Assembly (NCBI GenBank): GCA_017961325.1 | Contig: JAGCXM010000041.1 | Location: forward strand, 1 to 36,883 | Length of the DNA stretch: 36,883 nucleotides | From: a bacterium | GTDB lineage: Bacteria > UBP6 > UBA1177 | Direction of reading: 5' to 3' | Shown: positions 1-36,883 of the stretch, piece by piece | Layout: the number at the start of each line of letters is the position of its first letter | Numbering within the stretch: position 1 is the first letter of the stretch | Made by a program: the position numbers and the translations under genes | The notes under the pieces: model-generated | Told to the model about the DNA's origin: nothing | The model's input: the letters and a program-made list of their open reading frames with translations, nothing else | The model's database searches: none

Positions 1-55
1 CCAAGCACTCTTCAGGTGCGGCTTTTATCTGTTCCAAAAGTGTTTCGTAACTCAT
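1..55 (-). CDS. 5' end of an unidentified gene (partial)
   Basis: The ATG at 55-53 (minus strand) is preceded by a good GGAGG Shine-Dalgarno at 65-61. Eighteen codons are readable before the window edge: MSYETLLEQIKAAPEECL. This is too short to assign a function. The short gap after the glyS stop at 131 suggests it could be a distal gene of the glyQS transcription unit. Confidence 0.6.
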   Translation of the reverse strand, partial: MSYETLLEQIKAAPEECL

Positions 56-130
56 ATTAGCCTCCAATTAAAGTCATACCTGCAAATTATAGTGAAAAAC
101 GGACGAAAAACAAGGGGTTACTTTCATCAT

Positions 131-2176
131 TTAAATATTCAGGAAACTGATTTCACCGATATTTTCTGCTACCAGATTGGTAACTTTACCGATGAGGTTC
201 ATTCTGTTCGTTCTGATCCCGGCGTTATCGTGCATTACGAAAACTGCGTCGAAGAATGCGTCGAGTGCCGGTTTGAGCGAGAGGATCTTCATCGCAATTT
301 CGAAGTTGTCGTGCATATTCTTGATTTCGTTTTCAACTTTGACTACTTCGGCGAAAAGGTTCTTCTCTTCATCCTGCTCGAAAAGTGCTTCGTTGACTGT
401 TCCGACGGAAAATTCCTGTTTTTTCAGGATGTTGCAGCCGCGTTTGTAAAGTTGTACCAGTTTGGAAATCCCGCTTTCCTTGAGAAGACGCGAAATCGTC
501 TCTGCCCGTTTTGCGACAACTTTCGGAAATTCTGCGTCGCGTGCCGTCGCAGCCTGGATGACAGGTGTGTCGAAACTTAATACTGCGTTGTATCTTGCGA
601 CTATGAAGTCGATTATCTCCTGCTTCATCTCATCTTTCGCGTTTTTGATGCGCGGAACGATGAGATTCCATGCGAATTCGACGACTTCCCTGATGTCGAG
701 AGCGTAATTCTGCGCGACGGTGAGGAAACCGATCGCGTTTCTGCGGATAGCGAACTTGTCTTTGGAGCCGCTGGGCTTCATTCCCGCCATGAATCCGCCG
801 ACGATGGTGTCTATTTTGTCAGACATACTGAGGATCGTTCCGATTTCTGTTTTCGGAAGCTCGTCTCCTGCGTTTATCGGGAGATAGTGCTCATACATCG
901 CTTCGCAGACATCCTTCTCGAATCCTGCGTGAAGTGCGTAGTATCTGCCCATGATCCCCTGAAGATCGGGAAATTCAAAGACGACGCCAGTTACGAGGTC
1001 GTTCTTTATCATTGAACCGGCCTTGAGAAGCCTCTCTTTCGCCGCAGCGTCAAGAGTGAAGCATTTTCCGGCGATAAAAGCGGCGATTTTGCAGATTCTT
1101 TCGACTTTTTCGCTGTAAGTCCCGAGATCTTTCTGGAAAAGAACCCCTTTGAGCCTTTCACCGAAAGAAGCGAAATCTTTGGCGAGGTCGTCGTTGAAGT
1201 AGAATGCCGCATCGGAAAGACGGGCAGAAACGACTTTTTCGTTTCCTTCGATCACAAGCGAATCTTCACGCGGAATGTTGTTGAGAACGCTTGCAAACTT
1301 GATGACCTGCGAATTTTTGTCGCTCAGAGTGAAGTATCTCTGGTCTTTTTTGAGGACTTTGACAACGAGCTCGACCGGCAGGTTTTTGTATTTTTCGGGA
1401 ATGTTGCCGATGACGACATGCGGATATTCGACCATGTCGGTGACTTCATCAAGGAGAGCTTCGTCGATATTTGCAACAAGTCCGAGTTCTTCGGCTTTTT
1501 TCGCGACTTCTGAGCGGATGAACTCCTTTCTTTCAGTTCTGTCGGCCATAATATAGTGCGCCGTAAGAATTTCGTAATAATTCGAAGCATTTACGTCAAG
1601 AGCTCCGTTTGAAAGGAAGCGGTGTCCGAAAGAAGTTTTCGAGAATTTTATCCCTTCGAAATCGTCTTCAACAGGCTTTCCGTCGATCGAAAGGAGGATC
1701 CATCTTATCGGTCTTGCGAAAGCGAAAGTGTTTTCAGCCCAGCGCATGCTTTTTTTGAAGTTCGCAGCGTGGAGAGCCGCCTTTACAACCGGAGCGATGA
1801 CTTCTTCGAGAGATTTTCCCTTTTCTTCGACAAAGCCGGTGATCACTTCGCCTTTTTCGCTGTTTTCAAAGAAATAGTCGGTGATTTTGTTCTTTGCCAG
1901 GAAGGCTTCGCCCGCTTTGGAAAGGGTCCCGTCAGCGTTGAGAGCCACTTTTTTCGGAGCTCCCGTGACTTTTTCGCGGATGTCGGGCTGTTTTTCAGGA
2001 AGTCCGGTGCAGACGAGAGCCGTCCTCGAACATGTTGAAAATTCCTTGCAGTTTCCGACAGTTACGCGCTGTTTTTCAAGTTCGGAAAGGACTTTTTCCT
2101 TAAGCTGCGAAACAAAAGGAAGAATAAAACTTGCAGGAAACTCTTCATAACCGATTTCAAAAATAAAATCCGACAT
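131..2176 (-). CDS. glyS: Glycyl-tRNA synthetase beta subunit
   Basis: Beta subunit of the bacterial alpha2beta2 glycyl-tRNA synthetase. It recognises tRNA-Gly and works with the alpha subunit, which forms glycyl-adenylate, in the cytoplasm. The 681-residue length is typical. The N-terminus has the family opening (FEIGYEEFPAS, residues 6-16, equivalent to the usual ELGTEELP). It is followed by the TGAPKKVA region, the RPIRWIL stretch and a C-terminal helical region with an ALDAFFDAVFVM segment as in other GlyS proteins. The ATG directly follows the glyQ stop (TAAATG), and its AAGGAGG Shine-Dalgarno lies inside the last glyQ codons, so the two subunits are translationally coupled. No key region looks missing. 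The intergenic stretch to the next gene has no clear terminator. Confidence 0.97.
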   Translation of the reverse strand: MSDFIFEIGYEEFPASFILPFVSQLKEKVLSELEKQRVTVGNCKEFSTCSRTALVCTGLPEKQPDIREKVTGAPKKVALNADGTLSKAGEAFLAKNKITDYFFENSEKGEVITGFVEEKGKSLEEVIAPVVKAALHAANFKKSMRWAENTFAFARPIRWILLSIDGKPVEDDFEGIKFSKTSFGHRFLSNGALDVNASNYYEILTAHYIMADRTERKEFIRSEVAKKAEELGLVANIDEALLDEVTDMVEYPHVVIGNIPEKYKNLPVELVVKVLKKDQRYFTLSDKNSQVIKFASVLNNIPREDSLVIEGNEKVVSARLSDAAFYFNDDLAKDFASFGERLKGVLFQKDLGTYSEKVERICKIAAFIAGKCFTLDAAAKERLLKAGSMIKNDLVTGVVFEFPDLQGIMGRYYALHAGFEKDVCEAMYEHYLPINAGDELPKTEIGTILSMSDKIDTIVGGFMAGMKPSGSKDKFAIRRNAIGFLTVAQNYALDIREVVEFAWNLIVPRIKNAKDEMKQEIIDFIVARYNAVLSFDTPVIQAATARDAEFPKVVAKRAETISRLLKESGISKLVQLYKRGCNILKKQEFSVGTVNEALFEQDEEKNLFAEVVKVENEIKNMHDNFEIAMKILSLKPALDAFFDAVFVMHDNAGIRTNRMNLIGKVTNLVAENIGEISFLNI

Positions 2177-3034
2177 TTATCCCTCCTTAAAACTTTCAGC
2201 GTATTTTTTTGCAGCGGCACACGCAAGGTCTCTGATGCGCATGATGTATCTCTGCCTTTCAGTGACCGAAATAGCGCCTCTTGCATCGAGAATGTTGAAC
2301 GCGTGGCTTGCCTTGATGCAGAATTCGTAAGCGGGGCGAGGAAGCGATTTTTCGATAAGTTCTTTCGAAATTTTCTCGTATTTGTCGAAAAAAGCGAAAA
2401 AATTTTCTACCGGAGCCTCTTTGAAGTTGAAAGTCGAAAATTCGACTTCGTCAGCCTTGTGGACCGTGCCGTATTTGACTTTGTCGTTCCACTGCAGATC
2501 GTAAACGTTTTCGACTCCCTGCAGATACATACAGATCCTCTCCAGACCGTAGGTAAGTTCTACCGGAACCGGTTTAAGGTCGATACCGCCTACCTGCTGG
2601 AAGTATGTGAACTGGCTGATCTCCATTCCGTCAAGCCATACTTCCCAGCCAAGACCCCATGCGCCCAGAGTCGGGCTTTCCCAGTCATCCTCGACAAAGC
2701 GGATATCGTGCTCCGCCGGGTCGATCCCGATGACTTTGAGGCTTTCCAAGTAAAGCTGCTGGGCATCTTTCGGGCTCGGTTTTATGAGGACCTGAAGCTG
2801 GTAGAACCTCTGCATCCTGTTCGGGCTTTCGCCGTATCTGCCGTCAGTCGGTCTGCGCGACGGCTGGACATAGACAGAGCTTATATTCGCCGGATTCAGC
2901 GCGTAGAAAAACGTCGCGGGGTGGAAAGTTCCGGCACCCATTTCCAGATCCCACGGCTGAACCAGTATGCAGCCGCGTTCCATCCAGAATTTTTCAAGTC
3001 GAACGATCATTTCCTGAAAGGTAAGTCCCTTCAT
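2177..3034 (-). CDS. glyQ: Glycyl-tRNA synthetase alpha subunit
   Basis: Catalytic alpha subunit of tetrameric bacterial glycyl-tRNA synthetase (class II). It activates glycine with ATP. The 285-residue product starts with the family sequence [14 protein letters not shown] and carries [22 protein letters not shown] (residues about 22-43) and the class II motif region [16 protein letters not shown] (about 60-75), all highly characteristic. The start is the ATG at 3034 with GGGAGG about six bases upstream. A promoter with an internal inverted repeat lies immediately upstream (3063-3090). glyQ is first in the operon, with glyS following without a gap. Confidence 0.98.
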
Positions 3035-3062
3035 TTTGGCCTCCCAAAAAAATTAGCGCACG

Positions 3063-3090
3063 AATATAGCACAAAGAAGTGCTAAGTCAA
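3063..3090 (-). promoter_or_regulatory. Promoter of glyQS with an inverted repeat in the spacer
   Basis: On the minus strand TTGACT (3090-3085) is followed after 16 bases by TATATT (3068-3063), with an extended -10 TG one base upstream. Initiation would fall about 20 bases before the glyQ start codon. The spacer is mostly an inverted repeat: TAGCAC at 3067-3072 and GTGCTA at 3079-3084 on the plus strand, separated by six bases. It could be an operator site or a coincidence of short arms. Confidence 0.6.
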
Positions 3091-3146
3091 AAACAAGCCG
3101 AAATTTACTTCCGGGGAAATCTCTTCCGACAATTTTCCGGATTATG

Positions 3147-3174
3147 TTGACAATATTGTCAAAATTATTATAAC
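3147..3174 (+). promoter_or_regulatory. Promoter of the HEAT-repeat gene, with a 16-bp palindrome over the -35 box
   Basis: TTGACA (3147-3152) and TATAAC (3169-3174) are separated by 16 bases and point toward the gene starting at 3219. The -35 box is the left half of a perfect 16-bp palindrome, TTGACAATATTGTCAA (3147-3162). A dimeric repressor bound there would block sigma70 access, so an operator role is inferred. No regulator gene is adjacent. Confidence 0.55.
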
Positions 3175-3218
3175 TATTCGGAAAAGTTTTGTTTTATAGC
3201 AGAATGCGGAGGTGGGAG

Positions 3219-4745
3219 ATGTTAAAAGTTTTGTTTTTACTGGTTGTTTTTTGCACTTCATCGCTTTTCGCGCAAAGTGTTTCTGTTCTTGACGACAAAG
3301 TCAAGCTCAACGATGACGAATTCGTTCAGTCGATTGTTAAAGCCGATACGATTGTCGCCGGCAGATACATTCAGGGCGGCAAAACCAAAGCGAAGGTTTT
3401 GGTCGAAAAGGCTTATGTCGGCGATGTTTCGGGTGAGATCGAAATCACCGGCATTGACGGTGAAAAACTGAGACGCCGTTACAAACGTGACGACTACAAA
3501 AAAGCAGATCTTTACGTTTTTATTCTGAAAAAGGACACGAAAACCTACAAACTGCTTCCGAACAGCATCACGATTCCGCTTGCAAAGGACAATACTAAAG
3601 CGAATTTTTCGTTCAATACTCCCCATTTGATGAATTTCTGGCTCCCGTTCGATGAAAAACTGTTTGAAGTCGCAGTCAAGGGAATCCGCGAGCATGCCGA
3701 CAAAATGCAGAACGAATCGACTCAGAATGCCTTTTCAAAACTTATTGACGGATACGTCGCTAAAAAGGACACGACTTCGCTTCGTGAATCTCTCGCTGTG
3801 GCGAAGTTGGCGCAGCTCAAATTCGATGAAGAGCATTATGACAATCTGACTGCCGGAAAGGATACTCTTTCCTGTCTTGCGATTAAGTTTTCTGGCGAAA
3901 TCATGGGCGGAATATATTTCGACCATAACGTTCTGCCGAAAGCCGAGACTTTGAGTGCAGACAATCAGACCGCGTTCGGATATGCCGCAATGAGCATCTA
4001 TTCAAAGCAGAGTGTTCCCGTTATCGGAAGAATGCTGAATAAAATCAGCCTGTATTCACCTGCTTCGAGCGAATGTTTCCCCGATATGAAGCCTGCTTCG
4101 AACAAAGAGGTTTTTGTCAGGGCTTTGATTGAAATCGATTCTCCGGAGACGATAGGATTGCTTGCGACACAGCTTGAAAGCGGCGATGCAAACTGGCTTT
4201 CGAGAGTTCTTGCGATTATCGCCGAATATGACGGTGCAGATCTGGTCGAGCTTGTTCTCAAGGCTGCAACAAATGAAAGACTTTCCGAAAGAAAACTTGA
4301 GTTCAGCAACTATTTCAACAAGGTTAAATCGAAAAGTGTTGCCGAAACCCTTGTTTCTCTTTTCGGCAAAAGCGGTGATTCCTATTGGAAAAAGACGATT
4401 CTTTCGGTTGTCGGAACCTATCAGTTCGCTGAATCGCTTCCTTTCCTCATTCAGGTTTTGAACGAAGATTCGAAGGAAGAGATAAGAACGACTGCTGCAA
4501 TGTCGATCGGTCAGGTCGGCAATGCAGGCGGGGCGAAACCGCTTTACGAATTCATCGTCCGCGAAAAATCAATTCTCGCGAAGTCGATCGGAATCCAGTC
4601 TCTTGCGAAAATCGGCGACAAATCGGTTCAGGATTATCTCAAAAAACTTGTAAGCGACGAAGCTGATCCGAAAGTCCGCGAAGAGGCTGCAAACGCCATC
4701 GAAGACAACCTGTTTATTCTCAGATACGGCAAAGAAAAAGATTGA
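3219..4745 (+). CDS. Exported HEAT-repeat protein
   Basis: Protein of 508 residues with an N-terminal signal peptide (MLKVLFLLVVFCTSSLFA, cleavage likely before Q19). The ATG at 3219 is chosen over an upstream TTG at 3189 because GGAGG sits at 3208-3212 and the signal peptide then begins directly. The middle part is unrecognised. The C-terminal third (roughly residues 310-500) consists of alpha-helical repeats of HEAT/PBS-lyase type, for example IRTTAAMSIGQVGNAGGAKP and VREEAANAIEDN. Such repeats are protein-protein interaction scaffolds; the export signal places it in the periplasm or at the envelope. It overlaps the following uracil-DNA glycosylase start by four bases, but no functional link is obvious. 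Confidence 0.85.
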   Translation: MLKVLFLLVVFCTSSLFAQSVSVLDDKVKLNDDEFVQSIVKADTIVAGRYIQGGKTKAKVLVEKAYVGDVSGEIEITGIDGEKLRRRYKRDDYKKADLYVFILKKDTKTYKLLPNSITIPLAKDNTKANFSFNTPHLMNFWLPFDEKLFEVAVKGIREHADKMQNESTQNAFSKLIDGYVAKKDTTSLRESLAVAKLAQLKFDEEHYDNLTAGKDTLSCLAIKFSGEIMGGIYFDHNVLPKAETLSADNQTAFGYAAMSIYSKQSVPVIGRMLNKISLYSPASSECFPDMKPASNKEVFVRALIEIDSPETIGLLATQLESGDANWLSRVLAIIAEYDGADLVELVLKAATNERLSERKLEFSNYFNKVKSKSVAETLVSLFGKSGDSYWKKTILSVVGTYQFAESLPFLIQVLNEDSKEEIRTTAAMSIGQVGNAGGAKPLYEFIVREKSILAKSIGIQSLAKIGDKSVQDYLKKLVSDEADPKVREEAANAIEDNLFILRYGKEKD

Positions 4746-5506
4746 TTTCTTCAAATATTTCAGAACATCTTGAAGCTTGGCTTCTTTGGCAGAACGAACT
4801 TCAGCCGTTTCTGTTTGACGATTCTTTCACCTCTGAAATTCAGTCCGGACTTGCGCAGTTGACTGCCGAACCTTTTGGATACGGTAAGCCGAAGGATCTC
4901 TTTCCAGCTCAAAAAGTTCCGGGAAAGGTTGAAGAGCCGATTGATGAATCTTTGCCGCCTCTTGAAAAGCTGCGGATAAAAGCCGAAAAATGTTCGGCCT
5001 GCCGCCTTGCTGCAAAGCGGACAAAGACGGTTTTCGGCGAAGGCAATCCGAATGCTGAAATCATGTTCGTCGGCGAAGGGCCTGGCGAAGACGAGGATCT
5101 GTCGGGCAGACCTTTTGTCGGAAGGGCAGGACAGCTTTTGACGAAAATAATTGAAAACGGTATGAAAATTCCACGCGGGCAGGTTTATATCGCAAATATC
5201 GTGAAATGCCGTCCGCCCGCAAACAGGGATCCGATGCCGGATGAAGCTCAGTGCTGCATCGGTTTTTTAAAAGAGCAAATAAGTATTGTTAAACCTAAGG
5301 TTTTGATTTTATTGGGTAAAGTTGCAATGAAAAATCTGCTCGGGTTGGAAGGCGCAATCACAAGGGCGCGTGAATCGACCTACGAGTATGACGGAATAAG
5401 GGTTTTTGTTACGTATCATCCGAGTGCCCTGCTCAGAAACGAATCTTACAAGCGGCCTGTCTGGGAGGACATAAAAAAAGCGATGAAGTATTTGGGGATG
5501 ATGTAA
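4742..5506 (+). CDS. Type 4 (Fe-S) uracil-DNA glycosylase
   Basis: Excises uracil from DNA as the first step of base-excision repair. The 254-residue product has the family 4 features: cysteines C84 and C87 (KCSACRL) and later C156 and C171/C172, which would ligate a 4Fe-4S cluster; the GEGPGEDED motif (111-119); GRPFVGRAG; NIVKCRPPANRDPMP; and the C-terminal HPS active-site motif (226-228, YHPSALLR). An N-terminal extension of about 75 residues precedes the core, as is common in this family. The TTG start at 4742 overlaps the upstream stop (TTGA), implying translational coupling. No ATG occurs before the core, and no strong Shine-Dalgarno is visible, so the exact start is uncertain. Confidence 0.92.
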   Translation: MISSNISEHLEAWLLWQNELQPFLFDDSFTSEIQSGLAQLTAEPFGYGKPKDLFPAQKVPGKVEEPIDESLPPLEKLRIKAEKCSACRLAAKRTKTVFGEGNPNAEIMFVGEGPGEDEDLSGRPFVGRAGQLLTKIIENGMKIPRGQVYIANIVKCRPPANRDPMPDEAQCCIGFLKEQISIVKPKVLILLGKVAMKNLLGLEGAITRARESTYEYDGIRVFVTYHPSALLRNESYKRPVWEDIKKAMKYLGMM

Positions 5507-5509
5507 CCG

Positions 5510-5529
5510 GAGACTTGCTGAAAAGTCTC
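5510..5529 (+). terminator. Possible weak terminator hairpin after the glycosylase gene
   Basis: A 7-bp perfect stem (GAGACTT at 5510-5516, AAGTCTC at 5523-5529) with a six-base loop. The T-rich run begins only about 20 bases later (from 5548), so this is not a canonical intrinsic terminator. Confidence 0.3.
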
Positions 5530-5572
5530 GCTGTTTGTTGAAATTAATTTTTTTTATATAGGTTGGTGGAAA

Positions 5573-7087
5573 ATGTTTGAAAGAAAAATTTTATCCATTG
5601 TTTTTATTGCGTTTTTTTCTGTGAATCTTGCGGCGTCATCCGTTTTGGAGCTTGTAGGAGCGCAGGATTCTGTTCATCCGTTCACTTCGAGAATAATTTC
5701 GACCGGCGCCGAAGCGGCATACTTTAATCCGGCAGACCTCGCAACTCTCGATGATTCCTTTAAAATCGGATTCGGAATGACAATCCAGAACAAGTCGATA
5801 AGCCACGCGAAAAGACCTGACGGACACAATATAACCGATCTTATTTATGATGTTGACACCGGAAGCATGGGAGCAGGTATAGACGGATTTTACGCGCCCA
5901 TGGCGACAAAAGATCTGCTCAACAAGCGCGGATCGGCAGACTATGACTCTTTTGACGGCGTAATAACTCTTGGAGCCGTCAAGAACATCGCGAGAAAAAG
6001 CCTTGAAAAAATAGGCGGTCAGCTCACCGTCGGCGTTTATGCACTTATTCCGTTTTCCGGAATACAGACTCAGGAACCTTTTTTTAATGACGAAAGGGAA
6101 CAGTATTTTTCAAACAGTCTTCAGTTCGAGCTTTACGGTGACAGGCTTAAACAGTTCAGTGCTGCTGTTGCTCTTGCAGGAAGATTCGGCCGCTACTTCA
6201 GAATCGGCGCTGGTCTTGCGATTTCAACTTACACCAAGACTCAAAACCGTGTTTTCGTTCCGAGTCCTACTGATCCGGCGGTTCAGCTCATTAATGCGAA
6301 TATGAATGTCGGAGCTTCGGTCATGCCTTACTTTTCGTTCGTGGTCAATCCGGTTGCGGAATGGCATCTCACCGGAACGTTCCACTTTCCGACGAATACC
6401 GGGATAGTCAAGCTCAACAATGAAATGCAGGTCCTGGGTTGGGAATACGAAGAAGGAACCAAAACAGGATATCTTAAAGCGAATTCTTCAATGACGGCAG
6501 GTTATCAGCCGATAAAACTTTCAATCGGAACCTACTACGATTTCAAACTTCCGAAAGACTACATTCTTACTCCGATGGCCGGTTTTGAATGGTCACGCTG
6601 GTCGACTTACGTCAACCGTCACGGTGAAAAGCCGTCGGACAAATGGGACGATACTTTTTCAGCTACCGCAGGATTGATCATGCGTCATGCTGAACGCAGG
6701 GCAGCATTCGGCTTCAACTTTGTTCCAAGTCCGGTTCCTGCTCAGACCGGCAGAGAGAACTATGTTGACAACGACAGAATGGGTTTTTCACTTGGTTACC
6801 ACGAATATTTCGACATTACGGATCAAGTCAAGATCGGCGCCGGCATAAGCGGCTCGCTGCAGTGGTTACTCAGCAGAACGGAAGAGAAGGATCTCGAGCG
6901 TGAGATGAAGGACGGAGGACTTGTTGACGAACTTCCCGACGATGCGGAATATTACGGTTCTCAGGTTACCGCGGAAGAATTTGAAGAGATAAAGGCAGGA
7001 CTTCAGACGAATAATCCCGGTTTCCCGGGCTGGACAAGCAAAGGTTTTCTTTTGAATATAGGTGTTTCAGCAGAAGTTATATGGTAA
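5573..7087 (+). CDS. FadL/OmpP1/TodX-family outer-membrane transport protein
   Basis: A 504-residue predicted beta-barrel with a signal peptide (MFERKILSIVFIAFFSVNLAASS). Early in the mature protein comes the family pattern GAEAAYFNPADLATL (NPA motif), where FadL-type proteins have an N-terminal hatch region. The remainder alternates aromatic/hydrophobic strands with polar turns, and the chain ends in an aromatic residue (VSAEVIW), the usual outer-membrane assembly signal. FadL-like proteins let hydrophobic molecules such as long-chain fatty acids or aromatics cross the outer membrane; the substrate here is unknown. A GGTGG ribosome site precedes the ATG. Only 27 bases separate it from the next lipoprotein gene, so the two are probably co-transcribed. 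Confidence 0.85.
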   Translation: MFERKILSIVFIAFFSVNLAASSVLELVGAQDSVHPFTSRIISTGAEAAYFNPADLATLDDSFKIGFGMTIQNKSISHAKRPDGHNITDLIYDVDTGSMGAGIDGFYAPMATKDLLNKRGSADYDSFDGVITLGAVKNIARKSLEKIGGQLTVGVYALIPFSGIQTQEPFFNDEREQYFSNSLQFELYGDRLKQFSAAVALAGRFGRYFRIGAGLAISTYTKTQNRVFVPSPTDPAVQLINANMNVGASVMPYFSFVVNPVAEWHLTGTFHFPTNTGIVKLNNEMQVLGWEYEEGTKTGYLKANSSMTAGYQPIKLSIGTYYDFKLPKDYILTPMAGFEWSRWSTYVNRHGEKPSDKWDDTFSATAGLIMRHAERRAAFGFNFVPSPVPAQTGRENYVDNDRMGFSLGYHEYFDITDQVKIGAGISGSLQWLLSRTEEKDLEREMKDGGLVDELPDDAEYYGSQVTAEEFEEIKAGLQTNNPGFPGWTSKGFLLNIGVSAEVIW

Positions 7088-7114
7088 AATTAGCAACTTT
7101 TTAAGGAGGAAAAA

Positions 7115-8203
7115 ATGAAAAAATTCATGATTTCAATCGCAGCTATCTGTGCAGTAATTTTCTTTATTTCATGCGGAGATAACACTTCCACGAAACAAGA
7201 TGAGAACAATACCGAACCGGATACTGAAAATGGGACCGGTGACGAAAACGTAAAAGATGACGAAACCGAAAACGGTAACGGGAACGGAAACGTCGAAGAA
7301 ACAGATTCCGATGATCCGGCAGATTCAGGTGATCAGACCGATTCTGTCGAAGAAACAGATTCCGATGATCAGGCGGATTCAGAAGATCAGACTGATTCCG
7401 ACGAGCCTGAAAACTGTGAGCTCAGCGAACTTGAACAGGAATTCGTAGGAACATGGGCTCAGAAGATAATCCTTCGTTCTAAATCAAGTACGACTCTCGC
7501 CAAAAACGTTCCGAGCGTAACGACGCGTTACCTTGTTGTCGAAATAAAACCCGATGCGAACTGCAAACTTGATTTCAATAAAAAGGCGGACCAGATCTGC
7601 AGAACCGACAACAGAACCGGCGACAATATTGCAAATAAAGGTGTCGTAAAATTCAACGAACCCGATTCCAAATTCAACACGATTTTCCATCACTGGAAAC
7701 CTGCAGATCTCCCGGGACACGAAGGAGAGGCTTACCTTGAAATTGCGGAAGAAGGCGGAGAAAAGACATTCAAACTCAACAAAGACTGGGAACTCCGCGG
7801 TGCGAATATGAGTGATCCTTCGACGGAAGATATGGTTGCCAATAAAAATGATGCCAGAATTTTCGATCACGACGGTGACGGAAATGCTGCCTTCACAATT
7901 AAATTCAACGGTTTCGTAAGCGGTCCGATGTATTATGTCCAGAGACTCAGCCACGTCCTTACCGGAAAAGTCGTAGGCGAAGGCAAGATCGAAGGAAACG
8001 TAGAGTGGAGTGATGAACAGTTCGCTCACCCCGACACACCGAACGCGACCCTCAAAGGTCAGAAAACGACCGTTACCGATACGTCAATGAGTGTATTCCA
8101 GCTCGTAAAAGTTGATGATTCAATGGACTGTGCAACGCTTCTTGAGAATGCAAACAGCATTTTTGACATCGCTGATCCGAATACGGATGTTCCTCTTGAC
8201 TAG
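7115..8203 (+). CDS. Lipoprotein with an acidic repeat linker
   Basis: A 362-residue protein starting after a strong AAGGAGG site. The signal peptide ends in a lipobox (IFFISC, Cys21). Residues about 22-110 form a very acidic, low-complexity linker rich in D, E, N and T that contains two tandem 18-residue repeats (VEETDSDD...DQTDS). The rest (about 115-362) is a compact, probably beta-rich domain with a WAQK opening, several cysteines and segments such as FNTIFHHWKPADLPGHEGEAY. I do not recognise the family. It is likely anchored in the outer membrane with the linker acting as a flexible spacer. It follows the FadL-like gene closely and ends with a good terminator. Confidence 0.85.
   Translation: MKKFMISIAAICAVIFFISCGDNTSTKQDENNTEPDTENGTGDENVKDDETENGNGNGNVEETDSDDPADSGDQTDSVEETDSDDQADSEDQTDSDEPENCELSELEQEFVGTWAQKIILRSKSSTTLAKNVPSVTTRYLVVEIKPDANCKLDFNKKADQICRTDNRTGDNIANKGVVKFNEPDSKFNTIFHHWKPADLPGHEGEAYLEIAEEGGEKTFKLNKDWELRGANMSDPSTEDMVANKNDARIFDHDGDGNAAFTIKFNGFVSGPMYYVQRLSHVLTGKVVGEGKIEGNVEWSDEQFAHPDTPNATLKGQKTTVTDTSMSVFQLVKVDDSMDCATLLENANSIFDIADPNTDVPLD
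7292..7399 (+). repeat. Two tandem 54-bp repeats in the lipoprotein linker
   Basis: Units 7292-7345 and 7346-7399 match with a handful of substitutions. They encode the 18-residue acidic unit VEETDSDDxADSxDQTDS twice. Such in-frame tandem copies can expand or contract by slippage without breaking the gene. Confidence 0.85.
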
Positions 8204-8227
8204 ATTTTAGCAGATTCATGATTTTTA

Positions 8228-8257
8228 AGTCCCTCTGCGGAGGGGCTTTTATTTTTT
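8228..8257 (+). terminator. Intrinsic terminator after the acidic-linker lipoprotein
   Basis: An 8-bp stem (AGTCCCTC / GAGGGGCT, one G-T pair) with a TGCG loop, followed by TTTATTTTTT. It lies in the 66-base gap before the next gene, ending just before that gene's AGGAG site. The downstream gene must therefore use read-through or a promoter embedded upstream. Confidence 0.8.
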
Positions 8258-8269
8258 AGGAGTTCTTTT

Positions 8270-10039
8270 ATGAAGAATTTGGCAACAATGTTTTCGGTTC
8301 TCCTGCTGCTTGTGTTTGCAGTTTCTTGCAGCAATTCGACAACCCGGACCGGGACTGTTGACGACGATCCGATGGATAATGAACGGAACGATAATGAACA
8401 GAGTGACGCGGAAAATGACGATTCCGCCAGCGGTTCAGACGATGACGGTGACGATTCCGCCAGCGGCGGGGAAAACAACGGCACTACGCCCGGCAACAAC
8501 AATAAAATCGTTGAGAATCTTGAATTTGAATCGGGCTTTTTCTTTGTTGAAGGCGTAGAATATTCACTTAAATCGCGTTCTGACAAAACAGGAAAGGCGA
8601 TGATATGGTATAATTTCCAGCCGGCTGACGAGAATCCCGAAGAAAAACCGCTTTTTGTCTTTTACAACGGCGGGCCGGGTTCGGCGTCAGCGATCGTTTT
8701 TCTATACAACACTGCAAAAAGAACCGGTGATCAGGCGTTTTCCGAAGACGGTTTCGCCGAAAACGGTTCGAGTTGGACGCAGCTCGGAAATCTGCTTTAT
8801 GTCGATGCGCGTCAGACCGGATTTTCTTACGGCATAATAGACGATCCTGAAGACAGAAACGAAAGAAGAACCTATTTTTCGACTTCAAACTTCAACGTTT
8901 TTGCCGATGCGGCTGATTTCATCCGCGTCATTCTGCGCTTTTTGAAAACACATCCGGCGCTTGAATCGAATCCCGTCATTCTTGCCGGCGAAAGTTACGG
9001 CGGAACGAGATCAACGGCGATTCTCAACATTCTTCTCAATGTTGCCGATTATGCGGAAAACAACAGGGTTTTCTACGACGAAACGCTTTTCGAGGAAATA
9101 GCGGCCCATTTCAAAAGAATTGATTCAAATGTCAGCGGAATGCCTTCGAAAGAGGATGTCGCAAAACAGTTCGGCAGACAGATCATGATTCAGCCGCTCA
9201 TTGCCGGAAACGAACAGTTTGAAGCGGAAGGCGAACTTCTCGAACGTGATGACAGTCCGCTTTACGTCGTTCAGGATGAAACTGGAGTAAAATTCAACAA
9301 ATGCAGCGGTTTTAATTGTAATAAGCACAACAATGCGCTGATCTATATACAGCGTGCCGGACGCGATATTTACTCTTACCGCAGGCCTTACAACTGGCTT
9401 TTCGACTACACCGATGTTGCGACTGCGAAAATGCTGCATATGCCTATGTTTGAAGAGTTTATTCTGAATGATCCGCGCAAAATCGACGAACTTTACGCCG
9501 AGAACAGGACCGGTGTTTTCAGATATGCCGATGTTCCCAACTTATGCTCGAGAAATCTGACGGATGCTGCTTTTGCGGATCTTCCGGAAATTGAACGGAT
9601 CGTTTTGAAAAACCGCATCGTGCAGAGAAATCTGAAACCGCTTTCAACCGGAAATCTTGAAAGCGTTTTCGGTGATTTGCAGGCGTATGACGAATACTTC
9701 GTTGATTTGAACTACGACATAAATTCGGCGTTTTACAGCGGGGCGGTAAGCCATTATGACACGGTGAACGGCGAAATGTTCCTTGAAAACATAAAGAGCG
9801 TGAAAACTTTCATAACTCAGGCGGAAGAGGACATCATAATTTATGCGAAAGGTATTCCGGAATCCCTCAAGAGTTTCAACGGTGTTTCTGGCGTAACGGT
9901 CAAAGACGACTCTTTTACAGTCAACTTTTCGGACGGTCAAAACGTCGAAGTTACATTCCCGTTTTATCCCGAAAGTTCGCACAGCGTTTCCGTAAATCAG
10001 CCGGCTAAGTTCTTCAACGATGTCAGAAACTGGCTTTAA
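8270..10039 (+). CDS. S10 serine carboxypeptidase-like lipoprotein
   Basis: A 589-residue protein with a lipoprotein signal (VFAVSC, Cys20) and an Asp/Asn/Ser-rich linker to about residue 80. It then has a peptidase S10 alpha/beta-hydrolase domain: FVFYNGGPGSASA (oxyanion region), LLYVDARQTGFSYG, and GESYGG with nucleophile Ser242. The presumed catalytic Asp is D521 (AEEDIIIY) and the His is H571 (SSHSVSVNQPAKFF), both at the expected C-terminal places. S10 enzymes cleave C-terminal residues, usually at acidic pH, or act as acyltransferases. All triad residues appear present, although the usual GxxD before the Asp is altered. It is probably tethered at the outer surface or in the periplasm. 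AGGAG precedes the ATG. Confidence 0.9.
   Translation: MKNLATMFSVLLLLVFAVSCSNSTTRTGTVDDDPMDNERNDNEQSDAENDDSASGSDDDGDDSASGGENNGTTPGNNNKIVENLEFESGFFFVEGVEYSLKSRSDKTGKAMIWYNFQPADENPEEKPLFVFYNGGPGSASAIVFLYNTAKRTGDQAFSEDGFAENGSSWTQLGNLLYVDARQTGFSYGIIDDPEDRNERRTYFSTSNFNVFADAADFIRVILRFLKTHPALESNPVILAGESYGGTRSTAILNILLNVADYAENNRVFYDETLFEEIAAHFKRIDSNVSGMPSKEDVAKQFGRQIMIQPLIAGNEQFEAEGELLERDDSPLYVVQDETGVKFNKCSGFNCNKHNNALIYIQRAGRDIYSYRRPYNWLFDYTDVATAKMLHMPMFEEFILNDPRKIDELYAENRTGVFRYADVPNLCSRNLTDAAFADLPEIERIVLKNRIVQRNLKPLSTGNLESVFGDLQAYDEYFVDLNYDINSAFYSGAVSHYDTVNGEMFLENIKSVKTFITQAEEDIIIYAKGIPESLKSFNGVSGVTVKDDSFTVNFSDGQNVEVTFPFYPESSHSVSVNQPAKFFNDVRNWL
8416..8466 (+). repeat. Direct 18-bp repeat in the S10 lipoprotein linker
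   Basis: An identical 18-base unit (TGACGATTCCGCCAGCGG) occurs at 8416-8433 and 8449-8466, 33 bases apart and in frame. It encodes a repeated DDSASG segment of the acidic linker. Confidence 0.8.
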
Positions 10040-10059
10040 ATTTAGAATTCATTGTAATT

Positions 10060-10088
10060 TTGCATAAATCGGCGATTTAATGTATAAG
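10060..10088 (+). promoter_or_regulatory. Candidate promoter for the small lipoprotein gene
   Basis: TTGCAT (10060-10065) and TATAAG (10083-10088) with a 17-base spacer, about 40 bases before the start codon at 10129. A short palindrome (TAAATCG/CGATTTA) lies in the spacer. Predicted by eye from consensus only. Confidence 0.4.
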
Positions 10089-10128
10089 CGTTGCGATAGT
10101 TGTTTGGTTTGATAAAAAGGAGAGCAAA

Positions 10129-10650
10129 ATGAAAAAACTTATGTTGCTTTTGATTATTTTTTCGATGTTTATGACCGTTTCCTGCAACAAAAAGATGATT
10201 AAGGGGACAAATATCGAGGAAACGCCCGATTCAAAGGAGATTCTGACTGTTTTCGGCTATTATATGAAAGGATTCAAAGAGCAGAATCCCGATATTTTCT
10301 TGGAGTATATTTCCAAAAATTATTACGACACGAACGGAACGGACGAGGCCGGTGACGATATTGATTACGACAAACTTGTAGAGATTCTCAAATCCGATGC
10401 GTATCACAGCCTGGAAAAGGTGAACATCACCTGCATAATCAAGGATCTTCTGTTCGATGACGATAGCAGGGAGCGGGCGAGGCTGCTGTTCTTCTTTGAA
10501 GTCCGTTTCAAGATGAAAAGTTCTGTTCCTCCGGCTGAGGAAAACGCTTTCACCCAGCCGGACGGAATGACGAATCACAAGGTTTCAGAGAACAACCAGA
10601 TGAAATTCGTCAAAGAAGACGGCAAGTGGAAAATCGTCAGCGGAATTTAG
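10129..10650 (+). CDS. Small lipoprotein with an NTF2-like domain
   Basis: A 173-residue product with a lipoprotein signal (MKKLMLLLIIFSMFMTVSC, Cys19). The mature part reads like a SnoaL/NTF2-like cone fold: an opening helix with a YYMKGFKEQNPDIFLEYIS segment, central strands, and the closing MKFVKEDGKWKIVSGI, the typical last strand of these domains. No catalytic function can be assigned. AGGAGAG precedes the ATG. Its stop codon overlaps by four bases the stop of the convergent membrane-protein gene. Confidence 0.75.
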   Translation: MKKLMLLLIIFSMFMTVSCNKKMIKGTNIEETPDSKEILTVFGYYMKGFKEQNPDIFLEYISKNYYDTNGTDEAGDDIDYDKLVEILKSDAYHSLEKVNITCIIKDLLFDDDSRERARLLFFFEVRFKMKSSVPPAEENAFTQPDGMTNHKVSENNQMKFVKEDGKWKIVSGI

Positions 10651-11558
10651 AGCAAAACCCTTTTCACGAATATTATTCCCAAAGAAATAATCAGTGAGAC
10701 AGTCCCGAAAAACAGCGGGAAAAAGCGGTTCCCGGGAAGATTTGTCCCTTCATGCAGCAGAACCGCCGAAACAACGGTCGTTGTGCAGACTACTGACAGC
10801 AGGATGAAATCGGCGATGTTCGGCTGTTTCTGCAAAAAGCCGAGAATGTTTAACGATATAATCAGTCCGGCGCACAATGCGGCAAGCAAAAGTTTTTTGT
10901 TGCGCTTGAAAAGTTCAATGATTTCCGGCATAAAACATATGGAAAACGCGATAACCGCAGCTGTAAAATATACAAGTGACAGGAAAATGTGATTCTTGAA
11001 AATCGTGTTTATCGGGAAGTATGCTTTTGTATGAGGTGCTACGCCGAAAAGTTGCATGCCGGCTAGAAACATACTGCCGTAAAAGCCTATTATTATGTTT
11101 AAAAACGTTCTTAAAATGCTGCGGGAAACGATGTAGCTCAGTACTGCGAACGCAATAAGCAGGGCAATCATTTCAAAGAAGAAATAGCTGTCCTGTGTGC
11201 TGAATCTGTATAGCGTTAAAATATCCAGCAGCGCTTTAGAGAAGTCGCCGCGCAGATACTGGAGTTTTATCGGAGTTCCCTCAATCCATGCGTGGACAAG
11301 CGGAATGTAAATGATAGGACTTAAAAGTGCAAGGTATTGAATTTTATCGACTTTTAGCCCGAGAATATAGCGTGCGCACAATGCGAAATAAAAGAAAACG
11401 AAAGTAAACCACATGGAGTGGTGAGTTGCCACGAAATATGAAAAGAACGGTGTTCTGGCAAACACTTCAGTTTCAAGATAAACTCTTGATAATATTACCA
11501 TAAACAGGAATATAAAAAAAAGGCTCTCTGGGATTTTACCTGGTTTTATGCTTTTCAT
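10647..11558 (-). CDS. Polytopic membrane protein of the VTC/TolC operon, unknown family
   Basis: A 303-residue hydrophobic protein with about nine predicted membrane helices. The ATG at 11558 (MKSIKPGKIPESLFF) is preferred over a start at 11606 because GAGG lies just upstream and the earlier start would run far into the DUF4956 gene. The few charged loops include THHSMW (between early helices) and HAWIEGTP. I recognise no family. It is the last gene of the five-gene operon, seven bases after the DUF4956 gene, so it is probably a partner of the VTC/DUF4956 pair in the inner membrane, for instance part of a channel. No terminator is needed for its convergent neighbour, because the two stops overlap. 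Confidence 0.75.
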   Translation of the reverse strand: MKSIKPGKIPESLFFIFLFMVILSRVYLETEVFARTPFFSYFVATHHSMWFTFVFFYFALCARYILGLKVDKIQYLALLSPIIYIPLVHAWIEGTPIKLQYLRGDFSKALLDILTLYRFSTQDSYFFFEMIALLIAFAVLSYIVSRSILRTFLNIIIGFYGSMFLAGMQLFGVAPHTKAYFPINTIFKNHIFLSLVYFTAAVIAFSICFMPEIIELFKRNKKLLLAALCAGLIISLNILGFLQKQPNIADFILLSVVCTTTVVSAVLLHEGTNLPGNRFFPLFFGTVSLIISLGIIFVKRVLL

Positions 11559-11565
11559 TGCAGCC

Positions 11566-12252
11566 TCAAAGTTCGACGGTCGTCTCCTGCAGCAGGAGCG
11601 CGACATTTTGCATTGCGGGAATTTCTTCCTTCAACTCTTTAACCAGTTCTTCGGAAGTCGTTTTCGGCTTCATTTTGATGTGGTAGGCGTATTCAAGCCT
11701 TTCGCCGACGGCGATTTCCTTCAAAGTGATAAGCGCGAAAACCTTGCAGTGTTTTTTCAGAATTTCACCCATTTTCTGAATGTCGAGTTCGCTTGTCGCA
11801 ATGTTGAAACGTAAAATTCCGTCAAAGTATGATGCCTTGCTGACCTGAGAAAAATAGAGAACGAATGCCGCGATGTCGAAAAATATAATCCCTACGAAGG
11901 CCATAAGATAGGCGCCGATTCCGCAGGCGATTCCGCTAGACAACGCGGCGAACATAAAAATAATGTCTCGCGGATCCTTGAAATTCGTTCTGAAACGGAT
12001 GATCGAAAGGGCGCCCAAAGTTCCTATTCCCGTTGCAACGCTGTCGCCGATAGCATGCATTATCGTTGCCGTTATGATTGAAACAAGCATCAGCGCCTGA
12101 ACGAAGTTTCTCGAATAGGAAAGGCCGCGGAAAGTTTTTATGTAAGTCAGGCCTACAGAAACTGAAAGAATGAACGCAAGTGCTGCCGCAAAAATCACGC
12201 TGAGCGGTGAAAGCGGCGAAGAAGAAAGGTTGTTCGTCAGGAAATCAGTCAT
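11566..12252 (-). CDS. DUF4956 membrane protein
   Basis: A 228-residue protein with about four membrane helices and a soluble C-terminal domain. The conserved core LGALSIIRFRTNFKDPRDIIFMFAAL (about residues 78-103) is the hallmark of DUF4956, a family frequently encoded next to VTC-domain polyphosphate polymerases. The C-terminal half (about 150-228) resembles a small ferredoxin-like regulatory fold ending TSEELVKELKEEIPAMQNVAL. The ATG at 12252 is chosen because GGAG stands at proper distance. It overlaps the VTC stop by eight bases; upstream in-frame ATGs at 12264 and 12276 are possible. Its biochemical function is not established; co-occurrence suggests it handles the VTC product or its precursor at the membrane. 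Confidence 0.88.
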   Translation of the reverse strand: MTDFLTNNLSSSPLSPLSVIFAAALAFILSVSVGLTYIKTFRGLSYSRNFVQALMLVSIITATIMHAIGDSVATGIGTLGALSIIRFRTNFKDPRDIIFMFAALSSGIACGIGAYLMAFVGIIFFDIAAFVLYFSQVSKASYFDGILRFNIATSELDIQKMGEILKKHCKVFALITLKEIAVGERLEYAYHIKMKPKTTSEELVKELKEEIPAMQNVALLLQETTVEL

Positions 12253-13069
12253 ATATTTCTCCATAGTTTGAAACATTATACCAGATGTTTTCAGGTTTGT
12301 TGTTCAATATCATACGCCTCATTCCGTAGCGGAATTTTGAAAACGCCAGAGACTTCAAATCAAACGTTTTCACAAGATCGACCATCCAGAGCGGAAGATT
12401 TGCTACAGAACCTTTTAGCTCGAGAATGCACTGTGCCTCCGTTCCGAAAATATTGGAAGTGTCATAGCTTTCCATCTGTTCTTTCGGCGGACGGATATTG
12501 AAAGAGCGTTCTTCGACAGCCTTGAAATTGGCATCAAAAGTGACTCTTGCGTATTCGTCGGTTTCGCTTATCCACGCCATCCGGTCGTATTGTGTCAGAA
12601 TTTTCGGCTCGGCGTTGTATGAGAGTGCGAGGTATTGAAACATATCCATATTTTTTGCATTAGTTCCGGTAAGACCGAATTCTTCCGAAGCTTTTAGAGA
12701 GTAAAAAACCTTTTCAATGTCGTCGCAGTTCAGTTTTACCCTGTATTTTTTTCTGTTTTCGCCGAATTTGCACTTGATTTCCCAGAAGTATGGCGGTTCG
12801 GGATTTTCGCCGTAAGATCGGATCCGCATATTGAAGCGGTTTTCCTTTTTTTCCAGACGGTTTTTCAAGAAAGTGTAGAACGGCGTGTCGAAATAAAGGT
12901 TGTTTATCCTGTAAAACTGGTTCGGCGAAGTCTCGGAATATTTGTCGAGAAAACAGTAGGCTTTGACGAAGTCCGAAATCGGCCTGATCATATCGCGGGA
13001 AATGTGGTATTTGTATTCGAAACGCTGTAAGACGGACGGAATTTCGGTCTGTGTGCTGGTTTTGCTCAT
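12245..13069 (-). CDS. VTC-domain polyphosphate polymerase
   Basis: Predicted to polymerise the gamma-phosphate of ATP into polyphosphate, as the yeast VTC4 catalytic domain and its bacterial relatives do. The 274-residue product is essentially the isolated tunnel domain. It has the N-terminal RFEYKYHI (16-23), the basic strand MRIRSYG, EIKCKFGENRKKYRV, YDRMAW, ARVTFDANF, CILELKG and the closing KFRYGMRRM. These supply the ring of Lys/Arg residues and the acidic metal ligands of the tunnel, so the enzyme looks active. No transmembrane segment is present; the partner DUF4956 protein probably brings it to the membrane. ATGA overlaps link it to the preceding TolC-like gene. Confidence 0.9.
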   Translation of the reverse strand: MSKTSTQTEIPSVLQRFEYKYHISRDMIRPISDFVKAYCFLDKYSETSPNQFYRINNLYFDTPFYTFLKNRLEKKENRFNMRIRSYGENPEPPYFWEIKCKFGENRKKYRVKLNCDDIEKVFYSLKASEEFGLTGTNAKNMDMFQYLALSYNAEPKILTQYDRMAWISETDEYARVTFDANFKAVEERSFNIRPPKEQMESYDTSNIFGTEAQCILELKGSVANLPLWMVDLVKTFDLKSLAFSKFRYGMRRMILNNKPENIWYNVSNYGEIYD

Positions 13070-14304
13070 TCGGTTTTTCCGTAGAGAAAGTTTCTGCCGT
13101 TTTCATCTTCATACATTCCCGAAAGATAGGCTAAATTTATGTATCTTTCGTAGATTTTAAGTTCCAGTTCCGCCATTTTGAGCTCTTTTTTCAGGATTCG
13201 TTCCTTTAATTTGATGATCATCAGCGGATTTACCCCTTCGATCGAGGAATATTTTGACATTATGCCGCTTTTTTCCACTTTTTTCTTTCTTTCTGCAAGC
13301 ACTCTGTACTGCCTGATTTCACGCTTCAACATTATCAGGGCGCTGCGGATTTCCGCCTTTTTGATTCGGCTCTGAGTGTCAAACTCGGAAGTTTCTTCCA
13401 ATGATTTCAGATGTTTTTTCAAAATTGAAGTCTGATTGTTCTTGAATCCTGGAATCGAAATCGCAAAACCTATGGAAAATCCGCGTGAAGGTCTGTCATT
13501 GCGGTTTTCGGTGTCGTATTCAATTGCAATGTATTTCAGCCAGTCCCTCTCCTTCGCCTCTTCAAGTGCGATTTCGTTCCGTGCAACTATCGCCCTCAGC
13601 GTCTGCAGATCGGATTCCGTCTTTGAAGCGCCGGAAATCTCACCGAGCGAATCGGCGAATTCTTCGATTCCATCTATCGAGATGATTCTTTCTTTATCGA
13701 AAACGGGTTTTTTTTCTGAATTCATATCGCTTCGGACGGTGTTTTCTATCGATTCGACCGTTGATTCAAGTTCGATTTTTTTCATTTCAAAGTCGGTGAT
13801 TTTGTCTTCGATATCCATTTTGTCGATTTCGGTCGTTTCGGCAGTCATCGCTCCGATTTTTTCGGTGACGGAAAGCTTGTCTTCAAGCAGTTCCTGCATC
13901 GAATAGATGAGTTTCAGTTCTTTTTTGTGCTGAATGTAGTAAACTATCGCGCTGTATCTTTCAAGCAGAACTTCTGAACGTGCTGATTTGTATCCTAGTC
14001 TGTAGATATTCTGCGAGTTTTTGATGAATTCGCGGGTGGCTTTCGTTTCGCCGAAACCCCTGAAATAGAGGCGCAGAGCGTAAGTCTGCTCAAGAATGTC
14101 GAAATTTCCCGTTTCACTTCTGAATTCAAGATTTTTTACCCACGGCGTGTTGCTGTAACTTTCAAAAGAATCAGACAAATTTTTTTTTGATGTGATACGC
14201 GGATCATTTTTTGCCGATTCGATGTATTCGGCAATCGTAAGATCTTCACAAAAAACAAGCTGAGCAAAGAAAAGTATGAAAAAAATCGGTGGAAAACGCT
14301 TCAT
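13066..14304 (-). CDS. TolC-like outer-membrane efflux protein
   Basis: A 412-residue protein with a signal peptide (MKRFPPIFFILFFAQLVFC, then EDLTIAEYIESA, the usual TolC-family opening). Long heptad-rich helices follow at roughly residues 90-215 and 270-400, as in the periplasmic tunnel of TolC trimers, with short strand-like segments (YALRLYFRGFG, IGFAISIPGF) for the barrel. The family normally forms a continuous duct across the outer membrane. It sits directly after the membrane fusion protein gene (ATGA overlap), the classic adaptor-channel pairing. No ABC, RND or MFS pump gene is in the operon. Sequence similarity to classical TolC is low, so the specific subfamily is uncertain. Confidence 0.8.
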   Translation of the reverse strand: MKRFPPIFFILFFAQLVFCEDLTIAEYIESAKNDPRITSKKNLSDSFESYSNTPWVKNLEFRSETGNFDILEQTYALRLYFRGFGETKATREFIKNSQNIYRLGYKSARSEVLLERYSAIVYYIQHKKELKLIYSMQELLEDKLSVTEKIGAMTAETTEIDKMDIEDKITDFEMKKIELESTVESIENTVRSDMNSEKKPVFDKERIISIDGIEEFADSLGEISGASKTESDLQTLRAIVARNEIALEEAKERDWLKYIAIEYDTENRNDRPSRGFSIGFAISIPGFKNNQTSILKKHLKSLEETSEFDTQSRIKKAEIRSALIMLKREIRQYRVLAERKKKVEKSGIMSKYSSIEGVNPLMIIKLKERILKKELKMAELELKIYERYINLAYLSGMYEDENGRNFLYGKTE

Positions 14305-16370
14305 ATTCTGCCCAAATTCAGAAATTTCGAGTTTTCATTCTGACCTAGATCGAAAAATATGAAAAAATTTTTGTTTTCATCAACGGCAATCCCTTCGGGT
14401 TTAAGTTCCGGAAAGTCTTTCAAAATGGTGCTTTTTCCGTTTTTGAACCTGTAAAAACCGCCGCATTTTTCGTTAGTACAGGAAGCAGTGAAGAAAAATT
14501 CCTCTTTTGAAATCATGTAAATATCTGAAATTCTTCGTTCTTTCGGCAAATCTTCAATAAATGAAAGCTTCAGCTGATTTTCGGACAGTTTTCTTTCCGC
14601 AAAAATTTCGGCGTAGTCGGAAATCTCTAAAATCACCACCTTTCCTTTAAAAAGCGGATTCTTGAATGCAACGAAAAGCGAGTTCCCGAGAACCGACATT
14701 CCTTCAATATCGATTGATTTTCCTAAGATTCCGCTTTTCAGAAATTCAGCCGCGTCCGAGTTTGATTTTTCGGCAAAATCTTTAAGGATTCCGTAAAAAT
14801 CGACCGGTTTTTCAAGTTTTGCCGAATTATCCGAAACGGTGATTCTTGCCAGAATTCTTCTTTCGGGTTTAAGCTTTCCTTTTTTGGAATAGCTTAGCGA
14901 CGACATGATAAGATATGAATTCCCCGACTCTTTTGCTATCGATTCCAAATCATTGATTTTATTGAAATTTTCAATTAGAACTCTTTCCGCTTTTCCGTTT
15001 TTGTCAACCGAAAAAACAATCGGGGTTTTCCTTTCGGTTTCATCCGAAACGACGAGGAATCTGCCGGTTTCAGTAACGAAAACCGCACCTGACGCCTCTA
15101 TTTTCACCGATTCTCCCGAAACAATGCTTTTAAGCCCTTCGCCATTTTGGAGATGGGACGGGGTGAGGTTAGTGTCTCCCTTGCCGTTCCGAAGAGATGT
15201 TTCCTGAAACGTCCCGCTTTCTTCCGTTTTTTGAGGTTTATTCAGTTTTTTTTTATCTCTTTCTTGAGCGGAAAGTTTGGAATGCGGGAACGAAAAAAGT
15301 GATTCCGCGACTCTTTCAAATCCGTTTCTGCCGCCTGAAATCGTCACTTTTTCACCCAAAATGAAGCCGTTGTTTTCGGGAATCTTCACGATGATCTCCC
15401 TGCCCCAGATCTCGATGTTCGGATTTTTCAGAAGACGCGCCGGAAGCGGGACTATCCTTCCTCCGAGCCCTGTTACGATGCCGTGAACCGGCTCGTTAGC
15501 GTTTGCCGACGAAATCGTTACTTTGTCTCCGGTTTTTATAACCGAAAACTGCGATTCAGGAATGTAACCTTTGACGAACGACGGTTCTTTGTTGACTATC
15601 GAAAGAATCGGGCTGTATGCCGCTATTTTTTCACCGCCCTTGAAAAAAATCTTTTCGCCGTTGCCGTTTTTTACGAAAACGCTGCCGACGATTCCTTCAA
15701 AAGGTGCGTAAAGCGCCATGTTTGAATTCTGTTTTTCAAGTGATTCTAGTTCTGCTTGGAGTTTCTCCGCTTCGACATCTTCCGGAGTTCCGCCGCCTTC
15801 TAGCATTTTTTTATACATTCTGTTGATTTCGGCGAACTCTTTTTTCCGCTCTTCCATAGCCGACTGCAGTGATTCAATCTGAATTTCTACCGGATTTTTC
15901 GTAGAATCGGATGAGTTCGTAATTTTAACGCTTTTAAGCCCGCCGGAAAGCTCTCTGTTGATTTTAAGCTGGTTTTCGAGAGTCTTTATCTGCGTTTTGA
16001 GTTCGCTCGTAACGGCGCGTTCAGCCGCTTTGTTCTGGAGTATTTTCGATTTGATTTCAGCTTCGCTCATTCCCCGTTTCGTCTGAATCTGAAGAAGCTG
16101 CGTACGGATGTCGGCGATTCTGAGCGTCAGTTCCTGACTTTCGAGTTCTGCGAGTTTCTGCCCTTCGGAAACGGAATCGCCTTCCATAACCAGAATCTTT
16201 TTTATGCTTACGGAAGTGTCTGAATTTATTATTGTTTCATTTGATTCGGCAAATCCCTGGAAAGTCGTTGTCTCATCTCCGGCATATATGATTATACCGA
16301 CAACGACGGCAGTTAAAACGGCAACGAATGAGAGTAGAAGAGTCAGTCCCTGAATTTTAGTATTGTACAA
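14301..16370 (-). CDS. HlyD-type membrane fusion protein fused to a DUF3616-like propeller
   Basis: A 689-residue two-part protein. Residues 1-350 form a periplasmic adaptor: an N-terminal membrane helix (8-30), first lipoyl half (about 48-78, EGDSVSEGQKLAELES), coiled-coil hairpin (80-215), second lipoyl half (220-232, LYAPFEGIVGSVF) and a beta-barrel region to about 345. A polar linker (365-415) leads to a C-terminal domain (about 420-689) resembling the DUF3616/strictosidine-synthase-like propeller, with the repeated motifs EASGAVF...GRFLVVSDET, DIEGMSVLGNSLFVAFKNPL and KPEGIAVDENKNFFIFFD. Standard adaptors end after the barrel, so the fusion is unusual. The start is a TTG at 16370 with GAGGG nine bases upstream. 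A promoter precedes it and the operon continues with TolC, VTC and DUF4956 genes. Confidence 0.8.
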   Translation of the reverse strand: MYNTKIQGLTLLLSFVAVLTAVVVGIIIYAGDETTTFQGFAESNETIINSDTSVSIKKILVMEGDSVSEGQKLAELESQELTLRIADIRTQLLQIQTKRGMSEAEIKSKILQNKAAERAVTSELKTQIKTLENQLKINRELSGGLKSVKITNSSDSTKNPVEIQIESLQSAMEERKKEFAEINRMYKKMLEGGGTPEDVEAEKLQAELESLEKQNSNMALYAPFEGIVGSVFVKNGNGEKIFFKGGEKIAAYSPILSIVNKEPSFVKGYIPESQFSVIKTGDKVTISSANANEPVHGIVTGLGGRIVPLPARLLKNPNIEIWGREIIVKIPENNGFILGEKVTISGGRNGFERVAESLFSFPHSKLSAQERDKKKLNKPQKTEESGTFQETSLRNGKGDTNLTPSHLQNGEGLKSIVSGESVKIEASGAVFVTETGRFLVVSDETERKTPIVFSVDKNGKAERVLIENFNKINDLESIAKESGNSYLIMSSLSYSKKGKLKPERRILARITVSDNSAKLEKPVDFYGILKDFAEKSNSDAAEFLKSGILGKSIDIEGMSVLGNSLFVAFKNPLFKGKVVILEISDYAEIFAERKLSENQLKLSFIEDLPKERRISDIYMISKEEFFFTASCTNEKCGGFYRFKNGKSTILKDFPELKPEGIAVDENKNFFIFFDLGQNENSKFLNLGRI

Positions 16371-16408
16371 GATGAAAAACCCTCAATTTAAAAAAGCAAA
16401 AACAAGAT

Positions 16409-16437
16409 TTTATAGGGTAAACCGTTGCTTTTGTAAA
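16409..16437 (-). promoter_or_regulatory. Promoter of the five-gene MFP-TolC-VTC operon
   Basis: On the minus strand TTTACA (16437-16432) and TATAAA (16414-16409) have a 17-base spacer. The leader before the TTG start codon at 16370 would be about 30 bases. No other promoter-like site is needed, because all five genes overlap or nearly touch. Confidence 0.55.
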
Positions 16438-16457
16438 GTTTTTTATGTTAGAGGTGG

Positions 16458-16475
16458 TGTCAGGTTTTGCTGACA
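16458..16475 (-). terminator. Hairpin after the histidine kinase gene
   Basis: TGTCAG (16458-16463) and CTGACA (16470-16475) with a six-base loop lie just downstream of... the start region shared between operons, i.e. upstream of the kinase stop at 16490 on the map and 3' to it in transcription. No T-run follows on the minus strand, so it is only a possible mRNA 3' end structure. Confidence 0.25.
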
Positions 16476-16489
16476 GCTTTCAAAATTTT

Positions 16490-18490
16490 CTATTTAGCCA
16501 GGACAAGTTCCGTCGGGAAAACGATTTGAAAAACAGTTCCGTTCGGCGAAGTTTCCTTGAGAATAATGGTTCCGCCTGAAAGTTTTACGATTTTTTCGCA
16601 GGTCGCGAGTCCCAAGCCGTTTCCGTTCTTTTTAGTCGTGTAGAACGGTTCGAAAACTGCGTTTCTGTGTTCCGGCGGAATACCCGGACCGTTGTCTGCG
16701 ACTTCGATAAGCAGTTTTCTCCTCTTTTTAGTTGCGATAACTTTGATTCTTCCCTGCCGATCGGTTTTTTCAAGTGCCTGAAGGCTGTTGTTTACGAGAT
16801 TTACAAAGACGTTTTTCAGGACATCCCAGTCGAAAACGAATTCTTTGCCTCCGGTTTGGTCAATAAAATCAACTGTTTGATCTGCATAACGGAAAAACTG
16901 CTTCATTTCGGCAAAAAACGATCTGAAATTGTAGGGATAAGGTGAAAGTTTGATGTTTCTGCCGTAAGCGAGCATTTTTTCGATAGTTTCATTGAGTCTT
17001 TTCAGTTCTTTGAGCGAAATATCCAGATATTCCGTATCAACATCCTTTTTTCTGTCAACGGCGTCTTTAACGACTTCTATGTTGAACATAATCGAGGTCA
17101 TGGGAGAACGCAGTTCATGCGCCACGAACGAGAGCATTTTGTCGACTTCATTGAAATGCTTGAAGATTTCTACTTTTTTTTCTGATTCTATGACAGTCGC
17201 GAAAAGAGAGAGTTTTTCATATTTGTTGAGGGTGATTTCAATCATGTTGTTGACGCAGAGCATGGCGTTATGTGAAATCTGTTTTGAATTTATTACGAAA
17301 AAACCTGAAAGTTCGTTGTGATAGACGACTGGAATGAAAAAGTCGCCGCCGGTTTTTTTTACGAATCCTTCAAGCAGAGGCTCTGAAATCAATGCGGAGT
17401 TTTTTGAAAGGTATGTTTCGTGCAGAAAAATCTGTTCGCTGAAAAGCGGCTGGAAATCTTCGGTTCCGCTGTAAAGTTCTGAAGGGATCGCGCTGCTCCG
17501 GTCGAAAGGTTCCTCGAAATAGACGTATTTGAACTGTTTTATCTCGTGAAACCAATCTGTGACACAATTGTTAAATTTTGTAAAAAGTGTTGAAATTTCA
17601 GCTACATCCTCTATCTCAATGCGGTATTTGTTAAGGCAGGTCTGGTAGTAGTTTCTGCTTTTGTGAATAAAACTTTCGACCGATGAGGAAAAGTAGGAAA
17701 TCAGAATTCCGGCGATCATGAAAACCGCAAAAAGCATGATGAGAACAATTAACGAAAAGTATGCGCTTCCGAATAATTTTAAGACAAAAAACCTTAATGA
17801 AAACAATGTTTCAATTAGGAAAGAAGCCAATATCGAGTATAGTAAGAATAGCCAGAAATTCGTTTTGTTGATTCCTGTAGAAGAAATAGTGTTGGTGTGG
17901 ACGAAAAATCCGATGACTGAAACATAAGCGACCGTGAAAATTATAAGCAGAACATTGAAATAAACTGGGTTGTAAAACATTGCGGCAAAAGCCGAGACAA
18001 GGGAAATAAGACACGAAACCAAAGCGACGGCTGAAATGTTGAAAATTACGTATTTTTTTACATTGCTGTTTAAGTATTTGATCTTTCTAAGAATTATAGG
18101 AATGTCGATTGCGATGAAAAGGATCGGAACGACAAAATAAACCAAATAAATCGTACTTTTCATATAGGCGAAAAGAGCTGCAGAAACAATGAGCGACAAA
18201 ATTATTATTGCTCCCCAGATAAAATTGGGAAGGACGCCGTGAGGAAAAGAATATATGTAAAGAGTTGAAAATATTGAAAAACTAAGCAACGCTACGAAAA
18301 AGTAGACTTTGGAGAATGGAAAGTAGACCGCTGCAACCGACGAAAAAATAAAAACGCTTGAAATCAGGATGAAAAACATCCAGAGATTCTGAGGAAGTCC
18401 GCGCCCTTTTATCATTATGTGCCAGCCTAAGGCCGAGGTGATTGTTGCGCAGAAAATGATTAAAAATAAAAAAACAGCAGATTCAGTCAT
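16490..18490 (-). CDS. Sensor histidine kinase with a polytopic membrane sensor
   Basis: A 666-residue kinase. Residues 1-275 contain about nine membrane helices, a membrane-embedded sensor module rather than a periplasmic one. A GAF-like stretch follows (about 300-430, FFIPVVYHNELSGFFVINS). The HisKA box FVAHELRSPM gives the phospho-accepting His458. The ATPase has an N box (NLVNNSLQAL), DNGPGIPPEH (G1), EPFYTTK (F) and GNGLGLATC (G2), all intact. The layout resembles PrsK-type kinases that pair with sigma54 response regulators, but the orthology is not established. It overlaps the response-regulator stop by eight bases, so they form a cognate pair. The signal is unknown. Confidence 0.92.
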   Translation of the reverse strand: MTESAVFLFLIIFCATITSALGWHIMIKGRGLPQNLWMFFILISSVFIFSSVAAVYFPFSKVYFFVALLSFSIFSTLYIYSFPHGVLPNFIWGAIIILSLIVSAALFAYMKSTIYLVYFVVPILFIAIDIPIILRKIKYLNSNVKKYVIFNISAVALVSCLISLVSAFAAMFYNPVYFNVLLIIFTVAYVSVIGFFVHTNTISSTGINKTNFWLFLLYSILASFLIETLFSLRFFVLKLFGSAYFSLIVLIMLFAVFMIAGILISYFSSSVESFIHKSRNYYQTCLNKYRIEIEDVAEISTLFTKFNNCVTDWFHEIKQFKYVYFEEPFDRSSAIPSELYSGTEDFQPLFSEQIFLHETYLSKNSALISEPLLEGFVKKTGGDFFIPVVYHNELSGFFVINSKQISHNAMLCVNNMIEITLNKYEKLSLFATVIESEKKVEIFKHFNEVDKMLSFVAHELRSPMTSIMFNIEVVKDAVDRKKDVDTEYLDISLKELKRLNETIEKMLAYGRNIKLSPYPYNFRSFFAEMKQFFRYADQTVDFIDQTGGKEFVFDWDVLKNVFVNLVNNSLQALEKTDRQGRIKVIATKKRRKLLIEVADNGPGIPPEHRNAVFEPFYTTKKNGNGLGLATCEKIVKLSGGTIILKETSPNGTVFQIVFPTELVLAK

Positions 18491-19880
18491 CTTTCCGAAG
18501 ATCGTATTCTTCTATTCTCTTGTCAAGCGTAGGCCGGGTAATTCCTAATAATTCAGCGGTCTTACCTTTGTGCCAGTTCGTTTGTTTAAGTACGAACTCT
18601 ATGTAATTCTTTTCGACGTCGCGAAGAGGGAGCAGCTTGTCTGGCGTATTGAAAAATTCGCAGACATTCTGTTTTTCCTTGGGATCGTTCTGCTCCTTTT
18701 TTTCGGGAATGAGGAAAACAAAACTGTCGCGCGTCAGGATTTTGTCCTTCGCCTTTATTGAAGCGCGGAGAATCGTGTTTTCAAGTTCGCGGATGTTGCC
18801 TGGCCACGAATGAGTGCTTAAAAAATCAAGTGCCTCTTTCGTGATGCTCTGGATCGAAGTGTTCATCATGAGGTTAGCCTTTTTGATGAAGTGGAGCGTT
18901 AGCATTTCCAGGTCTCCGATGTGGTCGCGCAGCGGTGGTACCGAAATCGTGATGACGTTGAGCCGGTAGAAGAGGTCTTCGCGGAATTTGCCGTTTTCGG
19001 CTAGTTCCTTCAGATTTTTGTTGGTGAGTGCGACGATTCTGCCGTGAAAACGCTTTTTTTCAGTCGCTCCGATCGGATAAAAGTCCTTTTCCTGAATGAC
19101 GCGCAGAAGTTTTGTCTGAAATTCGTAAGGCATTTCCGATATTTCATCGAGAACGAGCGTCCCGCCCTTCACCGCTTCGAGTTTGCCCTCGCGGTTTGTT
19201 GCCGCGCCCGTAAAAGCTCCCTTGACATAGCCCATAAGTTCGCTTTCAATGAGGTTTTCAGGGACTGCGGCGCAGTTTATGGCGATGAAAGGCTCTTCCG
19301 GCACGGTGTTTTCGTGAATCGCTCTTGCGACCATCTCCTTTCCTGTGCCGCTTTCGCCGGTAACAAGCACTGTCGCCTTGTTTCCCTTCAAAGTTCCGAT
19401 CGTTTTGTAAATATCGATCATCAGTGAATCTCTGCCGATAATCGTGTCTTTGAACGGAGTGCTGTCAGGTTCGACGAAGTGTGCAATTCTCTCTTTCAAA
19501 GTGAGCGTTTCAAGTGCCCTTTCGACTGCGGCACGGAGTTTTTCAAGCGGAACCGGCTTGCTCAGAAAATCGTAAGCCCCTAAATTTGTTGCCTTTACTG
19601 CCGCATCAAGATCGCCGTAGGCCGTGAGCATTATTATTAAGGGAATATCTTTTTTGTTGAAGGTTTTGTTCAAATCCTCCAAAAGTTCAAGCCCCGTTTT
19701 AACGGGCATGTTTATGTCGAGAAGCACCAGATCGGGGCTTTCCTTTTCGATTGCGATATATCCTTCACGCCCGTCGTTGGCAGTGAAGACGGAATAACCT
19801 TCAGATTCCAGGTATTTCTGATAGCTTCTCGAAATCGAAAGATCGTCATCGACTATGAGGATTTTCCATTTATTTTTCAT
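18483..19880 (-). CDS. NtrC-family sigma54 response regulator
   Basis: A 465-residue activator. Receiver domain 1-125 has the acidic pocket D11-D13, phospho-acceptor D55 (LVLLDINMP), T86 and K108 (SKP). The AAA+ domain 145-380 has Walker A GESGTGKE (175-182), the sigma54-contacting loop GAFTGA (221-226) and Walker B LVLDEISE (242-249). The C-terminal Fis-type helix-turn-helix is WHKGKTAELLGITRPTLDKRI. It should activate sigma54 promoters when phosphorylated by the kinase encoded next. The ATG at 19880 (MKNKWKILIV) has GGAG seven bases upstream and lies one base after the preceding stop; an in-frame ATG 30 bases earlier is less likely. No target promoter was recognised in the window. Confidence 0.95.
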   Translation of the reverse strand: MKNKWKILIVDDDLSISRSYQKYLESEGYSVFTANDGREGYIAIEKESPDLVLLDINMPVKTGLELLEDLNKTFNKKDIPLIIMLTAYGDLDAAVKATNLGAYDFLSKPVPLEKLRAAVERALETLTLKERIAHFVEPDSTPFKDTIIGRDSLMIDIYKTIGTLKGNKATVLVTGESGTGKEMVARAIHENTVPEEPFIAINCAAVPENLIESELMGYVKGAFTGAATNREGKLEAVKGGTLVLDEISEMPYEFQTKLLRVIQEKDFYPIGATEKKRFHGRIVALTNKNLKELAENGKFREDLFYRLNVITISVPPLRDHIGDLEMLTLHFIKKANLMMNTSIQSITKEALDFLSTHSWPGNIRELENTILRASIKAKDKILTRDSFVFLIPEKKEQNDPKEKQNVCEFFNTPDKLLPLRDVEKNYIEFVLKQTNWHKGKTAELLGITRPTLDKRIEEYDLRKDD

Positions 19881-19881
19881 T

Positions 19882-21471
19882 TTAAATCTCCTGGACTTCC
19901 GATTTTTCATTCAAATAGCGCTCGATAATGTCTGTTTCAGCCGGAGTCAGTTTGAAAAGCTGGTAGAAAAATCCGTCAAGTCTTGCCGAAAGTGATGAAA
20001 TTTCGGCACGCCGAAGTTCGTTGTCGCCGGTCAGGGCGATGTCGTTGTAAATTTTGCGGATTTTGACAACCAGTTCGGAAATAATCTTCTGAATATTTTT
20101 CTGACAGAGGATAAACGGAATTTTATTGAAGTTTTTCTTCAAGAATTTATTGTGGTGCGGGAATTTTATCTTGTAGAAAAACTCGACTATTTTTGAATTC
20201 AGATAACTTTCGGCAAAAAAGAAATCTATTTCCGAAGTTCGCGGAATGACCGCCGCGACGTCGTTCATGAAGTAAAGTCCGTCTTCGTCATAGGCGAAAA
20301 CCGGCTTTACCGAAAGATATTTCATAAGCAGCTTTCTGCTTTCGAAGTTGCTTTCCAGCGGGATTTGGAAAAATGCGTCGGGATCGGGATAAATGTATTT
20401 TTTTATCTTGAAACTGTTGAAAGGAACGATTTCCTTCGATGTTACGAGAGGACGGTAAGCCGCACTTTTTCTGAGCGGCTCAATGAGTTTGTCTACCGGC
20501 GCGTTTCTGAACATTCCGAGGAAGAATTTGAAGTAATCCCCGCATGTTGCTCCTGCGCGTTCCTCAATTTTTGCAATGAGTGAAAGCTGATCGGCGGTTA
20601 CGCCGTCGTTAAACGTGAAAAGATGGTTGAAATCGAGGCAGTTCCTGTCAAGTTCAAGCACTTTTCCGCTTGTCAGATCACGGATAATGACATTCTGAGG
20701 CAGCGCAGGAACGCGCCCTTCGATTCTTTTGAGCATTTTTATCTGCAGAAAGTCGGCAAAACGGTCTATTTCTTCAGTTTCAAAAAGTGAATAAAGGGTC
20801 TTTTTGTCTTTTCTGGTAAGAGGAGATGAAAGGAATATTTTCTTGGCGAAAAGATAGAAAACTGAGTCATATTTCAGCAGAACGGACAAGGTGTTGAGCA
20901 GACTTTCGCTCGGAAAGGAGTAATTCACCGAATCGTCGATGACGATGTCGAAGTTCTGCGGTCTCAGCTGCGTGTTGTCGTCGTTCAGAAAGTCAAACAG
21001 GGTCGTCTGAATCGAAATCGAAAGTTCGGCTTCTCTTGAAATCGGATAATATTCAATGTTTTTAAAAGGTTGTTCGTGAGTTCTTTCCGGGCAGTAACCG
21101 ATGAAAAGCTGAATTTTTTTCTCGGTTTCGTAAGGCAGGACGATCGAATCGGTGAGAAGAAGCACGGACTGTCTCGGCTGAACTTTTATGTTCTGAATTT
21201 CAATCACCTTTTCAGTTGGAAGCGAGAGAATTGCGCTTATCGAAAGCGACATCACGAAATCACGCCCCAGTCTGTCGGAAAATTCGTTGTTGAGAAGCGA
21301 AAAATCGCTTTTTGCTATTCCTACCAGAGTATTTGCCGCCGGACGCTTGTTAAGCTGCGAAAGCCAGAATTTGTTCAGCAGAAATGCATACGGATCGGAC
21401 TTTACCGATTTTTGCTTGATAAAATCTTTGATTTCGTAAAAAAGTTTTACAAGTTTTTTTCTTTTATCCAT
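19882..21471 (-). CDS. Degenerate type IIG/TaqI-like DNA methyltransferase-specificity protein
   Basis: A 529-residue protein. Residues 300-529 read like the target-recognition region of type IIG (Eco57I/TaqI-like) restriction-methylation enzymes: GDYFKFFLGMFRNAP, YRPLVTSKEIVPF (matching the usual 'PLLRGKDI.RY' pattern), FESRKLLMKY, YLNSKIVEFFYK, FNKIPF and the closing helix LTPAETDIIERYL. Upstream, FDIVIDDSVNY (174-184) sits where the catalytic FDxVIxNPPY motif belongs and is followed by LLKYDSVFYLFAKKIFL, equivalent to the strand-helix after that motif. NPPY is lost and no clear SAM-binding motif I is visible, so methylation activity is unlikely. It is the first gene of the kinase/regulator operon, one base before the regulator. 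The role is unknown; DNA or partner binding is inferred. Confidence 0.6.
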   Translation of the reverse strand: MDKRKKLVKLFYEIKDFIKQKSVKSDPYAFLLNKFWLSQLNKRPAANTLVGIAKSDFSLLNNEFSDRLGRDFVMSLSISAILSLPTEKVIEIQNIKVQPRQSVLLLTDSIVLPYETEKKIQLFIGYCPERTHEQPFKNIEYYPISREAELSISIQTTLFDFLNDDNTQLRPQNFDIVIDDSVNYSFPSESLLNTLSVLLKYDSVFYLFAKKIFLSSPLTRKDKKTLYSLFETEEIDRFADFLQIKMLKRIEGRVPALPQNVIIRDLTSGKVLELDRNCLDFNHLFTFNDGVTADQLSLIAKIEERAGATCGDYFKFFLGMFRNAPVDKLIEPLRKSAAYRPLVTSKEIVPFNSFKIKKYIYPDPDAFFQIPLESNFESRKLLMKYLSVKPVFAYDEDGLYFMNDVAAVIPRTSEIDFFFAESYLNSKIVEFFYKIKFPHHNKFLKKNFNKIPFILCQKNIQKIISELVVKIRKIYNDIALTGDNELRRAEISSLSARLDGFFYQLFKLTPAETDIIERYLNEKSEVQEI

Positions 21472-21502
21472 TTTTTCTCACCTTTCAAAGTTCGATAAAC
21501 CC

Positions 21503-21531
21503 AGTATAGAAATCAAATTTAAAAAAATCAA
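21503..21531 (-). promoter_or_regulatory. Promoter of the methylase-like/response regulator/kinase operon
   Basis: On the minus strand TTGATT (21531-21526) and TATACT (21508-21503) with a 17-base spacer. The leader is about 25-30 bases and contains an AGGTGAG ribosome site. It starts right after the terminator of the upstream lipoprotein gene. Confidence 0.55.
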
Positions 21532-21543
21532 GCAATTCAAGGC

Positions 21544-21571
21544 AAAAAAAAAGGGCACCGAAGTGCCCTTT
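21544..21571 (-). terminator. Intrinsic terminator with a UUCG tetraloop
   Basis: On the minus strand, a 9-bp perfect stem (AAAGGGCAC / GTGCCCTTT, 21571-21563 and 21558-21550) closes a TTCG loop and is followed by a run of eight or more T. It terminates the Cys-rich lipoprotein gene. The stable C(UUCG)G loop is a classic feature. Confidence 0.9.
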
Positions 21572-21602
21572 GAAAAATCTACGTGAAACGCAGGTTATGA
21601 TG

Positions 21603-23036
21603 TTATATCTCTACATCTACACAATGAAATGTTTCATCGCATATTTGATTCTCACCACAGTCCTCTGCAGCTTCACACTCATGTGCCGGGGGTTCACAAT
21701 TTCCAGTTTCCGGATTCCACTCATAGTCTCCCTCACATACATGAATTACCGGGGTTTCGCATTTTTTCTCAGTTTCGTTCCACATTTTTCCGTCAGCACA
21801 GTTGCAGGTTGTTTCAGCCCATGTTCCGCCTTCTGCTTCGCAAGCTGCTTTATCAGGATTTACAGGAGCAGCCGGAGTGCAGGTATAGCCAGCTGCGTTG
21901 TCAGCTGCTGCACAGGTTTCGCCGTCTTCGCAAGGATTCGGATCGCAAGGATCTGCCGGAGCCGGTACTTCGCATTTGTAACCGTTTTCAGCTTCTGCGT
22001 CTGCTACACAAACTTCGCCTTCGTTTTCACAGGTTACGTCTTTGCAGGGATCTGCTTCTTCTTCTTTTGCAACGCATTTGCCGTTTTCTTCTTCTCTTTC
22101 GAAGCCTTCTTTGCATTCGCATTTGCCGTCTTTAAGTTCTTCGGTTTCTGCATCGCATTCCGGTTCTTCTGCTCCACCGTTCCAGTTGATTGTGTCGCAG
22201 TCTACCCGCTGGTTGTTAGGATCATCTTCCGGAAGGTCAAGGTCGAAGCACGGGCAAAGATCTTCTACTGTTTCGATATCCGAGAACATGCCTGCGGTGT
22301 CTTCATCGCTTCCGATTTCAGCAACCATACTCATTTTGAACGTTTCGCCTTGAGCGAACTCTTTGTTCTTGTCGTGGCAAACTTTCATTTTGCCGTTGAA
22401 GTACTGGCCTGTAGCATCAACTTTGCCGAAGTAGATGCACTGCTGAACGAATCTGCTGTCTTTCGACCATTTAAGAACTGCGACTTCAGTGATAGGAGCC
22501 TGATCAAGCTCGAAAATTTCGTTTTCCTGCATGTAGGTCAAGTAGTCAAGCGGAACAGTTACAGTTGCAAGAGTTGCAATGAAGCTTGCGCTTGTCACAT
22601 CGCCTACAGCATTGAGCGTTATAGCGTCTGCCTGAACCATCTGACTGTATCCATACTCGTAGAAAGAGTAGTTACCCGCATAAGTGAAAGAAGCTCCCGG
22701 AATTCCGTCATAAGCAACTTTAACAGACGCTGCACTTTGAGAAGTCTGGCTCTGCAAAGCGTTTGCAGGATTGATGGTTCCCATGCCTTTGAAAGCGAAG
22801 TAGCGGTCAGCATTGATCGTGTAAAGTTCGTTGCCAAGTGTGCAGGTGTCGCCAGTGTCGCCGCAATCATCACCTTCACATTCGCTGTCAGCATCATCAT
22901 CCGGAACCGTGTCCGTGTCGTCAGTGTCCGGGGTGTCAGTGTCCGGAGTTTCCGGAGTTTCTTTCTTGCCGTCGCCGCAGCTGACAACAAAAAGGGCGAA
23001 AATCATCGCCAAAAGGGTGAGTGTGAATTTCTTCAT
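21603..23036 (-). CDS. Cys-rich lipoprotein with an acidic linker and EGF-like segments
   Basis: A 477-residue protein. The signal peptide ends in a lipobox (LFVVSC, Cys20), followed by a D/T/P-rich acidic linker to about residue 60. A folded domain without recognised family follows (about 65-265). The C-terminal half has repeated cysteine patterns typical of EGF-like or eukaryote-style surface modules: CDAETEELKDGKCECKEGF, DPCKDVTCENEGEVC, DPCDPNPCEDGETC, and HECEAAEDCGENQICDETFHC. This suggests disulfide-stabilised, possibly calcium-binding surface domains for adhesion or ligand binding. GGAG stands seven bases before the ATG. The gene has its own promoter and terminator and is probably monocistronic. 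Confidence 0.85.
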   Translation of the reverse strand: MKKFTLTLLAMIFALFVVSCGDGKKETPETPDTDTPDTDDTDTVPDDDADSECEGDDCGDTGDTCTLGNELYTINADRYFAFKGMGTINPANALQSQTSQSAASVKVAYDGIPGASFTYAGNYSFYEYGYSQMVQADAITLNAVGDVTSASFIATLATVTVPLDYLTYMQENEIFELDQAPITEVAVLKWSKDSRFVQQCIYFGKVDATGQYFNGKMKVCHDKNKEFAQGETFKMSMVAEIGSDEDTAGMFSDIETVEDLCPCFDLDLPEDDPNNQRVDCDTINWNGGAEEPECDAETEELKDGKCECKEGFEREEENGKCVAKEEEADPCKDVTCENEGEVCVADAEAENGYKCEVPAPADPCDPNPCEDGETCAAADNAAGYTCTPAAPVNPDKAACEAEGGTWAETTCNCADGKMWNETEKKCETPVIHVCEGDYEWNPETGNCEPPAHECEAAEDCGENQICDETFHCVDVEI

Positions 23037-23110
23037 TTTAAATCTCCTAAAAAAAGTTGGTAAAAAAACCTAAAAGCCTAAAATTCATAGTTGTGAAAAA
23101 ACCGTTGAAA

Positions 23111-23138
23111 ATTTTAAAGCCGAAAATTTTTTTGTCAA
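23111..23138 (-). promoter_or_regulatory. Promoter of the Cys-rich lipoprotein gene
   Basis: On the minus strand TTGACA (23138-23133) and TAAAAT (23116-23111) with a 16-base spacer, about 70 bases before the start codon. An A/T-rich leader follows. Confidence 0.5.
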
Positions 23139-23194
23139 GCAAAAAAAATAAGTCAAGCTCACTTAGAGTAAACATTAATGGAATCAGCTGGTTG

Positions 23195-24318
23195 CTAATT
23201 CCCGATGAGTGTGCCGAGAAGGATTATGAATACTCCGGCAAGCGATTCTCCCGCAATGATTCCGGAAGCAGCCGGAACAATGTATTCTTCAAGCGATTTC
23301 TTTTTGTGTTCGATAATCAGAACTATAAGTGCACCCAGAAACATCGAAAGCGAATTCCAGAACGGAATAACGAAAGCAAGGCCGATCCCCATCGACGACG
23401 GGATGAATTTCGCCGCTTTCGGGAACCATTTTTCAAGCAGCGGAATGATCACGCCGACCGCCACACCGATGAGCATCGCGATCTTAGCCGTAGGATGAAG
23501 CGTAGCGAATCCCTGAGCCAGAAGATCGGCAACTCTTGACCAGACCTGAGCCGCCGGAGCCGGAAAGTAGTCGCTTCCGAGAACGTCAGGCGTCGGAACT
23601 ATGAGATAGAAAGCTGGAACAATAACTGCCGTTCCCGCAAAAATGCCGAGAAACTGCGCTAAAAACATCTTCCTCGGGTTTGCGCCCAGAATGTAACCGG
23701 TTTTGAGGTCGGTGAGAAGGTCAGCCGAAGAACCTGCGATACCGGAAGTGATCGAAGCCGTCATAAGAGTCGTTACTTTGCTGCCGGGACGGAGCATTCC
23801 GTAGAAAGCCTGTGTTACCTGACCGAGTGCGCCGACCGGAGTCGTGTCGGTCTCACCCGTCGCGCGGCATGCAACGATCGAAAGGAAGAACGAAAGGATG
23901 ACTGCGAGCACTGAAACCCAGACAGGAATGTCGAACGCGAAAAGCATGATCAGTGCGATTCCGGTACCGCCGACCAGAATACCCCAGAAGAACCAGCTCA
24001 TCGGAACTTCTACTTTTTCAATGTCGGTAAGTTCGCGTTTTTTGGTTGAAAAAAGGTCTTTGAGCGAAGCAAAAGCCTTGAGAGCAACTTTCCACTGCAT
24101 TAAAAACGAAGTGAATCCGGCCGAAACCATGACGGAAGCGCCGAACCAAAGGCTCCAGCTGCTGATTCCGCGGTAGCCGAGTTCGGTGATCGCGCCTATT
24201 TTGACCATGTAGGGTGCCAGTACTATATAACCTGATAGACATTTTTCAGCCATTGACGGTCATCTTCTTCATACTGCTCTTCCAGAGTGAGCGGTCTTTT
24301 CGGTGTTTCTTCTGTCAT
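23195..24318 (-). pseudogene. OPT-family oligopeptide transporter, internally deleted and frameshifted
   Basis: The gene begins with a good GGGAGG site and ATG at 24318. It reads MTEETPKRPLTLEEQYEEDD...WLKNVYQ, a typical N-terminus of bacterial OPT transporters, and then hits TAG at 24225-24223. From about 24230 another frame continues as the C-terminal half of the same family (IVLAPYMVKIGAITELGYRG..., then RATGETDTTPVGALGQVTQ, a family hallmark) to the stop at 23195, without further damage. Full OPT proteins have roughly 600 or more residues; here about 31 plus 340 remain, so an estimated 250-300 codons with the first membrane helices are missing. OPT proteins import oligopeptides or metal chelates by proton symport. 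The 352-residue open frame starting at 24253 is unlikely to be a functional transporter. An assembly error is the alternative. Confidence 0.8.
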
Positions 24319-24558
24319 AAAAAACCTCCCTAATAAAGACGAGCCACGATAACACAATAACAGAGAAGTTTCAAGTCTTGGGATTTTATATTGAAACCGT
24401 ATTCTCGAATAAGAATTGATCAAAAAAAATTAATAATCACAAAAACTTGGTAAAATAATTTTGAAATTTTAAATAAAAATTTGCAAAAAATATTTTGTTG
24501 ATTAAAGAATTGATTGTCTGAAGTTTTTTTAATGTTGTTTTATTTTTTGGCGGGTTTT
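24319..24558. other. AT-rich divergent intergenic region between the OPT remnant and the T4SS operon
   Basis: About 240 bases, very A/T-rich between 24420 and 24530. It must hold the T4SS promoter. TTTAAA followed after 17 bases by TATTTT (around 24470-24498) is one weak candidate, but the base composition makes prediction unreliable. A small inverted repeat (ATTCT/AGAAT, around 24400-24415) is present. No RNA gene or repeat was recognised. Confidence 0.5.
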
Positions 24559-24867
24559 ATGAAAAATCGTAAAGAATGTCTTTTGAAATTTTTGATTGTT
24601 CTTGTTGTTGTTTTTAATGATTTTATTTTTGCTGCCTCTGATACGAGCGGAATAAAGTCCAAATTCCAGGAAATGGCCGACACGGTTTTCGATGTCGCAA
24701 GGTATATCGGCATTTACGGCGGCCTCGGCGGAGCGATAATTTCCCTTCTTTTCCGCTATATCAACAAAGACAGGAACATCTGGTCGGATGCTCTGAAAAT
24801 TCTTGGCGCCGGCGCGGCTCTGGCTGCCTTTTCGTCGATTTTGAGCATTATTGCGGGCTGGATATGA
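24559..24867 (+). CDS. VirB2/TrbC-like pilin subunit
   Basis: A 102-residue protein with the VirB2 layout: a long signal peptide (MKNRKECLLKFLIVLVVVFNDFIFA), a short polar stretch, then two hydrophobic helices (about 48-62 and 75-98) split by a charged loop (RYINKDRNIWSD). VirB2 proteins polymerise into the T4SS pilus or surface fibre. The ATG at 24559 is chosen because it begins a proper signal peptide; a TTG 45 bases upstream would add an unlikely leader. The assignment rests on size, topology and its place before VirB3. It overlaps the next gene by ATGA. Confidence 0.7.
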   Translation: MKNRKECLLKFLIVLVVVFNDFIFAASDTSGIKSKFQEMADTVFDVARYIGIYGGLGGAIISLLFRYINKDRNIWSDALKILGAGAALAAFSSILSIIAGWI

Positions 24868-25151
24868 AAGTTTACGGAATTTTGGGGACAAAACAGGCTC
24901 TTGCCGACAAAGGTCAGGCGTTTTTGATTTCGGTTTTCTTTTTTGCAGGAGCCGTTTTCAAAAACATTTTCCTTCTCTTTGTTTTTCCGCTTGCAGTTTT
25001 TGCCGCGACTTTTGTCATCCGCGAGAAATTTTTTTCCGGCAAACCCGACTGGTGGCTTCTGGTTTTGAGAATGTTGGGCGGCGGCAGGATTTTCTACACC
25101 TCAGCCTTTAAAGACAGAATTCCGGAGAAGGGGAGTGAAAAGTATTTTTGA
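24864..25151 (+). CDS. VirB3-like T4SS inner-membrane protein
   Basis: A 95-residue protein with two adjacent membrane segments (about 20-55: FLISVFFFAGAVFKNIFLLFVFPLAVFAATFVI) and a charged C-terminal part (DWWLLVLRMLGGGRIFYTSAFKDR). Size and topology match VirB3/TrbD, which binds VirB4 at the inner membrane. It lies between the VirB2-like and VirB4 genes, the invariant place of virB3. The start overlaps the pilin stop (ATGA), and its 3' end overlaps the virB4 start by 17 bases. Confidence 0.75.
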   Translation: MKVYGILGTKQALADKGQAFLISVFFFAGAVFKNIFLLFVFPLAVFAATFVIREKFFSGKPDWWLLVLRMLGGGRIFYTSAFKDRIPEKGSEKYF

Positions 25152-27489
25152 CATGCTGAAAATCGCGGCTGTAGAAGATGATTTTATTCTGACGACTTCG
25201 ATGCAGCGTTTTTCCGTCTGGGAAACCGACGGGGCTGACTGCTACTTTTCGTCATCCGGTCTGCAAAGGGCTTATTCATTTTTTATGAGTGAAGTCAGAG
25301 AGGGGACGAGTGTCGAATTTTTCTGCGTTTCGCATGACAGTGATGATGTCGTGGAAGAGCGTTCCGCCGCGGAAAGCGAGCCCGTGATCAAACAGAGACT
25401 CAATTTCATCCGCAGAAATGGGGTTAAAAAAAGCCGTTATTTTTTCGTGGTTTCGGATGATCCGCCGAAGACGAAATTTTCAGAACGCAGTGTCGATATC
25501 GGATATCACAAGAATCTTGTAGGCAGTTTCGATATGAAGTTCAGACGCCTTGAAACGGCTGACATAAAGCGGCTTTTGTATGATCTGATCTCTTTCGGCG
25601 GCGAGATGAAACTACATCCCGAAATGACGGTGCGTGAGGAACTTATTCAGCAGCAGTGTTCGGCGACTCCCGGATATTTCAAGGTAGGAAACGTTTTCTG
25701 CAAGGTTCTTTCGCTGAAATTTCTGCCGAAGGAGACGCATCCGTTTATGATTCCGCGTCTTCTTGACACTTTTTCAGGAAATTTCACTTTTTCTGTTTCG
25801 TTTTTCGTTCTTCCGCAGTCGCGCGAACTACTTTCGCTTGAGGCAAAGGAGCGTTTCTACATCGCTTCAAGCGGCAGAGGCGCGGCTCACAATGCGGAGG
25901 AATCGGATGATCTGATGAATCTGCTCACCGTTTCAAAGCACAAAATCGGGTTCTTGTCTGCAAAAATCGTCATTTCCGAAAATGCTCTTTCCGTTCTCGA
26001 AAAGCGTTCGTCCGACATTAGGAATCTGATGAAAAACGAAGGATTTTTCTTTGAAGAGGAGACCTGGGGGCATGATCTGGAGTTTTTCAATTCGCTTCCT
26101 TCGCTTATGGGCGGTTCGGAGCGTCAGCACAGGGTAATAAGTCCCAATTTTGTCGATATGATTCCGGCCGCGCGTCACGGTCACGGTAATTCTGACGGAC
26201 GTTTTCCGCTGTTTTTACGAAACCGTTTCAACGAAATTTACGGTTTCGACGCCGGTTCTTCAAGGCGGAACAACAAAAACGGCTCGATTTTCGGCTGCTC
26301 GGGAAGCGGAAAGTCGGTAACGGTTAATACTTTGATCGCTCACACCTTTTTTCCGAATATCAGGGCGAGCAGGGACTTCCCGGGGCGCATCTTCATTGTC
26401 GATTTCGCCGGAGCCGAAAATTCAAGCTATCTCAAAATGGTGAAACTTTACGGCGGGGTCTTCGTTCCGATAGATTCAAGCGGAAAAGTCGTTCTGAACC
26501 CGTTTCCGAAGCGCGATGAGGTTTTTAAAAACGGAGAGTGGAATGGTTCCGTTCTGAATTTTCTGAACATCACGATGGATCTGATTCTTGAAATACGTGA
26601 AAAGAATATGAACGCCGATCTTTTCCGGAACATCGTTTCAAAGGCCATACGGAACATGTACCTTGCCGAATCTGAACCTGTTTTGTCTGATCTGATTGAT
26701 TTTATTGAAGATTCTGATAATTCAAAAGTAGAAATAATAAAAAAGCTGCTCGCCGGTTTTATAGAAGATCCGGTTTCAAAAATCATAAACGGAAAATCGA
26801 CTGTCAGCTACGGGAAAGAACCTTTCATAATCTACGATCTTCAGGGAATCGGCGGACTTAACGGCAAGTTGAAGGAACTTCTGACTTTTATAGTGATTCA
26901 GGAGGCGAAAAAAAGCGCCTTTGAAATAACGAACAGCTTCATAATTTTCGACGAGGCGGCACAGCTCATCAGAGATCCGCGACTTTCCGATCTGATCGAG
27001 GAACTTTTCTCGACGGCGCGGAAATACAACACCGGAGTCTGGACGGTTACGCAGAATTTTCTAAGTTTCAAGGAGGCGTCGCTTTCTTCAAAAATCAAAA
27101 TCAACACTACGACGACGATTTTTCTGAGCCATGCAAACGACGAAGAGGCTAAACGGGTGATTGCGGAGGATTTCGGCTTCACGAATTACGAAAAAAGCGC
27201 TTTTGAAAGTCTGAAAACAGTGAAATGTGAATATTCTACTGCCCTTTTCAGGACTCAGATCGCCGATTCCACCGAATCCGAGGTTGTTAAAATCGAGCTT
27301 TCGCCTTTTGATTATGCCATTGCGACAAGCGATAAGGAGGAGAACCGCCTGCTTGCCGCGTTTGCGGAAAAACTCGGGGTTTCCCTTGCCGATGCCTGTG
27401 CCGAAGCGGCTCTGCTTGCACTGAAAAATGATGTTTTCGTAATGACCGCGGTCAAAGATTTTTTGAAAGGGAGAAAACATGAATTTTAA
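25135..27489 (+). CDS. virB4: VirB4-type T4SS ATPase
   Basis: A 784-residue ATPase that powers pilus biogenesis and substrate transfer at the inner-membrane face. The N-terminal half is the CagE/TrbE/VirB family domain. The C-terminal RecA-like domain has Walker A GCSGSGKS (387-394) and Walker B FIIFDEAAQL (D606, E607), followed by TARKYNTGVWTVTQN as in other VirB4 proteins. Start GTG at 25135 has GGAG seven bases upstream; an ATG 18 bases later lacks a ribosome site. It is the most reliable marker of the cluster and the only ATPase of this system in the window, because no VirB11 or VirD4 is present. It overlaps the next gene by 11 bases. Confidence 0.95.
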   Translation: MKSIFDMLKIAAVEDDFILTTSMQRFSVWETDGADCYFSSSGLQRAYSFFMSEVREGTSVEFFCVSHDSDDVVEERSAAESEPVIKQRLNFIRRNGVKKSRYFFVVSDDPPKTKFSERSVDIGYHKNLVGSFDMKFRRLETADIKRLLYDLISFGGEMKLHPEMTVREELIQQQCSATPGYFKVGNVFCKVLSLKFLPKETHPFMIPRLLDTFSGNFTFSVSFFVLPQSRELLSLEAKERFYIASSGRGAAHNAEESDDLMNLLTVSKHKIGFLSAKIVISENALSVLEKRSSDIRNLMKNEGFFFEEETWGHDLEFFNSLPSLMGGSERQHRVISPNFVDMIPAARHGHGNSDGRFPLFLRNRFNEIYGFDAGSSRRNNKNGSIFGCSGSGKSVTVNTLIAHTFFPNIRASRDFPGRIFIVDFAGAENSSYLKMVKLYGGVFVPIDSSGKVVLNPFPKRDEVFKNGEWNGSVLNFLNITMDLILEIREKNMNADLFRNIVSKAIRNMYLAESEPVLSDLIDFIEDSDNSKVEIIKKLLAGFIEDPVSKIINGKSTVSYGKEPFIIYDLQGIGGLNGKLKELLTFIVIQEAKKSAFEITNSFIIFDEAAQLIRDPRLSDLIEELFSTARKYNTGVWTVTQNFLSFKEASLSSKIKINTTTTIFLSHANDEEAKRVIAEDFGFTNYEKSAFESLKTVKCEYSTALFRTQIADSTESEVVKIELSPFDYAIATSDKEENRLLAAFAEKLGVSLADACAEAALLALKNDVFVMTAVKDFLKGRKHEF

Positions 27490-28372
27490 TATCTGCTACA
27501 ACCCGAAGACCCTTCTTGAATCGGCAGGTGCAGGCTGGCTTTGGGAAGCAGTCTTCATAGTTATTGCAATAGGTCTGACCATAAGTTTTGTAGTTGAAAT
27601 TTTTAAAATTCAAAAATCGGAGAAACCTGATTTCTGGGGAGTTGCATGGAAAAGCATGCTGATTGTGGTTTTATATCGCTATCTTCCTGATTTTATTGAA
27701 AAAACTATGGAAATAACTTCTGGCTTCCCCGTTGTCGCTGAACTTGACGAAGAGTTTTTCAAAGCGTTTTCACTCTACGCCTCAAATCTTCTGATGATTA
27801 CGGAAGTTCCGTTCTCAGCTGCTGAATCATGTCCGGTTTTTTCAAATCCGGCACTGACGGACGCCGAGACAGCGTTTCTTACAGCGTTTTATTTCCAGTA
27901 TTTTTTTAAGCTGTCCGTTTTTCTTCTCATGCTTTTTGTCTGGGTCGCTAAAGAGGTCGTTTTTTCATTCGGCTGGGGGACTTTAATCTCTTTGAATATG
28001 GTCGGTCTCTGTTTTGCGCTTGTTTTTCCAGCCTTTCCGAATCAGGGTTTTGCCTCGGTTGGGAGTTTCTTTCGTTCTGTTGCTGTATTTGCCCTATGGC
28101 CTGTGCTTTATTCGGTTTTTCTCTTCATCACCGGTAAGGCACAGGTCGAAATTATGAAACTGGCTCAGGAACTCTGTGTTTGTCCGCATACTTTCAGAAT
28201 CGGAAAAGAGACTGTTATCGTCATTTCTGGACTTATTTTCAACGGGCTCGGCATTGCCGGAATCCCTTTTTTTGCCTCAAAAACAGTGGGTTCCGAGCAA
28301 ATCAGAAGCGCGGCGGTTAACATAAAAAATATAGTTTTAACGCAGATTGACAGTTACAGGGTTAAAAAATGA
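27479..28372 (+). CDS. VirB6/TrbL-like polytopic T4SS protein
   Basis: A 297-residue protein with about six membrane helices and a central periplasmic loop (roughly 75-130, with a Cys in ESCPVF). The C-terminal part includes CVCPHTFRIG and a hydrophobic segment FNGLGIAGIPFFASKTVG. Length, topology and the place directly after virB4 and before virB8 point to VirB6, the inner-membrane channel component. Sequence conservation in this family is poor, so the call rests mainly on context. AGGGAG precedes the ATG; it overlaps both neighbours. Confidence 0.7.
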   Translation: MNFNICYNPKTLLESAGAGWLWEAVFIVIAIGLTISFVVEIFKIQKSEKPDFWGVAWKSMLIVVLYRYLPDFIEKTMEITSGFPVVAELDEEFFKAFSLYASNLLMITEVPFSAAESCPVFSNPALTDAETAFLTAFYFQYFFKLSVFLLMLFVWVAKEVVFSFGWGTLISLNMVGLCFALVFPAFPNQGFASVGSFFRSVAVFALWPVLYSVFLFITGKAQVEIMKLAQELCVCPHTFRIGKETVIVISGLIFNGLGIAGIPFFASKTVGSEQIRSAAVNIKNIVLTQIDSYRVKK

Positions 28373-29106
28373 AAAGAGTGAACGAAAACCGTTTTTTTGA
28401 GACTCTGAAGTTTCACGATATCGAGAAAATAAGGAAATTTTCGAGGATTTTGGCGCTTGTTTTTTGTGTGATGATGTTTCTTCTGACTTTGAGTGCTCTT
28501 TTTTTCGCATGGTCGCTTGCCGTAAAGCCTACGCCGGTGATCGCATTTGACAAAGACGGCAGACGGATGGTTTTTTCAGAGGCTGAAACGCTCGAATTAT
28601 CCACGAACGAAGTGCGTATACATCGTTTTCTTAGTGATTTTATCAATAAATTCGACGGTATAAGTCCGAATATCGATGAAGATTTGAAGGAGGCCTACAA
28701 CATGCTGACGCCGAAATTCAGGCAGATTCTGCTTGATAGATCGGTTCATAATGAAAAAATCGACACATGGAAAAACAAGAATTTCGAGACAAAATTCAAA
28801 ATCACGAAGCTTAAAATCGTAAAGGGGAGTTTTCTTGTCGGGTCTTCGGTGACCATCGAAGGTTTGGGCGAAACTACTTTCGGAAACGCCGTCGATTATT
28901 CCGGTGAAAGTGAGAAAAAAACGACTCTGGTGTGGTTTTCGGCGCTTCTGATTGTTGTTCCGGTAACGCTTGAACTATCTCCGGACGGGCTTCTCGTCGA
29001 TTTTTATGCCGGAAAAAGTTTTGAGGATTTCAGAGCACTCAGGGCATATCTGACTGAAAACAGCAAGGAGTATCTGCTGGAAAACGAAAAAGAGCAGGTC
29101 GAATGA
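28369..29106 (+). CDS. VirB8/TrbF-like T4SS protein
   Basis: A 245-residue bitopic protein: cytoplasmic N-terminus (1-26), one membrane helix (about 27-51), and a periplasmic NTF2-like domain with VirB8 features (LSDFINKF, YNMLTPKFRQILLDRS, a KKTTLVWFSALLIVV strand near the end). VirB8 links the inner-membrane complex with VirB9 and VirB10. It overlaps by ATGA at both ends with the virB6 and virB9 genes. Confidence 0.8.
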   Translation: MKRVNENRFFETLKFHDIEKIRKFSRILALVFCVMMFLLTLSALFFAWSLAVKPTPVIAFDKDGRRMVFSEAETLELSTNEVRIHRFLSDFINKFDGISPNIDEDLKEAYNMLTPKFRQILLDRSVHNEKIDTWKNKNFETKFKITKLKIVKGSFLVGSSVTIEGLGETTFGNAVDYSGESEKKTTLVWFSALLIVVPVTLELSPDGLLVDFYAGKSFEDFRALRAYLTENSKEYLLENEKEQVE

Positions 29107-30050
29107 GAAAATATTTGATTTTACTAATATTCTTGTGCGGTTTTACTGCATTCGGCAGAAATTTCCTGAACGAAAAAGATAAGTCGAAATTTATTCCGAT
29201 TACAGAAAAAGTCGCCGTTATCACGATTCAGAACAGCGACACCGTGATTTACCGGACAGTAAACATCGCGCTTGGCGAGGTTTTCGTATTTGAATTTCCC
29301 GAAAACATTTCGCTAACAGAAACTCCGACGGTGGGGGATGCCGGACTTCTCAAAATCGAAGTCGAAACAGATCCTCTGAAGATGAAAGTGTGGGGACTTA
29401 TGTTTGACGAGGCGAGCGAAGAGTCTCTGATGTACGGAATCAGCTCGAATGTCCAGTTCAAGATAAATTCGGGGCAGACTTTTATCTTCAATTTCGTGAT
29501 ACGGCCCTCAGAGGAAGCGAGCAACCGCATCATTTTTTCATATCCGGAGTGGGAAACCTCAAACAAGGCGGTCAACAGACATCTTGAAATGCTCAGAAAA
29601 GAACTCGAGGAAAAATACGAAAAGCGGATGAAGGAAATCGAAAAAGAGGTTGACAAAAGCATGATAGGAATGATGGCGAAGTCTTTCAGCGAATTTTTCC
29701 AGTGCAGCAGCTATTCCGCGAGAACTGAGGAAAATCTCGTCTTTTTAAGGAGCGACCGTATCTGCAAAATAGGGAAGGAGGCTTTGATAACCCTCAATTT
29801 TTCGGTAAAGAACCGTTACAGACAGCGTTTTCACATTGATTCGGTAAAGGTTTATTCGACGAAGGGCGGAAAAGTCGAAATCGACAACGCGCAGTATCAC
29901 ATCGATAAATTTTCAATGCAGTTCGACGAAATCGTGAACGGAGGAATCGCCTTTAAAATAAGCGACGACGACTATTCGCGGGAATACATAATTGAAGTAA
30001 ACGAAAGTGCCGGGAAGAAGCGCAGACTTGAACTGAAGGTGTCGTTCTGA
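29103..30050 (+). CDS. VirB9/TrbG-like T4SS outer-membrane core protein
   Basis: A 315-residue exported protein (signal MRKYLILLIFLCGFTAFG). Its two predicted beta-rich lobes are separated by a charged helical stretch (about 160-190, LEMLRKELEEKYEKRMKEIEKEV), an unusual coiled-coil insertion. The N-terminal lobe matches VirB9 expectations: AVITIQNSDTVIYRTVNIALGEVFVFEFPE. The C-terminal lobe would bind VirB10 and, in classical systems, VirB7. Place between VirB8 and VirB10 supports the call. ATGA and TGATG overlaps join it to its neighbours. Confidence 0.78.
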   Translation: MRKYLILLIFLCGFTAFGRNFLNEKDKSKFIPITEKVAVITIQNSDTVIYRTVNIALGEVFVFEFPENISLTETPTVGDAGLLKIEVETDPLKMKVWGLMFDEASEESLMYGISSNVQFKINSGQTFIFNFVIRPSEEASNRIIFSYPEWETSNKAVNRHLEMLRKELEEKYEKRMKEIEKEVDKSMIGMMAKSFSEFFQCSSYSARTEENLVFLRSDRICKIGKEALITLNFSVKNRYRQRFHIDSVKVYSTKGGKVEIDNAQYHIDKFSMQFDEIVNGGIAFKISDDDYSREYIIEVNESAGKKRRLELKVSF

Positions 30051-31102
30051 TGGAAGAAAAAAGAAAAAAATCGCCTTTGGAACTTCTGGCGGAAAGCGGA
30101 GTTGAAAAAGAGCGTTTTTCCGAAAATACAGACAGAATTCCTGAAATTCAAGATGTTACCAAAAGAAAGGCACTATTTTTCACACTTCTTTTCACAATGA
30201 TTTTCTTAGCTGCCATTTTTAGTGTTTTCTTATTTTCAGGCAGCAGAAAAGAGAAGGACAATTCTCCGGAATCCTTGAAAATAAGCGATTTCAGCGAATT
30301 TGCCCGCGGAAGACTCAGCGGAAACATCAAGTCGGCGATGAACATTCCGAAAATAAAAGGAAATATTGTTCCGCCTGAAAAGAACGGCGGAAAAGTTGCC
30401 GAGATTGCTAAAAAAAGCGGCGGATCGTCGAAACACAGAAATAAAAACGAAGAAAAGGACAGGGAGATTCTCGAAAATTATGCCAAACTCAGCGATGCTG
30501 CGGCTTATTCCCCTGCTTCGGCAGGACGCAAAAGGCGGTTCGTTCCTGGCGGAAACGGAAAAAGCGGCGGTGTTTTTCTGAAAAACGGTGAAAAACACAG
30601 AAACGGCGATAAAATTTTCAAACTGCACGACATCAAAATCAAGGTAAAGCTCGATTTTTCAATACGCTCGACGGCACAGTCAACCGTTGTCGCCACGGTT
30701 GTCGAAGAAATTGAGGAAATCCCGAAAGGGGCGAAATTCTACGGAACGGCTAAAAGTTTCATCAACAAGCGGACCCAGCTCGCCTTCTCAAAACTGATCA
30801 TCGGTGGCGAAGAGTTTTCCGTAAAAGGTTTCGCCGTTTCGGGCAAGGATCCGGGAATTGAATCTGAAGTCACCGATATTTCAGGAGAAAACGTGAAATC
30901 CGAAGTCAAACAGGGAATGACGAAAACAGTCGGTGCCGTGATAACCGGTCTTGCCGGAAGTGTCGGAAGCACCGCAGGAATTGCGGCAGGCAATACCGTC
31001 AATCCGGCCGCATCGGAATTGGAGAAACAGGAGGAAACGAACAAGATGAGGCAGGAATACAGAGTTCCTGCAGGAACGGCGTTTTTTGTTTATCTTGAAT
31101 AG
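30050..31102 (+). CDS. VirB10/TrbI-like T4SS scaffold protein
   Basis: A 350-residue protein with a cytoplasmic N-terminus, one membrane helix (about 40-60), a Lys/Gly-rich periplasmic linker (70-185) and a C-terminal TrbI/VirB10 beta-barrel. The typical motifs are LDFSIRSTAQSTVVATVVEE, IPKGAKFYGTAKS, NKRTQLAFSKLIIGG and the closing VPAGTAFFVYLE. VirB10 spans both membranes and gates the outer pore. Residues about 285-325 (GAVITGLAGSVGSTAGIAAG) are hydrophobic and small, and probably correspond to the antenna that crosses the outer membrane. Start ATG shares its A with the virB9 stop (TGATG). Confidence 0.88.
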   Translation: MEEKRKKSPLELLAESGVEKERFSENTDRIPEIQDVTKRKALFFTLLFTMIFLAAIFSVFLFSGSRKEKDNSPESLKISDFSEFARGRLSGNIKSAMNIPKIKGNIVPPEKNGGKVAEIAKKSGGSSKHRNKNEEKDREILENYAKLSDAAAYSPASAGRKRRFVPGGNGKSGGVFLKNGEKHRNGDKIFKLHDIKIKVKLDFSIRSTAQSTVVATVVEEIEEIPKGAKFYGTAKSFINKRTQLAFSKLIIGGEEFSVKGFAVSGKDPGIESEVTDISGENVKSEVKQGMTKTVGAVITGLAGSVGSTAGIAAGNTVNPAASELEKQEETNKMRQEYRVPAGTAFFVYLE

Positions 31103-31103
31103 C

Positions 31104-31730
31104 ATGAAAAAAGTTGTTCTGCTGATTTTATTATTGTTTTTGCTTGATGTCTATGCCGAAGAAGGAGAAATCCAGATAAATATCGGCGGCGGCGGATTTT
31201 TTCCGTTTTCTTTAAAAACAGACGACAGGACGACCGTCGTCTATGCGAGCTGGAATGCCGGAATAAATTTCTTTTTCGGTCTGAGCGACAACTTTGACAT
31301 CGGTATTCAGCCTTCGTTTACTCGGGTAGGGGACACTTCGAGAGATTCCGAATTTCTGGAAGTCCGCGGCAGAGAGTATTTTGACTATTGGCGCATTCAG
31401 GCTCTGCTTCTTGTACGGTACAACATTTTTGCCGGTACGTTTTTCTCTCCTCACCTGATTGCTGGCGGCGGCTTCAAAGTCGAAACTTTTTCAAATCTGG
31501 AATTTATTTCTGAAAAAGGAATGCGTATCGCAACTTACAAAAAGGATGATTACGCAAGTATAAACGGCGTCGTCGCCGGCGGAATCGATCTGCAGTTCAG
31601 GGTTTGGAAGTGGGTGATGCTTTCGACCCAGCTTCTTTACAAGTGGTCTCCGCATGACCATTCATTGGATTTGTTCGGTTTTTTCGGTGCGACATTCTTC
31701 ATAAATTACTACACATGGGGGAAAGTATGA
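31104..31730 (+). CDS. Small outer-membrane beta-barrel protein of the T4SS operon
   Basis: A 208-residue exported protein (signal MKKVVLLILLLFLLDVYA). The mature part alternates strand-like segments with turns in the manner of 8-stranded OmpA/OmpW-type barrels: ASWNAGINFFFGLSDNFDIGIQPSF, IQALLLVRYNIF, FFSPHLIAGGGFKV, FRVWKWVMLSTQLLYKW and a C-terminal FGATFFINYYTW. The ATG at 31104 comes directly after the virB10 stop; the longer TTG reading gives no signal peptide. It ends in an ATGA overlap with the giant lipoprotein gene. No homologue exists in the standard VirB set, so it is a system-specific accessory. Confidence 0.75.
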   Translation: MKKVVLLILLLFLLDVYAEEGEIQINIGGGGFFPFSLKTDDRTTVVYASWNAGINFFFGLSDNFDIGIQPSFTRVGDTSRDSEFLEVRGREYFDYWRIQALLLVRYNIFAGTFFSPHLIAGGGFKVETFSNLEFISEKGMRIATYKKDDYASINGVVAGGIDLQFRVWKWVMLSTQLLYKWSPHDHSLDLFGFFGATFFINYYTWGKV

Positions 31731-34700
31731 AAAGAATCAAGATGCTCTCTGTTTTACTCCTGATTTTTTGCGGTGTCGTTTCGTGTGGCGGAAAACGACC
31801 GTACAACGGGACTCTCGAATTTGACATTACGCTCAAGACGATTCAGAAAAATGCCGAAGTCAGTGTTTTAAGCGGAAAAACGGTGATTGCAGCGGGCAAA
31901 ACCGATGAAGAAGGCGAATGCAGATTCGATTCGGTACGTAATATAGGCGATCTGGTTATCAAAATATGCGGAGGAACGGTCGATTTAGTCTCGTCGGATG
32001 AGGCTGTTGCATGGAACGGATGCATGGAGAAAGGCGTTAAAACCGGAGAAAGCGGTGAAATTAAGGCTACAGTCGATTTTCTTTCGGCTTTTATTGAAAA
32101 ATATGAGTCGGAAACTTCTGAAAGCGAGTGGTTCGGCTATCTCGATATTTCCGCTGATGCTTACCCCGAGCTGCAGAGCAGCCTGACGGATGCTACCAGG
32201 CGCTGGCTTTGGATCCAAAGTCTGGCGAAAATAGCGGAAAGCGTTTCAAAGGCGAACGGAACTGTTCCGGAAACGCAGTTCTCCACCGAAAACCTCCTGA
32301 ATCTTCTGTTTGACGATCTGACTGACGACAACGTGATAAACGGCTCGACTTCAGCAAAATTCGGAACTTTGCCGGTGAATGCCGCCGTTTTAAAAGTTTT
32401 TGCCGCCGATTTCGTCGGTAAGGTGAGCGACAGATTTTCCGAAGCTGAACTTAAAGAGTGGAGCGACAAGCTGAGAAACAGTGAGGCCGCTTTTTTAGGC
32501 GGAGAAAATTCTGGAGCAGGCGGCGTGGAAATCACGATAACCGCATATCCGGAGGGGATGGAAGGTGCAGACCCGGAATATTTCAGCGGGAATGTCGCTG
32601 TAAAGGCTTTTGCGGAACCAGAAAAATCGGTCGTTTCCCTGAACTGTTCAGCAAACGGTGAGAAAATTACTGATACGGATGAAAAAACCGCATTTTTCAA
32701 AGGAACTTTTTCAACTTCGGAAATAAAGTCGGGAGTCGTTGTAATCAGTTGTGACGCAAGTGACGGAATTGATATAAAAACAGAAGAAAAATCAATACTT
32801 GTCGATAATAATGCTCCTTTGCTGAAAGCCGTTTTTTATGAATCGGGAACAAATATCGTTACCGGAACGGAAGAAAATCCGGCGAAAGGCAAAGTCGATT
32901 TGAAAGTTTCGGCAGCTCACGAAAAGTATGCTGTTGACGGAGTTTCCTGCTCCATTGAAAATTATTCGATTGTAAACACGGCTACCGCCAGTTATCAGTA
33001 TAACGCCGAGGTAAATACGGCTGAGCTTCCGGAGTGGAAAAATATTCTGCACTGTAATGCAACGATGAACAACAATAAGTTCAGCGCCGATTTCGACTTT
33101 TATGTCAGAAACAGCGTTTCAGTTGCCGTAAAACCTTTTATTGCAAATGCTTTGGGAAGTGTGAAAAGCGTCGATGTCGACTGCGGAAACGATTTCAAAA
33201 GACATTATGCCGGATTGCAGAAAGTGGAGCTGAAACGCGGCCAAATATGCGTCGTTTCCGTTTCAGGCGGACAGTTCGAATCGGTGACCCTGTCGGCTGA
33301 CAGCAAGGATCTGCGTGAATTTAACGGCACTCTTTCGGCTGTCGTCATTCCGGAATCTGATGCCGATATTGTCGTCACTCCGATTACGACGATAGATGAA
33401 ATCGTCTATTCAAGCCGCATTGCCGCCGGAGCCGGCGAAAACGAAACTTTCAAAAAATCAAAAGAGAGTATGCTTAACCATTTCAGCAATTCATTCAAGT
33501 GGAGTGACGAACCGAAAAACACGAAAAGCATGGATAACAGCACGAAATATTTCATTCTTCTCGCCGGGCTGGAAAATCTTTCCTACTTCCTTGAAATGCA
33601 GATAGATTCAGAACACGGAGCCTACAACATCGGCAGTATTCTCGGACTTTTGCGTGACGATTATTCCGATCTGACTTTCGACGGAAAGAAAAACAATTCG
33701 AAACTCGTTTTCGGAACCGAAAACACCTTCGAACTTGATTCCAACTTCTTTCGTTACTACTATGCGACTGCGGTAAAGCGCTTTCTTCTCAGCAGTTTCA
33801 ACAAAACAAACATTACTAATATCGGTTCGATTCTGAATCAGATTTCAATGAATTCCGATCAGTTTCTTTTTCCGGCGGAATCAGAAGCCATAGCCATCGA
33901 TTCTGATGGACCGGTTATTGAAATTTCGGGTTTTCAGAATCTTTTGCAATATGTTCCGGAGGAGGAAAGAGATTCTTCTGATGTCGTAGGCGAATTGGGA
34001 TTTTATCTTCCTTTAGGCGGGGAAATTCAATATAAGGCCGGCAAATACCCGTATTTTGCAAAAGCTTTTGTTCTCAATTTCACTTTGAAACCTAACAACG
34101 GCAATTTTATTGATTTGAACTCGTTGGAAATCAGCGGAAACGACAGTGCAAAATTTGAATATACGAGACTTGTTCCCGCAGAAATTCATGGTGACGGTTT
34201 TACAAACAGGGAGACTTCTTTTTCATATCTTGTCGAATACGACGATTCGGATAGGGCGGGCAAGGAAAAGGAGGTCGGTTTCACCGTTTCGGCAGAAGAT
34301 GTCGCTTTTAACGGAAGTTCTGCCGCAGTTAAAACTTTTCTTGATTCGCAGGCTCCGGTTTTTAAGTTTTCGCTTCCTGAAAATATGCTTACAAACGGAC
34401 ACGACGGATTCAAAATCGAATCGGAAATTTCCGACAACGCGCTTTCGGAAGTCGAATACTGTCTGGAAAAAATCAACGTTAATGAGGAGGAATCAGGCGG
34501 TGAAGTTGCGGTAAAAACAACAATAAAATGTTCAACCGACACATTTTCGGAACCTAAAAAGAACGAGAGCAGAGTTATTGACGCCGTGCAGATTGCGGAA
34601 AATGTTCATGAGGCCGTTGAAGATGGTATTATATCCGGAACTGACGGGAAATATGCTCTCAGAATCACGGCGACAGACAAGGCTGGCAACAGACGGACCG

Positions 34701-36661
34701 AAATAAAGGAGTTCGAGATCGATGCCGAACCGCCTGAAAATTACATGGTTCGTTCATACAATACCAAAAATAATTTATACCTCTTTGACGGCTGGGACAA
34801 TTTGCCGCAATGGCTTTATGTGACAAGGTCTACTTCAACCAAAATAGATTTGACTGCAGATGAAGATGCCGGTTTGTGGAGCGTAAGGTTAAGATGCTGC
34901 GGAGCCGTTTCGTCTGATGGCTACGGCTTTTTTAGCGACTGCAGTGCCGGTGAAGAGTGGTTCGAGAGAAAAAATCTCGCGGCTGATGAAACGGCATTGT
35001 TCGAAGGACTTCCCGAGTTTGCCGAATGCAGGGGAAAGGTGCAGGTTTGCGATAAAACAGGCAACTGCAGCGATTGGAATGAGATCGATTTCTCGAATGA
35101 CGACCTGAGTTCATATATTCAAACTCCTTCGCTGCACCACAAACTGCCGCAAATATGGTTCATAATTGATACGGTGGCTCCTACAATTTCTACGATCGAT
35201 GTTGTCAGTCAGGAGTGCGTATATGAACATAATTCACAAACACACCTGTTATTCGGCTGTACGACGAATCCCAGATGTCCGCCGGATACATCGGTTACGC
35301 TTTATCAGGAATATCCGCGTGTCTTGGTAAAGTATGAAAACAATGAGGCTGCTTACGTGACGATACGATCTCTAGACGGAGCATGGGATGACCGATACTG
35401 CGTCACTAAATGTGAAAACATGTTTTATTGCGATCTTCGAGGCAGCAAGAACGGTTACAATAATTTTAAATTGATTGCATGCGATGCTGTCGGGAACTGC
35501 AAGGAGGACAACATTTCGGAAAACATGGACATGAGTGTTGTCGAGCCGATAAATCTAAATGTTACAAACGGTTTTTTTACGGAGCAGAAAAGCACGGAAG
35601 TTTCATGGGCAAACAAAAACGGAGTGTCGTATACCTGCAGAATTTCAAAGGAAGGTGACGGTTCGTATTCTGAAAATTGCACGAACGGACAGACGATAAA
35701 AGCCGCGAATTTGAACGGAACGGGTTCTTATGTGATAACCGTAGATTCTTCTTCTTCTTCAACTTCAAGGTCTGATCAGATTCGTTTCATCTATTTCAAT
35801 ACGGCGGACTTAAATACGACTTTTACGCCTGTGACCGGACAGATTCTGAAGAAAAACGGGAACTTCAAGTTCGACAGCCGGATTTTGAGCTCTGATAATC
35901 TGGCTCGAATCAGCAAAATCGAATATTACCTTTACGGTTTATATAAAAACGGTGAGAGTACTGATACGAATGAATACTTGGTTACAAGTTCGAGCTGGAG
36001 TGTGCCGGTCAGCGGTTTCGGCAATACAGTCGAGACGAGGCTGAACCCCGATGTATACGGACAGTTTCGGAATCTGAGGGCAAAAATCACTTTTGCTGAC
36101 GGAACGGTTATTACTAGAAACGCCGTCAAGTCGCAGGCGGATTCATTTCTTTACTGCATGCTCGGAGGCAGCGAAAAATTAGATGATGTTCAAATGAATT
36201 TTTCCGGTAACCAGCTTTTGGTTGTATATAAAAAACCCGATTGTTTTACTGAAAACGAGTATAAACTTTCTATTGAAACGAAAAATCCGTCCCAGTGTGA
36301 CGGAATACCCTCTATTAATGAAGATTTATTTGATACCGGCAGCAGCGGCGGCAGCTATTTTATAAGCGCCCAGCATACTTTGTGGTCGCAGCACAAACAC
36401 TGCAACAGTGACAATGCATGTGTGGTTTCTGCAGGATGTTATGCCGATATTCATGCTTTTTCAAAAGAAACCGCCGCTGTTTTGACATATACGATTAACA
36501 ACAAAACATACAGAATCCCGGCAACTTCCTTTGATTGGAAAAATGTTCCGGTCGAATGGCGGCACGTAGGCAGCGGAACCGCGTGCCACAAATGTGACTC
36601 TCTTCCTAAAACTGTTAGTTGTGATGGCGGAGAAAGTAAAACTCTTGTTTTGAAAAAGTAG
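31727..36661 (+). CDS. Giant Ig-like repeat lipoprotein of the T4SS operon
   Basis: A 1644-residue protein with a lipoprotein signal (MLSVLLLIFCGVVSC, Cys20). Next comes a transthyretin-like domain (GTLEFDITLKTIQKNAEVSVL...), an unrecognised helical segment (about 95-255), and then repeated immunoglobulin-like beta domains. The repeats are bounded by motifs such as VDNNAPLL, IDSDGPVIEI, LDSQAPVFKF, IDAEPPENYM and IDTVAPTIST, the usual linker signature of bacterial Ig-like repeats ('D..AP.I', with 'TDKAGN' before it). The C-terminal 250 residues are Cys-rich (HKHCNSDNACVVSAGC, ACHKCDSLPKTVSC). It is probably a surface adhesin or T4SS-associated cap. The ATG at 31727 has GGGGGA five bases upstream and overlaps the barrel gene stop (ATGA). 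Confidence 0.85.
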   Translation: MKRIKMLSVLLLIFCGVVSCGGKRPYNGTLEFDITLKTIQKNAEVSVLSGKTVIAAGKTDEEGECRFDSVRNIGDLVIKICGGTVDLVSSDEAVAWNGCMEKGVKTGESGEIKATVDFLSAFIEKYESETSESEWFGYLDISADAYPELQSSLTDATRRWLWIQSLAKIAESVSKANGTVPETQFSTENLLNLLFDDLTDDNVINGSTSAKFGTLPVNAAVLKVFAADFVGKVSDRFSEAELKEWSDKLRNSEAAFLGGENSGAGGVEITITAYPEGMEGADPEYFSGNVAVKAFAEPEKSVVSLNCSANGEKITDTDEKTAFFKGTFSTSEIKSGVVVISCDASDGIDIKTEEKSILVDNNAPLLKAVFYESGTNIVTGTEENPAKGKVDLKVSAAHEKYAVDGVSCSIENYSIVNTATASYQYNAEVNTAELPEWKNILHCNATMNNNKFSADFDFYVRNSVSVAVKPFIANALGSVKSVDVDCGNDFKRHYAGLQKVELKRGQICVVSVSGGQFESVTLSADSKDLREFNGTLSAVVIPESDADIVVTPITTIDEIVYSSRIAAGAGENETFKKSKESMLNHFSNSFKWSDEPKNTKSMDNSTKYFILLAGLENLSYFLEMQIDSEHGAYNIGSILGLLRDDYSDLTFDGKKNNSKLVFGTENTFELDSNFFRYYYATAVKRFLLSSFNKTNITNIGSILNQISMNSDQFLFPAESEAIAIDSDGPVIEISGFQNLLQYVPEEERDSSDVVGELGFYLPLGGEIQYKAGKYPYFAKAFVLNFTLKPNNGNFIDLNSLEISGNDSAKFEYTRLVPAEIHGDGFTNRETSFSYLVEYDDSDRAGKEKEVGFTVSAEDVAFNGSSAAVKTFLDSQAPVFKFSLPENMLTNGHDGFKIESEISDNALSEVEYCLEKINVNEEESGGEVAVKTTIKCSTDTFSEPKKNESRVIDAVQIAENVHEAVEDGIISGTDGKYALRITATDKAGNRRTEIKEFEIDAEPPENYMVRSYNTKNNLYLFDGWDNLPQWLYVTRSTSTKIDLTADEDAGLWSVRLRCCGAVSSDGYGFFSDCSAGEEWFERKNLAADETALFEGLPEFAECRGKVQVCDKTGNCSDWNEIDFSNDDLSSYIQTPSLHHKLPQIWFIIDTVAPTISTIDVVSQECVYEHNSQTHLLFGCTTNPRCPPDTSVTLYQEYPRVLVKYENNEAAYVTIRSLDGAWDDRYCVTKCENMFYCDLRGSKNGYNNFKLIACDAVGNCKEDNISENMDMSVVEPINLNVTNGFFTEQKSTEVSWANKNGVSYTCRISKEGDGSYSENCTNGQTIKAANLNGTGSYVITVDSSSSSTSRSDQIRFIYFNTADLNTTFTPVTGQILKKNGNFKFDSRILSSDNLARISKIEYYLYGLYKNGESTDTNEYLVTSSSWSVPVSGFGNTVETRLNPDVYGQFRNLRAKITFADGTVITRNAVKSQADSFLYCMLGGSEKLDDVQMNFSGNQLLVVYKKPDCFTENEYKLSIETKNPSQCDGIPSINEDLFDTGSSGGSYFISAQHTLWSQHKHCNSDNACVVSAGCYADIHAFSKETAAVLTYTINNKTYRIPATSFDWKNVPVEWRHVGSGTACHKCDSLPKTVSCDGGESKTLVLKK

Positions 36662-36662
36662 C

Positions 36663-36678
36663 CCAATCAACAGGTTGG
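36663..36678 (+). terminator. Weak hairpin after the T4SS operon
   Basis: CCAATC (36663-36668) pairs with GGTTGG (36673-36678) around an AACA loop, right after the stop codon. The following sequence is only moderately T-rich, so terminator activity is doubtful. Confidence 0.25.
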
Positions 36679-36774
36679 AAGTAATTATTCTCTTAACTTT
36701 CGCGAAATCGTTGGCTTTTACTGATTTGATGAGAATATAAAATCTTTTCTGTAAAAATTCATTGAAAAGAGCGA

Positions 36775-36820
36775 GCCTCCTTTTTAAGGTAAAAATTGTA
36801 CAAACACCCAAGAAGGAGGC
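36775..36820 (+). promoter_or_regulatory. Inverted repeat that includes the Shine-Dalgarno of the last gene
   Basis: The left arm GCCTCCTTTTT (36775-36785) is complementary to AAGAAGGAGGC (36810-36820) with one G-U pair, leaving a loop of 24 bases. The right arm contains the AAGGAGG ribosome site of the gene starting at 36825. In RNA the hairpin would mask the ribosome site, as in RBS-sequestering leaders. A weak upstream promoter (TTGGCT 36711, TATAAA 36736, 19-base spacer) is conceivable. Confidence 0.55.
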
Positions 36821-36824
36821 GGGT

Positions 36825-36883
36825 ATGGATTTTAATGATTTGTTGGAGATTTTCAAGGCATTATTTGCAGGGAACGAACCGGA
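36825..36883 (+). CDS. 5' end of an unidentified gene (partial)
   Basis: ATG at 36825 with an excellent AAGGAGG five to six bases upstream. Nineteen codons are readable to the window edge: MDFNDLLEIFKALFAGNEP. No function can be assigned. It is separated from the T4SS operon by 163 bases with their own leader, so it is probably an independent transcription unit. Confidence 0.6.
   Translation, partial: MDFNDLLEIFKALFAGNEP

Follow-up and report, generated by a model that had tools for sequence, protein, structure and literature searches.

What would an adaptor and a TolC-like channel carry in an operon that encodes a polyphosphate polymerase and no pump? The question is raised by five genes in the window, the whole stretch of 36,883 nucleotides of UBP6 DNA that was analyzed. 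The original prediction had described these genes as a possible machine that makes polyphosphate or a similar polyanion and passes it to the periplasm or to the outside.

The operon and its proteins

An ORF check of the window showed five packed ORFs on the minus strand (10647-16370), confirming both the coordinates and the tight packing that had been proposed. The adaptor gene (14301-16370, 689 aa) and the TolC-like gene (13066-14304, 412 aa) overlap by 4 bases, the start of the latter lying inside the end of the former, and the TolC-like gene similarly overlaps the VTC gene (12245-13069, 274 aa) by 4 bases. The overlap between the VTC gene and the DUF4956 gene (11566-12276) is 8 or 32 bases depending on the start of the latter, which encodes 236 aa, or 228 aa from an alternative shorter start at 12252. 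After a 7-base gap comes the gene of a polytopic membrane protein (10647-11558). The assumption of a single promoter was not borne out, as a sigma-70 scan gave no match upstream of the adaptor gene and matches overall were at chance level. The two-component genes at 16490-19910 were considered as dedicated regulators and rejected, being absent from the locus in other genomes of the genus.

The VTC protein was assigned to its family with a score far above the Pfam cut-off, as predicted (PF09359, 144 bits versus 23), and it has no predicted transmembrane segment. It aligned with the Vtc4 structures with an E value of 6.9e-12. Residue mapping placed its R82, R84, E97, K99, and K108 at Vtc4 R264, R266, E279, K281, and K294, and its R163, R175, E217, K219, and K245 at R361, R373, E426, K428, and K458. 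Every mapped active-site residue was invariant in 28 of 28 relatives, including the equivalents of catalytic R264, R266, K281, R361, E426, and K458 and those of basic K294 and K428. Yeast VTC has been inactivated by mutating R264, R266, and E426 (PMC9911596). Phosphatase relatives carry Glu in place of certain basic positions (PMC4641920), and by our placement K108 and K219 appear to sit at two of these. The N-terminal part, including the K200 tunnel region, gave no alignment to solved Vtc4, and its R16, E18, and K20 are invariant among relatives. That the VTC protein makes polyphosphate is a well-supported prediction from its residues. We found no PPK1 in the window genome; PPK1 is also present in 13 of the 25 other carriers, and so VTC is not simply a PPK1 replacement there.

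The adaptor is of the HlyD/EmrA type, with HlyD_D23 and HlyD_3 above their Pfam cut-offs and EmrA and MacA as its best solved relatives. It comprises an N-terminal membrane anchor, an adaptor region (approximately residues 30 to 350), and a C-terminal beta-propeller (approximately residues 415 to 689) encoded at about 14301..15128 of the minus strand. Profile comparison agreed with the predicted propeller, showing homology to stand-alone propeller lipoproteins of the SdiA-regulated/phytase-like kind (hhalign, 96.8%; E value, 2.8e-10). Apart from two fragments truncated by contig ends and one ORF of excessive length, adaptor lengths in relatives were bimodal, 305 to 385 versus 607 to 731 aa, and the propeller is found on the long ones. 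In Campylobacterota, a stand-alone propeller gene adjoins the short adaptors. A phytase-like protein near locus L054 had no detectable homology to the adaptor propeller (hhalign, 2.4%), and the Campylobacterota propellers are therefore the sole separated partners that we counted.

The identity of the TolC-like protein had weak support in the window protein itself, whose OEP match (E = 0.013) is under the Pfam cut-off; 5 of 25 relatives matched OEP with E < 0.001 (best, 5.8e-7). The window protein has a hydrophobic N terminus resembling a signal peptide, and our search yielded no solved relative. Its gene keeps its position between those of the adaptor and VTC among relatives.

DUF4956 was identified by Pfam as predicted (PF16316, 40.4 bits versus a cut-off of 30.6). 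Its structure model (mean pLDDT, 79; pTM, 0.58) consists of a hydrophobic helical bundle and a C-terminal ferredoxin-like domain. A Foldseek search with this model returned matches to the small C-terminal domain only and no informative pore relative. The protein carries an invariant basic motif, R94-F-R96-T-N98-x-K100-D101-x-R/K103-D104, whose R94, R96, and K100 are conserved in 36 of 36 relatives. Assignment to the MgtC family was rejected, the MgtC score of 21.1 bits being below the Pfam cut-off of 31.4.

A four-gene module and its neighborhood

A genome scan for DUF4956 gave 53 scorable close loci in UBP6 and six other phyla; these were gathered using patterns from duct-linked DUF4956 proteins, so that sampling bias is possible. 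All four core genes, namely, those of the HlyD-type adaptor (in most cases ending in a beta-propeller), the TolC-like protein, VTC, and DUF4956, were present in 42 loci. Another nine are truncated where the contig or locus ends, and the remaining two appear to be true exceptions, L076 having no TolC-like gene and L082 no VTC gene. Four-gene loci occur in UBP6, Thermodesulfobacteriota, Pseudomonadota, Campylobacterota, Nitrospirota, Fibrobacterota, and one Spirochaetota-labelled MAG, the cultivable Desulfonema magnum being among the carriers. No relative was found in the viral contigs searched. Gene spacing is mostly between -4 and +20 bases. There are two gene orders, both of which fit the tree with one change needed. 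Within the genus, the order is kept in every genome where VTC was found, and this, together with the 42 four-gene loci in several phyla, indicates that the arrangement is far beyond chance.

The expectation that five genes would stay together in conserved order thus held for the four core genes and failed for the fifth. The polytopic protein has approximately eight transmembrane segments, no Pfam family was found for it, and its structure model was too poor for use (pLDDT, 46). Its gene keeps its place within the genus and is missing from the module outside it, an LTD-like or CotH lipoprotein occupying the fifth-gene position in sister genera. As UBP6 relatives without the module carry homologs in unrelated contexts, we rejected the polytopic protein as a core component, and with it the proposal that it forms part of a pump replacement. 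It may be a genus-level passenger or an accessory.

Pfam searches revealed no ABC, MFS, or RND pump in the window operon, and none recurred among 58 neighbors of relatives, judged on the best 25 of 98 families, which upholds the predicted lack of a pump in the operon. These data support a tight genetic linkage, over several phyla, between a VTC polymerase, DUF4956, and an adaptor/TolC duct with no pump. Phosphate-uptake genes (Pit, PhoU-like, Pst) adjoin the module in six loci, two of which have them inside it. Pit is found between the TolC and VTC genes in L071 and L080 and directly after the module in L054; a PhoU-family protein is encoded beside it in L072 and L085, and pstS-phoU-pstC-type genes follow it in L069. 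This context suggests a polymer of phosphate. Another 14 loci are flanked by CotH/LTD surface proteins. CotH is present in sister genus G018 and in other loci, and no CotH match was found in the window genome.

Proposed mechanism and competing explanations

We consider it somewhat more likely than not that the module exports polyphosphate by a machine coupled to its synthase. Cytosolic VTC would polymerize phosphate from ATP, like yeast Vtc4. The channel of yeast VTC has a lining of basic residues, and translocation through it is coupled to synthesis (PMC9911596). DUF4956 would form an inner-membrane pore whose invariant basic motif pulls in the nascent chain, playing the role of the basic transmembrane helices of the yeast channel. 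From there, the chain would cross the periplasm and the outer membrane through the adaptor, whose propeller would lie at its inner-membrane end, and then the TolC-like channel. Export would be driven by growth of the chain and by the membrane potential, with no pump. Once outside, the chain might coat the cell or store phosphate, accompanied in many species by CotH/LTD proteins. This proposal is supported, at the sequence level, by the gene set and its order, the active-site residues, the lack of a recurrent neighboring pump, and the phosphate-gene context. VTC activity, the pore function of DUF4956, the direction of export, and the final location of the polymer are what we infer. Of the machine as first predicted, the pumpless linkage, reduced to four genes, stood, and a phosphate polymer gained support from the neighboring phosphate-transport genes; the fifth protein as part of a pump replacement and the single promoter did not stand.

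VTC and DUF4956 might instead make polyphosphate and move it over the inner membrane only, so that the polymer stays periplasmic while the co-regulated adaptor and TolC-like protein export something else or pass phosphate or metal ions. VTC/DUF4956/CotH sets with no adjacent duct exist in Gram-positive bacteria (PMC7112168) and next to two weaker DUF4956 matches in Gammaproteobacteria, where the CotH neighbors are CotH-like, and thus VTC and DUF4956 can work without a duct. We nevertheless regard this explanation as rather unlikely, because members of the duct-linked clade have the adaptor whenever the contig extends far enough and nearly always the TolC-like and VTC genes as well, usually with overlapping starts, and because Pit lies between the TolC-like and VTC genes in two loci. 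It is also unlikely, in our estimation, that VTC is a triphosphate-hydrolyzing or -binding energizer of a complex that exports another polymer, such as a polysaccharide of acidic type, or that acts with CotH to modify surface proteins. The position of the CotH-PPP-DUF4956 set beside the Pel polysaccharide operon in streptococci and clostridia (PMC7112168), the gene of a Cthe_2159 carbohydrate-binding protein adjoining the module in L060, and the acidic, invariant E18, possibly near the tunnel entrance, would all fit such a role. However, VTC has retained all mapped catalytic residues, K458 included, no recurrent glycosyltransferase was found among the neighbors of relatives (best 25 of 98 families), phosphate-uptake genes recur, and the window genome yielded no CotH.

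EmrA/HlyD-family adaptors normally pair with a pump, and the adaptor clearly belongs to this family. An ordinary tripartite efflux system with its pump elsewhere, VTC and DUF4956 being unrelated passengers of the operon, is nevertheless highly improbable and already disfavored, since the same four genes occur in seven phyla and two orders with no recurrent pump in the best 25 of 98 families.

Relation to described systems

As the original prediction had anticipated, no matching description of the module was found in the literature searched. We judge the chances evenly balanced that it represents an undescribed trans-envelope secretion class, in which polyphosphate is synthesized and threaded to the cell surface through an inner-membrane pore with no pump, an adaptor with a propeller, and a TolC-like channel, in at least seven phyla. 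We know of no machinery for placing polyphosphate outside the cell. Gram-negative bacteria are known to carry polyphosphate on their surface. One example, the gonococcal pseudo-capsule, resembles the proposed product in that its polyphosphate lies outside the cell; ppk genes are discussed in the study of this structure, which ascribes outer-membrane translocation to unidentified gene products (PMC10237660). The module is a concrete candidate for surface polyphosphate synthesis and export in Gram-negative bacteria. If this is true, it would assign a role to DUF4956 and bacterial VTC proteins and suggest that a polymerase can take the place of the pump in feeding a TolC-like duct.

It would also be a bacterial counterpart to the translocation mechanism of the eukaryotic VTC complex (Vtc1/Vtc3/Vtc4), with which it shares a polymerase of the TTM fold whose mapped active-site residues are identical, a membrane partner with conserved basic residues, and a proposed coupling of synthesis and translocation. 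In contrast with that complex, neither SPX nor a Vtc1-type membrane domain was found in the window proteins by Pfam, where relevant scores were confined to VTC, DUF4956, and HlyD domains, the partner is DUF4956, an adaptor and TolC-like duct are added, and the product would go to the periplasm or outside rather than to the vacuole. The accessory CotH-PPP(VTC)-DUF4956 genes beside Gram-positive Pel operons are similar in that VTC adjoins DUF4956, and CotH occurs in many duct-linked loci; however, adaptor or TolC-like genes are not reported there (PMC7112168), and our scans found no CotH in the window genome and recognized no Pel gene near the window operon.

Like EmrAB-TolC, MacAB-TolC, and HlyBD-TolC, the module combines an HlyD/EmrA-family adaptor with a neighboring TolC-like channel gene. 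Unlike these tripartite systems, it is devoid of a pump, has DUF4956 in the inner-membrane position, and bears a C-terminal propeller on its adaptor. For Pel, PNAG, cellulose, and alginate, polymer synthesis is coupled to a trans-envelope route within one operon. The module is similar in that one operon would provide both, but its predicted polymer is inorganic and its enzyme of the TTM type rather than a glycosyltransferase, and it has a TolC-like channel with an HlyD adaptor where synthase-dependent polysaccharide export uses a TPR/beta-barrel porin.

Organization and conservation of the operon

The five ORFs of the original prediction are present on the minus strand at positions 10647-16370, and encode an adaptor, a TolC-like protein, a VTC-domain protein, a DUF4956 protein and a polytopic membrane protein. 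Four-base overlaps join the adaptor to the TolC-like gene and the latter to the VTC gene. The VTC and DUF4956 genes share either 8 or 32 bases, according to which DUF4956 start is used, and 7 bases separate DUF4956 from the membrane-protein gene (10647-11558). Pfam detected HlyD_D23/HlyD_3 in the adaptor, VTC (144 bits) and DUF4956 (40.4 bits), while the fifth protein matched no Pfam family and the window's TolC-like protein alone gave a marginal OEP match (E = 0.013). A sigma-70 scan found no promoter before the adaptor gene, and its matches were at chance level; the single promoter proposed originally is therefore unproven. Directly upstream of the operon, a histidine kinase and an NtrC-type sigma-54 regulator (16490-19910) show low-level resemblance to PrsK/PrsR-type models; these genes are absent from this locus in other genomes of the genus. 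At the other end, a small conserved lipoprotein gene (10129-10650) runs toward the operon and shares 4 bases with it at the 3' ends; this gene is kept at the same place in all genus genomes examined. The window also harbors a lipoprotein of the serine carboxypeptidase (S10) family, uncommon for a bacterium (8270-10039), and a large ORF of 1648 aa (31715-36661), the last in a plus-strand gene run.

Loci nearly identical to this one were found in UBP6 (UBA1177-like) MAGs, chiefly from rumen and other ruminant-gut samples. VTC is present in 13 of 15 genus genomes, the window's included, and all 13 keep the five genes in the same order as far as their contigs extend. No VTC was found in G011 (72% complete), which has adaptor and TolC-like genes at a contig end, or in G005 (77% complete). 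The core comprises four genes, without the fifth that had been proposed as part of the unit. Its place directly after DUF4956 is taken in sister genera by a lipoprotein with lamin-tail-like sequence (G016) or a CotH lipoprotein (G018). Moreover, homologs of the fifth protein occur in UBP6 genomes with no detected VTC (G015, G017, G020 and G022-G024), beside unrelated genes where neighbors were inspected. On these grounds, we place it outside the core, as a local passenger or accessory. In genus genomes, two homologs (L119, 6078-6992; L120, 6504-7418) lie beside genes whose products, judged by eye, resemble Rnf subunits and an HD-type protein.

Distribution of the four-gene module

Scanning genome contigs with a DUF4956 alignment yielded 56 loci, of which 53 were scored after leaving out L083 and two with distant DUF4956 and no set (L086, L087). 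All four core genes were together in 42 of the 53, in a sample biased toward duct-linked loci by search patterns derived from duct-linked proteins. Nine loci are incomplete where the contig or locus stops. The apparent real exceptions are L076 (8001-10623), with nothing TolC-like between adaptor and VTC, and L082, which lacks VTC. In L081, the TolC-like gene (12598-15058) is apparently split by an opposite-strand insertion.

The module occurs in UBP6, Thermodesulfobacteriota, Pseudomonadota, Campylobacterota, Nitrospirota, Fibrobacterota and one Spirochaetota-labelled MAG, according to record titles, which may be wrong for MAGs (G018 is titled Sumerlaeota yet falls in the window's family). The order is adaptor-TolC-VTC-DUF4956 in UBP6 and Thermodesulfobacteriota, and DUF4956-adaptor-TolC-VTC in all other phyla. 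One change suffices for the former on a concatenated DUF4956 and VTC tree, in which support is only 81% for the fork joining that order with its single long-branched member. Among 369 genomes drawn evenly from the class to which G072 belongs (Methylococcales, titled Gammaproteobacteria), DUF4956 was found at E < 1e-20 in five. Three of the five match duct-bearing loci; the other two have VTC, DUF4956 and a CotH-like protein with no adjacent duct. These gammaproteobacterial VTC-DUF4956 pairs (L111, 8647-12766; L112, 7840-11829), whose CotH-like protein is also beta-helix-like according to calls read from ORF sequences, would represent a ductless relative in diderms. Overall, the module is thus rare yet widespread.

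Proposed polyphosphate synthesis and export

The window's VTC protein aligns to solved Vtc4 (E = 6.9e-12), with counterparts of R264, R266, E279, K281, K294, R296, Y359, R361, R373, D377, E426, K428, S457 and K458, all invariant in 28 relatives; its N-terminal tunnel residues did not align to Vtc4. R264, R266 and E426 are the positions altered to inactivate yeast VTC (PMC9911596), and K458 is a named catalytic residue (PMC4641920). In the phosphatase AtTTM3, glutamates stand in for four basic residues that guide the polymer away from the active site (PMC4641920); judging from sequence context, K294 and K428 would be among these positions. We consider it likely that the protein is an active polymerase. 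PPK1 was not detected in the window's genome; 13 of 25 other module carriers have PPK1 as well as the module.

The DUF4956 structure model (pLDDT 79, pTM 0.58) comprises a helical bundle and a C-terminal ferredoxin-like domain. All 36 sequences compared keep the motif R94-F-R-T-N-x-K100-D unchanged, and more basic positions are conserved. In yeast, vacuolar polyphosphate requires the basic residues that line the VTC channel (PMC9911596). DUF4956 may be the pore of this module, and polyphosphate, if made, probably crosses the inner membrane through it.

The closest solved structures to the adaptor are EmrA and MacA. Apart from fragments cut by contig ends and one over-long ORF, adaptors measure either about 305-385 or 607-731 aa, the long form carrying a C-terminal propeller. 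Five Campylobacterota loci have short adaptors and, adjoining in divergent orientation, a distinct gene for a propeller lipoprotein (SdiA-regulated/phytase-like); in a profile comparison this lipoprotein matches the fused propeller (96.8%, E = 2.8e-10). Because some lineages have the propeller fused and others as a separate protein, it probably acts as a functional partner. Judging from adaptor topology, the fused propeller would sit at the inner-membrane end, where the periplasmic part of a pump usually docks. The TolC-like assignment is tentative, drawn from gene position and weak OEP-type family matches (5 of 25 relatives). No recurrent pump family appeared among 58 selected neighbors, considering the best 25 of 98 families, a survey that a single-copy pump could escape.

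Pump-free export of polyphosphate through the adaptor/TolC duct, as originally predicted, is the best reading, and we favor the whole model, with moderate confidence, among those considered. Polymerization and the membrane potential would supply the energy. If polyphosphate instead stayed in the periplasm, the module would be a further variant of the VTC/DUF4956 set. The parts all come from known families; what appears new is their combination, together with the concept of a polymerase feeding polyphosphate into a TolC-like duct, no system of this composition having been found in a literature search whose coverage left out most subscription journals and preprints.

Phosphate and surface protein genes near the module

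L071 and L080 carry a Pit phosphate transporter gene between those for the TolC-like protein and VTC, and L054 has one directly after VTC. A PhoU-family protein follows the module in L072 and L085; in L069, the genes after the module encode a phosphate-binding-type protein, PhoU and a Pst-type permease. Among 158 neighboring ORFs inspected, five Pit/PhoU-like genes were seen versus roughly 0.1 expected by chance if each of these two gene types occurs about once per 3,500 genes; the estimate is rough, and the loci are not wholly independent. CotH/LTD proteins form the biggest neighbor cluster (14 loci), which connects the module with the CotH-PPP-DUF4956 genes described next to Gram-positive Pel operons (PMC7112168); CotH is common to that set and many duct-linked loci. 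In L060, a carbohydrate-binding protein of the Cthe_2159 family (5862-7994) directly adjoins the module.
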